A stretch of 64,000 nt of DNA, from NCBI RefSeq assembly GCF_003814555.1, contig NZ_RKQN01000001.1, forward strand, positions 558,001 to 622,000, read 5' to 3'. Under the pieces are notes generated by a model. The model was given only the letters and a program-made list of their open reading frames with translations, had not been told where the DNA came from and searched no databases. Each line of letters starts with the position of its first letter. Positions within the stretch are counted from its first letter, which is position 1. Shown here one piece after another: positions 1 to 64,000 of this stretch. This DNA comes from Vulcaniibacterium tengchongense (GTDB lineage Bacteria; Pseudomonadota; Gammaproteobacteria; Xanthomonadales; Xanthomonadaceae). The translations under genes were made by a program, and so were the position numbers.

Positions 1-72
1 GCGACCGCCGATTTCGGCAAGCGGCTGTCCTTGCAACTGGGCGAACAACTCTTCGGTCAGCGAGGCGTTCAT
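1..72 (-). CDS. DUF937-like protein, N-terminal fragment
   Basis: Reading the minus strand from an ATG at 72-70 gives 24 open codons, MNASLTEELFAQLQGQPLAE..., running off the left edge of the window. The opening (short helical N terminus, LTEELFAQLQGQPLxEIxxR) resembles DUF937 (YidB-like) proteins of xanthomonads, whose function is unknown. Only the first 24 residues are visible, so length, domains and stop cannot be checked. It is transcribed in the same direction as the upstream catalase but is separated from it by about 190 bases that contain a good terminator, so it is probably its own transcription unit. The family call is tentative. Confidence 0.5.
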   Translation of the reverse strand, partial: MNASLTEELFAQLQGQPLAEIGGR

Positions 73-225
73 GGCGGTCCATTCATGTCGGGGAACCCGA
101 TCCTAACCCCGTTCGGGCGCCGCGGCATGACCGTTCGGCCGCGGGCCCGCTCCACGTTGCGCTCGCCGCCGCAGGCCGGCGCGGGCGGACGGCGTGGCGC
201 GCAAGGCGCGTGTCCGTGCCTGCGC

Positions 226-256
226 GGAAGAAAAGGCCCGGCGAGCGCGCCGGGCC
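226..256 (-). terminator. Rho-independent terminator after the catalase gene
   Basis: On the minus strand a perfect 9-bp stem GGCCCGGCG / CGCCGGGCC (256-235) with loop CGCT is followed directly by TTTTCTTCC. It starts 10 bases past the catalase stop codon, in the right orientation to end that transcript. Confidence 0.8.
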
Positions 257-265
257 ACGCCGCCG

Positions 266-1789
266 TCAGGCGCCGACCTCCACGGGCCGGTCGGTCGCGC
301 TGCTGCCCTTGAGGCGATCGTCCGCCGGTTCCAGCCCGAGCGCGCGCGCCACGCCGGCGCCGTACGCCGGGTCGCACTTGGCGAACAGCGCGATCTGGCG
401 GCGCTGGATCGCCTCCGGCACCCCCTGCATCGCGGCGGCGATGTTGGCGAACAGGCGCTGCTTCTGCGCCTCGTCGAACAGGCGGAACAGGTTGCCCGGC
501 TGGGTGAAGTCGTCATTGCCGTCGCGATGGCTGTAGCGGTCGGCGTCGCCGTGCAGCGGCAGCGGCGGTTCGGCGAAGCGCTTGTCCTCGCGCGGCCCGC
601 CGAACGAGTTGGGCTCGTAGTACGCGTCCGGGTTGCCGCTGTCGTTGCGGAAGAAGCGCATCGCGCCGTCCTTGTGGTAGTGGTGCACCGGGCAACGCGG
701 CGCGTTCACCGGCAGCGCCTCGTAGTGGGTGCCCAGGCGGTAGCGGTGCGCGTCGGCGTAGCTGAAAACGCGCGCCTGCAGCATCTTGTCCGGCGAGAAG
801 CCGATGCCGGGGACGATGTTCGACGGCGAGAACGCCGCCTGCTCGATTTCGGCGAAGTAGTTGTCCGGATTGCGGTTCAACTCGAGCACGCCGACGTCGA
901 TCGGCGGGAAGTCGGCGTGCGGCCAGACCTTGGTCAGGTCGAACGGGTTCCAGCCGGTGCGCGCCGACCATTCGTCGGCCTGCGCTTCGGTCATCACCTG
1001 CACCTGCATCTTCCAGCGCGGGTAGTCGCCCTTCTCGATCGCCGCGTACAGGTCTTCCTGGGTCGACTCGCGACTGCGGCCGATCACCCGCGCCGCTTCG
1101 TCGTTGGTCCAGTGGCGGTGGCCCTGCAGGGTCTTGAAGTGGAACTTCACCCAGACCCGCTCGCCGGCGTCGTTGATCAGGCTGTAGGTGTGCGAGCCGT
1201 AGCCGTTGATGTGGCGCACGTCGGTCGGCAGGCCGCGGTCGGAGAACAGGATCGTCACCTGGTGAAGCGATTCCGGCGACAGCGACCAGAAGTCCCACAT
1301 CGCGGTCGGCGAGCGCAGGTTGCTGCGCGGGTGCCGCTTCTGGGTGTGGATGAAGTCGGGGAATTTCAGCGGGTCGCGGATGAAGAACACCGGCGTGTTG
1401 TTGCCGACCAGGTCCCAGTTGCCTTCCGGGGTGTAGAACTTGACCGCGAAGCCGCGCACGTCGCGCTCGGCGTCGGCGGCGCCGAGTTCGCCGGCGACGG
1501 TGGAAAAGCGCAGCAGCAGGTCGGTCTTGGCGCCCGGCTGCAGCGCCTTGGCCTTGGTGTAGCGGGAGATGTCGCCGGTGACGGTGAGGCTGCCGTAGGC
1601 GCCCCAGCCCTTGGCGTGGACCACGCGCTCGGGAACGCGCTCGCGGTTCTGGTGGGCGAGCTTCTCGATCAACTGGTAATCCTGCAGCAGCAGCGGCCCG
1701 CGCGGGCCGGCGCTGAGCGAGTTCTGGTTGTCGGCGATCGGATTGCCGGCGCTGGTGGTGAGAAGGGCGGGGGGCTTCGGCTGGCTCAT
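266..1789 (-). CDS. katA: Monofunctional haem catalase
   Basis: A 507-residue catalase that decomposes hydrogen peroxide to water and oxygen. The distal haem His lies in [12 protein letters not shown] (His58), the distal Asn in [10 protein letters not shown] (about Asn131), and the proximal haem-ligand Tyr in [14 protein letters not shown] (Tyr344). The length fits the small-subunit type without the C-terminal flavodoxin-like domain of HPII catalases. No signal peptide is visible, so it should be cytoplasmic. It is a single-gene unit: a terminator follows it, and a sequence with a perfect OxyR half-site (1848-1884) lies 59 bases upstream of the start, which predicts induction by peroxide. The letter A in the symbol is by convention; related species call similar proteins KatA or KatB. 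Confidence 0.96.
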
Positions 1790-1847
1790 GGCGAGGTCCT
1801 TTCACAAAGGGTCCACGCACCTTAGTGGCCCCGCCGAGCCAAATGAA

Positions 1848-1884
1848 ATCGATTGTTCCGAGGGTTCCGATAGCTTTTATCTAT
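1848..1884 (-). promoter_or_regulatory. OxyR-type operator upstream of the catalase
   Basis: The arm 1870-1884 reads ATAG-N7-CTAT exactly, one complete dyad of the OxyR consensus ATAG-N7-CTAT-N7-ATAG-N7-CTAT. Continuing toward the gene with the same 7-base spacing gives CTCG-N7-CGAT, a weak match to the second dyad. Its place 59-95 bases before the start codon is what is expected for an OxyR activator site. Binding is inferred, not shown. Confidence 0.6.
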
Positions 1885-1983
1885 ATATGAACCCAATGGA
1901 TCTGTGTCCAGCGATTGAGGCTGCCGATGGCGCGCCGTCTTCCCGCCACCGGCGCCGTGGTCCAGCGCCGGTCCGAACAAGCC

Positions 1984-4560
1984 TCAAAGCAGCGCCCGGA
2001 GCCGATACAGGGCTTCCAGCGCCTGCTTCGGGGTCAGTTCGTCCGGGTCGATCGCCGCCAGCGCGTCCAGCGCGGCCGAGGAGGGCGCGAACAGCCCGAA
2101 TTGCTGCGGCCTGTCCAGCGCCGGCTGCGCGAACGAGGGCTTGGGCGCGTCGCGGCCCTGCTGCTCCAGTTCGGCCAGGCGGCTGCGCGCGGTCTGGATC
2201 ACCGCCTTGGGCAGGCCCGCCAGCGCGGCCACCTGCAGGCCGAAGCTGCGGTCCGCCGGACCGTCCTTGACCGCGTGCATGAACACCAGCCGGTCGCCGT
2301 GCTCGACCGCGTCCAGGTGCACGTTGGCGATGCCGCTGCCCGGCTCGGCCAACGCGGTCAGTTCGAAATAATGCGTGGCGAACAGGGTGAAGGCGCGGTT
2401 GTGCTGGGCCAGGTGGCGTGCGCAGGCCTCGGCCAGCGCCAAGCCGTCGTAGGTCGAGGTGCCGCGGCCGATCTCGTCCATCAGCACCAGCGACTGCGCG
2501 GTGGCGTGGTGCAGGATGTAGCTGGTCTCGCTCATCTCGACCATGAAGGTCGACTGCCCGCGGGCGAGGTCGTCGCCGGCGCCGATGCGGGTCAGGATGC
2601 GGTCGATCGGACCGATCGCCGCGCGCGCGGCCGGCACGAAGCTGCCGATGTGGGCGAGCAGCACGATCAGCGCGTTCTGGCGCATGAAGGTGCTCTTGCC
2701 GCCCATGTTCGGGCCGGTGATCACCAGCATGCGCCGGTCCTCGTCGAGGACCAGGTCGTTCGGCTCGAACGGCTCCTCGCGCACCGCCTCGACCACCGGA
2801 TGGCGGCCGCGCTCGATCCGCAGCCCCGGCGCTTCGGCCAGTTCCGGCGCGGTCCAGTCCAGGGTCTGCGCGCGCTCGGCGAAGCAGGCCAGCACGTCGA
2901 GCTCGGACAGCGCCGCGGCGCAGCGCTTGAGCGGCTCCAGCCGCTCGTTCAGCGCGTCCAGCAGCTGTTCGTACAGCAGCCGTTCGCGCGCCAGCGCGCG
3001 TTCGCGCGCCGACAGCACCTTGTCCTCGAACCGCTTGAGCTCCTCGGTGATGTAGCGCTCGGCGCCGGTCAGGGTCTGCCGGCGCGTGTAGTGGGCCGGG
3101 GCCTTGTCGGCCTGCGCCTTGCTGATCTCGATGTAGTAGCCGTGCACGCGGTTGTAGCCGACCTTCAGGGTCGGGATGCCGGTGGCGGCCTTCTCGCGCG
3201 CCTCCAGGTCGATCAGGAACTGGTCGGCGTTCGTGGACAGCCGGCGCAGCTCGTCGAGTTCGGCGTCGTAGCCTTCCGCGAACACGCCGCCGTCGCGCGC
3301 CAGCACCGGCGGCTGGGCGACGATCGCCGACTTCAGCAGGTGCGCGTGCGCGTCGTGCTCGCCGAGCTCGGCGGCCAGCTCGCGCAGCCGCGGCGAGTCC
3401 AGCGGAGCGAGCACGGCGCGCACGTCCGGCAGCAGGCCGAGGCCGTCGCGCAACGTGGACAGGTCGCGCGGGCGCGCGCTGCGCAGGGCGACGCGGGCGA
3501 GGATGCGTTCGAGGTCGCCGAGCGCGCGGAACCCCTCGCGCAAGGCCTCGAACGCGCGCGATTCGATCAGCGTCGCCACCGCCTGGTGGCGCAGGCGCAA
3601 GGTCGCGCGGTCGCGCAGCGGGCGGTGCAGCCAGCGCCGCAGCAGGCGCCCGCCCATCGGCGTCACCGTGCTGTCGAGCACCCCGAGCAGGGTGTGGCGG
3701 TGGTCGCCGTCGACGCGGGTGTCGAGCTCGAGATGGCGGCGCGTGGCGGCGTTCATCGCGATCGCGCCGTCGCCGGATTCGACCGCGATCGAGGTCAGGT
3801 GCGGCAGCCGCTGCTTCTGCGTCTCCTCGACGTAGCCGAGCAGCGCGGCCGCCGCGGCCGCCGCCAGCGGCCGATCCTCCAGGCCGAAGCCGGACAGGTC
3901 GTGCAGCGCGAAGAAGCGCAGCAGCTGGCGGCGCCCGCTGTCGGGATCGAACAGCCACGGCGCGCGCCGGCGCAGGCCGCTGCGTTCGAGCACGCAGCCG
4001 GGCCAGCCGTCCTCGTCGGCGATCAGCACCTCGGCCGGCTCCAGCCGCGCCAGCTCGGCCTCGAGCGCGTCCTCGTTGCCGACCTCGTTGACCAGGAAGC
4101 GGCCGCCGGCGAGGTCGGCCCAGGCCAGGCCGAAACCCGACCTGCCGCGCGCGATCGCCAGCAGCAGGGTGTCGCGGCGTTCGTTGAGCAGGGCCTCGTC
4201 GGTGACCGTGCCCGGGGTGACGATGCGCACCACCTTGCGTTCGACGATGCCCTTGGCCAGCGCCGGGTCGCCGATCTGCTCGCAGATCGCCACCGATTCG
4301 CCCAGCGCGACCAGCCGCGCCAGGTAGCTCTCGGCGGAATGGTGCGGCACGCCGGCCATCGGGATCGGCTGCCCGGCGGACTGGCCGCGCTGGGTCAGGG
4401 TGATGTCCAGCAGCCGCGCGGCCTTGCGCGCGTCGTCGTAGAACAGCTCGTAGAAATCGCCCATGCGGAAGAACAGCAGCACGTCCGGATGCTCCGCCTT
4501 GGCGGCGAAATACTGCTTCATCAGCGGCGTGTGCTCTTGCGGCCGGTCGGCTGGGCTCAT
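1984..4560 (-). CDS. mutS: DNA mismatch repair protein MutS
   Basis: An 858-residue MutS, the mismatch sensor of DNA repair, close to the 853 residues of E. coli MutS. The mismatch-reading motif GDFYEL puts Phe36 and Glu38 at the family positions. The connector, lever and clamp regions follow, then the ATPase with Walker [10 protein letters not shown] near residue 615, the Walker B region [16 protein letters not shown] and the C-terminal helix-turn-helix. The start [12 protein letters not shown] precedes the conserved TPLMKQY segment, as in the family. Its partner mutL is in the same window (33261-35087), and no mutH is seen. In enterobacteria mutS also lies near pncC/recA, so the gene order is ancestral. 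Confidence 0.98.
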
Positions 4561-4985
4561 GGATCGCGAATGGAAGAGGGGCGGGCCGGCGCGGCCGGCG
4601 TGCGAAGGTGCAAAGGCTAGCAGCCGCGGGCGGCGTTGCGCGCCATTGCCCTGGCGCCCGGTTTGTGATTCGGATGGCCGTTCCTGCCGACCATGCCCGA
4701 CCCGCCGAATGCCCGGCCGCTTCGGCGCCGGCCCGACGCCGCAGCCATGCGAGCGGAAGCGGACGTCGCGGACGCGGTCGCGGCGAACCGCGTGGCACGG
4801 CGCGGCCGCTCACCGCCGTCGACGCATCGCTGCCGGCGCACCGGCGCAGGCTCGGGTGGCACAGCTTCGGCGCCGCCTGCCTGCGGCGCGCCGCGTGCGG
4901 CTCGCTGCGGGCCTACACGCTTGCGTGAAGGCCCGTACAGGCACCTGCCTTATAGTCGAGGCGTCGTTGCCATTCACAAGGCCTT
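4561..4985. other. Intergenic region between mutS and the sensor kinase gene
   Basis: 425 bases separate the divergent mutS and kinase genes. Short open frames cross it on both strands but none has family-like composition. A -10-like TATAGT at 4951-4956 lies 29 bases before the kinase ATG, with AAGG at 4978-4981 as a possible ribosome binding site; I find no good -35. Nothing else is recognisable. Confidence 0.4.
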
Positions 4986-6791
4986 ATGTCCGCGATCGTC
5001 AGCCCGGAAGACCGTGACAGCGGCTCGATCGAAACCTTGAACGGGCTCGAGGCGCTCGCCCATGCCGAGCAGGCGGTGCTCGATGCGATCCCGGCCGCGG
5101 TCTACGTCTGCGACGCCGAGGGCATGATCCTCCGGTTCAACCGCCACGCCGTGCGCCTGTGGGGGCGCACGCCGAAGACCGGCGACCGCTGCGAGCGCTT
5201 CTGCGGCGCGTTGCGGTTGTACCTGCCCGACGGCACCCACCTGCCGCACGACCGCACGCCGATGGCGCATGCGCTGCTCACCGGCGAGCCGGCCTACGGC
5301 CAGGAGGTGGCGGTCGAGCGTCCCGACGGGAGCCGCCGCATCGTACTGGTCGACATCGAAGCCCTCCGCGACGAGGCGGGGCGGATCACCGGCGCGATCA
5401 ACTGCTTCCGCGACATCACCGAGCGCAAGCGCGCCGAGGAGCAGGTGCTGCGCCACCGGCGCGACCTCGAGGACTTCTTCGAGAACGGCGCGGTGGGGCT
5501 GCACGTGGTCGCCGCGGACGGCACCATCGTGCGCGCGAACCAGGCCGAGCTCGACATGCTCGGCTACGCTCCCGAGGAGTACATCGGCCGCCGGATCACC
5601 GATTTCCACGTCGACGGGCCGGTGATCGAGGACATCCTCCGCCGCCTCAGGTCCGGCGAGAGGATCGACAAGCGCACCGCGCGCCTGCGCGCCAGGGACG
5701 GCTCGATCAAGCACGTGCAGATCACGTCGAACGCGCATTTCCGCGAAGGCGAGCTCGCCCATACGCGCTGCTTCACGATCGACGTCACCGAGCAGCACGC
5801 CGCCTACGAGGCCTTGCGCGAGAGCGAGCGCCAGCTGCGCGATATCCTCAACGCCATGCCCGCGGCCGTGTACATGACCGACGCCGAGGGCCGGATCACC
5901 TTCTACAACGAGGCGGCGGTGGCCTTCTCCGGCCGCCGGCCGCAGCTGGGCAGCGACGAGTGGTGCGTGTCGTGGAAGCTGTACGAGACCGACGGCACGC
6001 CGCTGCCGCACGACCGCTGCCCGATGGCGGTGGCGCTGCGGGAGCAACGCGAGATCCGCGGCGCCGAGGCGATCGCCGAGCGCCCGGACGGCACGCGCGT
6101 GCCGTTCATCCCGTTCCCGACGCCACTGCGCGACGAGAACGGGCAGGTGGTCGGCGCGGTCAACATGCTGGTCGACATCACCCAGCGCAAGCAGGCCGAG
6201 GAGCAGCAGCTGGCGCTGATCAACGAGCTCAACCACCGGGTCAAGAACACCCTGGCCGCGGTGCAGTCGATCGCGCTGCAGACCTTCCGCGCCTCGCCCG
6301 ATCCGCAGGACTTCATCGACAAGTTCCAGGGGCGGCTGCTGGCGTTGAGCCACGCGCACGACCTGCTGACCCGCCGCAGCTGGACCCGCCTGGGCCTGAG
6401 CGAACTGCTCGACGCCGAACTGGCGCCGTACGCGCAGGCCGGCGAGCCGCGCGTGCTGCGCGACGGCCACGACATCGCGCTGTCGCCGCGGCTGGCGCTG
6501 ACCCTGGTCATGGCCCTGCACGAACTGACGACCAACGCGGCCAAGTACGGCGCCCTCTCGCGCGAGAGCGGGCGCGTCGCGCTGACCTGGCGGCTCGAAG
6601 GGGAGGGCGGCGGGCACCGCCTTCGGCTCGAATGGCGCGAGAGCGGCGGCCCGCCCGTCGCCGAGCCGGCGAAGCGCGGCTTCGGCACGCGCTTCATCGA
6701 GCGCAGCATCGTCCGCGACCTGGGCGGTCGCGTCCATCTCGCTTTCGATGCCGGCGGAGTGAACTGCCTCATCGACGTACCCTACGCATGA
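4986..6791 (+). CDS. Three-PAS HWE-family sensor histidine kinase
   Basis: A 601-residue soluble sensor kinase with no transmembrane segments. Three PAS/PAC modules span roughly residues 30-150, 160-270 and 283-403, followed by an HWE-type kinase core. The phospho-acceptor is His417 in LNHRVKNTLAAVQS. The HWE signature is present: His512 in ALHELTTNAAKYGAL (N box) and WRE at 550-552. PAS1 and PAS3 share unusual matching stretches (IPAAVY.CDAEG / MPAAVYMTDAEG and LPHDR.PMA), so one looks like a copy of the other. Seven bases downstream is a receiver-only regulator, the likely phosphotransfer partner. HWE kinases often detect light or redox through PAS cofactors, but the LOV signature NCRFLQ is absent, so the signal is unknown. 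It sits inside the otherwise conserved mutS-pncC-recA neighbourhood. Confidence 0.9.
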   Translation: MSAIVSPEDRDSGSIETLNGLEALAHAEQAVLDAIPAAVYVCDAEGMILRFNRHAVRLWGRTPKTGDRCERFCGALRLYLPDGTHLPHDRTPMAHALLTGEPAYGQEVAVERPDGSRRIVLVDIEALRDEAGRITGAINCFRDITERKRAEEQVLRHRRDLEDFFENGAVGLHVVAADGTIVRANQAELDMLGYAPEEYIGRRITDFHVDGPVIEDILRRLRSGERIDKRTARLRARDGSIKHVQITSNAHFREGELAHTRCFTIDVTEQHAAYEALRESERQLRDILNAMPAAVYMTDAEGRITFYNEAAVAFSGRRPQLGSDEWCVSWKLYETDGTPLPHDRCPMAVALREQREIRGAEAIAERPDGTRVPFIPFPTPLRDENGQVVGAVNMLVDITQRKQAEEQQLALINELNHRVKNTLAAVQSIALQTFRASPDPQDFIDKFQGRLLALSHAHDLLTRRSWTRLGLSELLDAELAPYAQAGEPRVLRDGHDIALSPRLALTLVMALHELTTNAAKYGALSRESGRVALTWRLEGEGGGHRLRLEWRESGGPPVAEPAKRGFGTRFIERSIVRDLGGRVHLAFDAGGVNCLIDVPYA

Positions 6792-6798
6792 GGCCTTC

Positions 6799-7200
6799 AT
6801 GAAACCGTCCGGCTCCCCGCGCGTGCTGATCGTCGAAGACGAGAGCCTGCTGGCGATGATGCTCGAGGACATGCTGAGCGATCTCGGCTGGGAGGTGGCC
6901 GCGAACGTGGCGTCGGTGCCCGAGGCGCTGCAGGCGATCGAGCGCGGCGGGTTCGACCTGGCGCTGCTCGACGTCAACATCGCCGGGCGGGAGGTCTTCC
7001 CCGTGGCCGACGCGCTGCAGGCGCGCGGCGTGCCGCTGGTGTTCATCACCGGCTACGGCGAGCACGGCATCCGCGAGGACCTGCGCGGCTATCCGGTGGT
7101 GGAAAAGCCGTTCCACTCCGCGCAACTGGTCCGGACCCTGCACGCGGCGGCGTTCGCGGGCGGCGAACGCCGCGCCGACTGCCGCGATCTGTCGATCTGA
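6799..7200 (+). CDS. Single-domain response regulator (receiver only)
   Basis: A 133-residue CheY-like protein consisting of one receiver domain. The acidic pair is Glu13-Asp14 (VEDE), the phospho-acceptor Asp58 (LLDVNI), the switch Thr84 (ITGYG) and the conserved Lys103 (EKPF). There is no output domain, so it must act by protein contact or as a phosphate shuttle or sink. Its start is 7 bases after the stop of the HWE kinase, so the two are surely co-transcribed. Receiver-only partners are common for HWE/HisKA2 kinases. The C-terminal tail after about residue 120 is short and Arg/Asp-rich. Confidence 0.93.
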   Translation: MKPSGSPRVLIVEDESLLAMMLEDMLSDLGWEVAANVASVPEALQAIERGGFDLALLDVNIAGREVFPVADALQARGVPLVFITGYGEHGIREDLRGYPVVEKPFHSAQLVRTLHAAAFAGGERRADCRDLSI

Positions 7201-7278
7201 GTTGCACGGATGCGGCGACGGATGCCGCATGGCCGCGCCGGACGCATTGGCCGCGCCGCCGCGCCGCGGCCGACGACC

Positions 7279-7307
7279 GTGGCACGCGCCGGCCGGCCCG
7301 CTATAGT
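7279..7307 (+). promoter_or_regulatory. Promoter of pncC, predicted leaderless
   Basis: A -35-like GTGGCA (7279-7284, 4 of 6), a 17-base spacer and the -10 hexamer TATAGT (7302-7307). The start codon ATG is at 7314, only 6 bases after the -10, so transcription should begin at or within a base of the ATG. No ribosome binding site is visible. See the finding on leaderless genes. Confidence 0.5.
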
Positions 7308-7313
7308 GCGCGG

Positions 7314-7814
7314 ATGCGAACCGACGTCTCCGATGCCGCGCTGCGCCGCCTGGCCGAACAGGTCGGCGAAGCCGCGCGCGCCCACCGCCATACCCTGGTC
7401 ACCGCCGAGAGCTGCACCGGCGGCTGGATCGCCAAGACCATCACCGACATTCCCGGCTCCTCGGCCTGGTTCGAGTGCGGCATGGTCGCCTACGGCTACG
7501 AGGCCAAGCAGGCGCTGCTGGCCGTGCGCCCGCAGACGCTGGAGCAGCACGGCGCGGTCAGCCGCGAGACGGTGATCGAGATGGTCTCCGGCGCACTGGT
7601 CCACTCCGGGGCGACTCTCGCCGTCGCCGTGACCGGCATCGCCGGCCCCGGCGGCGGCACCGAGGAGAAACCGGTCGGCACCGTCTGGCTGGCCTGGAAG
7701 CGCCGCGGCGGCTATCCCACCGCCGTCACCTTCCACTTCGACGGCGACCGCGAGCAGGTCCGGCGGCAGACCGTCGCCGCGGCCCTGCACGGGCTGTTGG
7801 ACCTCATGGCCTGA
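7314..7814 (+). CDS. pncC: NMN amidohydrolase PncC (CinA C-terminal domain family)
   Basis: A 166-residue stand-alone CinA C-terminal domain. This family deamidates nicotinamide mononucleotide to nicotinate mononucleotide in NAD recycling, clearing the NMN released by DNA ligase. The conserved segments TAESCTGGWIAKTITDIPGSS (Ser and Lys of the active site), GMVAYGYEAKQALL, SRETVIEM and AVTGIAGPGGGTEEKPVGTVW are all present. The N-terminal MoaB-like domain of full-length CinA is absent, as in most gammaproteobacteria. It lies just upstream of lexA-recA, the same neighbourhood as E. coli pncC-recA. A hairpin with a T-tract follows at 7860-7890, so it is probably not in the SOS operon. Confidence 0.94.
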   Translation: MRTDVSDAALRRLAEQVGEAARAHRHTLVTAESCTGGWIAKTITDIPGSSAWFECGMVAYGYEAKQALLAVRPQTLEQHGAVSRETVIEMVSGALVHSGATLAVAVTGIAGPGGGTEEKPVGTVWLAWKRRGGYPTAVTFHFDGDREQVRRQTVAAALHGLLDLMA

Positions 7815-7859
7815 GGAACGGGGCGGGAACGGGCGTCGGGGTCGCTCCGGCAAAGCCTG

Positions 7860-7890
7860 GGCGCCTCGTCCCGGGTGCCTCTTCCTTTTT
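7860..7890 (+). terminator. Probable terminator after pncC
   Basis: GGCGCC (7860-7865) can pair with GGTGCC (7874-7879, one G-U pair) across an 8-base loop, and TCTTCCTTTTT follows. The stem is only 6 bp but GC-rich and the T-run is good. It separates pncC from the lexA promoter 12 bases further on. Confidence 0.55.
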
Positions 7891-7901
7891 CTCGCCGGCG
7901 G

Positions 7902-7938
7902 TTGACAACCGCCGCTTTGTTAGTAGCATTGCTACTAA
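7902..7938 (+). promoter_or_regulatory. lexA promoter with overlapping LexA box
   Basis: A perfect -35 TTGACA (7902-7907) is followed after 16 bases by a -10-like TAGCAT (7924-7929). The 19-base perfect palindrome TTAGTAGCATTGCTACTAA spans 7920-7938. It has the form of the xanthomonad LexA box (TTAGTAG-N5-CTACTAA) rather than the CTGT-N8-ACAG box of enterobacteria. The box covers the -10 and ends on the A of the lexA start codon, so bound LexA would block both promoter and start: direct autorepression. There is no room for an untranslated leader. Confidence 0.88.
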
Positions 7939-8591
7939 TGGACATCTCCGATACCCAACGCGCCATCCTCGCCCTGATCGCCGAGCGGATCGAGGCCGAG
8001 GGCGTGCCGCCGTCGCAGACCGAGATCGCGCGGGCGATGGGCTTTTCCAGCGTCCGCGCGGCCCAGTACCACCTCGAGGCGCTGGAGCAGGCCGGGGCGA
8101 TCCAGCGCATGCCGGGCCGTGCCCGCGGCATCCGCCTGTGCGTGGCCCCTGGGGCGTTGCCGGGCGATGGCGCCGGAGCCTCCCCGGCGCCTGCGTCCGA
8201 CGAGGCCGGGCTGCGCCTGCCGGTGCTGGGCCAGGTCGCGGCCGGCCGGCCGATCGGCGCCGACATCGGCAGCGAGGACTACGTCCTGCTCGACCGCGTG
8301 CTGTTCTCGCCGACGCCCGACTACCTGCTCAAGGTCAAGGGCGATTCGATGCGCGACGAAGGCATCTTCGACGGCGACCTGATCGGCGTGCACCGCACCC
8401 GCGACGCGCGCTCGGGCCAGATCGTGGTCGCGCGCATCGACGACGAGATCACCGTCAAGCTGCTGAAGATCGGCAAGGACCGGATCCGCCTGTTGCCGCG
8501 CAATCCCGACTACGCGCCGATCGAGGTCGAGCCCGGTCAGGATTTCGCGATCGAAGGCCTGTACTGTGGCCTGGTGAGGCCGAACCGGTGA
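7938..8591 (+). CDS. lexA: SOS repressor LexA
   Basis: A 217-residue LexA: winged-helix DNA-binding domain (residues 1-65, TDxQ-like start [13 protein letters not shown]), a Pro/Ala/Gly linker (70-90) and an S24 self-cleavage domain. The cleavage bond is Ala102-Gly103 (QVAAGRP), the nucleophile Ser137 (KGDSMRD) and the general base Lys174 (ITVKLL), spaced 37 apart as in E. coli. I chose the ATG at 7938. An in-frame ATG at 7875 would add 21 residues and run through the -35, -10 and LexA box, so it is not credible. The gene lacks a ribosome binding site and should be translated from a leaderless mRNA. It heads the lexA-recA-recX group. Confidence 0.97.
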
Positions 8592-8786
8592 GCCCTGCTG
8601 CTCATCGCGGCGTTCGCCGGCGCCGCGACGCGGCGTTTTCCGACGCCCGCATCGGCGGGTCGCCTGCGGCGAGCGCCGGCGGCATCGGATTAATGTCCCG
8701 CCTGCGGCGCGCCGGCGTCTCAACCCGTGCGAACCATGCCCGCTAGATTGCCTTCCAACCCGCACACGACCCCGAGGATTCCAACG

Positions 8787-9824
<1,038 letters not shown>

Positions 9825-9841
9825 CGGCGTCTTGACGGGCG

Positions 9842-10363
9842 ATGCGCGAGGAGGAGCCGCATGAAGCCGGCGCCGGCGCCGGCGAGCCGCCGCGCCGGCG
9901 CAAGCCGCGCGAGCAGACCCCGGTACAGCGGGCGCTGGGGCTGCTGGTCCGGCGCGAGCACTCGCGGCGCGAGCTGACCCGCAAATTGCAGGCGCGCGGC
10001 CTGGACCCGGCCGCCGCCTCCGCCGCGGTGGAGACCTTGGCCGGGCAGGGCTGGCAGGACGACGCGCGCTTCGCCGAAAGCCTGGTGCGCAGCCGCGCCG
10101 GGGCCGGCTACGGCCCGGTGCGGATCCGGGCCGAGTTGCGCACCCACGGCATCGACGGCGAGGCCCTGAGCCGGGCCCTGGCGAGCTTCGAGGGCGATTG
10201 GAGCGAGAACGCCCGCGATCTGGTCCGGCGCCGCTTCGGCCCGGCGCTGGCCGACGATCCGGCGCTGCAGCGCAAAGCGGCCGACTTCCTGCTGCGGCGC
10301 GGCTTCGATGCCGCCAGCGTCCGCGCCGCGACGCGCTGCGACTTCGACGACGAGCTCGGCTGA
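9842..10363 (+). CDS. recX: RecA regulator RecX
   Basis: A 173-residue RecX, a small helical protein that binds along the RecA filament and limits its activity. A basic Arg/Lys-rich N-terminal stretch (residues 1-25) is followed by three tandem RecX three-helix repeats: [39 protein letters not shown] and the [15 protein letters not shown] and FLLRRGF repeats. It starts 17 bases after the recA stop and is surely co-transcribed, as is usual. No clear ribosome binding site precedes the ATG at 9842, so translation may be coupled to, or reduced relative to, recA. The start could lie somewhat downstream because the first 25 residues are not conserved in the family. Confidence 0.93.
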
Positions 10364-10605
10364 AGCCGTTCATCCAGGGCGCGGGCGCGACAGCCGGGCC
10401 ACCGCAGCCAACCAGGGGATCGCCCGGGCTTCGTGCGGCCGGCCGGATCGGCAGGTCCTCCGGCGGTCTGCACGAGCCGTGGCGTCCCTGCTACGCTAGG
10501 CGGCTTTCGGGTCCTGGGTTGCCTGCTCCAGTCGAAGCCCCCATGCATGCGGGGCGGGACCGGCCGCATCAGTCCGGCCCCGGTGCCCTCATTCCGCGCC
10601 CGAGC

Positions 10606-13242
10606 ATGAAGACCACCACCGAAATCCGTCGCGATTTCCTCGAATTCTTCCGTGGCAAAGGCCACACCATCGTGCCGTCCGCGCCGCTGGTGCCGGCCAA
10701 CGACCCGACGTTGCTGTTCACCAACTCGGGCATGGTCCAGTTCAAGAACGTGTTTCTCGGCAGCGAGAAGCCGGGCTACGTGCGCGCGGCCGACGTGCAG
10801 CGCTGCCTGCGCGCCGGCGGCAAGCACAACGACCTGGATTCGGTCGGCTACACCGCGCGCCACCACACCTTCTTCGAGATGCTCGGCAACTGGTCGTTCG
10901 GCGACTACTTCAAGGAAGACGCGATCGCCTGGGCCTGGGAGTTGCTGACTGGCGTCTGGAAGCTCGACCCGGACCGCCTCACCATCACCGTCTACCACAC
11001 GGACGACGAGGCCTACGGCATCTGGCTGAACAAGATCGGCGTGCCCGCCGAGCGCATCATCCGCATCGGCGACAACAAGGGCGCGCCGTACGCCTCGGAC
11101 AACTTCTGGCAGATGGCCGATACCGGCCCCTGCGGGCCCTGCACCGAGATCTTCTACGACCACGGCGCGCACATCCCGGGCGGCCCGCCCGGCTCGCCGG
11201 ACGAGGACGGCGACCGCTTCATCGAGATCTGGAACCTGGTGTTCATGCAGTTCGACCGCCAGCCCGACGGCACCCTGGTGCCGCTGCCGGCCCCGTGCGT
11301 CGACACCGGCATGGGCCTGGAGCGCCTGGCCGCGGTGCTGCAGGGCGTGCACGGCAACTACGAGATCGACCTGTTCCGGCACCTGATCGCCAAAGCAGCC
11401 GAATTCACCGGCACCGCCGACCTGGGCAACAAGTCGCTGCGGGTGATCGCCGACCACATCCGCGCCTGCGCGTTCCTGGTCGTCGACGGCGTGTTGCCGG
11501 GCAACGAGGGCCGCGGCTACGTGCTGCGCCGGATCATCCGCCGCGCGCTGCGCCACGGCTGGATGCTGGGGCAGAAGGGGCCGTTCTTCCATCGCATGGT
11601 CGCGCCGCTGATCGAGGCGATGGGCGAGGCCTATCCCGAGCTGCCGGCCAAGCGCGAGTTCGTGGAGCGCGCGCTGCTGGCCGAGGAGGAACGCTTCGCC
11701 GAAACACTCGACGCCGGCATGCGCATCTTCGACGAGGTCGCGGCGCGCTCAAGCGGCGGCGTCATCCCCGGCGCCGACGCGTTCCGGCTGTACGACACCT
11801 ACGGCTTCCCGGTCGACCTGACCGCCGACATCGCCCGCGAACGCGGCCTGACGGTGGACATGGCCGGCTTCGAGGCGGCGATGGAGCAGCAGCGCGAGAC
11901 CGCGCGCGCCGCCGGCAAGTTCGGCAATGCCGCGACGATGCCGGCGGAGCTCGCCGCGCAACTGCCGGCGACGCGCTTCCTCGGCTACGAGCGGCTCGCC
12001 GCCGACGATCTGCAGGTGCTGGCGTTGCTGAAGGACGGCCGTCCCGTCGAGCGCATCGGGGCCGGCGAGGAGGCGGTGGTGATCCTCGACGCCACGCCGT
12101 TCTACGCCGAAAGCGGCGGCCAGGTCGGCGACACCGGCGATCTGGAGGCGGGCGCCGCGCGCTTCGCGGTGCGCGATACGCAGAAGTTCGCCGGCCAGTT
12201 CCATGGCCATGTCGGCACGCTCGCCGCCGGCACGCTGGCGCGCGGCGATCGCGTGCGCGCGACGGTCGACCAGGTCCGCCGCGCCGCCACCGTGCTCAAC
12301 CACTCGGCCACGCACCTGCTGCACGCGGCGCTGCGCGCGGTGCTCGGCGACCACGTGACCCAGAAGGGCTCGCTGGTGGCGCCGGACCGGCTGCGCTTCG
12401 ACTTCGCCCATTTCGCGCCGCTGTCGGCGCCGGAACTGGCCGAGATCGAGCGTCGCGTGAACGCGGACATCCGCGCCAACCACGAGGCCGAAGTCCACCA
12501 CATGGGCATGCAGGAGGCGCTGGACTTCGGCGCCCTGGCCCTGTTCGGCGAGAAGTACGGCGAGCGGGTGCGGGTGCTGCGGATGGGCTCGGCCTCGACC
12601 GAATTGTGCGGCGGCACCCACGTTTCGCGCACCGGTGACATCGGCCTGTTTAAGATCGTGTCCGAAGGCGGCGTCTCGGCCGGCGTGCGCCGGATCGAGG
12701 CGCTGACCGGCCAAGCCGCGCTGGACCATATCGCCGAGGAGGAACGCCGCCTCGGCGAAGCGGCGCGTCTGCTCGGCGGTAACGCCGCGGACGTGGCCGA
12801 CAAGCTCCGGGCGCTGCTCGAGAAGCAGAAGCGGCTCGAGCGCGAACTGGACGCCTTCAAGGCCAAGGCCGCCTCCGGCGCGACCGCGGATCTCGCCGCC
12901 TCGGCGGTGCGGGTCGGCGCGGTCAAGGTGGTGGCGACCCGCCTGGAAGGGTTCGACGCCAAGGCGTTGCGCGAGGCGGTGGACCGTCTCAAGCAGCAAC
13001 TCGGCGATGCCGTCATCGTGCTGGCCGGCGCCCAACAGGGCAAGGCGGCGCTGGTGGCCGGCGTGAACGGAAGCGCAGCGGGCAAGGTGAAGGCGGGGGA
13101 ACTTCTCGCCCACGTTGCCGGCCAGATCAATGGCAAGGGAGGCGGTCGCGCCGACATGGCACAAGGCGGCGGCGACGACGGCCCGGCCCTGAGCCAGGCC
13201 CTGGCCGGGGTCCCCGGTTGGGTTGAACGGATGCTTATCTGA
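10606..13242 (+). CDS. alaS: Alanyl-tRNA synthetase
   Basis: An 878-residue class II synthetase that charges tRNA-Ala; the E. coli enzyme has 876. It opens with the typical [16 protein letters not shown]. The catalytic core has the class II motifs (motif 2 with [12 protein letters not shown]; motif 3 with GMGLERL). The editing domain carries the zinc-type [11 protein letters not shown] (HxxxH) and the downstream CGGTHV. The C-Ala region has the [20 protein letters not shown] segment. The frame is open far upstream, to 10198, overlapping recX, but the family start is [11 protein letters not shown] at 10606. The 242 bases before it contain no clear promoter. Gene order recX-alaS-csrA matches E. 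coli. Confidence 0.98.
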
Positions 13243-13328
13243 AGGGAAGACGGCGGGCGGCTTGCGGTTGCGGCCTGCGCTGGCCGCTCGCTAAGATGGC
13301 CCACGTTTTTGTGTTCGAAAACCTCAGG

Positions 13329-13382
13329 CGCTCCCGGGAGCGTCCCCATGCCGGTTCCGTGGCCGGCCATAGGAGATGTTAG
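13329..13382 (+). promoter_or_regulatory. csrA leader with possible CsrA binding sites
   Basis: The leader holds a 14-base perfect palindrome CGCTCCCGGGAGCG (13329-13342), which places a GGA in a stem, and a Shine-Dalgarno AGGAGA (13371-13376) 7 bases before the csrA ATG. CsrA typically binds GGA motifs, one of them in the ribosome binding site of its own mRNA, so autoregulation is plausible. A possible -10 TAAGAT lies at 13292-13297. Confidence 0.35.
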
Positions 13383-13589
13383 ATGCTAATCCTGACGCGT
13401 CGCGTCGGTGAAACCCTGATGATCGGCGACTCGGTGACCGTCACCGTGCTCGGCGTCAAGGGCAACCAGGTGCGTATCGGAATCACCGCACCGAAAGATG
13501 TCGCTGTGCACCGCGAAGAGATCTATCAACGCATCCAGCGCGGCGAAGGCCCCGGCGAAGGCTCCAACAAGAACAACGCGGCCGGCTGA
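13383..13589 (+). CDS. csrA: Carbon storage regulator CsrA
   Basis: A 68-residue CsrA/RsmA, a dimeric RNA-binding protein that represses or stabilises mRNAs by binding GGA motifs. In xanthomonads it controls virulence, motility and biofilm genes. The RNA-contacting N terminus [16 protein letters not shown] and the C-terminal [11 protein letters not shown] are intact; Leu4 and Arg44-equivalent positions are present. The C-terminal extension ([15 protein letters not shown]) is longer and more polar than the 61-residue E. coli form. It lies between alaS and tRNA-Ser, as in other gammaproteobacteria. Confidence 0.98.
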
Positions 13590-13660
13590 CGAAGAGGAAA
13601 TCGTTTGCCGTCGGCGACGCGAGCCATTATCCTGTGCGCCCGCGTCGCCAGCAGTTCCGC

Positions 13661-13753
13661 GGAGACTTGCCCGAGAGGCCGAAGGGGCTCCCCTGCTAAG
13701 GGAGTATGGGGCCAAAAGCTCCATCGAGGGTTCGAATCCCTCAGTCTCCGCCA
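13661..13753 (+). tRNA. tRNA-Ser (anticodon GCT)
   Basis: 93 bases with an encoded CCA. The acceptor stem is GGAGACT/AGTCTCC, the anticodon stem CTCCC/GGGAG with loop CTGCTAA giving anticodon GCT (reads AGC and AGU). A long variable arm, typical of tRNA-Ser, precedes the T arm GAGGG-TTCGAAT-CCCTC. Same place as serV after csrA in E. coli. Confidence 0.97.
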
Positions 13754-13925
13754 GTTTCGCCGTGTCGCGTCCATTCCGATCCTCGCGAACCTCGCCTTGG
13801 CGCGGCAGCCGAAGGCAAAGGTCGTCCTCTTTCGGAGCGGGCGGGCGGATCGCCTCCGGGCGGCCGCGGCCGGCGGGCGCATGCGCAAGCAGGCGTCGCG
13901 GCAGGCGGGAAACCCCGGAAAATGT

Positions 13926-13954
13926 TTGACGAATCCGAAAGCACTCGTCATAAT
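13926..13954 (+). promoter_or_regulatory. Promoter of tRNA-Arg
   Basis: TTGACG (13926-13931), an exact 17-base spacer, then CATAAT (13949-13954): each hexamer is 5 of 6 to the sigma-70 consensus. The tRNA begins 12 bases after the -10, a good distance for a stable-RNA promoter. It is the best sigma-70-like promoter in the window. Confidence 0.85.
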
Positions 13955-13965
13955 TTTCCAACTAC

Positions 13966-14042
13966 GCGCCCGTAGCTCAGCTGGATAGAGCACCAGGCTA
14001 CGAACTTGGTGGTCGGGAGTTCGAATCTCTCCGGGCGCGCCA
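13966..14042 (+). tRNA. tRNA-Arg (anticodon ACG)
   Basis: 77 bases including encoded CCA. Acceptor stem GCGCCCG/CGGGCGC; D arm GCTC...GAGC; anticodon stem CCAGG/CTTGG with loop CTACGAA giving ACG (A34 is normally changed to inosine and reads CGU, CGC and CGA); T arm GGGAG-TTCGAAT-CTCTC. It has its own promoter and a strong terminator. It is the counterpart of argV next to serV in E. coli. Confidence 0.97.
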
Positions 14043-14053
14043 CTACACCGCAG

Positions 14054-14092
14054 AAGGCCGGCGAATGCAGATTCGCCGGCCTTTTGTTTTTT
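14054..14092 (+). terminator. Rho-independent terminator of tRNA-Arg
   Basis: A perfect 13-bp stem AAGGCCGGCGAAT / ATTCGCCGGCCTT with loop GCAG (14067-14070), then TTGTTTTTT. It begins 11 bases after the tRNA CCA. Confidence 0.95.
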
Positions 14093-14649
14093 CCCGTACC
14101 TCGCTTCGCACGCCGGCGAGCCGTCGCATGGCGCCGCGTGTCGGTGCCCCGGTGGATCGGCGCGTCGCCCGCGCCGCATCGCGACGTCGTCGTGCATCGG
14201 CCGCCGCGGACGGCAAGCACGTCGCGCGGCGCAAGCGAAGCGGCCTCACGCAGGCGCTTCGCGGGACCGCGATCCGCGACGCGGCCGTCCACGGCCGCGC
14301 CATCTCGCACGCGGGCTCGCCCGGCGCGCCGGACGTGCGGCCGCATGCGTGCATCGGTCGCTCGAAGCCGTCGCTCCGGTTGCGCAGGTCCAGAGACGGG
14401 GAAGGGGCCCGCGCCTCCGCACGAGGTTCCATTGCGCTCCAGGCCCGCCGCTTCTCCGGCAACCGGGCGTCGTGCCCGCATGCGACGGAGACGAACAATG
14501 TGGAGCCAACGCCGGGGCGTCATGCCCGGATTGCCATGTCGTGCGCGCATCGAAGCGGCGCCCCGCCTGCGCTCGCGCTTGGCACCGTGGCAGCCGGCCG
14601 ATCCGGTGCCGGGCGGGAGCCATGCGGCCCGCGCCGGCGGGCTTGCATT
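14093..14649. other. Gene-poor interval between tRNA-Arg and the hydrolase gene
   Basis: 557 bases. Open frames cross it on both strands but they are Arg/Ala/Pro-rich and continuous with shadow frames of the next gene; none shows a family motif or a ribosome binding site. A small dyad GCCCGC-GCCG-GCGGGC at 14627-14642 lies just past the hydrolase stop and may help end that transcript, although no T-run follows. I recognise nothing else. tRNA 3' ends are common integration sites, but no repeated tRNA end is visible here. Confidence 0.35.
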
Positions 14650-15498
14650 TCAGTCGAGCGGGTGCAGCAGCCGCTCGGCCACCGCCTGCGGCCGCCGCAT
14701 CCATGCATAGTGGTCGGCGTGCGCGCCGAGTGCGGCGGCGTCGAGCGCATCGACGCGCTGCGGCGCGCGCGGCAACTTGGCCAGCAGGAAACGCAACGAG
14801 GATTCCGGCGCCAGCCAATCCTGGGCGAGGACGACCGCGTGTACCGGCGTCGCCACCTCGGCCAGCGCCGCTTCCAGGTCGCGCCGCAGCCCGGCGGCGG
14901 CGTAGCGGCCGGTCAGCCCGCTGCGGCTCCAGTCCCGGATCAAGCCGCGCGCTTCGCGCCCGCCGAAACCGATGCGGCGCCCGGGCAGGGCGCCGTTGCG
15001 TTCGGCCAGCCAGCGCAGCAGGCGATAGGCCAGCGGCAGCCACCAGCGCGTGCGCGGCGGGAACGCACGCCAGTACGGCGCGCCGCTTCCGACCAGCCAC
15101 AGCGCCTGCGCCGCATCCGGCGCCAGCGCCCGCCGGCAGCAGGCCAGCTGGCCGCCGAGGCTGTGGCCGCCGGCGATGCGCGGCACGCCCGGCACCGCCC
15201 GTGCGACCAGCGCCTCGCTCGCCGGCAGATCGAGCTCGAGCAGTTCGCGGTAGCCCCAGTCGTGGCGCCGGTCCGCGCGCAGCCCGCTGGACCCGTGGCC
15301 GCGCCATTCGTGCACGAACACGGCCACGCCGCGCGCGGCCAGCGCCTCGGCGAACGGCAGGTAGTGGCGCGCGGCCACGCCCATCGCCGGCAGCCACAGC
15401 AGGCTCGCGCGCGGTCCGGGGGGAATCCGCGCGAGCAATCGCCAGCGATGGCCATCGGCGGCTTGCGCTTCGAGCTCGCGCGCGGCGATCTCAGCCAT
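14650..15498 (-). CDS. Alpha/beta hydrolase
   Basis: A 282-residue alpha/beta-hydrolase fold protein. After a beta-rich N terminus come the oxyanion region LLWLPAMGVAARHYLPFAEALAARGV, the strand-helix AVFVHEWRGHGSS, and the nucleophile elbow GGHSLGGQL (Ser in GHSLGG). A C-terminal HADHYAW supplies the likely catalytic His. It looks like a serine hydrolase or esterase of unknown substrate; no signal peptide is seen. Its ATG (15498) overlaps the thiD stop by 8 bases, so the two are translationally coupled, but this hydrolase is not a known thiamine enzyme. The open frame extends upstream inside thiD; I took the first ATG near the thiD end. Confidence 0.85.
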   Translation of the reverse strand: MAEIAARELEAQAADGHRWRLLARIPPGPRASLLWLPAMGVAARHYLPFAEALAARGVAVFVHEWRGHGSSGLRADRRHDWGYRELLELDLPASEALVARAVPGVPRIAGGHSLGGQLACCRRALAPDAAQALWLVGSGAPYWRAFPPRTRWWLPLAYRLLRWLAERNGALPGRRIGFGGREARGLIRDWSRSGLTGRYAAAGLRRDLEAALAEVATPVHAVVLAQDWLAPESSLRFLLAKLPRAPQRVDALDAAALGAHADHYAWMRRPQAVAERLLHPLD

Positions 15499-16309
15499 GC
15501 GGCGCCGCTCCGAAATGGTCCAGCACCGCGACGTCGCCGCGCCCCGGCCGGTAGCCGCCGCGCAGGGCCGCATGCACGTAGTCGGCCGCCGCGCGGCAAC
15601 TGTCGGCCAGGCCCAGGCCGCGGCACAGGTTCGCGGCCACGGCGGAGGCGAGGGTGCAGCCGGTGCCGTGGCCTTCGACGTGCAGGCGCGGATGGGCGAA
15701 GGCCAGGACCTCGCCGCCGGCGGAGAACAGGTCGGTGACCTCGCCGCCGCCGGGCAGGTGGCCGCCCTTGAGCAGCACGCCGCGCGCGCCGAGCCGATGC
15801 AGGCCGGCCAGCGCGGCGCGCATCGCTTCGGCGTCCCCGATCGGCTCGCCGAGCAGCAGCGCCGCCTCCGGCAGGTTGGGCGTGATCAGCGTGGCGAGCG
15901 GGAGCAGGCGCCCGCGCAGCGCGTCGAGCGCGTCCGCGGCGAGCAGGCGGGCGCCCGACGTCGCCACCATCACCGGGTCGAGCACGACGTGCGCCGGGCG
16001 ATGACGTTCCAGCGCCTCGGCGACGGCGGCGATCACCCGCGCATCGGCGAGCATGCCCAGCTTGACCGCGCCGATCGCGAAATCCTCGAAGCAGGCGTCG
16101 ATCTGCGCGCGCAGGAAGCCGACGTCCGGCACGTGCACGGCGCTCACGCCGCGGGTGTGCTGCGCGGTCAACGCCGCGATCGCGGAGAGGCCGTGCACGC
16201 GGTGCGCGGCGAAGGTCTTGAGGTCGGCCTGGATGCCGGCGCCGCCGCCCGAGTCGGAGCCGGCGATGGTCAGGGCGCAAAGATCGGCGATGGGTTCGGT
16301 CATCGCCAC
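15491..16309 (-). CDS. thiD: Hydroxymethylpyrimidine/phosphomethylpyrimidine kinase ThiD
   Basis: A 272-residue ribokinase-like enzyme that phosphorylates HMP and HMP-phosphate in thiamine synthesis. Conserved features: the substrate pocket [22 protein letters not shown] at the N terminus, [42 protein letters not shown] and the anion-hole/catalytic [13 protein letters not shown]. Length equals the usual 265-275. The start could be 16309 (MAMTEP) or 16303 (MTEP). No TPP riboswitch is recognisable in the roughly 150 bases upstream. It is followed by the overlapping hydrolase gene. Confidence 0.97.
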
Positions 16310-16461
16310 AGTGTGCCTGCGGGAGGCCGCGCGCGCGAGCCGGGCCTATGCGCTTGCCCGGCAGGCGCGAACCCGTCGCACGCGCACGCAACGCGCGGCC
16401 CGCTGCGTCGCACGCGGGGCGAGTGCCCGCGCCGTCCGGGCGGCGCGGAATCGCGCGGCGC

Positions 16462-17859
16462 CTACAGCACCTCGGACGCGAAGTCGGCCAGGCGCGAGCG
16501 CTCGCCGCGGCGCAGGGTGACGTGCGCGCTGTGCTCCCAGCTCTTGAAGCGGTCCACCGCGTAGGTCAGGCCCGAGGTCGTCTCGGTGAGGTACGGCGTG
16601 TCGATCTGCTCGACGTTGCCCAGGCAGACGATCTTGGTGCCGGGGCCGGCGCGGGTGATCAGCGTCTTCATCTGCTTGGGCGTGAGGTTCTGCGCCTCGT
16701 CGAGGATCAGCCAGCGGTTGAGGAAGGTGCGCCCGCGCATGAAGTTCAGCGAGCGGATCTTGATCCGGCTGGCGAGCAGGTCGTTGGTCGCCGCGCGGCC
16801 CCAGCTGCCGCCTTCCTGGTTGTGCGTGAGCACCTCGAGGTTGTCGGTGAGCGCGCCCATCCACGGCGTCATCTTTTCTTCTTCGGTGCCGGGCAGGAAG
16901 CCGATGTCCTCGCCGACGCTGACCGTGGCGCGGGTCATGATGATCTCGCGGTAGCGCTGCTGGTCCATGGTCTGGGCCAGGCCGGCGGCCAGGGCGAGCA
17001 GGGTCTTGCCGGTGCCGGCGGTGCCGAGCAGGGTGACGAAGTCGATCTCCGGGTCCATCAGCGCGTTCAGCGCGAAGTTCTGCTCGCGGTTGCGCGCGCT
17101 GATGCCCCAGACCGCGTGCTGATGGTGGCGGTAGTCGTCGACGATCTGCAGCGTCACCTTGCTTTCGCCGATGCGCGCCACCTTGAGCTCGGACTCCTCG
17201 TCGCCCGGCAGGTACAGGAACTGGTTCGGGTGCCAGTCGTCGTCCTCGCGGCGGGCGATCTCGTAATAGGTGCGGCCCTTCTCGGTCCAGGACTTGAGGT
17301 CCTTGCCGTAGCGCTGCCAGAAGTCCTCCGGCAGCGCGGTGGCGCCGGTGTAGAGCAGGCTGAAGTCGTCCAGCGCGCGGTCGTTCTCGTAGTCCTCCGA
17401 CACGATGCCGGCGATCGAGGCCTTGATCCGCAGGTTGATGTCCTTGGACACCAGCACCACCGGCACGGCCGGCTCGGCTTCCTTCAGCGCCAGCACCGCG
17501 CCGAGGATCTGGTTGTCGGGGATCACCGCACCGAAGCGCTTGCCGGAGTCGAAGTCGCGGGTCTGGAAGCGCAGCTTGCCGATGCTCTGCGCGCCGCGCA
17601 GCTGCAGGCCCTGCGGGCGGTTGAGGGCGATCCCGGAGTGGATCTTGTCGCTGCCCTCGGCCTCGATCAGCTCGTTGAGGAAGCGGCTGACCTGGCGCGC
17701 GTTGCGGCTGGCCTCGGAGGTGCCCTTCTTGGCATTGTCGAGCTCCTCGATCACCTGCATCGGCAGGTAGACGTCGTGTTCCTCGAACTTGAACAGCGCG
17801 GTCGGGTCGTGCATCAGGACGTTGGTGTCGAGCACGTAGATCCGCTTGCTTCTGGTCAT
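16462..17859 (-). CDS. phoH: PIN domain-PhoH ATPase fusion (YlaK type)
   Basis: A 465-residue protein with an N-terminal PIN ribonuclease domain (residues 5-150; acidic [29 protein letters not shown]) and a C-terminal PhoH P-loop domain (Walker A GTAGTGKT, Walker [17 protein letters not shown]). PhoH2-type proteins of this layout are reported to couple RNA unwinding to cleavage. I chose the ATG at 17859 ([11 protein letters not shown]): the open frame extends to 18072 over the bcp gene, but that extension is Pro/Arg-rich and not conserved. It lies 124 bases downstream of bcp on the same strand. The physiological target is unknown. Confidence 0.94.
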
Positions 17860-17983
17860 CGACTGCTCCGATGCGGGGATGGAAAGGCGTGCGGCGCAGC
17901 CGCGCGCGGGGTGGGGAACGGGCACGGCAGCGCCGCCGTGGCCCGCGGGGCGGGACGGCGGCGGCGAGGGCGGGCGGGGTGGG

Positions 17984-18454
17984 TCACTGCGTCTGCGCGG
18001 CCTTGAGCGCGTCGAGCACGGCCTGGGCGTGGCCCGGCACCTTGACCGGGCGCCAGGCCTGGAAAACGACACCGTTCGGATCGATCAGGAAGGTGCTGCG
18101 CTCGATGCCGACGTACTCGCGGCCGTAGAGCTTCTTCGGCTTGATCACGCCGAAGGCATCGCACACCGCGCCGTCGCCGTCGCTGACCAGGTCGAACGCG
18201 AAGCCCTGCTTGGCGCAGAAGTTCTGGTGGCTCTTCAGCGAATCGCGCGAGACGCCGAGCACGGCCGCGCCGAGCTTCCTGAACTTCGGCAGCAGCGCAT
18301 TGAAGTCCAGGCCTTCGGTGGTGCACCCGGGCGTGTTGTCCTTCGGATAGAAGTACAGCACCAGCCATCGGCCGCGGTAGTCCGACAACCGGGCGGTGGC
18401 GCCGCTGGACAGGGCCAGGGGCAGGTCGGGGATCTTGTCGCCTACGTCGAGCAT
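17984..18454 (-). CDS. bcp: Thiol peroxidase Bcp/PrxQ
   Basis: A 156-residue peroxiredoxin of the PrxQ/Bcp group that reduces peroxides using thioredoxin. The peroxidatic Cys44 lies in KDNTPGCTTEG. A second Cys at position 80 (HQNFCAKQGF) is 36 residues further on, the spacing of the resolving Cys in helix 3 of Xylella PrxQ, so an atypical 2-Cys intramolecular disulfide is expected rather than the 5-residue spacing of E. coli Bcp. Arg of the active site is in EYVGIERSTFLID. No signal peptide. It lies between the GcvR-like gene (upstream) and phoH, all on the minus strand. Confidence 0.96.
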   Translation of the reverse strand: MLDVGDKIPDLPLALSSGATARLSDYRGRWLVLYFYPKDNTPGCTTEGLDFNALLPKFRKLGAAVLGVSRDSLKSHQNFCAKQGFAFDLVSDGDGAVCDAFGVIKPKKLYGREYVGIERSTFLIDPNGVVFQAWRPVKVPGHAQAVLDALKAAQTQ

Positions 18455-18578
18455 GTTCGGGATTAGCGATCGGGGATCCGGGTTGGAGAGGAGTGCCCTT
18501 CGGTATTCGTCGCCGGGTGCCGGCTCACGAGGGGGCGCGCGCCGTTTTCCACGAATCCCGAGTCTCCGGTCCCGCCGT

Positions 18579-19139
18579 TCAGAACTTCATCGGGTCCATG
18601 ATCGCGTCGAGGTTGAGGTGATCGCAGAACTCGAGGAAATCGTCGCGCAGCGCGGCGATGTGCATCGTCGCCGGCACGCCGATGGTGATCTGCGCCGAGA
18701 ACATGTCCGCGCCGGTCTGCATCGCGCGGTAGCGCGAGCAGTGCAGCGATTCGATGGTGATGCCCTGGCGGTCGAAGAAGTCGGCGAGCTGGAACAGGAT
18801 GCCGGGCTTGTCCGAGGCGACCACCTCGACCACGTACGGCAGCAGGTTCGATTGCAGGGGCTTGGGCCCGGTGCGGTACCAGACCAGCTTCAGGCCCTCC
18901 TCGCGCTCGAGACGGGTCAGCATCGCCTCCAGCTTGGCCACCGCGTCCCAGGAGCCGACCGCGAGCGCGGTCACCGAGACGTCGCGGCCCACCGTGGACA
19001 GGCGCGCGTCCACCAGGTTGCAGCCGGAATCGGCGATCCGCCGCGTCACCGCCAGCAGCGGCGACTCCGGATGCGTCGTATAGGCGTTGATCAGGAGGTA
19101 GTTTTCGTTCGGCGACGGCCGGGAAGCGGGATCAGTCAA
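18579..19139 (-). CDS. gcvR: GcvR-like ACT-domain regulator
   Basis: A 186-residue protein made of two ACT domains (roughly residues 10-85 and 95-175): NYLLINAYTTHPESPLLAVTRRIADSGCNLVDARL and then VEVVASDKPGILFQLADFFDRQGITIESL. This is the GcvR architecture, a glycine-responsive partner of the activator GcvA in E. coli. Whether this protein regulates glycine cleavage here is inference. I chose a TTG start at 19139 (MTDPASRPSPNENYLL), preceded by GAGCAGG. The ATG at 19217 would add 26 unconserved residues. It diverges from dapA, the same arrangement as gcvR-dapA-bamC in E. coli. Confidence 0.88.
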   Translation of the reverse strand: MTDPASRPSPNENYLLINAYTTHPESPLLAVTRRIADSGCNLVDARLSTVGRDVSVTALAVGSWDAVAKLEAMLTRLEREEGLKLVWYRTGPKPLQSNLLPYVVEVVASDKPGILFQLADFFDRQGITIESLHCSRYRAMQTGADMFSAQITIGVPATMHIAALRDDFLEFCDHLNLDAIMDPMKF

Positions 19140-19333
19140 GGCGGCGCCTGCTCGGGAGCTCGTGCTCGGATTTACTGAACGGCGGCCCGCGAACGGGCCG
19201 CGACCGATCGGCAGCATACTTGCCCGCGGTTTGCGCCCGCAAGTAACTTATGCGCAAGGGTACGGTCGTCCCCACCGCGAATCCCGTGCGCCCCGCGTGG
19301 GCGCAACCCACCTCCTTCCCGTTGGCTACCACC

Positions 19334-20239
19334 TTGCGACTTACTGGCAGCATCACCGCGCTGGCGACGCCGTTCGACGCGGCCGGCGAACTCGATCTGG
19401 ACGCCTGGCGGCGCCTGCTGGCGCTGCAGCTCGAGGGCGGCACCGAAGCCCTGGTCGTGGCCGGCTCCACCGGCGAAGCCGCGGCCCTGCTCGAACCCGA
19501 GTTCGACACCCTGCTGCGCAGCGCGGTGGAGTACGTCGCCGGGCGCGTGCCGGTGCTGGTCGGCACCGGCCTGTCGAACACCGCCAAGACGGTGGAGCTG
19601 ACCCGCCGCGCCGCCGCGCTCGGCGCCGACGCCGCGCTGGTGGTGACGCCGCCGTACGTGCGCCCGACCCAGGCCGGCCTGATCGCGCACTATCGCGCCA
19701 TCGCCGACGACGGCGCGCTGCCGCTCGTGCTCTACAACGTGCCGGGCCGCACCGGCTGCGACCTGCTGCCGGACACCGTGGCCGAGCTGTGCCGCCACCC
19801 GCGCATCGTCGGCATCAAGGAGGCGCGCAACGAACCGGAGCGGATCGCGGCCCTGGTGGCGCTGCGCGACGGCGACTTCGCGGTGCTCAGCGGCGACGAC
19901 CCGACCGCGTGCCGGGCGATGCTGGCCGGCGCCGACGGCGTGATCTCGGTGGCCTCGAACGTGCTGCCGCGCGCGTTCCGCCGCCTCGCCGACCTGGCGA
20001 GGGCCGGCGCGCGCGCGGAGGCCGAGGCCTGGGATGCGCGCATGCGCGTGGCCTACGATTTCCTCGGCATCGAGCCGAACCCGATCCCGGTGAAGGCGCT
20101 GCTGACCCGCCAGGGGATCGGCCATGGCTTGCGCCTGCCGCTGCTGCCGTTGTCGGCGGCCCATGCCGACACCGCCGCCTCGATCGCCGCATTGGCGAGC
20201 GAGCTCGAACACGCCTGCCGCGACGCGGTCGCGGCCTGA
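19334..20239 (+). CDS. dapA: 4-hydroxy-tetrahydrodipicolinate synthase DapA
   Basis: Condenses pyruvate with aspartate semialdehyde, the first committed step of lysine and diaminopimelate synthesis. It is a TIM-barrel class I aldolase: AGSTGEA (pyruvate site), the Tyr of [13 protein letters not shown] and the Schiff-base Lys of IVGIKEARN are all present. The length of about 300 is normal. The start is uncertain: the family begins at (M)[13 protein letters not shown], which corresponds to TTG codons at 19334 (used here) or 19322. The only upstream ATG, at 19250, adds 28 atypical residues. None of these starts has a clear Shine-Dalgarno sequence. bamC follows by 16 bases. Confidence 0.95.
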
Positions 20240-20255
20240 CCCGCAGGAGAACCCC

Positions 20256-20756
20256 ATGCGTCATTCCGTTTCGCCGTTCCGCGCCGCCGTGACCGTTCTG
20301 CTGCTGGCCGGCGTCGTCGCCGGCAGCGGTTGCAGCTGGTTCCGCAAGGGCAACAAGCTCTACGCGGAAAGCCCGGAGATGCGTCCGCTGGAAGTGCCGC
20401 CGGACCTCGACCGGCCGACGACTTCCGGCGCGGTCGACGTGCCGGCGCCGCGTGCGGGCGCCCAAGGCGGCGCGGCTGCCGGCGCCGCCGGTTTCGCCGT
20501 CGCCGGCAGCCGCGAGGAGGTGTTCGCCAAGGTCGGCGAAGCGCTGGCGGCCGTGGAGGGCGCCACCGTCTCCAGCCGCGCCGAGGCGCTCGGCGTCTAC
20601 GACGTCAACTACCGGGGCAGCAACTTCCTGGTGCGCGTGAGCGCGACCGACGGCGGCGCGCAGGTGTCCGCGGTGGATCCGCGCGGCCAGCCGGCCGCGG
20701 GCGACGCGCCGAAGCAACTGATCGACGCGTTGCGCACCGCGCTGGGCGGACGCTGA
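20256..20756 (+). CDS. bamC: BamC-like outer-membrane lipoprotein (short form)
   Basis: A 166-residue predicted lipoprotein: hydrophobic signal (FRAAVTVLLLAGVVAGSGC) with Cys26 as the lipidation site, then the segment NKLYAESPEMRPLEVPPDL that resembles the unstructured N-terminal part of BamC, an Ala/Gly linker, and one helix-grip-like domain (SREEVFAKVGEALAAVEG...VYDVNYRGSNFLVRVS). BamC is an accessory subunit of the Bam machine that inserts outer-membrane proteins. E. coli BamC has about 344 residues and two grip domains, so this is a reduced form. Position directly after dapA, as in E. coli dapA-bamC, is the strongest argument. Call it BamC-like. Confidence 0.75.
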   Translation: MRHSVSPFRAAVTVLLLAGVVAGSGCSWFRKGNKLYAESPEMRPLEVPPDLDRPTTSGAVDVPAPRAGAQGGAAAGAAGFAVAGSREEVFAKVGEALAAVEGATVSSRAEALGVYDVNYRGSNFLVRVSATDGGAQVSAVDPRGQPAAGDAPKQLIDALRTALGGR

Positions 20757-20798
20757 GACGAGGCCCGTGCGCGGGGATTCCGCGCCCGGACGCGACGG

Positions 20799-20823
20799 AA
20801 CGGGCGCTTCGGCGCCCGTTTTC
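20799..20823 (+). terminator. Terminator after dapA-bamC
   Basis: A perfect 9-bp stem AACGGGCGC / GCGCCCGTT closed by a TTCG tetraloop (20808-20811), with TT following. The U-run is short but the UUCG-capped stem is very stable. It lies 42 bases past the bamC stop. Confidence 0.75.
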
Positions 20824-20830
20824 CGTTTCG

Positions 20831-21135
20831 GGGCGGGGCGTAGACGGCGGCGGCCGCAGCCTTCGCTTCGGGACGTGGCGCATCGCGGGCTCGTGCGCGG
20901 CCCACGTCGGCCGATCGCCGGCCGATCATCTGCATGTCCCGCACGCTGCGGCCGGCTGCCCGCGGCGCTGACGGTGATGCAATCCTGCACGCCGCGAGCG
21001 GGGCCATCCCGCGAAGCGCGGCCGTTCGGGCCTTGCCGTTCGGACGGGAAGAACGCCGCGTCCGGTCATGCCCGGCCGGGGCGGATGCCCAGGCGCGAGC
21101 GGAACCGCCGGCGCCCCAGCCGCCGGCAGGCGCCG
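20831..21135. other. Gene-poor interval between bamC and fdxA (convergent)
   Basis: About 305 bases between two convergent genes. Composition is GC-rich with no conserved open frame, no T-rich terminator for fdxA and no repeated element that I can recognise. Confidence 0.35.
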
Positions 21136-21459
21136 TCAGCGCTCGAGCAGGTCGAGCTTGCCCGGCTTGCCTTCCCATTCCTTGGCGTCGGGCAGGGGAT
21201 CCTTGCGCGCGGTGATCACCGGCCATGCTTTCGCCAGCTCGGCATTGAGCGCGACGAACGCTTCCTGCCCGGCCGGCACGTCGTCCTCGGGATAGATCGC
21301 GTTGATCGGGCACTCCGGCTCGCACAGCGTGCAGTCGATGCACTCGTCCGGGTCGATCACCAGGAAGTTCGGGCCTTCGTGGAAACAGTCGACCGGGCAC
21401 ACCTCGACGCAGTCGGTGTACTTGCACTTGATGCAGTTCTCGGTGACGACGAAGGGCAT
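21136..21459 (-). CDS. fdxA: 7Fe-8S ferredoxin FdxA
   Basis: A 107-residue cytoplasmic ferredoxin of the Azotobacter FdI type, carrying one 3Fe-4S and one 4Fe-4S cluster for low-potential electron transfer. Cys9, Cys12, Cys17, Cys21 and Cys25 lie in [19 protein letters not shown], and Cys40, Cys43, Cys46 and Cys50 in [14 protein letters not shown], the spacing of this family. The C-terminal tail ([24 protein letters not shown]...) is also typical. I chose the ATG at 21459 (MPFVVTENC); the frame stays open to 21531, but that part is not conserved. Redox partners are unknown. Confidence 0.96.
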
Positions 21460-21554
21460 GGGCGATGATCCGTGGTGAAGACGCGGCGGCGCCGCGCGGC
21501 AAGTGTAGCCACTCGCGGCCGCGCGCCCCAATGCGGCGCGCGGCCGCCAATGCA

Positions 21555-21584
21555 GAAGGCCCGCGCATCGCTGCGCGGGCCTTC
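21555..21584 (-). terminator. Hairpin downstream of tRNA-Glu
   Basis: A perfect 13-bp stem GAAGGCCCGCGCA / TGCGCGGGCCTTC with a 4-base loop (21568-21571), 47 bases past the 3' end of tRNA-Glu. There is no T-run on either side, so it may work with other factors or be an RNA 3' end processing/stability element. Confidence 0.5.
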
Positions 21585-21630
21585 GGTTGGGTCGGGCCGC
21601 GGTGCGGACCGTGCGAGCGACTCGCGAGTA

Positions 21631-21706
21631 TGGCGCTCCCTACGGGATTCGAACCCGTGTTTTAGCCTTGAGAGGGCCACGTCCTAGGCCTCTAGACGAA
21701 GGGAGC
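21631..21706 (-). tRNA. tRNA-Glu (anticodon CTC)
   Basis: 76 bases including encoded CCA. Acceptor GCTCCCT/AGGGAGC; D arm GTC...GAC; anticodon stem TGGCC/GGCTA with loop CTCTCAA giving CTC (reads GAG only); T arm ACGGG-TTCGAAT-CCCGT. E. coli decodes both Glu codons with a TTC tRNA alone, so this is an additional GAG-specific tRNA, which suits a GC-rich genome. It diverges from pcnB. Confidence 0.96.
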
Positions 21707-21824
21707 GGTGAAGCGTTTGAACCCCGCGCCGGCTCTCAACGCGACGCGGCTTGCTAGTATATGTGGCCTCCCATGGCCTCGGCAATGGGCTCCTTCCCTT
21801 CAGGAACGCGGCCACGCCCGCTCG

Positions 21825-23177
21825 ATGCAAGCCCAGACCCCCAGTTCCCCCCTGTCCGCCTCGCTGCGGATCATCCCGCGCGACCAGCACACCGTCTCGC
21901 GCCGCGACATCAGCCCCAATGCGCTGCGGGTGCTCTACCGCCTGCGCGAGAACGGCTTCGGCGCCTATCTGGTCGGCGGCGCGGTGCGCGACCTGCTGAT
22001 CGGCGGCCACCCGAAGGATTTCGACGTCGCCACCGACGCCACGCCGGAGCAGGTCAAGGCGCTGTTCCGCAACTGCCGCCTGATCGGCCGCCGCTTCCGC
22101 CTGGCCCACGTGGTGTACGGCCGCGAGATCATCGAGGTCGCCACGTTCCGCGCCAACCGCGACGACGGCAGCGGCGAGCGCGAGATCCACGACGGCGGCC
22201 TGCTGCTGCGCGACAACGTCTACGGCACGATCGAGGAGGACGCGGTGCGCCGCGACTTCACCGCCAACGCGCTGTACTACGCGATCGAGGACTTCTCGGT
22301 GCGCGACTACGTCGGCGGCTTCGAGGACGTGCAGAACCGGGTGCTGCGCCTGATCGGCGACCCGGAGACGCGCTACCGCGAAGACCCGGTGCGGATGCTG
22401 CGCGCGGTACGGCTGGCGGCGAAGCTCGGCTTCACCATCGAGCCTTCGACCGCGGCGCCGATCCCGCACCTGGCCAAGCTGCTGGCCGAGGCGGCGCCGG
22501 CGCGGCTGTTCGAGGAGTGCCTGAAGCTGTTCCTGTCCGGCCATGCCGAGCAGAGCTTCCTCGGCCTCGAGCGGCATGGCCTGCTGCCGGTGCTGTTGCC
22601 GGAGTCCGCCGCGGCGCTCGCCGCCAACCGCAGCGGCGCGCTGCGGCGCATGCTGCTGCAGGGGCTGCGCAACACCGACGCGCGCGTGGCCGCGGACGAG
22701 CCGGTGTCGCCCTCGTTCCTGTTCGCGCTGCTGCTGTGGCCGGCCTACTGCCGCAGCCTGATCGCGCTGCAGAACCAGGGCGTGCACGCCGCCGAGGCGC
22801 AGCGCCGCGCCGCCGACCGGGTCACCGTGCACCAGCTCGAGACCATCGCCCTGCCGCGCCGCTTCTCGCTGCCGATGCAGGAAATCTGGCTGCTGCAGCC
22901 GCGCTTCGCCCAGCGCCAGCGCAAGCGCGTGTTCCGCCTGCTCGCGCATCCGCGCTTCCGCGCCGCCTTCGACTTCCTCGCCCTGCGCCTGGTCGCGTCG
23001 GAGGAGCATGCCGCCGACGTGGCGTTCTGGCGCGAGGCGCAGGAGAAGCCGGGCGAGACGCTGGCGGCGCAGCTGGACGCGCAACAACAGCGCAGCGACG
23101 ACGGCGGCGAGGAGGGCGAGGCGCCGCGCAAGCGCCGGCGCCGCCGGCGCAAGCCGGCCGCCGCCCAGGGCGAATGA
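21825..23177 (+). CDS. pcnB: Poly(A) polymerase PcnB
   Basis: A 450-residue class II nucleotidyltransferase that adds A tails to RNA 3' ends and so promotes decay. The catalytic region has YLVGGAVRDLLIGGHPKDFDVATDA (GG and DxD), followed by RRFRLAHV, RRDFTANAL and RYREDPVRMLRAVRLAAKLGF. The C terminus is basic ([17 protein letters not shown]), as in PcnB and unlike CCA-adding enzymes, and suits RNA binding. I chose the ATG at 21825; the frame is open to 21708 but that overlaps the tRNA-Glu promoter region. The stop overlaps the folK start (ATGA), as in E. coli pcnB-folK. Confidence 0.96.
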   Translation: MQAQTPSSPLSASLRIIPRDQHTVSRRDISPNALRVLYRLRENGFGAYLVGGAVRDLLIGGHPKDFDVATDATPEQVKALFRNCRLIGRRFRLAHVVYGREIIEVATFRANRDDGSGEREIHDGGLLLRDNVYGTIEEDAVRRDFTANALYYAIEDFSVRDYVGGFEDVQNRVLRLIGDPETRYREDPVRMLRAVRLAAKLGFTIEPSTAAPIPHLAKLLAEAAPARLFEECLKLFLSGHAEQSFLGLERHGLLPVLLPESAAALAANRSGALRRMLLQGLRNTDARVAADEPVSPSFLFALLLWPAYCRSLIALQNQGVHAAEAQRRAADRVTVHQLETIALPRRFSLPMQEIWLLQPRFAQRQRKRVFRLLAHPRFRAAFDFLALRLVASEEHAADVAFWREAQEKPGETLAAQLDAQQQRSDDGGEEGEAPRKRRRRRRKPAAAQGE

Positions 23178-23692
23178 GCGCGATCGCCTACGTCGGCCTG
23201 GGCAGCAACCTCGGCGACAGCGCCACGATCCTGCGCGGCGCGTTCGCGGCGCTCGCCGCGCTCGAGCGCACCCGCCTGGTGCGCGCCTCCGGCCTGTACC
23301 GCACGCCGGCCTGGGGCCTGACCGCGCAGCCGGACTTCCTCAACGCCGCGGCGATGCTGGAAACGGAACTGGCGCCGCCGGTGCTGCTGCAGGCGTTGCT
23401 GGCGATCGAACGCGGGGCCGGGCGCGTGCGCCGTGCCGACGGGGGCGACCGCTGGGGCCCGCGCACGCTCGACCTCGACCTGCTGCTGTACGGCCAGGCA
23501 CGCATCGACGAGCCCGGGTTGCGCGTGCCGCATCCGCATCTGCACGAGCGCGCGTTCGCGCTGGTGCCGTTGCTGGAGATCGCGCCCGACGTCGTCATTC
23601 CCGGGGTCGGCCCCGGCCGCGGCGCGCTGGCGAGGATGGAAACCGCCGACGTGCAGGCGGTAACGTATGCCGCTCCCCCCGCCGACGCCTGA
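23174..23692 (+). CDS. folK: HPPK, 2-amino-4-hydroxy-6-hydroxymethyldihydropteridine pyrophosphokinase
   Basis: A 172-residue folate-synthesis enzyme that transfers pyrophosphate from ATP to the pterin. The N terminus [12 protein letters not shown] is the family start. The metal/ATP loop [17 protein letters not shown] carries the two catalytic Asp, and [22 protein letters not shown] is the signature region. Its ATG shares four bases with the pcnB stop, so translation is coupled. It precedes panB by 37 bases. The open frame in which it lies continues backward through pcnB, but only this part is coding. Confidence 0.96.
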
Positions 23693-23729
23693 CGCCGCCG
23701 TACCGCGTCCGAGGCGCATCCGAGGTCCC

Positions 23730-24548
<819 letters not shown>

Positions 24549-24573
24549 GCGAGTCGCCAACACACACCATCCC

Positions 24574-25425
24574 ATGCTCGAAACGATCACCGACCTCTCC
24601 GCGCTGCGCGCGCGCATCGACGGCTGGAGGCGCGCCGGCCTGCGCGTCGGCTTCGTGCCGACCATGGGCAATCTGCACGACGGGCACTACTCGCTGGTGC
24701 GGCTGGCGCGCGAGCGCGCCGATCGCGTGGTCGCCAGCGTGTTCGTCAATCCGACCCAGTTCGGCCCGAACGAGGACTTCGCCCGGTATCCGCGCACGCC
24801 CGAGGCCGACGCGCGCGGCCTGGACGCGGCCGGCTGCGACCTGCTGTGGCTGCCGTCGGTGGAGACGATGTATCCGTACGGCGTCGAGTCCACGGTGCGC
24901 GTGCGCGTTCCGGGGGTGACCGAGGTGCTCGAGGGCGCGCACCGGCCCGGCCATTTCGACGGCGTCGCCACCGTGGTCGCGCGCCTGCTCAACCAGGTGC
25001 GGCCGGACGTGGCGGTGTTCGGGCGCAAGGACTACCAGCAGCTGGCGGTGGTGCGCTACCTGGTGCGCGACCTGGCGTTCCCGGTCGAGCTGCTCGGGGC
25101 GCAGATCGTGCGCGAGGCCGACGGCCTGGCGATGAGCTCGCGCAACCAGTACCTCTCGGCCGAGGAGCGCCCGCGCGCGGCCGAGATCCACCGCTGCCTG
25201 CAGGCGATGCGCGAGGCGGTGCTGGCGGGCGCGCCGCGCGCGCAGGTCGAGGACGAGGCGCTGCGGCGCCTGGCCGCGGCGGGGTTCGAGCCCGACTACG
25301 CGGTGGTGCGCCGCGACGATCTCACCGAGCCCGCCGACGGCGAGCCGGGCGCGCGCGTGGCGCTCGTCGCCGCGCGGCTCGGCCGCACCCGGCTGATCGA
25401 CAACCTCGAGTTCGCGGTGGGCTGA
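24574..25425 (+). CDS. panC: Pantothenate synthetase PanC
   Basis: A 283-residue ligase joining pantoate and beta-alanine with ATP. The nucleotidyl-transfer HIGH-like motif lies in [15 protein letters not shown], the flexible gate region in [18 protein letters not shown], and the KMSKS-like MSSRNQYLS after [21 protein letters not shown] is also diagnostic. The start at 24574 (MLETITDL) is 25 bases after panB; the upstream ATG at 24526 overlaps panB and adds unconserved residues. The length fits the family (280-285). Confidence 0.97.
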
Positions 25426-25599
25426 ACCGACGCCAGGGGCCGCCGTCACCGCCACCGCAGGACGGCCGATGGGAGCGGTTCCACGGCATTGATACCGCGC
25501 CAGGCGCCCCAATCCACGCCATACCCGCCCATGTTGCGCCGCGCCATGCGCTGCTAGACTTGCACGACTCGCAGCCCGCCGCGCGGCCGGAGCCTCCCC

Positions 25600-25980
25600 A
25601 TGCAACTGAACGTCCTCAAGGCCAAGATCCATCGCGCCACCGTGACCCATGCCGAGCTGCACTACGAGGGCTCGTGCGCGATCGACGGGCGCCTGCTCGA
25701 CATCTCCGGCATCCGCGAGTACGAGCAGATCCACATCTACAACGTCAACAACGGCGCCCGCTTCGTCACCTATGCGATCCGCGGCGAGGAAGGCAGCGGC
25801 GTGATCTCGGTCAACGGCGCCGCCGCGCACTGCGCGCAGCCGGGCGACCTGGTGATCATCTGCGCCTACGGCGTGTGCGACGAGGCCGAGGCGGCCAAGC
25901 ACAAGCCGACCCTGGTCTACGTGGACCGCCACAACGCGCTGACCCATACCAACCGTTCGATGCCGGCCCAGGCCGCCTGA
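25600..25980 (+). CDS. panD: Aspartate 1-decarboxylase PanD
   Basis: A 126-residue proenzyme that makes beta-alanine for PanC. It cleaves itself between Gly24 and Ser25 (YEGSCAID) to create the pyruvoyl cofactor, and Lys9, Tyr22, Arg54 and Tyr58-type residues are present ([26 protein letters not shown]). It lies 174 bases after panC; a possible -10 TAGACT at 25553-25558 suggests it can also be expressed on its own. pgi follows after 8 bases. Confidence 0.98.
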
Positions 25981-25988
25981 ACCGACCG

Positions 25989-27500
25989 ATGAGCCCCGAC
26001 GCCCGTCTGAGCACGATCCGCGCCCAGGCCGGGCGCCTCGCCGACACCTCCCTGCAGGCGCTGCTCGCCGCCGATCCGGCGCGGGCGCGGGATTTCGCCC
26101 TGCAGGTCGGGCCGATCTACGCCAACTTCGCCCGCCAGCGCTACGACCGCGAGGCGCTGGCGGCGCTGTTCGCGCTGGCCGAACGGGCCGGCGCCCACGA
26201 GCGCCTGCGCGCGCTGTTCGACGGCGAGAAGATCAACCTGACCGAGGGGCGCTCGGTGCTGCACACCGCGCTGCGCAGCGACCTGTCGGCCGCGCCGGTC
26301 GCGCGCGAAGCGCACGCGCAGGCGCTGCAGGCGCGCACGCGGATGCGCGCGCTGGCGGGCGCGCTGACGGCGAGCGACATCACCGACGTCGTGAGCGTGG
26401 GCATCGGCGGTTCCGACCTCGGCCCGCGCCTGGCAGTGGACGCGCTGCGCGCGCCGCAGCCGGGCCGGCTGCGCGTGCATTTCCTGTCGAACGTCGACGG
26501 CCACGCCGCGCAGCGGGTGCTCGCCGGGCTGGATCCGCGCCGCACCGCCGCGGTGCTGATCTCGAAGACCTTCGGCACCCAGGAGACGCTGCTCAACGGC
26601 GCGATCCTGCGCGACTGGCTGGGCGGCACCGAGCGCCTGTACGCGGTTTCGGCCAACGTGCAGCGCGCGGCGGAGAGCTTCGCGATCCCGCCCGAGCGCA
26701 TCCTGCCGATGTGGGACTGGGTCGGCGGCCGCTACTCGCTGTGGTCGGCGGTCGGCTTCCCGGTCGCGCTGGCGCTCGGCATGGACGCGTTCGAGGCGAT
26801 GCTGGCCGGCGCGGCGGAGATGGACGCGCACGTGCTGCGCACGCCGCTGCCGCAGAACCTCGCCGCCTGGCATGCGTTGACCGCGGTCTGGAACCGCAAC
26901 GGCCTCGGCTACGCCACCCAGGCCGTGCACGCCTACGACGAGCGCCTGAAGCTGCTGTCGAACTACCTGCAGCAGCTGGTGATGGAAAGCCTGGGCAAGT
27001 CGGTGCGCACCGACGGCACGCCGGTCGACGTCGAGACCGTGCCGGTGTGGTGGGGCGGCGCCGGCACCGATACCCAGCACAGCTTCTTCCAGGCGCTGCA
27101 CCAGGGCACTTCGATCGTGCCGTCCGACTTCATCGGCGTGGTTCGCAACGATTCGCCCTACGTCGACAACCACCGCGCGCTGCATGCCAACCTGCTGGCG
27201 CAGACCGAGGCCTTCGCCCACGGCCAGGCCAGCGACGACCCGCACCGCGCCTACGCCGGCAACCGCCCGAGCACCACGATCCTGCTCGACGCCCTGACCC
27301 CGCGCTCGTTCGGTGCGCTGCTGGCGCTGTACGAGCACAGCGTCTACCTGCAGTCGGTGGTCTGGGGCATCAACGCCTTCGACCAGTTCGGGGTCGAGCT
27401 CGGCAAGCAGGTCGCCAACCGCCTGCTGCCGGCGCTGGCGGGGCAGGCCGAGGCGGACGATCCGGTCACGCGCGAGCTGCTGCTGCGTTTGCGCGGGTAG
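25989..27500 (+). CDS. pgi: Glucose-6-phosphate isomerase
   Basis: A 503-residue glycolytic isomerase, shorter than the 549-residue E. coli enzyme but within the range of the xanthomonad type. Signature 1 is in [16 protein letters not shown], the sugar-phosphate site in [11 protein letters not shown], then [15 protein letters not shown], the catalytic Glu in [11 protein letters not shown], the catalytic His in [15 protein letters not shown] and the catalytic Lys in [13 protein letters not shown]. It starts 8 bases after panD and is probably co-transcribed. The frame is open far upstream through panC/panD, but that is a shadow. Confidence 0.97.
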
Positions 27501-28004
27501 TCCCGTTCCGCCGCGACGGTCTTGCGAGGTTCGGCGCGGAAAGCGGCCGGGTGCGGTACGCGGTCGAGCGGCCGTGCCGCCGTTCGGGTGTGCTGCCCCC
27601 GGGGTGAGTGAGCGCCTGTCGCGTCGGCGGCTGCGATTGCCGGGGCATGCCACTGCCTGCGCAGCGGCGGGGCCCGTTCTCGGCCCGCGCTCGGCCTGAC
27701 GGCGGCATCGCTCTTCCCTCGGTCGGGCATCCTGCTCCCGACTCGGGCGCCGGCCATCCGTGGCCGGCTTGCCGCGATGCCGCCGCCCGTCCGGCCGCTC
27801 GGATGGGGCGCCGCCGGTCGGGAGAAGCGCGAAGCGGGATTCCGGACAGCGTGCGTGGAGGCGGAGCCGAGCCGCCGGTTTGCCTGCAGGGGCGAAGGCG
27901 CGGATAGCCGGCCGCGGTGGCGCGGCCGGGCAGTCCGAGTGTTCGGGAATGGCGAACGGTAAGCTGGTGCGGACGCGCCTCGAGCTAGGCAAAGCCGCGA
28001 TAGA
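27501..28004. other. Gene-poor interval between pgi and queG (convergent)
   Basis: 504 bases between two convergent genes. Several short open frames occur, all Arg/Ala/Gly/Pro-rich, overlapping on both strands and without ribosome binding sites or known motifs. I see no tRNA, no T-tailed terminator and no clear repeat. It could be decayed sequence or hold an unrecognised small RNA. Confidence 0.35.
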
Positions 28005-29081
28005 TCACCCGGCCCCGTGCCGCCGCAGCGCCCACTCGACGTGCTCGCGTACCAGCGGCGAAGGATGTGCGGCGCGCGAACGCAGCGCGGCGACCACCTC
28101 CGGCGTGCTCGGCGCGTTGCCCAGGGCGACGGCGATGTTGCGCAACCAGCGCTCGTAGCCGCTGCGGCGGATCGCCGAACCCTCGGTGCGCTGCAGGAAC
28201 TCCTCCTCGCTCCAGGCGAACAGCTGCGCCAGCGACGCCCTGTCGAGGTCGTTGCGGGCGCGGAAATCCGGCTCGTCGGTGCGTTGGGCGAATTTGTTCC
28301 AGGGGCAGACCAGCTGGCAATCGTCGCAGCCGAAGATGCGGTTGCCGATCGGCGCGCGCAGCTCTTCCGGGATCGGCCCTGCGTGCTCGATGGTGAGGTA
28401 GGCGATGCAGCGGCGCGCGTCGAGCCGGTACGGCGCGACGATGGCCCGGGTCGGGCAGACATCGATGCAGCGGCGGCAGGTGCCGCAGTGCGCGGTCGCC
28501 GGCGCGTCCACCGGCAGCGGCAGGTCGACGTAGATCTCGCCGAGGAAGAAGAACGAGCCGCCGTCCCGGTCGATCAGGCAGGTGTTCTTGCCGATCCAGC
28601 CCAGCCCGGCGTTGCGCGCCAGCGCGCGCTCCAGCACCGGCGCCGAATCGACGAACACGCGGTGGCCGAACGGGCCGACCTCCTCGGCGATGCGGTCCGC
28701 CAGCCGCTGCAGGCGCTGGCGCATCAGCTTGTGGTAGTCGCGGCCGAGCGCGTAGCGGGCGACGTAGGCGCGCTCGCCGTCTTCCAGCGTGGCCCAGGCC
28801 TCGTCGGCGTCGCGGCCGTAGTCGAGGCCGACCGAGATCACCCGGATCGTGCCCGGATGCAGCGCCTGCGGACGCGCGCGCAGGTCGCCGTGGCGCGCCA
28901 TCCATTCCATCGAGCCGTACAGCCCCTGCGCCAGCCAGTCGCGCAGGTGCGCCTCGTCCTCGCCCAGTTCGACGCCGGCGATGCCGCAGCGCTGGAAGCC
29001 GAACTCGGCGGCGAGCGCGCGGATGCGCCGCGCCAGGGCGGCGTGGTCGGGAGTCGGGGCGGAAGCGGCGGCGGGGTTCAC
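28005..29081 (-). CDS. queG: Epoxyqueuosine reductase QueG
   Basis: A 358-residue cobalamin- and iron-sulfur-dependent enzyme that performs the last step of queuosine formation in tRNA. The N-terminal cobalamin-binding domain contains GSMEWM (start of the family block), FVDSAPVLERALA and GWIGKNTCLID. Two 4Fe-4S motifs follow: CGTCRRCIDVCPTRAI and the second with CDDCQLVCPWN. The C terminus has the HEAT-like RRSGYERWLRNIAVALGNA segment. It diverges from nnr with only 25 bases between start codons, the same arrangement as in E. coli, so the two promoters must overlap each other's genes. Confidence 0.97.
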   Translation of the reverse strand: MNPAAASAPTPDHAALARRIRALAAEFGFQRCGIAGVELGEDEAHLRDWLAQGLYGSMEWMARHGDLRARPQALHPGTIRVISVGLDYGRDADEAWATLEDGERAYVARYALGRDYHKLMRQRLQRLADRIAEEVGPFGHRVFVDSAPVLERALARNAGLGWIGKNTCLIDRDGGSFFFLGEIYVDLPLPVDAPATAHCGTCRRCIDVCPTRAIVAPYRLDARRCIAYLTIEHAGPIPEELRAPIGNRIFGCDDCQLVCPWNKFAQRTDEPDFRARNDLDRASLAQLFAWSEEEFLQRTEGSAIRRSGYERWLRNIAVALGNAPSTPEVVAALRSRAAHPSPLVREHVEWALRRHGAG

Positions 29082-29092
29082 GAGGCCTCAAG

Positions 29093-29100
29093 TATAGAAT
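29093..29100 (+). promoter_or_regulatory. -10 element of nnr, predicted leaderless
   Basis: TATAGAAT contains two overlapping -10-like hexamers, TATAGA (29093-29098) and TAGAAT (29095-29100). The nnr ATG is at 29107, 6-8 bases later, so the transcript would start at the start codon. No clear -35 is visible, as that position lies inside the queG coding region. Confidence 0.45.
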
Positions 29101-29106
29101 CCGCCC

Positions 29107-30605
<1,499 letters not shown>

Positions 30606-30609
<4 letters not shown>

Positions 30610-31088
30610 ACCCCCGCACCTTGCATCTGCGCGATGCCGACGCGACCGACGCGCTCGGCGCCGCGCTCGCACGCACCCGGCCGCCCCGCGCCGTGGTGCA
30701 CCTGCGCGGCGATCTCGGCGCAGGCAAGTCGACCCTGGCGCGCGCGTTGCTGCGGGCGCTGGGCGTGCGCGGCGCGATCCGCAGCCCGACCTACACGTTG
30801 GTCGAGCGCTATCCGCTCGGCGACGGCGGCGAGGCCTGGCACCTGGACCTGTACCGGATCGCCGATCCCGGCGAGCTGGAATTCCTCGGCCTGGACGGCG
30901 ACGAAGCGCGGCTGTGGCTGGTCGAGTGGCCCGAGCGCGGCGCCGGCCTGCTGCCCGCGCCGGACCTGCGGATCGAGTTGGCGATCGACGGCGCCGGTCG
31001 CAGCGCCGTGCTGCAGCCGGCTACGGCCACGGGCCGGGCCTGGCTCGAGCGGCTGGGGGAGACCCGGGAAGTTGCGGCCGATTCCTGA
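30606..31088 (+). CDS. tsaE: tRNA t6A synthesis ATPase TsaE
   Basis: A 160-residue ATPase needed with TsaB, TsaC and TsaD to make threonylcarbamoyladenosine at position 37 of ANN-decoding tRNAs. Walker A is GDLGAGKSTLARALLRALG, the switch region RSPTYTLVERYPL, and the Walker B-like HLDLYRI with LEFLGLD and VEWPERG are conserved. The ATG overlaps the nnr stop, so the proteins are translationally coupled. Gene order nnr-tsaE-amidase-mutL is shared with E. coli. Confidence 0.96.
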
Positions 31089-31175
31089 ACCGATCCGCAG
31101 GAAGTCGCTCCAGGCCTCGGATTCGTAAGGAAAAAGCGCTTGCAAATTCCTTGGCGCGGTGCTTGACTACCGCGC

Positions 31176-32837
31176 ATGCGCGTCAATGCCGCCACCGTTC
31201 AGAAATGTCTGCTCGGCATCGCGCTGCTCGCGGCGTTGCTTTGGAACCTGGCGCATGCGGCTGAAATCAAGCACTTGCAGCTGAGCAGCGGGGCCACCGG
31301 CACCCGTGCCGAGCTGCTCCTGGGCGCCGACGCGGAGTACCGGGTGCTCAGCCTGAAAGGGCCGGACAGGCTGGTGGTGGATCTGCCGGCCTCGACGGTC
31401 GCCAAGGGATTCCGCGCGCCGGCAGGTGCCGGCGTGGTCAAGTCGGTGCGTACCGGCCAGCCCGAGCCGGGCACCGCGCGCATCGTGTTCGACCTGGCCC
31501 AGCCCGTCGCCGTGCTCAAACCGCGCATCGAACCCGGCGCGAACGGGCCCAAGCTGGTGCTGGAATGGCCGGGCGACGGCGAGGGCGCCTCCGCCGCGGC
31601 CGCGAACGCGGCGAAGCCGCCGGTGCCGGCGGCGCAGAGTCCCGCCATCGAAGCGCCCGCTCCGGCGGTCGCCACCGCGCCGGCCCCCGCGCCGCCGCCG
31701 GTCGACCCGGCCGCCGCTTCCGCCGCGACCACGCGGCTGATTTCCGAGATCGTCGCCCGCAACGAGCGCGAGGCGGCCCAGGCCGCGGCGGCGGCCGCGC
31801 CGCCACCGGCAAACGCCGCCGCGGTCCCGGCAGCGCCGTCCGCCGCCGTGCCCGCGGCGAGTTCGACGGCCCCGAATGCCGCGGCGGCGAGCGCACAGGC
31901 GCCGGTGGCGACCACGGTCGCGACCGGCATTCCCACCCGCATCGCCACCGGCGTGCCGACCCGCGTCGCGACCGGCAGCCCCATGCCGGCGCCGGCCACG
32001 GCGGCCGCCGACACGCCGCCGCCGACCGCCGCCGCGCCGGTCAAGACGCTGAAGGACGTGATGCGCGGGCGCGGCATGCGGCCGCTGGTCATCGCGATCG
32101 ACGCCGGCCACGGCGGCCAGGACCCGGGCGCGATCGGCCCTTCCGGCAAGCGCGAGAAGGACGTGACCCTGGCGATCGCGCGCGAGCTGGCGCGCCAGGT
32201 CAACGCCACGCCCGGCCTCAAGGCGTACCTGACCCGCGACACCGACGTGTTCATCCCGTTGAACCGGCGCGCGCAACTGGCCCGCCAGGCCAAGGCCGAC
32301 ATGTTCATCTCGATCCACGCCGACGCGGCCGAGAACCGCAACGCGCGCGGCTCGTCGGTGTACGTGCTCTCGCTGAAGGGGGCCTCGTCGCAGCGCGCGC
32401 GCTGGCTGGCGGACAAGGAGAACGCCTCCGACCTGATCGGCGGCGTGCGCCTGCAGGAAACCAACAGCACCCTGGCCTCGGTGCTGCTCGACCTGACCCA
32501 GAGCGGGCACATGAAGGCTTCCGAGGACGCGGCCGAACACGTGCTCGACGGGCTCAAGCGCGTCGGGCGCAACCACAAGCCGAACATCGAGCGCGCCAAC
32601 TTCGCCGTGCTGCGCACCTCGGACATGCCGGCGATGCTGGTCGAGACCGCCTTCATCTCCAATCCGGACGAAGAGAAGCGCCTGACCGACCCGGCGCACC
32701 AGCGCGCGCTGGCCGCGGCGGTGCTGGACGGCATCGACACCTACTTCACCCGGCAGCCGCCGCCCGGCACGCTGTACGCGGCCCGCTCCGAAGCGCAGTA
32801 CGCCGCCGCCGCCGGCGCGGGCGGCGGCAGCCCGTAA
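31176..32837 (+). CDS. amiC: Periplasmic N-acetylmuramoyl-L-alanine amidase (AmiB/AmiC type)
   Basis: A 553-residue cell-separation amidase that cleaves peptide stems from peptidoglycan. Layout: signal peptide (about 1-28, ending AHAA), AMIN domain (about 30-135) for septal targeting, a long Ala/Pro/Thr linker (about 135-305) and a zinc Amidase_3 domain (about 310-540). Zinc ligands lie in AIDAGHGGQDPGA, the Glu of KREKDVTLAIA and FISIHADA; the catalytic Glu is in MLVETAFISN. An autoinhibitory helix region is present (RGSSVYVLSLKGASS...), so activation by NlpD/EnvC-type factors is expected. The linker holds three near copies of ATG-x-PTR-x. AmiB and AmiC cannot be told apart from sequence here; the position before mutL equals E. 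coli amiB. Confidence 0.95.
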   Translation: MRVNAATVQKCLLGIALLAALLWNLAHAAEIKHLQLSSGATGTRAELLLGADAEYRVLSLKGPDRLVVDLPASTVAKGFRAPAGAGVVKSVRTGQPEPGTARIVFDLAQPVAVLKPRIEPGANGPKLVLEWPGDGEGASAAAANAAKPPVPAAQSPAIEAPAPAVATAPAPAPPPVDPAAASAATTRLISEIVARNEREAAQAAAAAAPPPANAAAVPAAPSAAVPAASSTAPNAAAASAQAPVATTVATGIPTRIATGVPTRVATGSPMPAPATAAADTPPPTAAAPVKTLKDVMRGRGMRPLVIAIDAGHGGQDPGAIGPSGKREKDVTLAIARELARQVNATPGLKAYLTRDTDVFIPLNRRAQLARQAKADMFISIHADAAENRNARGSSVYVLSLKGASSQRARWLADKENASDLIGGVRLQETNSTLASVLLDLTQSGHMKASEDAAEHVLDGLKRVGRNHKPNIERANFAVLRTSDMPAMLVETAFISNPDEEKRLTDPAHQRALAAAVLDGIDTYFTRQPPPGTLYAARSEAQYAAAAGAGGGSP

Positions 32838-33260
32838 CCCTCTCCGACGCCGCAGCTCTCGTCTCGCCTGGCGACTCCCGCGAGCGGAGCGGCGCTTCGG
32901 CCCTTCGCTCGCGGCGGCCGCGACTTGCGCCCGGCCGTCCCGCGCAGCGGAACGATCCAGCCCTGCCAGGACACGGGCATGCCGCCGGCAAGGCGGTTCA
33001 TCGGCGCTCGCGATGGGCGCATCGAGCGCGGCCGCCGATCGAATCCAGGCTCCCACCGCAGGTCGCACGGCTTCTCCCGCTGGAAGCGGCGCAACATCCC
33101 GCGGCCGTTCCGGCGCGTGCGTAGCACCGCCGCACCGGCTCGCGTCCATGGCGGCGTGGCGATCGCTGCCGCCGTCCTTCTCCGCAGCCGGGAGTCGGGG
33201 CGCGGCGACTCGGCTATCATCCCCGCATCCCCCGACTCCGCACTCCGCGCCGCCCAGGCC
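32838..33260. other. Interval between the amidase gene and mutL
   Basis: 423 bases on the coding side of the operon. A loose dyad GCGAGCG / CGCTCGC (within about 32880-32915) could slow transcription after the amidase gene. A -10-like TATCAT at 33215-33220 lies 40 bases before the mutL GTG and suggests a separate mutL promoter; no -35 is evident. No conserved open frame is visible. Confidence 0.35.
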
Positions 33261-35087
33261 GTGACCATCCGCCAGCTTCCCGACACCCTCGTCAACCAGA
33301 TCGCCGCCGGCGAAGTCATCGAACGCCCGGCGTCGGTGGTGAAGGAACTGGTCGAGAACGCGCTCGACGCCGGCGCGCGGCGCATCGACATCGACCTGGA
33401 GGAGGGCGGCGTGCGCCTGATCCGGGTGCGCGACGACGGCGGCGGCATCGAGCCGGACGAACTGCCGCTGGCGGTATCGCGCCACGCGACCAGCAAGATC
33501 GCCTCGCTCGACGACCTCGAAGGCGTGGCCACGCTCGGTTTCCGCGGCGAGGCGTTGCCGTCGATCGCCTCGGTCAGCCGCTTCGCGCTGATCTCGCGCC
33601 GCGCCGGCGGCGGGCACGCGGCGATGCTCGAGGTGGACGGCGGCCGCGTCGGTACGGTGGTGCCGAAGGCGCATCCGCCGGGCACCACGGTCGAGGTGCG
33701 CGACCTGTTCTTCAACGTGCCGGCGCGGCGCAAGTTCCTGAAAGCCGAGCGCACCGAGCTCGGCCACATCGAGGAATGGCTGCGCCAGCTGGCCTTGGCC
33801 CGGCCCGACGTCGAGCTGCGCGTGTCGCACAACGGCAAGCCGTCGCGGCGCTGGAAGGGCGAGGGCGATCTGCTCTCGGAAGTGCGCCTGCACGAGGCCC
33901 TGGGCGAGGAGTTCGCGCGCAACGCGCTGCGCGTCGACCACCACGGCCCGGCGCCCGCCGCCGGTGCCGCGCAGGGGCTGCGCCTGCACGGCTGGATCGC
34001 GCAACCCAGCTACAACCGCGCCAGCGCCGACCAGCAGTACCTGTACGTCAACGGCCGGGCGGTGCGCGACCGCAGCATCGCGCATGCGGTCAAGCAGGCC
34101 TATGCCGACGTGCTGTTCCACGGCCGCCAACCGGCCTACGTGCTGTTCCTCGAGCTCGACCCGCGCCGCGTCGACGTCAACGTGCACCCGGCCAAGCACG
34201 AGGTGCGCTTCCGCGACGCGCGGCTGATCCACGATTTCGTCTACCGAACCCTGGAGCAGGCGCTGGCCGAGACCCGCGCCGGCGCCGCGGTCGGCGTCGC
34301 CGCGCCGGCGCAGGCGCCGATGCAGGCCGTCGCCGGCGCTGCCTCCGCAGCCGCGCCGGCGTACCGCTGGGGCGCGCCGCAGGCGCCGCTCGGGCTGCAG
34401 GTCGCCGAGGCGCGCGCCGGCTATGCCGCGCTGTACGGTCCGGCGGCGGTCGCGGCCGCGCCGCAGCCCACGCCGGCGTTGCCGGCGAACGAGGACCCGA
34501 GCCTGCCGCCGCTGGGCTACGCGATCGCCCAGCTGCACGGCATCTACATCCTGGCCGAGAGCGCCGACGGCCTGATCGTGGTCGACATGCACGCCGCGCA
34601 TGAGCGCATCCAGTACGAGAAGCTCAAGGCCGCGCACGACGGCGAGGGTTTGCGCAGCCAGCCGCTGCTGGTGCCGGCGACATTGGCGGTGTCCGAGCGC
34701 GAGGCCGAGGCCGCCGAGCGCGAGGCGGACACGCTGGCCGCGCTCGGCTTCGAGGTCACCCGCAGCGGCCCGCAGTCGCTGACCCTGCGCAGCGTGCCGG
34801 CGTTGCTCGCCCATGGCGACGTCGAGGCGCTGCTGCGCGACGTGCTCGCCGACCTGCGCGAGCACGGCGAATCGCGCCGGGTCGCCGCGGCCCGGGACGA
34901 GCTGCTGGCGACCATGGCCTGCCACGGCGCGGTGCGTGCGAACCGCCGTCTCACTTTGCCCGAGATGAACGCCTTGCTGCGCGAGATGGAGGCGACCGAA
35001 CGTTCCGGGCAGTGCAATCATGGGCGCCCGACCTGGGCGCGATTCAGCCTGGCGGAGATCGACCGCTGGTTCCTGCGGGGGCGTTGA
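33261..35087 (+). CDS. mutL: DNA mismatch repair protein MutL (endonuclease type)
   Basis: A 608-residue MutL starting at a GTG ([29 protein letters not shown]). The GHKL ATPase has Glu29 and Asn33 ([11 protein letters not shown]), DDGGGI and [10 protein letters not shown], then the transducer and an Ala/Pro linker (residues about 345-415). The C-terminal domain contains [12 protein letters not shown], which fits the metal-binding endonuclease motif DQHA-x2-E-x4-E with one change, and also ACHGA and CNHGRPT. E. coli MutL lacks this motif and relies on MutH, so here MutL itself should nick DNA. The stop is shared with the next gene (TGATG). Confidence 0.97.
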
Positions 35088-36031
35088 TGACCATGAGGAC
35101 TGCGTGGCTGGCGTTGGCCTTGGCGCTGGTTCTGGGCGCGTGCGGCGGGGAGCGCGGGGCGAACGGCGCCGCGGGTGCGCCGGCGGCGCCGGCCGACGCC
35201 GAGTTCCAGCGCGAATTGCGCCTGTGGCGCGAGCAGCGCCTGGCCGACCTGACCCGGGCCGACGGCTGGACCAGCCTGGTCGGCCTGCACTGGATCGACC
35301 CCGGCGCGCACTACATCGGCAGCGGCCGCCGCAACGGCATCCGCCTGGCGGCGGGGCCGGAGCATTTCGGCATGATCGACCTGAAGAGCGGACGCCTGCG
35401 CTTCGTGCCCGAACGCGGCGTCGCGATCACCCTCGACGGCGAACCGCTGCGCGGCGAGGCGATCCTGCGCGCCGACGACGCACCGACCGGGCCGAGCGTG
35501 CTCGGCTTCGACGACGGCAAGGGCCAGGCGATGGTGATCAAGCGCGGCGACCGCTACGCGCTGCGGGTCAAGCATGCCGATGCGCCCACCCGCACCGGCT
35601 TCCGCGGCCTGGAATACTGGCCGGCCTCGCGCGACTGGCGCGTCGAGGCGCGTTTCGTGCCGCACCCGCCCGGCAAGACCCTGCCGATCGCCAACATCGT
35701 CGGCACCGTCGACGAGGTGCCGAACCCGGGCGCGCTCGAGTTCCAGCGCGACGGCAGGACCTATCGGCTCGAAGCGCTGGACGAAGGCGATGACCGGCTG
35801 TTCCTGGTGTTCGCCGACCGCACCAGCGGCCATGGCAGCTACCCGGCGGGGCGCTTCCTCGACGCGCCGCTGCCGGGCCCCACCGGCCGCGTCGTGCTCG
35901 ACTTCAACCAGGCCTACAATCCGCCGTGCGCGTTCACGCCGTTCGCCACCTGCCCGCTGCCGCCGCCGGAGAACCGGCTCGACCTGGCGGTGGCCGCCGG
36001 CGAGAAGACCTACGCGCATTCCGCCCCTTGA
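35087..36031 (+). CDS. DUF1684 lipoprotein
   Basis: A 314-residue predicted lipoprotein of family DUF1684, function unknown. The signal is TAWLALALALVLGACGG with lipobox LGAC. The mature part has the family hallmarks: LRLWREQRLADLTRADGWTSLVGLHWI near the N terminus, GTVDEVPNPGALEF, and at the C terminus LDFNQAYNPPCAFTPFATCPLPPPENRL, which is strongly conserved and contains two Cys. The ATG at 35087 overlaps the mutL stop (TGATG); a second ATG two codons later is also possible. Known members are often next to unrelated housekeeping genes, so context does not reveal the role. Confidence 0.9.
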   Translation: MTMRTAWLALALALVLGACGGERGANGAAGAPAAPADAEFQRELRLWREQRLADLTRADGWTSLVGLHWIDPGAHYIGSGRRNGIRLAAGPEHFGMIDLKSGRLRFVPERGVAITLDGEPLRGEAILRADDAPTGPSVLGFDDGKGQAMVIKRGDRYALRVKHADAPTRTGFRGLEYWPASRDWRVEARFVPHPPGKTLPIANIVGTVDEVPNPGALEFQRDGRTYRLEALDEGDDRLFLVFADRTSGHGSYPAGRFLDAPLPGPTGRVVLDFNQAYNPPCAFTPFATCPLPPPENRLDLAVAAGEKTYAHSAP

Positions 36032-36062
36032 CCGCTCCGACCCGAAACCAGGACCCGACCCG

Positions 36063-37037
36063 ATGCTGCGATTGAAGACGCTATGCGCGCTGCTGCTGGC
36101 CCTGGCCGGCCTGGGGTCGGTGGCGCTGGCGGTGGAGCAGGGCGCGGCCGCGCCGCCGGGCGCGCCGGCGGCGTCGCCGCCGAAGCCGCTGCTGTGGAAG
36201 GTGTCCGACGCCGACAACGCGATCTACCTGCTCGGCTCGTTCCACCTGCTCAAGCCGGAGGACTATCCGCTCTCGCCCGACATCGATGCGGCCTTCACCG
36301 AGGCGTCCAAGGTCGTGTTCGAGGTGCCGCCGGAACAGATGCTGGACCCGGCGACCGGACAGAAATTCCTCGCCGCCGCCGGCTATGCCGACGGCCGCAG
36401 CCTGAGCCAAGTGCTGCCGGCGGACCTGCGCGAGAAGTTCGCCCGCATCCTGGCCCAGCGCGGCGCCACCCTCGCGCAGTTCGACGGCTACGAGCCCTGG
36501 TTCGTGAACCTCTCGCTGCTGATCGGCGTGTCGCAGCAGATGGGCTTCCGCGCCGAGCAGGGACTGGACCAGTTCCTGATGCAGCAGGCGCTGGCGGCGA
36601 AGAAGCCGACCGCGGGCCTGGAGACGATCGACGACCAGTTGCGCGTGCTCGACGCCTCGCCGATGGAGGAGCAGATCGCCGGCCTGCGCGAGTTCCTCGA
36701 CAAGCCGCTGGAAATGCCCGGCAAGCTGGCCGAGCTGCACGGAGCCTGGCGCGAGGGGGACGTCGCCAGGCTCGACGCGCTCAGCCGCGAGGAGATGCGC
36801 GGCAAGACGCCGCAGACCTACCGCCTGGTCAACGTCGAGCGCAACGACGCATGGTTGCCGCAGTTGCAGCGCATGCTCGACGGGGTCGCGGGCGAGCAGG
36901 CGCTGGTGGTGGTGGGCGCGCTGCACCTGCTCGGCGAGGACGGCCTGGTCGAGAAGCTGCGCGGCAAGGGCTACGCCGTCGAGCGGATTTGTTCCGCCTG
37001 CGCGCCGGCGGCGAACGACGCGCAGTTCGCGCGCTAG
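36063..37037 (+). CDS. TraB/GumN family protein
   Basis: A 324-residue exported protein of the TraB/GumN (Tiki-like) family, which shares its fold with haem-degrading and metalloprotease-like Tiki proteins. A signal peptide (LRLKTLCALLLALAGLGSVALA) is followed by LLWKVSDADNAIYLLGSFHLLKPEDYPL, containing the family GSxH motif, then KVVFEVP, ETIDDQLRVLD and LVVVGALHLLGEDGLVEKLRGKGY. The two conserved GxxH motifs are both intact. The substrate is unknown. It lies 31 bases after the DUF1684 gene, so mutL-DUF1684-GumN may form one unit. Confidence 0.9.
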   Translation: MLRLKTLCALLLALAGLGSVALAVEQGAAAPPGAPAASPPKPLLWKVSDADNAIYLLGSFHLLKPEDYPLSPDIDAAFTEASKVVFEVPPEQMLDPATGQKFLAAAGYADGRSLSQVLPADLREKFARILAQRGATLAQFDGYEPWFVNLSLLIGVSQQMGFRAEQGLDQFLMQQALAAKKPTAGLETIDDQLRVLDASPMEEQIAGLREFLDKPLEMPGKLAELHGAWREGDVARLDALSREEMRGKTPQTYRLVNVERNDAWLPQLQRMLDGVAGEQALVVVGALHLLGEDGLVEKLRGKGYAVERICSACAPAANDAQFAR

Positions 37038-37227
37038 CGCTTTCGCCTTGCCTTTGACCGCCCGGTGCCGTGCGTAGCGGCGCTTGGTGGTGCGCCGCAC
37101 CTTCGCTCCACGGGCGCTTTTGGGGTTCCGCTCGCTAAGTGAACGGCGGAAGCCTTCGCCCCTGCCGAAACGAGCGAACGCGGCGCCGCCGTGCGTTCCG
37201 TTCCCCCGGTTCGACGGCGCCGGAGCG

Positions 37228-37641
37228 CTACGGCGCCACCAGCACGATGCAGTCGACCGGGCATGCCGGCACGCACAGCTCGCAGCCGGTGCACAACGGC
37301 TCGATCACCGTGTGCATGTGCTTGGCGCCGCCGACGATCGCGTCCACCGGGCAGGCCTGGATGCACTTGGTGCAGCCGATGCAGTCGGCCTCGACGATCA
37401 GCGCGACCTGCGGCGGCTTGTGCTCGCCGCGGCCGCGGTCGTAGGGGCGGGGCGCCACGCCCAGCGCCTTGGCCAGCGCGCGCGCGCCGGCATCGCCGCC
37501 GGGCGGGCAGCGGTCGACGTCGGCCTCGCCGCGCGCCATCGCCTCGGCGTACGGCCGGCAGCCGGCGAAGCCGCACTGGCCGCACTGGGTCTGCGGCAGC
37601 AGGCGATCGAGGCGTTCGACGAGGTCTGCGGGGTCGTTCAT
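37228..37641 (-). CDS. rnfB: RnfB-like ferredoxin without membrane anchor
   Basis: A 137-residue iron-sulfur protein equal to the soluble part of RnfB. The 4Fe-4S domain has Cys20, Cys23, Cys28 and Cys45 ([18 protein letters not shown]...DRCPPGGD). Two ferredoxin clusters follow with Cys87/90/93/97 ([17 protein letters not shown]) and Cys117/120/123/127 ([17 protein letters not shown]). E. coli RnfB (192 residues) has an N-terminal transmembrane helix; this protein starts at [14 protein letters not shown] and has none. No rnfA, C, D, G or E is nearby. It therefore probably works as a free electron carrier. The ATG overlaps the stop of the HAD gene (ATGA). Confidence 0.88.
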
Positions 37642-38228
37642 CGGATGCGCTTGCCGGCGTACCAGCGCTCGTGCGCCCGCGCCAGCATCGGCTTGTCCTC
37701 GCGGCTGTCGCCGTAGGCATGGATGCGTTCGTAGCGCGACAGATCGTAGCGCGCGCGGATTTCCTGCGCCTTGTGCGGGCCGATGTCGCGTTCCAGATAG
37801 CGGCCGGTCAGGCGGTCGCCGCTGCTTTCGAGGCGGTTGCAGATCAACGACAGGCCATGCCGTTCGCACCAGGGCCGCAGGTACAGGTCCAGCGAGCCGG
37901 AAATCAGCGCGACGTCATGGCCCTGCGGCTGGTGCCATTCGATCCGCTTCATCATTTCCGGGCGCAGCATCGCCGGCAGCAGGTCGCGCGCATAGGGCTC
38001 GCCATGAGCGGCGATCTCGGCGACGTCGCGGCCGGCGAAGGTCAGCCGGGTGACGCGCGCGCGGATGTCGCGCGCGGAGACGACCCCGGTCCGGTAGCCC
38101 AACAGCCACGGGGCGACCTTCCACTTCGCCGCCGCCAACTGCTCCGGCGTCGCTACCCGGCGCAGGAAGCGCGAGTAGGTGTCGCAGGTGGTGACGGTGT
38201 GGTCGAAGTCGAAGAAGGCGATCTGCAT
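37638..38228 (-). CDS. HAD-IB family phosphatase
   Basis: A 196-residue haloacid dehalogenase-type hydrolase. Motif I is [14 protein letters not shown] (nucleophile Asp7, acid/base Asp9), motif II is [11 protein letters not shown], motif III includes the Lys of GPHKAQEI, and motif IV is [12 protein letters not shown]. The helical cap between motifs I and II matches SerB- or PgpC-like members that act on phosphoserine, phosphatidylglycerophosphate or small phosphates. The substrate cannot be told from sequence. I chose the ATG at 38228; the frame continues upstream through the repeat element. It is followed by the overlapping rnfB-like gene. Confidence 0.9.
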
Positions 38229-38244
38229 GAAGGTTTCGCTTGCG

Positions 38245-38343
38245 CCCCTTGGAAAAGGGGGCAGGCGTCCGCGCACCGGACGACGGGGGACTTGCGTGAA
38301 CGTGCCGGAGAGCAAATCCCCTCGGTCCCCTTTTGCAAAGGGG
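38245..38343. repeat. Paired-hairpin intergenic element, CCCCTT/AAGGGG type
   Basis: Two hairpins about 65 bases apart: CCCCTT-GGAA-AAGGGG (38245-38260) and CCCCTTT-TGC-AAAGGGG (38327-38343). The flanks are similar (GGGGGC and CCGAGGGGATTTGC after inversion), so the two ends look like inverted copies of one unit. The element fills the gap between metG and the HAD gene. On the minus strand the right hairpin directly follows the metG stop and may end that transcript. Sequences of this look are scattered in xanthomonad genomes; whether this one belongs to a named family I cannot check. Confidence 0.6.
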
Positions 38344-38353
38344 GAAGAAAGCA

Positions 38354-40414
38354 TCAGCGCACCGGCATGCCCGGCTGCGCGCCGGCGTCGGCGTCGAGCA
38401 GGAACAGGCTGCCGCCGTCGAAGCCGGCCGAGAGGATCATGCCCTCGCTGACGCCGAAGCGCATCTTGCGCGGCGCCAGGTTGGCGATGAACACGACGTT
38501 GCGGCCGACCAGCTTTTCCGGCTCGGCGTAGGACGCGCGGATGCCGGAGAAGATCTGCCGCTTGCCCAGCTCGCCGGCGTCGAGTTCGAAGCGCAGCAGC
38601 TTGTCGGAACCCTCGACGAACCCGCAGGCCAGCACCTTGCCCACGCGCAGGTCGAGCTTGGCGAAATCGTCGATGCCGACGTAGGCGGGGGCTTCGGCAG
38701 CGGGCTGCGAGGGCTTTGCGGTTTCCGCCTGGGCGGAAGCGGTGGGCGCGGCGTCGGTGGGCTTCAGCGATTCCTTGGAGGCGTCGATCATCTTCTCGAT
38801 CAGCTTGGGGTCGATGCGGGTGAACAGGGGCGCGTAGGGCTGGATGCGGTGGCCGAGCAGCGGCGCCGCCAGGTCATCCCAGCGCGTCACCGGCGCGGCC
38901 AGGAACGCCTCCGCCTGAGCGCTGGTGCGCGGCAGCACCGGCTTGAGCGCGGCGGCGAGCACGCGGAACAGGTTCAGCCCCTGCGTACACACCGCCTGCA
39001 GTTGCGCGTCCGCGCCGTCCTGTTTGGCCAGCACCCACGGCTTGTGCTCGTCGATGTACTTGTTGGCCTCGTCAGCCAGCGTCATTGCCAGGCGCACCGC
39101 AGTCGCCGCTTCGTTGCGCGCATAGGCCTGCGCGATCGGCGCCAGTTGCTCGACGAAGCGCGCGTACATCGCCGGCTCGGGCAGCTGCGCGGCTAGTTCG
39201 CCGCCGAAGCGCTTGTCGATGAAGCCGGCGCAGCGGCTGGCCAGGTTGACGAACTTGCCGACGATGTCGGCATTCACGCGGGCGACGAAATCGGCCAGGT
39301 TGAGGTCGAGGTCGTCGACGCCGCCGCCGGTCTTGGTCGCGAAGTAGTAGCGCAGCGCCTCCGGATCGAGGCCGGCGTCCAGGTAGGTGCGCGCCATCAC
39401 GAAGGTGCCGCGCGACTTCGACATCTTGGCGCCGTCGACGGTCAGGTAGCCGTTGACGTGCAGCCGGGTCGGCACGCGGAAGCCGGCGCCGTGCAGCACC
39501 GCCGGCCAGAACAGGCCGTGGAAGTTGACGATGTCCTTGCCGATGAAGTGGTGCAGCTCGGCCGGGCTGTCGGGCTCCAGGTAGGAGGCGAAATCCAGGC
39601 CCTCGCGCTCGCACAGGGCCTGGAAGCTCGACAGGTAGCCGATCGGCGCGTCCAGCCAGACGTACAGGTACTTGCCCGGATGGCCGGGAATCTCGAAGCC
39701 GAAATAGGGCGCGTCGCGCGAGATGTCCCAGGCGCGCAGGCCGCCCTCCGCGTCCAGCCATTCCTGCAGCTTGGCCTTGACCCCCGGCACGGCGACGTCG
39801 CCGGCCAGCCACTCGCGCAGGAAGGCCTCGAACCGGCCCAGCTCGAAGAAGAAGTGCTCCGACTCGCGCAGTTCCGGCGGCGCGCCGCTGATCGCCGAGC
39901 GCGGCTCCTTCAACTCGGTCGGCGCGTAGGTGGCGCCGCAGACCTCGCAGTTGTCGCCATACTGGTCGGCGCTGCCGCAGTTGGGGCAGATGCCCTTGAC
40001 GTAGCGGTCGGGCAGGAACATGCCCTTGACCGGGTCGTACAGCTGCGCGACCGAACGCCGGGCGATGTGGCCGTTGCGCTCCAGCCGACGGTAGAACTCC
40101 TCGGTCAGGGCGCGATTGCGCGCCGAGTGGGTCGAGTCGTAGTGGTCGAAGGCGATGCCGAAGTCGGCGAAGTCGCGCTCGTGGCCGGCCTGGATGCCGG
40201 CGATGAAGGCCTCGGGCGTGGTGCCGGCCTTCTCCGCGGCGAGCATGATCGGCGTGCCGTGGGTGTCGTCGGCGCAGACGTACCAGGTGCGGTGCCCGGC
40301 CATGCGCTGCGCGCGGCACCAGATGTCGGCCTGGGTGTAGCCGACCAGATGGCCGAGGTGCAGGGGGCCGTTGGCGTAGGGCAGGGCGCAGGTGACGACG
40401 AGCTCGCGGGACAT
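38354..40414 (-). CDS. metG: Methionyl-tRNA synthetase
   Basis: A 686-residue class I synthetase (MetG1 type with C-terminal extension). HIGH appears as HLGH (residues 19-22, in GPLHLGHLVGY), the zinc knuckle as CPNCGSADQYGDNCEVCG, and KMSKS in GAKMSKSRGTF. The anticodon-binding helical domain follows. After a Thr/Ala/Glu/Lys linker (DAAPTASAQAETAKPSQPA), a C-terminal EMAP-II/Trbp111 tRNA-binding fold is present (DFAKLDLRVGKVL...MILSAG). It is transcribed alone, toward the repeat element. Confidence 0.98.
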   Translation of the reverse strand: MSRELVVTCALPYANGPLHLGHLVGYTQADIWCRAQRMAGHRTWYVCADDTHGTPIMLAAEKAGTTPEAFIAGIQAGHERDFADFGIAFDHYDSTHSARNRALTEEFYRRLERNGHIARRSVAQLYDPVKGMFLPDRYVKGICPNCGSADQYGDNCEVCGATYAPTELKEPRSAISGAPPELRESEHFFFELGRFEAFLREWLAGDVAVPGVKAKLQEWLDAEGGLRAWDISRDAPYFGFEIPGHPGKYLYVWLDAPIGYLSSFQALCEREGLDFASYLEPDSPAELHHFIGKDIVNFHGLFWPAVLHGAGFRVPTRLHVNGYLTVDGAKMSKSRGTFVMARTYLDAGLDPEALRYYFATKTGGGVDDLDLNLADFVARVNADIVGKFVNLASRCAGFIDKRFGGELAAQLPEPAMYARFVEQLAPIAQAYARNEAATAVRLAMTLADEANKYIDEHKPWVLAKQDGADAQLQAVCTQGLNLFRVLAAALKPVLPRTSAQAEAFLAAPVTRWDDLAAPLLGHRIQPYAPLFTRIDPKLIEKMIDASKESLKPTDAAPTASAQAETAKPSQPAAEAPAYVGIDDFAKLDLRVGKVLACGFVEGSDKLLRFELDAGELGKRQIFSGIRASYAEPEKLVGRNVVFIANLAPRKMRFGVSEGMILSAGFDGGSLFLLDADAGAQPGMPVR

Positions 40415-40493
40415 GGGCGGCAGGGGAGAAAAAGGATCGGAATTATCGCATGCCGGCCGAGGCGCTCCGCCCGGAGGCGGGCCAGAAACACGA

Positions 40494-40513
40494 ACGCCCC
40501 GGAACCGGGGCGT
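40494..40513 (-). terminator. Terminator after the DUF2147 gene
   Basis: An 8-bp stem ACGCCCCG / CGGGGCGT with a 4-base loop (40502-40505), followed on the minus strand by TCGTGTTTCT. It is 27 bases past the DUF2147 stop and upstream of metG. Confidence 0.6.
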
Positions 40514-40540
40514 CGTATCCGCGCGGCCTGCGGCCGGACG

Positions 40541-40981
40541 TCAGTCGCGGCGGACCCAGGTCTGGGTCCGGCCGAGCAGGGAGAAACCGAGGAAGCCGCG
40601 CACCTCGAGCTTCTTGCCGTCCTCGATCGGCCGCACCTTGACCGAATAGACCTTGCCGCTGGCCGGGTCGAGGATCTGCCCGCCCTCCCAGCTGTCGCCC
40701 TTCTGCCGGACGCCCCACAGGATCACCATGCCCTTGACCGGCTTGCCCTTGCGCTCGCCGGTGCACTTGTCGCAGACCGGGTTCGGGCCGCGGTCCGACT
40801 GCAGGATCTCGGCGACCCGCCCGGCCAGCGTGCCGTCCTTGGCCTGGTAGATCTCGACCACGGACTTCGGCTTCTGGGTCTTGTCGTCGATCGTGGTCCA
40901 GCTGCCGACCGGACTGGCGCCCTGGGCGAAGGCGGCGAGCGGCAGGGCCAGCAACAGCAGGGCGAGTAGTTTCGTGCGCAT
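40541..40981 (-). CDS. DUF2147 periplasmic protein
   Basis: A 146-residue exported protein of family DUF2147. The signal peptide is RTKLLALLLLALPLAAFAQ. The mature domain starts with the typical PVGSWTTIDDKTQKPKSVVEIYQAKDGTLAGRV and has the conserved CDKCTGERKGKPVKGMVILWG (CxxC), GGQILDPASGKVYSVKV and LEVRGFLGFSLLGRTQTWVR. Members are lipocalin-like and poorly characterised. I chose the ATG at 40981; the open frame reaches 41260 but that part is unconserved. It has its own terminator and a gap of 119 bases from the peptidase gene. Confidence 0.92.
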   Translation of the reverse strand: MRTKLLALLLLALPLAAFAQGASPVGSWTTIDDKTQKPKSVVEIYQAKDGTLAGRVAEILQSDRGPNPVCDKCTGERKGKPVKGMVILWGVRQKGDSWEGGQILDPASGKVYSVKVRPIEDGKKLEVRGFLGFSLLGRTQTWVRRD

Positions 40982-41100
40982 GCGTTTCCTCTCCCGGGTG
41001 GATGAATGCCAGCGGGGCCTGCGTGTTATACCGCATTCGAGACGGGCCGCGTGGCGCATCGCAGCAGATCCCCGGTGCTTGCCCATGAACCAGTCAGGCA

Positions 41101-43137
41101 TTACAGGCCCTTGCCGCCGCAGCCTTCGCGCAGGTAGTCGTCGATCAGCCGCAACTGCGTGGCGAATATCTCTCGCGTCCACGCAGGGCCGTGGCCATAG
41201 TCGGCGATCACGTGGAATTCCACCGGGCGCCCGGCGCTCTTGGCCTTGTCGACGAACCACTCCGACTGCTCCAGCGGCACAGTCTGATCCCGATCGCCGT
41301 GGAAGACCATCAACGGAATCTTCGTTTCCGCGGCAAGGGAGAGTGGACTTAGCCCCTTGACAGTATGGGCCTGCGCTTGCCGGAAGAAGGGATTCATGTA
41401 GAACCTTGCCCAGATCCGGTCAATGTCGGAGACGCCAGCACCTGCAATCGAACACTTGTAGAGATCATGCGGCCGGACGGAGGCGGCGAACGCCGCATAG
41501 CCGCCATACGAGAAGCCGAACATGGCAATTCGCCCTCTCTGCGCGATGCCCTGATCGATCAACCATCGGGCGCCGTCATCCTTGTCGTCCTGCATCTTCT
41601 GCCCCCATTCCTGGTCGCCGGCGAGCCAGAGCTTGCGGCCCCAGCCTTGCGATCCACGGAACTGCGGGCGCAGCACCGCCATGCAACGCGAGGCGAGCAT
41701 GGGCGTCCACATCGATTCGTCGAAGGACATCGAGTCGCGGGCCCAAGGCCCGCCGTGCGGGTGCACGACGGCCGGCCACGGCCCCGGGCCGCAAAGTTCC
41801 GGGTTCGGGCGTGTCAGGAAGGCGGGAATGTCGAGTCCGTCGCGGGCCTTGTAGTGCACGAGCGCGGTCGTTCCGAGCGCGCGTGCATCGAGCTTGGGAT
41901 AAGCGCGTGCCAGCAGGCTCAGGCTTCCGTTATGGAAAAGATGGTACTCGGGAGGGGTGGACGGGCCGTCGACGCGGATCAGGACGGTGGAGAGGTCCGG
42001 CGTGCGACCGATTATCGTGTAGTCCCTTTCGGCGGGGTAGCGTACTTCGACGCGTTGTCCCGTCGCAGGATCGACGAGTTCGACATCTTGCTGGGGAATG
42101 CGCAACGCTTGCCTGAGGCCAGCATCGAGCGCCCGCATTGCAGGGTCCGTCCATTGGACATCGTCTCCACGAGGCCCTTGGTAGACGACACCGATGAGCT
42201 TTCCGAGAGCACGGTCCGGCGCGTCCCGAAAACGATTGACGATGACATCGGCAGCATCGAAGAACTTATGCTCGAACAGAACTTCCTTCCGGGTGCGGCT
42301 CGGAATGTCGTATTCGAGGATGACGGCCTTGTCGCGGCCCTCATTGCTCAGGATGAATGCCGTATTGGGGTCTTCCGCGAAGCCTATCAAGGAAGTGACA
42401 TCGCGGTTTTTGACGTGGGACCGGAAGTGCTCCTCCCAGTTGCCCGTGGCCGGATTGCGGAACTCGGCGGCGACGAACGCGCCCTGGCCGTCCACGTCGA
42501 GCTTGAGCCGGGCCCGAAGGTTGCCCGCCGCATCGGTCACATACCCGGAGACGTTCTCTTCGGAGCGCTGGATGCGCTCCGACTTGAAGGTGCGGACGTT
42601 GACCTTGTAAACGTCGCCTGATTCGCTGCCGACGTTGTTCACGACCAGGATGTGGTCGGGATCGTTGGGCAGAGAATCCAGCACCGTGGGACTGGTCCTT
42701 GCCTGCGCCAGCTGTTCGTCGCGACTGGCGGCGCGAGGCAAGGGAAGCGGGTCGTTCCACTTCTCGCCTTTCAAGTCGGTAATGACCAGTTTCGAGATGA
42801 ACGTCTTGGTGACGCGATCCAGTCGCAGGTCATAGGGTTGCCACAGGTTCACCGCCAGGAGATCGTTCTTGATGAACGAGACGGCGGAGAACTTCATCTT
42901 TTGCGTGCCGATGATGGTCGGGGCTTGATCTAGTGCATCGGATCGCCATACCGCAATGACACGGTCCTCGCCGCGAGCCAGCAATGCGGCGACGTGCTTG
43001 CCGTCGGGTGAGAGCGTGAAACTCGAGTACTCGGGAAACGCGGCGAGCTGTTCTATGGTCGGGCGGGCTGGTGTGGTGGCGGCAAAGGACAGGATAGGTG
43101 CTGCGGCGAGCACCAAAGCCGTGATGATGCGATTCAT
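41101..43137 (-). CDS. S9 family (prolyl oligopeptidase-type) peptidase
   Basis: A 678-residue exported serine peptidase. Signal peptide NRIITALVLAAAPILSFA, then a propeller-like N-terminal region (SSFTLSPDGKHVAALLARGED onward, residues 25-400) and a C-terminal alpha/beta-hydrolase domain. The triad is Ser543 (FGFSYGGYAAF), Asp617 (HGDRDQTVP) and His649 (DYGHGPAW); the oxyanion region is HPHGGPWARD. This is the S9C/acylaminoacyl-peptidase layout, which releases residues from short peptides, probably in the periplasm. It lies 100 bases downstream of a TonB-dependent receptor on the same strand, with a hairpin between. Both genes are visibly less GC-rich than their neighbours. Confidence 0.93.
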   Translation of the reverse strand: MNRIITALVLAAAPILSFAATTPARPTIEQLAAFPEYSSFTLSPDGKHVAALLARGEDRVIAVWRSDALDQAPTIIGTQKMKFSAVSFIKNDLLAVNLWQPYDLRLDRVTKTFISKLVITDLKGEKWNDPLPLPRAASRDEQLAQARTSPTVLDSLPNDPDHILVVNNVGSESGDVYKVNVRTFKSERIQRSEENVSGYVTDAAGNLRARLKLDVDGQGAFVAAEFRNPATGNWEEHFRSHVKNRDVTSLIGFAEDPNTAFILSNEGRDKAVILEYDIPSRTRKEVLFEHKFFDAADVIVNRFRDAPDRALGKLIGVVYQGPRGDDVQWTDPAMRALDAGLRQALRIPQQDVELVDPATGQRVEVRYPAERDYTIIGRTPDLSTVLIRVDGPSTPPEYHLFHNGSLSLLARAYPKLDARALGTTALVHYKARDGLDIPAFLTRPNPELCGPGPWPAVVHPHGGPWARDSMSFDESMWTPMLASRCMAVLRPQFRGSQGWGRKLWLAGDQEWGQKMQDDKDDGARWLIDQGIAQRGRIAMFGFSYGGYAAFAASVRPHDLYKCSIAGAGVSDIDRIWARFYMNPFFRQAQAHTVKGLSPLSLAAETKIPLMVFHGDRDQTVPLEQSEWFVDKAKSAGRPVEFHVIADYGHGPAWTREIFATQLRLIDDYLREGCGGKGL

Positions 43138-43200
43138 GCGTCCGTTCCGTCTTTTCGTATGCGCGTGTCTGGCCAGCGGTTTCGCTGTATGCCAAGAAAG

Positions 43201-43226
43201 AGGCCACCGCCCGAAGGCGGTGGCCT
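43201..43226 (-). terminator. Hairpin between the TonB receptor and peptidase genes
   Basis: A perfect 11-bp stem AGGCCACCGCC / GGCGGTGGCCT with a TTCG loop on the minus strand, followed by CTTTCTTGG, 11 bases past the receptor stop. The T-run is weak, so it may terminate only part of the transcripts and let a fraction reach the peptidase gene, or it may protect the receptor mRNA. Confidence 0.7.
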
Positions 43227-43237
43227 GCTGAAAGGCG

Positions 43238-46231
43238 TCAGAACGACTTCGTTACGTTGACGAAGAACGTCCGGCCGAAGTAGTCGTAGCCGCTGTACAA
43301 CAAGGCATTGCCGACCGTGTTGTAAATGCCTTGCGAGATCGTCGGCGGCTCCTTGTCGAACATGTTGCGGACGCCGGCCGTGACCGACCACTTGTCGCCG
43401 TTGTACTGCGCCGACACGCTCGAGAGGAAATAGTTCGGCGTGTAGATCTTGTACATCGACGTGCTCGGATTGAAGTCCAGGCCGGGATTCTCACGCGCGT
43501 AGTAGTCGTAGCTCGACATCCCGTCGATCCACTCCAGGCCGTAGCGCAGGCGCCAGTTCTTGACGGTGTACGACAGATCGAGGGTGCCGGTGTACTCCGG
43601 GCGCTGCAGCATGCCGTTGTAGTCGATCAACGGATCGTCCTGGAAGACCTTGCTGGACTGCTCCAGGAAGCGGGTCAGGAGCAATGTGGCACGGAATTCG
43701 CCCGGTCCGATGTCGCGTACGTAGCGGGTGGTGAAATCCAGGCCGCGGACGATGTCGGTCGAGATGTTGACGTAGCCGTTCAACACCGTCAGCTGGTTCG
43801 ATCCGGGGTCGCGCGAAACGAGTCGGCAGAAGCCGGCGTCTTCAGCGAAGTCATTCCCCCCATAGCACAGCGACAGGATGTTCGCCGCACCCGCGCGGTC
43901 GACTCCGTTCTCGACCTCGATGTCGTAGTAGTCGACGGCAAAAGACAGGTCGCCGAAATTGTTGGAGAACTCCGGTTGGAACACCAGTCCGACGGTGAAG
44001 TTCTTCGAGGTCTCGGCCGACAGTCCGGTTTCGGCGCCGCCCAGCGTCACGACTTCAACCGATGTGGTCGCCGAGAAGTCCGGGGGCAGGCCCTCGGCGG
44101 CGCAGTTGACGTAGGTCGGCGTGTTCGGCTCGCGCTCCCCGTACTCGTTGCATGGATCGTTGGAACTGGCGAGGAAGCCGGTGGTCGCGCCCAGGAACTG
44201 TTCGAACAGCGCGGGTGCGCGGTACGAGGTGCCGTACGACGCTCGCAACGACATCCAACTCACCGGCGTCCACAGGGCGCCGATCTTGTATGTGGTGTCG
44301 CTGCCATAGGAGTCGTAATCCGTGTAGCGCCCGGATACGTTGAACGTGAGCTCTTCCGCGCCCCGCACTCCGGACAGCAGCGGGAATTCGACCTCCCCGT
44401 ACACTTCCATGACCGAGTCCTTGCCGCGGGTGGGCGTGGACGAAGTCAGGTTGTAGAGATTGCTGTTGATCGAGTGGATGTTGGGCGTGTCGTCGATCTT
44501 CGCCTCGCGCCACTCCACGCCGAACGCACCTTGGACCGTGCCGCCGATCGGCATGTCGAACAGCGGGCCGTTCACATTGAAGTTGGCCGTGGTCTCCTCG
44601 TACAGCGTATTGCCGGTGACCGGCACGAAGACCCAGTCCTTCCAAGCGGACGGCATATCGCCGGCGATGGTGGCGGTGGTCAGCGCCGGAGCGGCGACGC
44701 AGCCGTTCGCGGCGTTGCGGCAGACGAAACCGCCGGCGCCATCCGACACCACGTCCAGGCTTTGCGCGAGCCGATCCGTCAGGAACGATTCGAAGGTGTA
44801 GTCCGCATCCGAGCGGGACTTCATCAGGCCGAACTCGTAGTTCCAGGAGGAGCCCAGCTTGCCGCGAATGCCTGCCAGTGCGCGCCAGAATTCGACGTCC
44901 TGCTTGCTGTGGTCGTTGCCGAAGCCGATGAAGGCGCGAACACCGACGTTCCGGCCGTTGGTCAGCTCGCTCGGTGCGGGGGAGAATACCGAGGTGGACA
45001 GGTTGGCGGGAATCAGCGGGCTGCCCACGGCGTAGTCGAGGCTCAGCTGACGGTAGCCGGTCTGGGACGACTTGCGCTTGTTGCCGAGCACCTCGTAGAA
45101 GACCTCGGCATCGCCCAGGGCGCCGATGTCGAATCCGCCCTGCAGATAGCCGGTATGGACAGTCACCGGCGAAATCAGCGATTCGTTCAGCATGTCGGGG
45201 TCGAACGTGTCGCGGCTGTCGTAGCTGACACCTTCGAAGCCGACCAGGCCCGTGGTGACCGCGGAATTGGGCCGCCAACGGTTGAAGCGCGTGCCGGTGG
45301 CGCCCGGACCGGCGACGCCGGTGCGAGTATTGGTGCCGATCGTGTTGATCGTGACGCCGCCCGCGTCGAGGTGCCAGCACTTCGGCCGGCCGGTCATCGG
45401 ATCGATGTAGTCGCCGCTGCCCCAATAGTCACCAGCCTCGATGTCGCGCCACATCGTGGTCGGGCACCCTCCGGCCCAGTCGCGATCGCCGATGGTGAGT
45501 TCGTTGCGGCGGTAGTATTCGTACGACCCGGAAATGTGGGAGTTGTCCCCGGTCGAACCGAACATGATCGAGTAACGGCTGGAGTCGCCGCCACCGCCCT
45601 CGGTCGCGTTGTGTTGCGCCTCCATGGTGACGCCGTCGGCACGCTTGCGGGTGATGATGTTCACGACGCCTGCGACCGCGTCCGATCCGTAGATCGACGA
45701 TGCGCCGTCCTTCAGGACCTCGATGCGATCGATCATGGAGTTGGGCAGCACGTTCAAGTCGGCGGAACCGACCGATCCGCGCGACCCCGCCGGAGATACG
45801 CGGCGGCCGTTGAGCAGAATGAGCGTCCGAGTTGCCCCCAGGCCGCGCAGCGACAAGGTGTTGGCGCCGGGTCCACCATCGGTGACATAGCCGCCGTAGG
45901 CATTGTTGATCTGCGAGGAACCGGCGGTCACGCTGGTGCTTTGCAGTACGCCGGTGGTCGAATCGAAGCCGGCAAGGGTCGTTTCCTCGCGCGTGATGAC
46001 TTGCACGGGCGAAACCGAATTGAACACGTCCCTGCCGATGCGCGAGCCGGTGACGGTGACCGTATCCAGATCTTTCGCCTGGGACTGCTGTGTTTCTGCT
46101 GCCGGTTCCGCTTGTCCGGATTGCGTGCTGCTCGAATCCTGTGCGGCTGCCGTGATCGGCATCAGAAACGCGGTGAGGAGTGCTGCGCTCAAACGATTGC
46201 GCCGCAGGCGGCGCATGTGCGTTGCTGCCAT
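43238..46231 (-). CDS. TonB-dependent outer-membrane receptor (large, SusC/oligopeptide-like)
   Basis: A 997-residue TonB-dependent receptor. Signal peptide to about residue 30 (ALLTAFLMPITAAAQ), a Gln/Ser/Glu-rich spacer, the TonB box DTVTVTG (56-62), plug domain (SVSPVQVITREE, LRGLGATRTLILLNGRRV, VEVLKDG-type ASSIYGSDAVAGVVNIITRK), and a 22-strand barrel ending in a C-terminal Phe. It is the long form common in xanthomonads and sphingomonads, with a barrel of about 800 residues containing extra Cys pairs. The ribosome binding site GGGGGA lies 8 bases before the ATG. An S9 peptidase follows, so peptide uptake is the best guess. The substrate is unknown. Confidence 0.95.
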   Translation of the reverse strand: MAATHMRRLRRNRLSAALLTAFLMPITAAAQDSSSTQSGQAEPAAETQQSQAKDLDTVTVTGSRIGRDVFNSVSPVQVITREETTLAGFDSTTGVLQSTSVTAGSSQINNAYGGYVTDGGPGANTLSLRGLGATRTLILLNGRRVSPAGSRGSVGSADLNVLPNSMIDRIEVLKDGASSIYGSDAVAGVVNIITRKRADGVTMEAQHNATEGGGGDSSRYSIMFGSTGDNSHISGSYEYYRRNELTIGDRDWAGGCPTTMWRDIEAGDYWGSGDYIDPMTGRPKCWHLDAGGVTINTIGTNTRTGVAGPGATGTRFNRWRPNSAVTTGLVGFEGVSYDSRDTFDPDMLNESLISPVTVHTGYLQGGFDIGALGDAEVFYEVLGNKRKSSQTGYRQLSLDYAVGSPLIPANLSTSVFSPAPSELTNGRNVGVRAFIGFGNDHSKQDVEFWRALAGIRGKLGSSWNYEFGLMKSRSDADYTFESFLTDRLAQSLDVVSDGAGGFVCRNAANGCVAAPALTTATIAGDMPSAWKDWVFVPVTGNTLYEETTANFNVNGPLFDMPIGGTVQGAFGVEWREAKIDDTPNIHSINSNLYNLTSSTPTRGKDSVMEVYGEVEFPLLSGVRGAEELTFNVSGRYTDYDSYGSDTTYKIGALWTPVSWMSLRASYGTSYRAPALFEQFLGATTGFLASSNDPCNEYGEREPNTPTYVNCAAEGLPPDFSATTSVEVVTLGGAETGLSAETSKNFTVGLVFQPEFSNNFGDLSFAVDYYDIEVENGVDRAGAANILSLCYGGNDFAEDAGFCRLVSRDPGSNQLTVLNGYVNISTDIVRGLDFTTRYVRDIGPGEFRATLLLTRFLEQSSKVFQDDPLIDYNGMLQRPEYTGTLDLSYTVKNWRLRYGLEWIDGMSSYDYYARENPGLDFNPSTSMYKIYTPNYFLSSVSAQYNGDKWSVTAGVRNMFDKEPPTISQGIYNTVGNALLYSGYDYFGRTFFVNVTKSF

Positions 46232-46321
46232 CTAGAATCCCCCAAGTTGGCTTCGTTGCGGACAGAAGAAAAAGCAAGAGGCCCGGTCCCTGGGCCATGA
46301 TGTGTCTGGTGTCAATCCCCC

Positions 46322-46350
46322 TTGACGGCCCGAACGTAACACGGAATTAA
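46322..46350 (+). promoter_or_regulatory. Probable apbC promoter
   Basis: TTGACG (46322-46327), a 17-base spacer and AATTAA (46345-46350, weak -10). The apbC GTG is 53 bases further. The same short region must also hold the promoter of the divergent receptor gene, for which I find no clear hexamers. Confidence 0.35.
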
Positions 46351-46402
46351 CAGAGGTGAAAAGGCGTGACAACAATCGCCAAATCTGGCAAAGGCGGCTC
46401 GC

Positions 46403-47467
46403 GTGAGTGAGGCATTGCAGGCACGGGTGGCGGCGCTCGAGGCTCCGGAGCTCGGCGTTTCCCTGACCGAAGCCGGTGCCCGGATCAGGGCGGCCGTCAG
46501 CGACGGCCGCGCCGCGATCGAGGTGGTCCTGGGCTTCCCGGGCGACTGGCTGCGGCCCTGGCTGCAGGCGCAAGCCGAGCGGGCCGCCGCGGCCGAGGGC
46601 GCCTCCCTGGCGCGGCTGGAGCTGCATTCGCGTATCGCCGCGCATGCGGTGCAGCCGAACCTGACGCCGCTGCCGGCGGCGCGCAATCTGATCGCGGTCG
46701 GCTCGGGCAAGGGCGGCGTGGGCAAGTCGACGACCGCGGTGAACCTCGCCCTGGCGCTGGCGGCGGACGGCGCGCGCGTGGGCGTGCTCGACGCCGACAT
46801 CTACGGGCCGAGCGTGCCGACCATGCTCGGTCTGGGCGGGCGCCCGGACAGCCCCGACGGCAAGACCATCGAGCCGATGCGCGCGCACGGCGTGGAGGCG
46901 ATGTCGATCGGCCTGCTGGTCGAGCAGGACACGCCGATGATCTGGCGCGGGCCGATGGCGACCTCGGCGCTCACCCAACTGCTGAACGAGACGCGCTGGG
47001 GAGATCTGGACTACCTGGTCGTCGACCTGCCGCCCGGCACCGGCGACATCCAGCTGACGCTGGCGCAGAAGATCCCTGTCGCCGGCGCGGTGATCGTGAC
47101 CACGCCGCAGGACGTGGCCACGCTGGACGCGCGCAAGGCGCTGAAGATGTTCGAGAAGGTGCAGGTGCCGGTGCTCGGCCTGGTCGAGAACATGGCGGTG
47201 CACGTGTGCTCCAACTGCGGCCATGCCGAGCACGTGTTCGGCGAAGGCGGCGGCCAGCGCATGGCCGCGCAGTACGGGGTGCCGTTGCTCGGCAGCCTGC
47301 CGCTGGAGATCGCGATCCGCGAGCAGGGCGACGCCGGCGTGCCGGTGGTCGCCGCCGCGCCGGACAGCGCCGCGGCGCGCGCCTACCGGAATACGGCGCG
47401 GCGGCTGGCGGTCGAGCTCGCGCGGCGGCCGCAGGTGGCCAGGCCGCTGGCGGTCACGCTGCGCTGA
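46403..47467 (+). CDS. apbC: Iron-sulfur cluster carrier ATPase ApbC/Mrp
   Basis: A 354-residue Mrp/NBP35 family P-loop ATPase that carries and delivers Fe-S clusters. A MIP18-like N-terminal domain (about residues 1-80) is followed by the deviant Walker A GSGKGGVGKSTTAVNLA, DADIYGPSVPTMLG, WGDLDYLVVDLPPGTGD and the cluster-binding CxxC in HVCSNCGHAEHVFGEGGG. It starts at a GTG (46403). In related genomes apbC lies beside metG and before dcd; here the receptor, peptidase and DUF2147 genes lie between metG and apbC. Confidence 0.95.
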   Translation: MSEALQARVAALEAPELGVSLTEAGARIRAAVSDGRAAIEVVLGFPGDWLRPWLQAQAERAAAAEGASLARLELHSRIAAHAVQPNLTPLPAARNLIAVGSGKGGVGKSTTAVNLALALAADGARVGVLDADIYGPSVPTMLGLGGRPDSPDGKTIEPMRAHGVEAMSIGLLVEQDTPMIWRGPMATSALTQLLNETRWGDLDYLVVDLPPGTGDIQLTLAQKIPVAGAVIVTTPQDVATLDARKALKMFEKVQVPVLGLVENMAVHVCSNCGHAEHVFGEGGGQRMAAQYGVPLLGSLPLEIAIREQGDAGVPVVAAAPDSAAARAYRNTARRLAVELARRPQVARPLAVTLR

Positions 47468-47652
47468 CGCCGCCGAAGCGGTCGCGCGCCGGACGCGCGA
47501 TCCGCGGGACCGGCGCGGCGGCCACGGCGCGATGGCGGAGGCAGGCAGGCGACGGACGTGGAGCGACGCGGGCCGGCCCGGCCGCGCCTGGGCTGGCCGG
47601 TCCGCCTGCCACGTGGGACACGGCGGCCCGGCCGTCCGGCGCCGAATCCGCT

Positions 47653-47658
47653 TAGAAT
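47653..47658 (+). promoter_or_regulatory. -10 element of dcd
   Basis: TAGAAT (47653-47658), 30 bases before the dcd ATG, in a very GC-rich stretch. No convincing -35 at 16-18 bases upstream. Confidence 0.35.
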
Positions 47659-47688
47659 CGCCGCTTCCCATTGCCCCGACGCCGCCGC

Positions 47689-48258
47689 ATGAGCATCAAG
47701 TCCGACCGATGGATCCGCCGCATGGCCGAACGGCACGGCATGATCGAGCCGTTCGAGCCCGGCCAGGTCAAGACCGCCGCCGACGGCCACCGCATCGTCA
47801 GCTACGGCACCTCGAGCTACGGCTACGACGTGCGCTGCTCGCGCGAGTTCAAGGTGTTCACCAACATCAACTCGACCATCGTCGACCCGAAGAACTTCGA
47901 CAGCGGCAGCTTCGTCGACATCGAGTCGGACGTGTGCATCATCCCGCCGAACAGTTTCGCGCTGGCGCGCACGGTCGAGTACTTCCGCATCCCGCGCGAC
48001 GTGCTGGTGGTGTGCCTGGGCAAGAGCACCTACGCGCGTTGCGGCATCATCGTCAACGTCACGCCGCTGGAACCGGAGTGGGAAGGCCACGTGACCCTGG
48101 AGTTCAGCAACACCACGCCGCTGCCGGCGAAGATCTACGCCGGCGAGGGCGTGGCGCAGATGCTGTTCTTCCAGTCGGACGAGGTGTGCGAAACCTCGTA
48201 CAAGGACCGCGGCGGCAAGTACCAGGGCCAGACCGGGGTGACGCTGCCGCGCACCTGA
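47689..48258 (+). CDS. dcd: dCTP deaminase
   Basis: A 189-residue trimeric enzyme that deaminates dCTP to dUTP, the main route to dTTP precursors in gammaproteobacteria. Conserved parts: [66 protein letters not shown], with the catalytic Glu in the [11 protein letters not shown] segment, and the C-terminal [12 protein letters not shown] lid. The length compares with 193 in E. coli. I chose the ATG at 47689 ([14 protein letters not shown]); six more codons upstream are open. Confidence 0.97.
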
Positions 48259-48360
48259 GCTTCGCGCGCCGCAGCCGGGGGCCGGCGGCGCGGAAGGAAG
48301 GCGAGGGGGAATTCGCCAACGGCCCTCGAATCCGAGCCACACAACCTTGGGGAGAAGCGA

Positions 48361-48858
48361 ATGGAACAGCAAAACCCGTACCAGAGCCCGCAGACGCAGG
48401 TGCAGGACTACAGCGGCGACCTGCGGCTCGCCGGGCGCGGCAAGCGTCTCGGGGCCGCATTGCTGGATGCGGTGATCGCCATCGTCGTCATGCTGCCGAT
48501 CATGTTCGCCGGCGGCTACTTCGCGACGATGTCGGACGGCGGGCCGGGGATCGGCGTGCAGTTGCTTTGGGGCGTGGTGGGCCTGGCGGTGTTCTTCGCC
48601 ATCCAGTACGTGCCGCTGAAGAACAGCGGGCAGACCTGGGGCAAGAAGATCGTCGGCATCAGGATCGTCGACATGGAGGGCCGCCAGCCCGACCTGGGCG
48701 TGCTGCTCGGGCGCCGTTACCTGTTCGCCAACGGCATCGGCCTGGTGCCGCTCGTCGGCGGGCTGATCAGCCTGGTCAACGTGCTCTTCATCTTCCGCTC
48801 CGACCGCCGCTGCCTGCACGACGTGGTGGCGGATACGCAGGTCGTCGAAGCGGACTGA
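48361..48858 (+). CDS. RDD family membrane protein
   Basis: A 165-residue integral membrane protein with the RDD domain. The polar N terminus (MEQQNPYQSPQTQVQD, an NPYxSP motif often seen before RDD and DUF domains) is followed by the family Arg/Asp-rich start (LAGRGKRLGAALLDAVIA) and about three transmembrane segments (VIAIVVMLPIMFAGGYF, LLWGVVGLAVFFAIQYV, LVPLVGGLISLVNVLFIF), with GQTWGKKIVGIRIVD and RRCLHDVVADTQVV as conserved ends. A strong Shine-Dalgarno (GGGGAGAAG) lies 5 bases before the ATG. The function is unknown; some RDD proteins are proposed Na+/H+ transporters. Confidence 0.92.
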   Translation: MEQQNPYQSPQTQVQDYSGDLRLAGRGKRLGAALLDAVIAIVVMLPIMFAGGYFATMSDGGPGIGVQLLWGVVGLAVFFAIQYVPLKNSGQTWGKKIVGIRIVDMEGRQPDLGVLLGRRYLFANGIGLVPLVGGLISLVNVLFIFRSDRRCLHDVVADTQVVEAD

Positions 48859-48879
48859 CGCGGGGCCCGCGGCAGGCGC

Positions 48880-48918
48880 GAACGCGGGCCGGGCCTTGGG
48901 GTCCGGCCCGCGTTCGTT
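48880..48918. terminator. Bidirectional terminator between the RDD and pcp genes
   Basis: A 13-bp stem GAACGCGGGCCGG / CCGGCCCGCGTTC around a 10-base loop (48893-48902), with GTTC following on the plus strand. It lies between two convergent genes, 21 bases past the RDD stop and about 16 bases past the pcp stop. Confidence 0.75.
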
Positions 48919-48933
48919 CAAGCCGGTGGCGAG

Positions 48934-49593
48934 TCAGTGCTCCGCGCCCGCGGCGAACCGGTGGTCCGCGCCGGTGGTCAGGGCCACGTCCAGCGCCAGC
49001 CGCAGGCCCTGCACGACGGTTTCGATCGGCAGGCTCGGCGCGCCCGGATGGCGCGCGGCCTGCGCCGGCGCGTAGGGGATGTGGACGAAGCCGCCGCGCA
49101 CGCCGGGGCGCTCGCGCAGGGCGTGCATCAGGCCGTAGAACACGTGGTTGCAGACGTAGGTGCCGGCGGTCTGCGAGATCTCCGCGGGAACGCCGGCCGC
49201 GCGCAGCCCCGCCAGCATCGCCTTGATCGGCAGGCCGGTGAAATAGGCGGTGGGGCCGCCCGCGATCACCGGCGTGTCCACCGGCTGCGCGCCGGCATTG
49301 TCGGGGATGCGCGCGTCGTCCACGTTGATCGCGACGCGCTCCAGCGAGAGCTGCGCGCGCCCGCCGGCCTGGCCCACGCACAGGACCAGCGCCGGCCGCA
49401 GTTCGTCCAGCGCGGCCCACAGCGCCCGCAACGAAGCGCCGAACTCCACCGGCAGGCAGCGCGCCACGGCCCGGTGCCCGGCGATGCGCTCGCCGTCGAG
49501 CGCGCGCACCGCATCCCAGCTCGGGTTCACGCTTTCGCCGCCGAACGGGGCGAAGCCGGTCAGCAGCACGACGGGTTCGGCGAAGGCGCTCAT
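48934..49593 (-). CDS. pcp: Pyroglutamyl-peptidase I
   Basis: A 219-residue cysteine peptidase (C15) that removes N-terminal pyroglutamate from peptides, releasing 5-oxoproline. The catalytic triad is Glu85 ([16 protein letters not shown]), Cys148 ([11 protein letters not shown]) and His171 (GFVHIPY); the N terminus [19 protein letters not shown] is the family start. It is the last gene of the 5-oxoproline operon, its ATG overlapping the stop of the DUF979 gene. It therefore feeds the same metabolite that PxpABC consumes. Cytoplasmic, no signal peptide. Confidence 0.97.
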
Positions 49594-50543
49594 CGGAACG
49601 CGAACCAGTACATCAGCAGCACGTTGCACAGCAGCAGGAGCGCGCCGGTGAGCCATTGCGCGCGGATCACCCCGTACGGGTCCTCGAGCTCCAGCAGCGC
49701 CGCCGGCACCAGGTTGAAGTTGGCCGCCATCGGCGTCATCAGCGTGCCGCAGTAGCCCGAGAGCATGCCGATCGCCGCCAGCGCCGCCGGCTCGGCGCCG
49801 TGCTGGCGCACCAGCAGGGGCAGGGCGATGCCGGCGGTCATCACCGGGAAGGCGGCGAAGGCGTTGCCCATGATGACGGTGAACAGCGCCATGCCCAGTG
49901 CGTAGGCGAGCACCACCGCGAACGGGTTCTCGACCGGGATCAGCGCCCGCACCACGCCGGCCACCGCCTGGCCGACGCCGCCCGCCTCGAACACGCTGCC
50001 GAGCGTGGCCAGCAGCAGCGGCAGCAGCGCGGCCCAGCCGATCGCGTCGACCAGGCGCCGCGACTGCTCGACCGCGCTCCACGGCGTCTGCCGGGTCAGC
50101 CGGCACGCGGCGGCGAGCGCGACCAGACAGGCGAGCGCCAGCGACACCAGGGTGACGTTGGCCGGATCCAGCAGCGGCGTGCCGCCGATGCGCAGGTGCT
50201 GGAGCCCGAGCGCCCCCAGCAGCGTCACCGCCGGGATCAGCAAGGCCGGCCGGAACAGCCGGTTGCCCAGGCGCCGCGCTTCGCTGCGCTTCTCCTCGGC
50301 GCCGCTTTCGTCGTAGCGGCCCATGCGCAGCCCGCCGAAACCGGCCAGCGCCGCGAGCAGCACCACCGCCGCGCCGACCAGGCGCGCCGGCAGCTGCTCG
50401 GCCGCGAACAGCAGCGCCGCGAGCAGTCCCCAAAACAGCGCGGTGGTGTGGCGCCGCGGGTTGCCGCGGTCGCGCAGGCCGCGCCAGGCCAGCGCCGCCA
50501 GGTAGGCGCCGAGCAGCCAGTAGACGAAGGCCAGCCCGATCAC
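49590..50543 (-). CDS. DUF979 membrane protein, probable 5-oxoproline permease subunit
   Basis: A 317-residue hydrophobic protein with about eight to nine predicted transmembrane segments ([84 protein letters not shown], and others). The conserved regions include [16 protein letters not shown] and [31 protein letters not shown]979 almost always pairs with DUF969 and is reported in clusters with the 5-oxoprolinase genes pxpABC, where the pair is thought to transport 5-oxoproline. It lies 7 bases after the DUF969 gene and overlaps pcp. Substrate is inferred from context. Confidence 0.9.
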
Positions 50544-50550
50544 GCGCGGC

Positions 50551-51237
50551 TCACCCTTCGCGCCCGGCGGCTCGCGCCCGCGCCAGCCGGCGTTCGAACC
50601 GGAATACCCGGACCGCGTGGATCAGGAACGCGCAGATCGCGGTGGGGATGCCCCACAGCGCGATCTGCAGCGGCTCCAGGCGAATGCCGTGCTCGACGAA
50701 GAAGCCCTGGATCAGCAGCACCGCCCCGAACGCGATGAACACGTCCTCGCCGAAGAACAGGCCGACGTTGTCGGTGCCGGCGGCCATCGCGCGGATGCGC
50801 TGGCGCGCGGCGTCGTCGAGCGCGCCGTGGCGCAGTTCGGCCGCGGCCTCGGCCATCGGCGCGAGCAGCGGGCGCACGGTCTGCGGGTGCCCGCCGAGGC
50901 TGGTCAGCCCGAGCGACGCGGCCAGCTGGCGCATCGCCAGGTAGGCGACGAGCAGGCGGCCCAGGGTCGCCCCGCGCAGCCGCGCGACCCAGCGCTGCGC
51001 GTGTTCCTTCAGGCCGTGGCGTTCGAGCAGGCCGATCACCGGCAAAGTCAGCAGGAACAGCAACAGGTAGCGCTTCTCGGTGAAGGCGCGGCCGAGGATG
51101 TCGAGCACCTCGAGCGGCGACAGCCGCGCCGCCAGCCCGGTGACGAAGCCGGCGACCACCACCACCAGCGCCGGATTGAGCCGCAGCACGAAGCCGACGA
51201 CGACCGCAGCGACCCCGAGCAACGGCCAGTAGTTCAT
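50551..51237 (-). CDS. DUF969 membrane protein, probable 5-oxoproline permease subunit
   Basis: A 228-residue membrane protein with about five to six transmembrane segments (YWPLLGVAAVVVGFVLRL, ALVVVVAGFVTGLAA, YLLLFLLTLPVIGLLE, IQGFFVEHG.., ALWGIPTAICAFLIHAV). Conserved parts include LGLTSLGGHPQTVRPLLAPMAE and GTDNVGLFFGEDVFIAFGAVLLIQ. It is the usual partner of DUF979 and sits between pxpA and DUF979; its ATG overlaps the pxpA stop (ATGA). Together they are likely one transporter for 5-oxoproline or a related acid. The frame extends upstream but only this part is conserved. Confidence 0.9.
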   Translation of the reverse strand: MNYWPLLGVAAVVVGFVLRLNPALVVVVAGFVTGLAARLSPLEVLDILGRAFTEKRYLLLFLLTLPVIGLLERHGLKEHAQRWVARLRGATLGRLLVAYLAMRQLAASLGLTSLGGHPQTVRPLLAPMAEAAAELRHGALDDAARQRIRAMAAGTDNVGLFFGEDVFIAFGAVLLIQGFFVEHGIRLEPLQIALWGIPTAICAFLIHAVRVFRFERRLARARAAGREG

Positions 51238-51989
51238 GGCGCCGCTCCGAACGGCCTGACCGCCACGCCTTCGGCGTCCAGCGCCGCGCGCAGGGCGCGG
51301 GCGAACGCGGCGGCGTCGGGGCGGTCGCCGTGCAGGCACAACGTGTCGGCCCGCAGCGCGACCAGGCCGCCGTCGCCGGCGACGACCTCGCCGCGCGCGG
51401 CCAGGCGCCGGGCCTGCGCGATCGCCGCGTCCAGCGATTCCAGCACCGCGCCCGGCGCGCCCCGCGGGAGCAGGCGGCCGCGCCGGTCGTAGCCGCGCTC
51501 GGCGAACACCTCGTGCGCCACGCGCAGCCCGCGCGCCTCGCCGGCCTCGGCCAGGGCCGAGCCGGAAAGCGCGTACAGCGCGAGCGCCGGGTCGAACCCG
51601 GCGACCGCCGCGGCGATCGCGTCGGCGACGGCGCGGTCGTCGGCGGCCAGGTTGTACAGCGCGCCGTGCGGCTTGACGTGGGCCAGGCGCACGCCTTCCT
51701 CGTTCGCGACGGCCGCGAGCCGGGCGAGCTGGCGCCGCACCGCCGCGGCGATTTCCGCCGGCGGCAACGCCAGCGCGCGGCGGCCGAAGTGCGCGCGGTC
51801 CTCGAACGAGGGATGGGCGCCGGCGGCGACGCCGTGCGCGCGGCACAGGCGCAGGGTCGCGCGCATCGTCGCCTCGTCGCCGGCATGGCCGCCGCAGGCG
51901 ATGCTCGCCGAGCTGATCGACGGCACGATCGCCGCATCGTCGCCGCAGCCTTCGCCGAGATCGCAGTTGAAGTCGATGCGCTTGTCCAC
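51234..51989 (-). CDS. pxpA: 5-oxoprolinase subunit A (LamB/YcsF family)
   Basis: A 251-residue subunit of the ATP-dependent 5-oxoprolinase PxpABC, which opens pyroglutamate to glutamate. The family starts with xDFNCDLGEG; here it is RIDFNCDLGEGCGDDAAIVPSISSASIACGGHAGD, with the conserved Asp and His of SIACGGHAGD, then AGAHPSFEDRAHFGRR, VKPHGALYN and LRADTLCLHGDRPDA. I chose a GTG start at 51989 (MDKRIDFNCDLG); an in-frame ATG at 52061 would run through the small membrane-protein gene. Its stop overlaps the DUF969 start. Confidence 0.96.
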   Translation of the reverse strand: MDKRIDFNCDLGEGCGDDAAIVPSISSASIACGGHAGDEATMRATLRLCRAHGVAAGAHPSFEDRAHFGRRALALPPAEIAAAVRRQLARLAAVANEEGVRLAHVKPHGALYNLAADDRAVADAIAAAVAGFDPALALYALSGSALAEAGEARGLRVAHEVFAERGYDRRGRLLPRGAPGAVLESLDAAIAQARRLAARGEVVAGDGGLVALRADTLCLHGDRPDAAAFARALRAALDAEGVAVRPFGAAP

Positions 51990-52006
51990 GGCGGCCGCCC
52001 GCGGCC

Positions 52007-52171
52007 TCAGCCCCGCTTGAACAGCATGCCCAGGCCGACCGCGATCAGCAGCGCCGGCCACCAGGTCATCAGCAGCCGGCCCAGGCTCATGTCGGTGAAG
52101 CCCAGGTTGTTGAGCAGGAACAGCGTGCCGAGGACGACCAGCACCAGCGCGCCGACGATGTTGGATTTCAT
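52007..52171 (-). CDS. 54-residue membrane protein (LiaI/DUF5668-like)
   Basis: A short gene too small for many gene finders: MKSNIVGALVLVVLGTLFLL... ending AVGLGMLFKRG, 54 residues. Two hydrophobic segments (about 4-20 and 36-50) flank a polar turn, NNLGFTDMSLGRLL, with a Trp-Trp-Pro at 37-39 (MTWWPALLI). This is the pattern of the LiaI/LiaF-type transmembrane domain (DUF5668), seen in many single-domain proteins of unknown role. The ATG overlaps the pxpC stop (ATGA) and 17 bases separate it from pxpA, so it is an ordinary member of the operon. Nothing in it suggests a catalytic role; it could help the transporter or be unrelated. Confidence 0.85.
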   Translation of the reverse strand: MKSNIVGALVLVVLGTLFLLNNLGFTDMSLGRLLMTWWPALLIAVGLGMLFKRG

Positions 52172-53148
52172 GGGGATCTCGCCAGAGAACGGAAAAGAGG
52201 AGACGCGGCCGGATGCGCGTCGAGCATGAGCGCGATTCTGGCGAGCCGTGCCCGCGCGGCGCAAGCCAGGCGCTGTGCGGTCGCCGCGTCGCAGGGCGCG
52301 AAGCGCAAGGTGCGGCCGGGCAGGACTTGCGCCAGGCGCGGCAGATGCGCGGCGATCACGTGGCCCAGGCGCGGGTAGCCGCCGACGGTCTGCGCATCGG
52401 CGAGCAGCACGATCGGCTGGCCGTCCGGCGGCAACTGCAGGGTGCCGGGCGCCACCGGTTCGGACACGCCGTCCGCCGCGTCCGCGCGCAACGGCTCGCC
52501 GCGCAGGCGCAGGCCCTGGCGGTTGCTGCCGGGATCGACCCGCCAGGCGCGCGCCGCCAGCGCGTGCGCGCACGGATGCGGCGAGGGGCGGTACAGGATC
52601 GGCGCGTCGGCATCGTCGCCGTGGCGCGGATCGACCCACCACGCCGGCGCGCGCGGCGCCGCGCAATCGAACGCATCGGCGTCGCCCAGCGGCAGCACGT
52701 CGCCGGCGCGCAGCGCGCGCCCGTGCGCGCCGCCGAAGCCGCCGCGCAGGTCGGTGCTGCGGCTGCCGAGCACGGCCGGCAGCGCGATGCCGCCGGACAC
52801 CGCCAGCCAGGCGCGCGCGCCGCCGCGCACCGCGCCCAGGTGCAGGGTGCCGGCAGGCAGTTCCACCGGGCGGCCGCAGGGAACCGCGACACCGTCGAAG
52901 CGCGCCTCGACCCGTGCGCCGACCAGCGCGATCCGCGCCGGCGCGTCGAAGCGCAGCGTCGGCCCGCGCAGCGCGATTTCCAGCACCGCCGCATCGACGT
53001 CGTTGCCGGCCAGGCGATTGGCCAGGCGCGCGGCATCCGGATCGAGCGCGCCGGCGCACGCCACGCCGAGATGCCGCCAGCCCGTGCGCCCGCCGTCCTG
53101 CACGGTGGTTTGCAGACCGGGCGCCAGCACCTGCAGGGCGCGGCTCAT
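52168..53148 (-). CDS. pxpC: 5-oxoprolinase subunit C (biotin-dependent carboxyltransferase family)
   Basis: A 326-residue PxpC (AHS2/KipA-like). The N terminus has the family pattern LQVLAPGLQTTVQDGGRTGWRHLGVACAGALDPDAARLANRLAGND, followed by LEIALRGPTLRFD, RAWLAVSGGIALPAVLGSRSTDLRGGFGG and GRPLRAGD-type stretches. The distal part has SNRQGLRLRGEPL, SEPVAPGTLQLPPDGQPIVLLADAQTVGGYPRLGHVI. With PxpB it forms the kinase-like half of the 5-oxoprolinase. The ATG overlaps the pxpB stop; its own stop overlaps the small membrane-protein gene. No defect is visible. Confidence 0.96.
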   Translation of the reverse strand: MSRALQVLAPGLQTTVQDGGRTGWRHLGVACAGALDPDAARLANRLAGNDVDAAVLEIALRGPTLRFDAPARIALVGARVEARFDGVAVPCGRPVELPAGTLHLGAVRGGARAWLAVSGGIALPAVLGSRSTDLRGGFGGAHGRALRAGDVLPLGDADAFDCAAPRAPAWWVDPRHGDDADAPILYRPSPHPCAHALAARAWRVDPGSNRQGLRLRGEPLRADAADGVSEPVAPGTLQLPPDGQPIVLLADAQTVGGYPRLGHVIAAHLPRLAQVLPGRTLRFAPCDAATAQRLACAARARLARIALMLDAHPAASPLFRSLARSP

Positions 53149-53846
53149 CGCGCGGCTCCGTCGAAGCCCGCTTCCGCCGCACCGACCGCGACGAACCGCA
53201 CCCGGTCGCCGGGTTGCAGCAGCGCCGGCGGCTCGCGCGCCGGATCGAACAGCGCGAGCGGCGTGCGGCCGAGGATGCGCCAGCCGCCCGGGCTCTCGCG
53301 CGGGTAGATGCCGCTCTGGGCGCCGCCGATCGCCACGCTGCCGGCGGCCACGCGCGTGCGCGGCGTCGCCAAGCGCGGCAGCGCGAGCGCGGGGTCGAGC
53401 CCGAGCAGGTAGGGAAAGCCCGGCGCGAAGCCGATCATCGCGACGACGTAGTCGCCGGCGGCGTGGCGCTCGGCCAGCTGCGCCGGCGCCAGGCCAAGCT
53501 CGGCGGCGGCGGCTTCGAGGTCCGGCCCGCAGTCGCCGCCGTACGCGACCGGGATCTCGACGATCCGCGCCGCCTCCGGCGCGCGCGTCGCCGGGGCGTG
53601 CGCATCCGCCAGGGCGAGCAATTCGGCGCGTACGCGTGCCGGGTCCGCCGCCGGGTCGAAGAACACGCCGAGGCTGGCGAACGCCGGCACCAGGTCGCGC
53701 AGCCATTCCGGCGCGGCCTGGCGCAGGCGCGCGGCGACGGCGTGCACGCGGGCGTTGAGGTGCGGGTCGAGGCGCGCGCCGAAGCGCAGCAGCCAAGCGT
53801 CGTCGGCCAGCGCTTCGATCCCGCAGTCGCCGGGCGCGCCGCTCAC
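53145..53846 (-). CDS. pxpB: 5-oxoprolinase subunit B (AHS1/KipI family)
   Basis: A 233-residue PxpB (AHS1). Features: ALADDAWLLRFGARLDPHLNARVHAVAARL at the start, VEIPVAYGGDCGPDLEAAAAELGL, YVVAMIGFAPGFPYLLGLD (family signature), LPRLATPRTRVAAGSVAIGGAQSGIYPRESPGGWRILGRTPL. The GTG start (53846) overlaps the HIT gene stop (GTGA). In E. coli the same proteins are YbgJ (PxpB), YbgK (PxpC) and YbgL (PxpA). The gene order here is B-C-small gene-A, so the usual B-C-A set is interrupted by the 54-residue protein. Confidence 0.96.
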   Translation of the reverse strand: MSGAPGDCGIEALADDAWLLRFGARLDPHLNARVHAVAARLRQAAPEWLRDLVPAFASLGVFFDPAADPARVRAELLALADAHAPATRAPEAARIVEIPVAYGGDCGPDLEAAAAELGLAPAQLAERHAAGDYVVAMIGFAPGFPYLLGLDPALALPRLATPRTRVAAGSVAIGGAQSGIYPRESPGGWRILGRTPLALFDPAREPPALLQPGDRVRFVAVGAAEAGFDGAAR

Positions 53847-54262
53847 GAGGCCAATGCGGCGCGCAGGCGTTCGATCCGCTCGACCAGCGCCTCCGGCGTG
53901 TACGGCTGCGCCGCGGCCATGCCCCAGACCGGCTTGGGCCAGGCGATGTCGTCGCGGAAGCGGGCGATCACGTGCACGTGCAGCTGCGGCACCAGGTTGC
54001 CGAGCGCGGCGACGTTGAGCTTGTCCGGCCGGAACGCGGCGCGCAGCGCGCGCGAGGCGCGGGCGATCTCGCGGGTCAGTTCGGCCTGCTGCGCCTCGTC
54101 CAGGTCGATCAGTTCGACCGCGTTCCCGACCCGCGGCACCAGGATCAGCCACGGATGGTGCGCGTCGTCCATCAGGCGCAACTCGCTGAGCGCGAACTGG
54201 GCGACGGGATGGGTGTCCTCGGCCAGCTGCGGGTGCAGCTGCCAGCGCGCGTCCCGGTTCAT
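53843..54262 (-). CDS. HIT family protein
   Basis: A 139-residue histidine-triad protein, a small nucleotide-phosphate hydrolase family. The body HPWLILVPRVGNAVELIDLDEAQQAELTREI is typical, and the triad region is NLVPQLHVHVIARF. The canonical pattern is H-x-H-x-H-x-x; the first His is replaced by Gln, while the second (catalytic) His and the third are present. This Q-L-H-x-H variant is frequent in proteobacterial relatives and so is probably active. It is the second gene of the operon; its start overlaps the DLH gene stop. The link to 5-oxoproline use is unclear. Confidence 0.92.
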   Translation of the reverse strand: MNRDARWQLHPQLAEDTHPVAQFALSELRLMDDAHHPWLILVPRVGNAVELIDLDEAQQAELTREIARASRALRAAFRPDKLNVAALGNLVPQLHVHVIARFRDDIAWPKPVWGMAAAQPYTPEALVERIERLRAALAS

Positions 54263-54930
54263 CGCAGGCTCTCGGCGAGGAAATCGACGGTGCGGCGCCA
54301 GGCCAGCCCGGCGCTGGCCGGGTGATGGGCGTGGTTGTCGACGTCGCGGTTGAACGCGTGGCCGGCGCCGGGATAGACGTGGATGCGCGCGTTCGGCTGG
54401 CGCCGCCGGTGCGCCTCGATGTCCTCCGGCGGGATGCTCGGGTCCTCGGCGCCGAAGTGGAACAGCATCGGCGCGCGCAGCGGTTCGTCCAGGAACGGCA
54501 TCGTGCGCGCGCCGTAATACGACACCGCCGGCAGGCCGAGGCGGGTATTGGCGAGGAAGGCCACACTGCCGCCCCAGCAGAACCCGACCGCGCCGACGCG
54601 CAGGCCTTCGCCGTGCTGGAGCAGGTCGGCGGCGGCCTTGACGATGTCGATCGCGCGGTCGAAGCCGAGCTGTTCGCGCAAGGCGCGGCCGCGTTCGGTG
54701 CCGGCCGCGTCGTAGCCCAACTCGACCCCGCGCGCGATCGGGTCGTACAGCGCCGGGGCGAGGGCGACGAAGCCGGCGTCGGCGAAGCGCTCGGCGACGG
54801 CGCGGATGTGCGGGTTCAGGCCGAAGATTTCCTGCAGCACGAGCACCGCGCCGCGCGACGGGCCGGCCGGGTCAGCGCGCCAGGCGCGGACCGGGCCGTG
54901 GGCGGTATCGAGGTCGAGCCAGTGGGGCAT
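54259..54930 (-). CDS. Dienelactone hydrolase family protein
   Basis: A 223-residue alpha/beta hydrolase of the dienelactone hydrolase family. The nucleophile elbow [10 protein letters not shown] has Cys instead of Ser, the family norm; Asp is in [15 protein letters not shown] and His in [11 protein letters not shown]. The N-terminal region has [25 protein letters not shown]. Related proteins cleave lactones or act as carboxymethylenebutenolidases; the natural substrate here is unknown. It is the first gene of the nine-gene operon and diverges from rimO by about 150 bases, so the operon promoter should lie in 54931-55079. Confidence 0.92.
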
Positions 54931-54982
54931 GGCGGCGTTCAGTTTCGGGGGAAGCGGGCCAGGTCGATTCTAGCCCCCGGCG

Positions 54983-54988
54983 TATAAT
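54983..54988 (+). promoter_or_regulatory. -10 element of rimO
   Basis: An exact TATAAT (54983-54988), 91 bases before the rimO ATG and in a GC-rich stretch. No good -35 at 16-18 bases upstream. The region is shared with the divergent operon that begins with the dienelactone hydrolase gene. Confidence 0.4.
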
Positions 54989-55079
54989 CCGCGGCTTTCC
55001 GCCGTTCGGTCGCAGCGAGCTTTCCGCTCCCCGGCGAACGACAACAGGTCCCCAGCCGGGACGCACCGCAGCCTTCGCC

Positions 55080-56438
55080 ATGCCCCTAGCCCATCCCAAA
55101 GTCGGTTTCGTCAGCCTCGGCTGCCCCAAGGCGCTGGTCGACTCCGAGCGCATCCTGACCCAGCTCAAGGTCGAGGGCTACGAGATCGTGCCCAGCTACG
55201 ACGCGGCCGACGTGGTGGTGGTCAACACCTGCGGCTTCATCGATTCGGCCGTCGCCGAATCGCTGGACGCGATCGGCGAGGCGATGGCCGAGAACGGCAA
55301 GGTCATCGTCACCGGCTGCCTCGGCAAGAGGCCGGAGCAGATCCGCGAGGCGCATCCGGGCGTGCTGGCCATCAGCGGCCCGCAGGACTACGCCAGCGTG
55401 ATGCGGGCGGTGCACGCGGCGCTGCCGCCCCGGCACGATCCGTTCCTGGATCTGGTGCCCCGTCGGTCCAACGAGGCGGACACGGACGCGGTCGGGGTCA
55501 AGCTGACCCCCAAGCACTACGCCTACCTGAAGATCTCCGAAGGCTGCAACCATCGCTGCAGCTTCTGCATCATCCCGTCGATGCGCGGCGACCTGGTCTC
55601 GCGGCCGGTCGACCAGGTGCTGCGCGAGGCGGAAAAGCTGGTCATGGGCGGGGTCAAGGAACTGCTGGTGATCTCGCAGGACACCTCCGCCTACGGCGTC
55701 GACCTGAAGTACGCCGAGCGCGAATGGCGCGGCCGCGCCTACGCCACGCGGATGAAGGCGCTGTGCGAGGGGCTGGGCGAGCTGGGCGTGTGGACGCGGC
55801 TGCACTACGTCTATCCGTACCCGCACGTGGACGACGTGGTGCCGCTGATGGCCGAGGGCAGGCTGCTGCCGTACCTGGACATTCCGTTCCAGCACGCCAG
55901 CCCGCGCATCCTGCGGCTGATGAAGCGGCCGGGCGCGGTGGACAAGGTGCTCGAGCGCATCCGCCGCTGGCGCGAGATCTGCCCCGAGATCGCGATCCGC
56001 TCCACCTTCATCGTCGGTTTCCCCGGCGAGACCGACGCCGAGTTCGAGGAATTGCTGGACTTCCTCGACGAGGCGCAGCTGGACCGCGTCGGCGCGTTCG
56101 CCTACTCGCCGGTGGAGGGCGCCAGCGCCAACGCGCTGCCCGATCCGGTGCCGGAGGCGGTCAAGCAGGAACGCTTGGCGCGCTTCATGGAGCGGCAGGC
56201 GGAGATCTCCGCCGCGAAGCTCGAGGCCAAGGTCGGGACGGTGCAGCGCTGCCTGGTGGACGCGATCGACGGCGAGCTGGCGCTCGCGCGCTCGCGCTTC
56301 GACGCGCCGGAGATCGACGGCCTGGTGCAGATCCAGAACGGCTTCGAGGCCGGCCTCAGGCCCGGCGAATTCGTCGACGTCGAGATCATGGGCAGCGACG
56401 AGCACGACCTGTACGGCGAGGTCGCGTTCGACGACTGA
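55080..56438 (+). CDS. rimO: Ribosomal protein S12 methylthiotransferase RimO
   Basis: A 452-residue radical-SAM enzyme that methylthiolates Asp88 of ribosomal protein S12. The N-terminal MTTase domain carries Cys15 ([13 protein letters not shown]), Cys51 (VNTCGFID) and the Cys of [12 protein letters not shown]; the radical-SAM cluster is [15 protein letters not shown]. The C-terminal TRAM domain has the characteristic [32 protein letters not shown] and [17 protein letters not shown] are also conserved. The length is close to E. coli RimO (441). It is transcribed alone toward the paired-hairpin element. Confidence 0.97.
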
Positions 56439-56454
56439 GCGTCGCGGCTCTCCT

Positions 56455-56576
56455 TGCCCTCACCCGGCCCTCTCCCGCTTGCGGGAGAGGGAATGGAGTC
56501 GCCGCGATGCGTCTCACCGCCACCCATGAACCCTTCTCCCGCAAGCGGGAGAGGGGCCGGGGATGAGGGGGAGGCA
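56455..56576. repeat. Paired inverted REP-like element (CCCTCTCCCGC type)
   Basis: Two long hairpins in inverted orientation. The left arm has CCCTCTCCCGCTTGCGGGAGAGGG (56468-56491), the right CTTCTCCCGCAAGCGGGAGAG (about 56532-56554). Each is preceded or followed by matching tails (GCCCTCACCCGG at the left; CCGGGGATGAGGGGGAGGC at the right), so the right unit is nearly the reverse complement of the left. This is the layout of REP/BIME elements, which are mobilised by RAYT transposases. It separates convergent rimO and greB and may end both transcripts. Confidence 0.75.
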
Positions 56577-56580
56577 TGCC

Positions 56581-57084
56581 CTAGCGGCCGTAACGGATGT
56601 CGACGATCGCGAACCGCGCCGGCCCCGCCGGCAGTACGACCTCGAACTCCTCGTCCAGGCGCTTCTTCAGCATCGCCCGCGCCAGCGGCGAATCGATGCT
56701 GATCCAGCCGGCCCTGGCGTCGGTCTCGTCCGGGCCGACGATGCGGTAGCGCTGGCAGTCGCCGCTGGCCAGGTTCTCGACCTCGACGGTGGCGCCGAAG
56801 AACACCGCCTCCGGATCGCTCGGCGCGCCCTCGACCACGCGCAGCGCCGGCAGGCGCTTGCTCAGGTAGCGCACGCGGCGGTCGATCTCGGCCAGCTGCT
56901 TCTTGCGGTAGGTGTACTCGGCGTTCTCCGAGCGGTCGCCCTCGGCCGCGGCCGCGGCCAGCGCCTTGACCACCTCCGGCCGCTTCACCCGCCACAGTTC
57001 GTCGAGCTCGGCCTTGAGCCGGTCGTGGCCTTCACGGGTGATCAGCGCGGTGCTTTTCTCGGGAGGGGGACGCCAGCGGCCCAT
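56581..57084 (-). CDS. greB: Transcription elongation factor GreB
   Basis: A 167-residue Gre factor that stimulates cleavage of backtracked RNA in RNA polymerase. The N-terminal coiled coil begins [62 protein letters not shown], with the tip acidic residues ([10 protein letters not shown]) needed for the metal at the active site, followed by the C-terminal FKBP-like domain ([44 protein letters not shown]). The start [12 protein letters not shown] at 57084 is chosen because the upstream frame (to 57156) is unconserved. GreB rather than GreA is favoured by the N-terminal extension and the RKK patch. Confidence 0.95.
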
Positions 57085-57193
57085 GGGCGAGGAACGAGCG
57101 AAGAGGAACGAGATGGGGAAGCTTGTCGCCGCGGCGGCCGCCGGACTCGCCCGCACGATACGGGCTCGTTCCCCGACGCTCGCCCCGGGGTTT

Positions 57194-58708
57194 TCAGCGG
57201 CGGCCGCCGAACAGCCCGCCGAGCAGCCCGCGCACGATCTGCTGGCCGATGCGGCTGCCGACCGTGCGCGCGGTCTGCTTGGCCATGGCCTCGACCATGC
57301 CCTGGCGGCGCCCGGTGCCGAACACCGCGTCCTTGACCGCCTGGCCGAAGCCGCCGTCCTCGGCCTCGTCCTGCTCGCGGGTGCGCGCGGGCGGCGCCTT
57401 GGCCTGCGCGGCGGCGGTTTCGGCGCGCTTGGCGAGCAGCTCGGTGGCGGATTCGCGATCGATGCGCTCGTCGTACTTGTGCCCGACCGGGCTGCCGGCG
57501 CGGACCTGGGCGCGCTCGGCCTCGGTGATCGCGCCCATGCGGCAGCGCGGCGGCGCGATGAGCGTCTTCTCCACCGGCATCGGCACGCCCTTGTCCTGCA
57601 GGGTCGAGACCAGCGCCTCGCCGGTGCCGAGCTGGGAGATCGTCGCGGCCACGTCCAGCGCCGGGTTCGGCACGAAGGTCTGCGCCGCGGTCTTCACCGC
57701 TTTCTGGTCGCGCGGGGTGAAGGCGCGCAGCGCGTGCTGCACGCGGTTGCCGAGCTGGCCGAGGATCTCGTCCGGCACGTCGTCGGGGAACTGCGAGCAG
57801 AAGTACACGCCCACGCCCTTGGAGCGGATCAGCCGGACCACCTGCTCGACCCGCTGCTGCAGCGCCGGCGGCGCGTCGTCGAACAGCAGGTGCGCCTCGT
57901 CGAACACGAACACCAGCTTGGGCTTGTCCAGGTCGCCCACCTCCGGCAGGGTCTCGAACAGCTCCGACAGCAGCCAGAGCAGGAAGCTGCTGTACAGCCG
58001 CGGCTTCAGCACCAGCTGTTCGGAGGCGAGCACGTTGATCAGGCCGCGGCCGTCGGGCGCGGTGCGCATCAGGTCGGCCAGCTCCAGCGCCGGCTCGCCG
58101 AAGAACATCTCGCCGCCTTCCTGTTCCAGCCGCAGCAGCGCGCGCTGGATCGCGCCGATCGACTGCGCGCTGACCAGGCCGTAGCGGGTCGAGATGTCCT
58201 TGCGCTCCTCGGCCACCAGGCCGAGCAGGGCGCGCAGGTCCTCCAGGTCGAGCAGCAGCAGGCCACGGTCGTCGGCCAGCTTGAACACGATGTCGAGCAC
58301 GCCGCCCTGGGTGTCGTTGAGTTCGAGGATGCGCGCCAGCAGGGTCGGGCCCATCTCGCTGACGGTGGTGCGCACCGGGTGGCCGAGCTTGCCGAACAGG
58401 TCCCAGAACACCACCGGGTTGGGCTCGAAGCGGTGGTCGGGGATGCCGATCTCGGCGACGCGCGCGGCCAGCTTGTCGCTGCCCGCGCCGGCCACCGCCA
58501 GCCCCGAGACGTCGCCCTTCACGTCGGCCAGGAACACCGGCACGCCAAGGCGCGAGAAGCCTTCGGCCAGAGTCATCAGGGTCACGGTCTTGCCGGTGCC
58601 GGTGGCGCCGGCGACCAGCCCGTGGCGGTTGCCGAAGCGCGGCTGCAGGAACACCGGGCCCCCGCCGGTCGGGGACGTGACGGCCTTGCCGAGGAGGATC
58701 GGGTCCAT
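57194..58708 (-). CDS. HerA-like ATPase/helicase (DUF853, YjgR family)
   Basis: A 504-residue P-loop ATPase of the HerA/FtsK superfamily. The family start [66 protein letters not shown] contains Walker A (GATGTGKT), and the Walker B is [24 protein letters not shown] and [15 protein letters not shown] are also conserved. The C terminus is Gly/Arg-rich ([10 protein letters not shown]). E. coli YjgR belongs here; its function is unknown. I chose the ATG at 58708; the frame remains open to 58972 but that extension is Pro/Ala/Arg-rich and overlaps the opposite gene. Confidence 0.94.
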
Positions 58709-58850
58709 GAGCGCGCTTCCTTGAAAGAGGGGCCAGGGACGGGATTCTATGCCCGAATCGTGAACAGCGGCCGGCGCGATCGCAGTTGCCGCGGCGCGCG
58801 GCGCGGGGCTACTCTGCCGCTCCTGTTCGCCGCCGCGCCCGCCGCCGTCC

Positions 58851-60395
58851 ATGCCCGCTTCCCCACGTGTCCCCGTCGCGCTGCTCGCGCTCGGCCTGGT
58901 TGTCTTTTCCCGCGACGCCGACGCGCTGTCCAAGAAGGACCAGGCCGCGGTGGAGGCGCTGAACCAGCGCATGCAGGCGGCGGAGAGCCGCTATCGCCGC
59001 GGCGTGGTGATGATCGGCAACGCCGATCCGGCCGGCCGCGCCGAAGTCGACGCCGCGCTGCAGGACATGGAAGACACGATGGCCGCCTGCGCCAAGCAGA
59101 AGGGCTGTTCGCCGACCACGCTGCTGGCCGCGTACAAGCGCCTGCTCAAGCAGAACGCCGACGCCGCCAGCGGCGAGGAACTGCCGGAGGACGAGGCCGC
59201 CGCGGACGCGGCCGCCCTGGCCGCCGACGTGCCGGAGGCGGCGCGCGCGGCGGCGCTGCTGGACGCCGACGGCCGCCGCTTCGTGGAGATGGTGAAGTAC
59301 AACCCGGCGGTGCAGGCCGGCATCCGCCGCTGGCTCACCGACATGCGCCCGGCGCTGATGGACTCGTACGAGAACTACCAGTACATGCGCCAGCTGATGT
59401 GGCCGCAGTTCCAGCGCGCGGGCCTGCCGGAGGCGCTGCTGTTCGGCATCCTGGCCAAGGAATCCAACGGCCGCGTGCATTCGACCTCGCGCGCCGGCGC
59501 GGCCGGGCCGCTGCAGTTCATGTACGCCACGGGCAAGCGCTTCGGCCTGGGCGACGACGGCACCGGCTTCGACACCCGTTACGACCCGCGGCGCGCCGCC
59601 GAGGCGGCCGCCGAGTACCTCAACGAACGTCTCGGCCAGCTCAACCGCAGCATCGAGCTGTCGCTCGCCGCGTACAACGGCGGCGAGGGGCGCGCGCTGC
59701 GGGTGTACAACGGCAGCGGCGGGCGCGACTTCTGGGACGAGAGCGTCTACACGCAGTTCCCGGCCGAGACGCGCGACTACGTGCCGATGGTGATCGCCGC
59801 CGCCTGGCTGTTCCTGCACCCGAAGGAATACGGCCTGCGCTTCCCCAAGGTCGACGCGCGCCCGGCGCCGCTGCGCCTGAGCCGGCCGAGCTCGATCTAC
59901 GAACTGACCATCTGCATGGGCAACGGCGACACCCGCGACGGCTACATGCGCGCGCTGCGCAACCTCAACCCGCGCTACCAGGCCGACGCCTGGCTGCCGG
60001 CCGGCACCGTGCTCAACGCCACCGCCAAGATGGTGGGCCTGTACGGGCGCTGGTGCGAGAAGGGGCCGCGCGCCGACCTGGCGCACACCCTGGTGACCAG
60101 CGACCCGACCCGGGCGATCGTGCGCACCGGCCCGGTCACGCCGGTGGCCCCGGATGCGGGCATCGCCGCCGCGCCGCCGGCGGACGCGGACACCGCGGGG
60201 GAGGCGGCCGCCGCGGCGGTGCCCAGGCCGGCGCGCCCGGCGTCCTACACCGTGCAGCGCGGCGAGACCCTGCCGGCGATCGCGCAGAAGTTCCAGTGCG
60301 ACACCGGCGGCCTGGCCCGCGCCAACGGCCTCAAGGCCCCGCGCTTCGCGATCAGGGCCGGGCAGAAGCTCAAGCTGGAAGGCTGCGAGGGCTAG
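58851..60395 (+). CDS. Lytic transglycosylase with LysM domain (MltD-like)
   Basis: A 514-residue exported peptidoglycan lytic enzyme. Signal peptide RVPVALLALGLVVFSRDADA. The SLT domain holds the catalytic Glu in LLFGILAKESNGRVHSTSRAGAAGPLQFMYATGKRFGL and the later SLAAYNGGEGRALRVYNGS. A C-terminal LysM domain (PASYTVQRGETLPAIAQKFQCDTGGLARANGL) binds peptidoglycan, reached through an Ala/Pro/Val linker. The layout is that of MltD, with one LysM instead of two. No lipobox is visible, so it may be a soluble periplasmic form. It diverges from the HerA-like gene, 142 bases apart. Confidence 0.92.
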   Translation: MPASPRVPVALLALGLVVFSRDADALSKKDQAAVEALNQRMQAAESRYRRGVVMIGNADPAGRAEVDAALQDMEDTMAACAKQKGCSPTTLLAAYKRLLKQNADAASGEELPEDEAAADAAALAADVPEAARAAALLDADGRRFVEMVKYNPAVQAGIRRWLTDMRPALMDSYENYQYMRQLMWPQFQRAGLPEALLFGILAKESNGRVHSTSRAGAAGPLQFMYATGKRFGLGDDGTGFDTRYDPRRAAEAAAEYLNERLGQLNRSIELSLAAYNGGEGRALRVYNGSGGRDFWDESVYTQFPAETRDYVPMVIAAAWLFLHPKEYGLRFPKVDARPAPLRLSRPSSIYELTICMGNGDTRDGYMRALRNLNPRYQADAWLPAGTVLNATAKMVGLYGRWCEKGPRADLAHTLVTSDPTRAIVRTGPVTPVAPDAGIAAAPPADADTAGEAAAAAVPRPARPASYTVQRGETLPAIAQKFQCDTGGLARANGLKAPRFAIRAGQKLKLEGCEG

Positions 60396-60462
60396 GCCGA
60401 TCGCGCTTCGCCGCGGCCGTTCGCGCCCGGCCTCGTTCCGTCCCGCTCTTCGAGGGGCCCGC

Positions 60463-61311
60463 TTATGGCGAAGCGAGCAGCCCCAGCCGTTCGCCCAGGC
60501 GCACCGGGCTTTCGGCGGCGAGCGCCGGGTCCAGGGCGACCACGCCCGGCGGCAGCAGCACGATCACCGTCGAGCCGTAATTGAAGCGCGCCATCTCGGC
60601 GAAGCGCGCCAGGACGATGCCGGCGCCGCGATAGTCCTTGCGCACCACCGCGTCGGCGTAGCGCGGGATCTCCACGCCGCTCCAGACCGTCTCCACGCCC
60701 GAGACCAGCAGCGCGCCGACCATCACCACCGCCATCGGGCCGAAGTCGGTATCGAAGTGGCAGACCAGGCGTTCGTTGCGCGCGAACAGGCGCGGCACGC
60801 TGCGCACCGCGTCGGGGCCGACGCTGAACAGCCGGCCGGGCACGTGCACGGTTTCGCGCAGCGTTCCGGTCCAGGGCATGTGCACGCGGTGGTAGTCGCG
60901 CGGCGACAGGTACACGGTGGCGAACGAGCCGGCGCGGAACGGCGCGGCCGCGGCCTCGTCGGCGAGCAGTTCGGCGGCGGTGAAGCCCTGGCCCTTGGCC
61001 TGGAAGATGCGGCCGTCCGCGATCGGTCCGCATTGGCTGATGCGGCCGTCGGCCGGCATCAGCAGCGCGCGCGGGTCCGGGTCGGGCGTGCGCGCCCCCG
61101 GCCTGAGCGCGCGGGTGAAGAACGCGTTGAACGTCGGGTAGGCGCGCGGATCCGGTTCGGCCGCCTCGCTCAGGTCGACGCCGAAGCGGCGCACCACCGC
61201 GTCGATCAGCCACTGCTTCACCCGCGGAGAACGCGAATAGGCGAGCGAACGCGCCGCCGAGGACAGCAGCCGGTGCGGCAGGACATGGGTCAGCAGGGTG
61301 GTGGGGCTCAT
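60463..61311 (-). CDS. psd: Phosphatidylserine decarboxylase proenzyme
   Basis: A 282-residue proenzyme that makes phosphatidylethanolamine at the inner membrane. Key features: [49 protein letters not shown] (catalytic His/Asp region) and the self-cleavage site [13 protein letters not shown], with Ser247 becoming the pyruvoyl group (the classical motif is LGST, here YGST). The length compares with 322 in E. coli. It is convergent with the transglycosylase gene and followed by no T-run terminator. Both start and stop agree with the family. Confidence 0.96.
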
Positions 61312-61455
61312 CGCGTCGTCGTCGTGGGGAGTTGGGGGCGCATTCCGCTCGGGGCGCCGGCGGCCGGATCGAGGTTCAGCGCGCCGTCCCGGATGCGGCG
61401 AGGGGCGGCGCCGCCCATGCGGAACGCGCGGACGCCTCGCGGCATGCGGGGAGGC

Positions 61456-62100
61456 TCAAGGCCGGGCGCGGGTCAGCGCCGCCAGGTCGGCGCCGATCGC
61501 CTCCGGGTCCAGCGGCGGCTGCACGATGCCGGCCATGCGCCCCTCGGAGTCGAGCACGGCCAGGGTCGCGCTGTGGTCGACGCTGTACTGGTCCGCGGGA
61601 GCGCCTTCCGGCGCCGGCACCTTGGCGAACACCAGGCTCAGCGACTTGGCGAAGTTCTCCAGCGCCGGAATGTCCGCGGTCGCCGCCAGGGTGTCCTTGT
61701 GGAAGGCGTGCGCGTACTCGCCGATGCGGTCGGGCGTGTCGCGTTCGGGGTCCACGGAGACGAACAGCACCCGCGGCCGGCTGGCTTCGGGGAGCGCGGC
61801 CCATTGTTTCTGCGCCCGCGCCAGCTCGGCCAGCGTGGTCGGGCAGACGTCGGGGCAGTGGGTGAAGCCGAGGAACACCACGGTCCAGTGGCCCTTCAGC
61901 TCGCCCGGCACCAGCGCGGTGCCGTCGGACTGGCGCAGCGAGAACGGCGGCAGTTCGCGCGGCGACGGGAACAGCCGCACCGCGCGGGTCTGCGGCAGCG
62001 AGGAGGCGGCCGGCGCGCCGAAATGGCGCTGCGCGGCCCACAGCCCCAAGGCGGCGGCGACGGCGACGGCGAACAGCGTGAGGACGGTGCGGTTGGACAT
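61456..62100 (-). CDS. SCO1/SenC family copper chaperone
   Basis: A 214-residue thioredoxin-fold protein that delivers copper to cytochrome oxidase or protects against peroxide. An N-terminal membrane anchor (VLTLFAVAVAAALGLWA) precedes the domain. The copper ligands are the two Cys of GFTHCPDVCPTTLAEL and the His of SVDHSATLAVL; the DPERDTPDRIGEYAHAF loop is conserved. I chose the ATG at 62100 (MSNRTVLTLF); the frame extends upstream. It diverges from prmB by 88 bases. It is a single gene; no cytochrome oxidase subunit is nearby. Confidence 0.94.
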   Translation of the reverse strand: MSNRTVLTLFAVAVAAALGLWAAQRHFGAPAASSLPQTRAVRLFPSPRELPPFSLRQSDGTALVPGELKGHWTVVFLGFTHCPDVCPTTLAELARAQKQWAALPEASRPRVLFVSVDPERDTPDRIGEYAHAFHKDTLAATADIPALENFAKSLSLVFAKVPAPEGAPADQYSVDHSATLAVLDSEGRMAGIVQPPLDPEAIGADLAALTRARP

Positions 62101-62155
62101 GGCGCTTCCCGGAACGCGCCCGCGCGGCGCGGAGGCCATGATAACGGGCGGCCGC

Positions 62156-62161
62156 TATAAT
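62156..62161 (+). promoter_or_regulatory. -10 element of prmB
   Basis: An exact TATAAT, 27 bases before the prmB ATG, in a GC-rich intergenic stretch. No good -35 is visible. A transcript start near 62168 gives a leader of about 20 bases. Confidence 0.45.
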
Positions 62162-62188
62162 CGCCGGCCCTTCCCGCCCCGCGCCGCC

Positions 62189-63118
62189 ATGACCGACTCC
62201 GTCTCCTTCGAGCAGGTCTCGATCGTCGACCTGATCCGCTACGGCGGCAGCCGCTTCAACGAGGCCGGGCTGACGTTCGGCCACAGCTACGACAACGCGC
62301 TCGACGAAGCGACCCAGCTGGTGCTGCACGCGCTGCACCTGCCGCACGACCTGAGCCCGGTGTACGGCAACGCGCGCGTCACCGCCGAGGAGCGGGCGCG
62401 GGTGCTGGCCCTGTTCGAGCGCCGCATCCGCGAGCGCGTCCCCGCCGCCTACCTGACCGGCGAGGCCTGGTTCGCCGGGCTCAGCTTCAAGAGCGACCGC
62501 CGCGCGCTGGTGCCGCGCTCGCCGATCGCCGAGCTGATCGTCGCCGGCTTCGAGCCCTGGCTGGGCGGGCGTGCGGTCGAGCGCGCGCTCGACCTGTGCA
62601 CCGGCTCGGGCTGCATCGCCATCGCGATGGGCCACTACCATCCGCATTGGCAGGTGGTCGGCGCGGACATCGACGAGGCGGCGCTGTCGCTGGCGGAGGA
62701 GAACAAGGCGCGCCTGCACGCGGACAACGTCGAGCTGCGCAAGTCGGACCTGTTCGCCGGCCTGCGCGGCGAGGTGTTCGACCTGATCGTGACCAATCCG
62801 CCGTACGTCACCGACGCCGAGACCGACGCGCTGCCGAGGGAATACGCCCACGAGCCCGAGCGCGGCCTGCGCGCCGGCGCGGACGGCCTCGACCTGGCGC
62901 TGAGGATCCTGCGCGACGCGCCCGGGCACCTGGGCGAGCACGGCCTGCTGATCTGCGAGGTCGGCGAGGCCGAGCGCGCGCTGACCGCGCTGCTGCCGGA
63001 GCTGCCGCTGGCCTGGGTCGAGTTCAAGGTGGGGCAGATGGGCGTGTTCGTGGCCGAGCGCGCCGACCTGGTCGAGCATCACGCACGGATCAAGCAACTG
63101 GCCGACGCGCGGGGCTGA
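62189..63118 (+). CDS. prmB: Ribosomal protein L3 glutamine methyltransferase PrmB
   Basis: A 309-residue SAM-dependent N5-glutamine methyltransferase. The N-terminal helical domain (SIVDLIRYGGSRFNEAGLTFGHSYDNALDEATQLVLHALHLP) is PrmB-type rather than PrmC. The catalytic core has the SAM motif LDLCTGSGCIAIAMG, DIDEAALSLAEEN and the amide-binding NPPY (VTNPPYVTDAE). ERGLRAGADGLDLALRIL is a conserved follow-on. Its target, L3, is not encoded here. It is preceded by a TATAAT and followed by a gap leading to aroC, the usual prmB-aroC order. Confidence 0.96.
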   Translation: MTDSVSFEQVSIVDLIRYGGSRFNEAGLTFGHSYDNALDEATQLVLHALHLPHDLSPVYGNARVTAEERARVLALFERRIRERVPAAYLTGEAWFAGLSFKSDRRALVPRSPIAELIVAGFEPWLGGRAVERALDLCTGSGCIAIAMGHYHPHWQVVGADIDEAALSLAEENKARLHADNVELRKSDLFAGLRGEVFDLIVTNPPYVTDAETDALPREYAHEPERGLRAGADGLDLALRILRDAPGHLGEHGLLICEVGEAERALTALLPELPLAWVEFKVGQMGVFVAERADLVEHHARIKQLADARG

Positions 63119-63208
63119 AGCCGCGCCGCCCCGCCGCGCCGGGCCGTCGCGGTCCTGCGCTTCGTTCCCGGCGCGGAACCCGTCGTTCCACATGGCTCCC
63201 GCTGCGTC

Positions 63209-63258
63209 GTTCCCGCGAAGGCGGGCGCGGACGTTGCCCTGCCCGGGGAAGGCGGGCA
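63209..63258. repeat. Two short hairpins before aroC, possible palindromic repeat
   Basis: CCCGC-GAAG-GCGGG (63212-63225) and TGCCC-N9-GGGCA (63240-63258) lie in tandem in the prmB-aroC gap. TTCCCGCGAAGGCGGG-type palindromes are widely scattered in proteobacterial genomes, so this may be a small repeat; without a genome-wide search I cannot confirm it. A possible -10 TAGAGT follows near 63335. Confidence 0.3.
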
Positions 63259-63382
63259 CCGGCAACGCCGGGGCGCCAACGGTGCCTTCGGCGGCGGGCC
63301 GAGCGGTTCCAGCAGCAACCGATCCGGCTTGCTAGAGTTGCCGCTCCCTTCCACGAGTGCGCGCCCCAGGCGCGACGCGAAC

Positions 63383-64000
63383 GTGTCCAGCAATACCTTC
63401 GGCAAGCTGTTTGCGGTGACCACCTTCGGCGAGAGCCACGGGCCGGCGATCGGTTGCGTGATCGACGGCTGCCCGCCCGGCATCGGGATCGCGCCGGAGG
63501 ACTTCCGCCGCGACCTGGAGCGCCGCGCCACCGGCCGCACCCGCCACACCTCGCAGCGCCGCGAGGCCGACGAGGTGGAGATCCTCAGCGGCGTGTACGA
63601 AGGCCGCACCACCGGCACGCCGATCGGGCTGCTGATCCGCAACACCGACCCGCGCAGCAAGGACTACGCGAGGATCGCCGAGCAGTTCCGCCCCGGCCAC
63701 GCCGACTACGCCTACTGGCAGAAGTACGGCATCCGCGACCCGCGCGGCGGCGGCCGCTCGTCCGCGCGCGAGACCACGATGCGGGTGGCCGCGGCGGTGA
63801 TCGCCAAGAAATGGCTGGCCGAGAAGTTCGGCGTGCGCGTGCAAGGCTACCTGTCGCAGCTGGGCGGGATCGTGCCGCGCGGCATCGACCTGTCGGTGGT
63901 GGAGGACAACCCGTTCTTCTGGCCCGATGCGCAGCAGGTGGCCGAGCTGGAGCGGTACATGGACGCGCTGCGCAAGTCCGGCGATTCGGTCGGCGCGCGC
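63383..64000 (+). CDS. aroC: Chorismate synthase, N-terminal part (runs off the window)
   Basis: Reading from a GTG at 63383 gives 206 open codons to the right edge, so the gene is cut by the window, not broken. It makes chorismate from EPSP, the last shared step of aromatic synthesis, using reduced FMN. The start [32 protein letters not shown] is the family start, with conserved GESHG, then [57 protein letters not shown], and [28 protein letters not shown]. Full length is normally about 360. The gene follows prmB, the usual order. Confidence 0.97.

What the first reader, a model, noticed from the sequence alone, without database searches (positions are those of the whole stretch)
48934..54930. 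A complete, tightly packed 5-oxoproline operon with two unexplained passengers
Seen: nine minus-strand genes in a row with nearly every start overlapping the previous stop (ATGA or GTGA): DLH, HIT, pxpB, pxpC, a 54-aa membrane protein, pxpA, DUF969, DUF979, pcp. Known: PxpABC hydrolyses 5-oxoproline, Pcp releases it from peptides, and DUF969/DUF979 occur in such clusters as candidate transporters. Inference: one transcript covers release, transport and use of 5-oxoproline. The HIT protein, the dienelactone hydrolase and the small membrane protein have no known place in this pathway; the hydrolase could act on a lactone or ring-type analogue.
Basis: partly seen in the sequence, partly recalled or inferred. 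Interest (0 to 1): 0.6.

Follow-up and report, generated by a model that had tools for sequence, protein, structure and literature searches.

The report
5-oxoproline operon in a resident gene row
This is an ordinary set of genes for using the cyclic amino acid 5-oxoproline, and three of its nine genes turn out to be long-standing local neighbours that show no link to that pathway.

Summary
The nine minus-strand genes are there at 48934-54930; six of eight junctions overlap by 4 bp, the other two are 17 and 7 bp apart. The core (pxpA, pxpB, pxpC, DUF969, DUF979, pcp) is a known type of 5-oxoproline operon. The 'passengers' DLH and HIT, plus the 54-aa LiaI/LiaF-like membrane protein (smp), are residents of a row rimO-DLH-HIT-(smp)-dcd. 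Across 119 genomes of the family, pxpB co-occurs with pxpA (phi 0.98) and DUF979 (0.88) but not with HIT (0.14, p 0.26) or smp (0.01, p 1.0). DLH is adjacent to HIT in 65 of 67 HIT loci without pxpB and in 45 of 48 with it; in 24 of the 67 smp comes next after HIT. So a DLH role in 5-oxoproline use is not supported. An extra: DUF969 and DUF979 exist as two deep types that replace each other together, in place, without the flanking pxpA and pcp: about eight switches, no mixed pair. This fits the proposed two-subunit transporter. Otherwise ordinary.

The parts
54259..54930 (-). DLH: dienelactone-hydrolase-family alpha/beta hydrolase, 223 aa; first gene of the row; resident, not a pathway member
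   Evidence: PF01738 5.5e-39; PDB 1din 4.2e-21; adjacent to HIT in 65 of 67 family HIT loci without pxpB
53843..54262 (-). HIT: histidine-triad-superfamily protein, 139 aa, motif Q-L-H-V-H; resident
   Evidence: PF01230 4.6e-14; PDB 3i4s 7.9e-41; Q-L-H-x-H invariant in nine aligned rows, window included; in 116 of 119 family genomes, 108 of 108 of the good ones
53145..53846 (-). pxpB, 5-oxoprolinase subunit (GTG start, 233 aa)
   Evidence: TIGR00370 193.7 bits, cut-off 145.55; PF02682
52168..53148 (-). pxpC, 5-oxoprolinase subunit (326 aa, about 20 aa past the PxpC model)
   Evidence: PF02626; TIGR00724 240.3 over cut-off 230.2; NF045499 PxpC 235.5, below its cut-off of 500
52007..52171 (-). 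smp: 54-aa LiaI-LiaF-like transmembrane protein; resident
   Evidence: PF18917 7.1e-12; next after HIT in 24 of 67 family HIT loci without pxpB, between pxpC and pxpA in 15 of 48 with it; phi with pxpB 0.01
51234..51989 (-). pxpA, 5-oxoprolinase subunit (GTG start, 251 aa)
   Evidence: PF03746 8e-85; NF003814 286 bits over cut-off 226; phi with pxpB 0.98
50551..51237 (-). DUF969, candidate 5-oxoproline transporter subunit (type I allele)
   Evidence: PF06149 1.8e-90
49590..50543 (-). DUF979, candidate 5-oxoproline transporter subunit (type I allele, GTG start)
   Evidence: PF06166 7.1e-116; phi with pxpB 0.88; swaps together with DUF969
48934..49593 (-). pcp, pyroglutamyl-peptidase I
   Evidence: PF01470 3.2e-74; TIGR00504 265.9 over cut-off 201.75; 41 of 42 family genomes with pcp hold pxpB
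48879..48916 (-). GC-rich hairpin behind pcp, probable transcript end between pcp and the convergent RDD gene (no run of T; inferred)
   Evidence: RNA fold -46.1 kcal/mol, z -5.14, 0 of 200 shuffles as good; the consensus terminator scan did not list it
55080..56438 (+). rimO, divergent left anchor of the resident row
   Evidence: UPF0004, radical SAM, TRAM_2; next to DLH in 95 of 115 family HIT loci
47692..48258 (+). dcd (dCTP deaminase), right anchor of the resident row (start codon uncertain)
   Evidence: PF22769 6.1e-38
48361..48858 (+). RDD-family membrane protein between pcp and dcd, convergent
   Evidence: PF06271 1.7e-22

Best explanation
A standard 5-oxoproline catabolic operon (pxpB, pxpC, pxpA, DUF969, DUF979, pcp) sits inside a resident chromosomal row, rimO-DLH-HIT-(smp)-dcd, that is common in the Lysobacteraceae. 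Shown by sequence: gene identities, overlaps, the row with and without pxp genes, and the split of the nine genes by profile into a linked set and bystanders. Inferred: Pcp removes N-terminal pyroglutamate from peptides, DUF969/DUF979 together form a two-subunit importer of 5-oxoproline, and PxpABC opens the ring to glutamate at the cost of ATP. DLH, HIT and the small LiaI/LiaF-like protein are probably co-transcribed because of position and tight packing, but do a separate, unknown job that their genomes keep when the pxp genes are absent.
For: Profiles over 119 family genomes (sets, three weak pxpB hits set aside): pxpB with pxpA 52 both, 0 and 1 alone, phi 0.98; with DUF979 46 both, 6 and 1 alone, phi 0.88; with HIT 52 both, 0 and 64 alone, phi 0.14, p 0.26; with smp 19 both, 33 and 24 alone, phi 0.01, p 1.0. 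pcp: 41 of its 42 genomes hold pxpB (one of the 42 is a fragment). DLH adjacent to HIT in 65 of 67 HIT loci without pxpB and 45 of 48 with it; smp next after HIT in 24 of the 67, between pxpC and pxpA in 15 of the 48. In other families of the order rimO, DLH and HIT stand in that order without pxp while pxp lies elsewhere in the same genome (G119, G140, G131). Named cases at this locus: Lysobacter soli and L. arvi with pxp; Thermomonas haemolytica and L. concretionis without. Of 59 kept HIT loci not labelled Lysobacterales, 55 have neither DLH beside HIT nor pxpB. pxpBCA distances follow the rimO+dcd tree within the family (Mantel r 0.63, n 36).
Against: Profiles show genetic independence, not biochemical irrelevance: DLH or HIT could still help in genomes that have pxp. 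HIT is directly followed by pxpB in 48 of 48 family HIT loci that hold pxpB, mostly closely spaced (50 of 53 estimated at 30 nt or less, a count that includes a few misjudged large overlaps), so shared expression may be selected. DLH itself was followed only through neighbourhoods, not by a genome-wide profile. The PxpC equivalog cut-off is not reached. There are no expression or enzyme data for this genome.
Confidence: 0.88

Rival explanations
1. DLH and/or HIT and the small membrane protein take part in 5-oxoproline metabolism, for example by opening a lactone or ring analogue.
For: Contiguity and overlaps in the window; HIT next to pxpB in 48 of 48 family HIT loci that hold pxpB.
Against: No co-occurrence of HIT or smp with pxpB; DLH-HIT equally conserved without pxpB, also in other families of the order; three family pxp loci have no HIT or DLH near (L076, L080, L082); HIT without DLH or pxp in 55 of 59 kept loci not labelled Lysobacterales.
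Confidence: 0.05
2. The residents have no biochemical role in the pathway, but the pxp genes are kept at this spot because the DLH-HIT promoter gives useful expression or regulation (positional co-regulation). This is compatible with the best explanation.
For: Close HIT-pxpB spacing (50 of 53 estimated at 30 nt or less, some estimates faulty); pxpBC stays behind DLH-HIT in G022, G036 and G066 although pxpA and DUF979 lie elsewhere.
Against: In five genomes of another family of the order (f12) pxp stands away from DLH-HIT; no promoter-like site was found.
Confidence: 0.25
3. History: pxp genes were inserted repeatedly at a favoured site behind HIT, rather than being ancestral here and lost many times. 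This concerns how the row arose, not what it does.
For: Patchy presence: 21 parsimony changes on the rimO+dcd tree; some relatives in the order carry pxp elsewhere.
Against: pxpBCA distances track the anchor tree within the family (r 0.63); same gene order and same insertion point in the 48 family HIT loci with pxpB; pxp-positive rows are the earliest branches of the family in the anchor tree, a quick tree with weak nodes there.
Confidence: 0.25

Closest known systems
PxpABC 5-oxoprolinase operons (E. coli, B. subtilis: Niehaus et al. 2017, not held, known here from citing passages and recall; C. glutamicum pxpTABC: PMC13274462, passages and Discussion seen)
   Same: pxpA, pxpB and pxpC together, next to a transporter
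   Different: Here the transporter is DUF969/DUF979, not the NRAMP-like PxpT/YcsG; pcp is included; none of the nine genes is a regulator; three unrelated residents are interleaved
DUF969/DUF979 as a heteromeric transporter of the IT superfamily (PMC11467057, passages seen) and C. jejuni cj0552-4 (PMC12795558, passages seen)
   Same: The same two families, adjacent, in a 5-oxoproline context; the first paper predicts a DUF969-DUF979 complex, the second reports a preliminary loss of 5-oxoproline use in a cj0552-4 mutant
   Different: New here: two deep types exchanged as a pair in place
rimO-DLH-HIT-(smp)-dcd row of Lysobacteraceae without pxp (e.g. Thermomonas haemolytica L264, Lysobacter concretionis L262)
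   Same: Same anchors and same DLH and HIT genes
   Different: The pxp-DUF969-DUF979-pcp genes are absent from the slot

Membership tests
PxpABC 5-oxoprolinase | PxpB (CT_C_D) as a separate protein | tested here: met
   TIGR00370 193.7 bits over 145.55; PF02682
PxpABC 5-oxoprolinase | PxpC (CT_A_B) as a separate protein | tested here: inconclusive
   PF02626 and TIGR00724 cut-offs met; PxpC equivalog NF045499 covers positions 2-303 of 306 but 235.5 bits against a cut-off of 500
PxpABC 5-oxoprolinase | PxpA (LamB_YcsF) | tested here: met
   PF03746 8e-85; subfamily models NF003814 286 over 226 and NF003816 222 over 213; the equivalog models NF003812, NF003813 and NF003815 were below their cut-offs
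PxpABC 5-oxoprolinase | The subunit genes occur together across genomes | tested here: met
   pxpA-pxpB phi 0.98 over 119 genomes
PxpABC 5-oxoprolinase | ATP-dependent hydrolysis of 5-oxoproline | not testable with these tools
   needs enzyme assay or growth test
DUF969/DUF979 5-oxoproline transporter | Both proteins, adjacent, linked to pxp | tested here: met
   estimated spacing 30 nt or less in 47 of 47 pairs; DUF979-pxpB phi 0.88
DUF969/DUF979 5-oxoproline transporter | IT-superfamily fold | tested here: inconclusive
   models too poor (mean pLDDT 61.6 for DUF979, 56.0 for DUF969); no solved relative of DUF979 by sequence up to E 1; no fold search made
DUF969/DUF979 5-oxoproline transporter | Transport of 5-oxoproline | not testable with these tools
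   only preliminary mutant evidence in C. jejuni (PMC12795558, passages)
Pyroglutamyl-peptidase I | Peptidase C15 family over curated cut-offs | tested here: met
   TIGR00504 265.9 over 201.75; NF009676 285.2 over 199
5-oxoproline pathway membership of HIT and smp | Co-occurrence with pxpB across genomes | tested here: not met
   HIT phi 0.14, smp phi 0.01
5-oxoproline pathway membership of DLH | Kept beside HIT only where pxpB is present | tested here: not met
   adjacent to HIT in 65 of 67 loci without pxpB and 45 of 48 with it; no genome-wide profile of DLH was made

The most novel reading that the evidence does not exclude
DUF969 and DUF979 form an obligate two-gene transporter cassette whose two ancient types (I and II) have been exchanged in place about eight times within Lysobacteraceae, between unmoved pxpA and pcp, because the types differ in a selectable property such as substrate, affinity or coupling ion. 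The operon would then be a natural series of transporter swaps around a fixed enzyme.
Probability: 0.4. Interest if true: 0.5.

Novelty: new member of a known kind. Interest (0 to 1): 0.3.

Why it matters
It takes three genes off the list of candidate 5-oxoproline genes and shows how misleading overlapping, operon-like packing can be without a profile control. The in-place, pairwise replacement of DUF969/DUF979 is independent support for the idea that these two uncharacterised families work as one transporter, and it supplies natural type I/type II pairs for testing substrate and coupling.

Tried and rejected
Rejected: DLH as a lactone/ring hydrolase of the pathway (neighbourhood and profile evidence). 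Rejected: pxpBC as part of a urea carboxylase or amidolyase; the urea_carbox model was far below its cut-off (36.8 and 169.1 of 1303.85) and the two proteins are separate. Led nowhere: AlphaFold models of DUF979 and DUF969 on ten-row alignments were too poor, so no fold search was made; the promoter scan found nothing and the terminator scan was at chance level; the genus holds one genome only. Literature: two searches gave 0 papers (Lysobacter with 5-oxoprolinase; three of four terms pxpB, dienelactone hydrolase, HIT family, gene neighborhood). DUF969 or DUF979 is in six held papers (listing); passages of two, PMC11467057 and PMC12795558, were seen and do not mention two types or swapping; the other four were seen as listings only. 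Other listings.

Rows dropped before counts: three weak, partial pxpB hits (G041, G086, G091) of the 55; the three pxp loci without HIT (L076, L080, L082) from the 115 HIT loci; L150 and L151 (second fetches of G089 and G061, no HIT in them). The 115 HIT loci leave out the window's own. Three of the 67 HIT loci without pxpB belong to genomes that hold pxpB elsewhere (G030, in fragments; G034; G113). Caveats on the types: they were named from the DUF969+DUF979 tree, so one change on each single-gene tree is partly by construction; the genera tested by AU were picked after seeing the tree; G100's genes matched in pieces (apparent frameshifts).
Full report
OBSERVATION. Nine minus-strand genes lie end to end at 54930-48934: DLH 54930-54259, HIT 54262-53843, pxpB 53846-53145 (GTG), pxpC 53148-52168, a 54-aa membrane protein 52171-52007 ('smp'), pxpA 51989-51234 (GTG), DUF969 51237-50551, DUF979 50543-49590 (GTG), pcp 49593-48934. 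Six of eight junctions are 4-bp overlaps; smp-pxpA has a 17-bp gap and DUF969-DUF979 a 7-bp gap (read). Pfam assigns every gene above its cut-off and names the small protein LiaI-LiaF-like_TM1. NCBIfam cut-offs are met for PxpB, two PxpA subfamily models, the broader TIGR00724 for PxpC, and pyroglutamyl-peptidase I; the strict PxpC equivalog is matched over almost its whole length but at 235.5 bits against 500. A hairpin of -46.1 kcal/mol (z -5.14) follows pcp at about 48916-48879 and may end the transcript, though it has no run of T and the consensus scan did not list it. The genome has a single PF02682 match.

WHERE IT IS. The family is Lysobacteraceae: contigs behind unnamed handles have the lengths of named records (G108:C16 and NZ_FUXP01000001.1 of Lysobacter spongiicola, both 894733 bases; G051:C4 and NZ_SMAP01000004.1 of Thermomonas haemolytica, both 246313). 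The window's own genus has one held genome, whose name I do not know.

THE PASSENGERS ARE RESIDENTS. I searched 119 genomes of the family for pxpB (55 with a match, of which I set aside three weak partial ones, leaving 52), HIT (116), smp (43), DUF979 (47), pxpA (53) and pcp (42). I read up to about 16 kb (less at contig ends) around pxpB or, in genomes without it there, around HIT. Profiles: pxpB-pxpA phi 0.98; pxpB-DUF979 phi 0.88; pxpB-HIT phi 0.14 (Fisher p 0.26); pxpB-smp phi 0.01 (p 1.0). All but one of the 42 pcp genomes hold pxpB. Neighbourhood: of 115 HIT loci (the window's own not counted), 48 hold pxpB and 67 do not; three of the 67 are from genomes with pxpB elsewhere (G030, G034, G113). 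DLH is adjacent to HIT in 45 of the 48 and in 65 of the 67; rimO is adjacent to DLH in 95 of 115. Where pxpB is missing, the commonest orders are rimO-DLH-HIT-dcd (31 loci) and rimO-DLH-HIT-smp-dcd (15). smp is the next match after HIT in 24 of the 67 (15-97 bp between match ends in 23, 955 bp in one), whereas in 15 of the 48 pxpB loci it lies between pxpC and pxpA. So the pxp genes occupy a slot around smp, and the residents stay when the slot is empty. Three family pxp loci (L076, L080, L082) have no DLH or HIT near.

WIDER. In the order (151 genomes) I looked at the loci kept for the best HIT matches. Of 16 from families other than f1 and f12, 10 have DLH next to HIT (3 of 3 in f2, 7 of 9 in f3, 0 of 4 in f9) and none has pxpB there. 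Three of these genomes (G119, G140, G131) carry pxp at another place. In family f12, 7 of 23 HIT loci have pxpB next to HIT, and five genomes carry pxp elsewhere. A scan of named genomes with an alignment of HIT proteins kept the best 80 of 563 relatives. Of 21 loci labelled Lysobacterales, 11 have DLH-HIT with pxpB, 8 DLH-HIT without it, one pxpB without DLH, one neither. Of 59 others, 55 have neither DLH beside HIT nor pxpB by tblastn with the window's proteins (Bradyrhizobium, Acinetobacter, Pseudoalteromonas and others); the four exceptions (L254, L267, L270, L271) are MAGs named only to class or phylum, two of which have the contig lengths of family genomes (L254 and G007:C55, 16077; L270 and G004:C41, 41568). 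In this sample DLH-HIT is a pairing of this order, and pxp stands beside it there.

HISTORY. On a quick rimO+dcd tree of 128 rows the presence of pxpB at the locus needs 21 changes, against a mean of 38.0 (minimum 30) in 500 shuffles; if it was present at the root of the family, at least 16 losses among 101 rows. Distances of pxpB+C+A follow the anchor tree within the family (Mantel r 0.63, n 36, p 0.0005), so mainly vertical inheritance with repeated loss is the simpler reading; repeated insertion is not excluded.

THE TRANSPORTER PAIR MOVES ON ITS OWN. DUF969+DUF979 distances follow the anchor tree only weakly (r 0.24, n 28, p 0.0015). Identity to the window of DUF969 and DUF979 is strongly correlated over 48 loci (r 0.94) but weakly with pxpA (r 0.44 and 0.47). 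There are two deep types. Within genus g46, G077 carries the window's type (DUF969 90%, DUF979 85% to the window) and G045 and G104 the other (63% and 55-58%), while pxpA (77-79%) and pcp (74-76%) are level in all three; forty-residue windows show the step near the edges of the pair. Genus g39 repeats this less sharply (G100 against G038 and G073; G100 is also more distant in pxpA and pcp, and its genes matched in pieces). Holding the three g46 rows, or the three g39 rows, together on the DUF969+DUF979 tree is rejected (AU p 6.5e-26 and 3.7e-72), and holding type I together on the pxpBCA tree is rejected (p 5.1e-56; 35 rows, 18 type I); these groups were chosen after the trees were seen. Type changes: 8 on pxpBCA (100 shuffles: mean 11.9, range 9-15, so the type still carries some family signal); 9 on pxpA, 9 on pcp, 8 on pxpB, 10 on pxpC, 1 on DUF969 and 1 on DUF979. 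No mixed pair was seen, though the types were named from the joint tree and close linkage alone would also discourage mixing. Each of the 47 genomes with DUF979 has one copy (in two, G067 and G100, as two fragments), which speaks against, but does not exclude, old duplication with reciprocal loss. Visible type differences in ten aligned rows include a ten-residue longer DUF979 loop in type II and, in DUF969, GGHPQ in type I against AGHAQ or GGHAQ in type II.

MECHANISM. From established knowledge and the papers seen: PxpABC hydrolyses 5-oxoproline to glutamate with ATP (PMC13274462, passages and Discussion; Niehaus 2017 recalled, not held); Pcp removes N-terminal pyroglutamate (recalled); DUF979 was assigned to the IT superfamily as a single-repeat protein with DUF969 as predicted partner (PMC11467057, passages), and a C. 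jejuni cj0552-4 mutant lost 5-oxoproline use in a preliminary test (PMC12795558, passages). My own attempt to model the two proteins failed. The resident HIT protein resembles solved HIT proteins (3i4s) and has Gln in place of the first His of the triad, invariant in nine aligned rows (the H-x-H-x-H motif is recalled). The DLH resembles dienelactone hydrolases. Their real substrates are unknown.

VERDICT. As a system it is a known kind; the positional history and the swapping transporter pair are modest additions.

Noticed in passing
L036, L047, L061, L063, L067, L069, L070 (between pxpC and pxpA): Several relatives have a further gene between pxpC and pxpA; a fragment of the L061 copy is DUF885 (PF05960, 9.2e-36), a family of unknown function, and the others look alike by eye.
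   Followed up: partly
G022, G036, G066 (and, on separate contigs that may be assembly breaks, G033, G099, G049): pxpBC stays behind DLH-HIT while pxpA and DUF979 (with pcp in some) lie elsewhere in the genome: the operon has split at the pxpC/pxpA border.
   Followed up: partly
G003, G054, G108 (genus g4), also G007 (72% complete), G011, G064: Six family genomes have pxpA and pxpB but no DUF979 match: internal recycling of 5-oxoproline only, or another transporter.
   Followed up: no
window 52168-52240: pxpC runs about 20 residues past the PxpC model and its stop overlaps the start of smp; in relatives the estimated gap there is about 20 nt (median of 10 estimates). It may be a recent loss of an earlier stop.
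   Followed up: no
window 40001-48000: GC falls to 0.638 and 0.675 in an otherwise 0.70-0.76 window, over large minus-strand open frames 41101-43137 and 43238-46231.
   Followed up: no
L091, L099, L113, L131, L133, L147: Two smp-like matches in a row behind HIT in some genomes without pxp at the locus.
   Followed up: no
G014 (L059 and L082): One family genome has two pxpB-pxpC-pxpA sets, one behind DLH-HIT and one diverged set (46-47% to the window in pxpB and pxpA) elsewhere.
   Followed up: no
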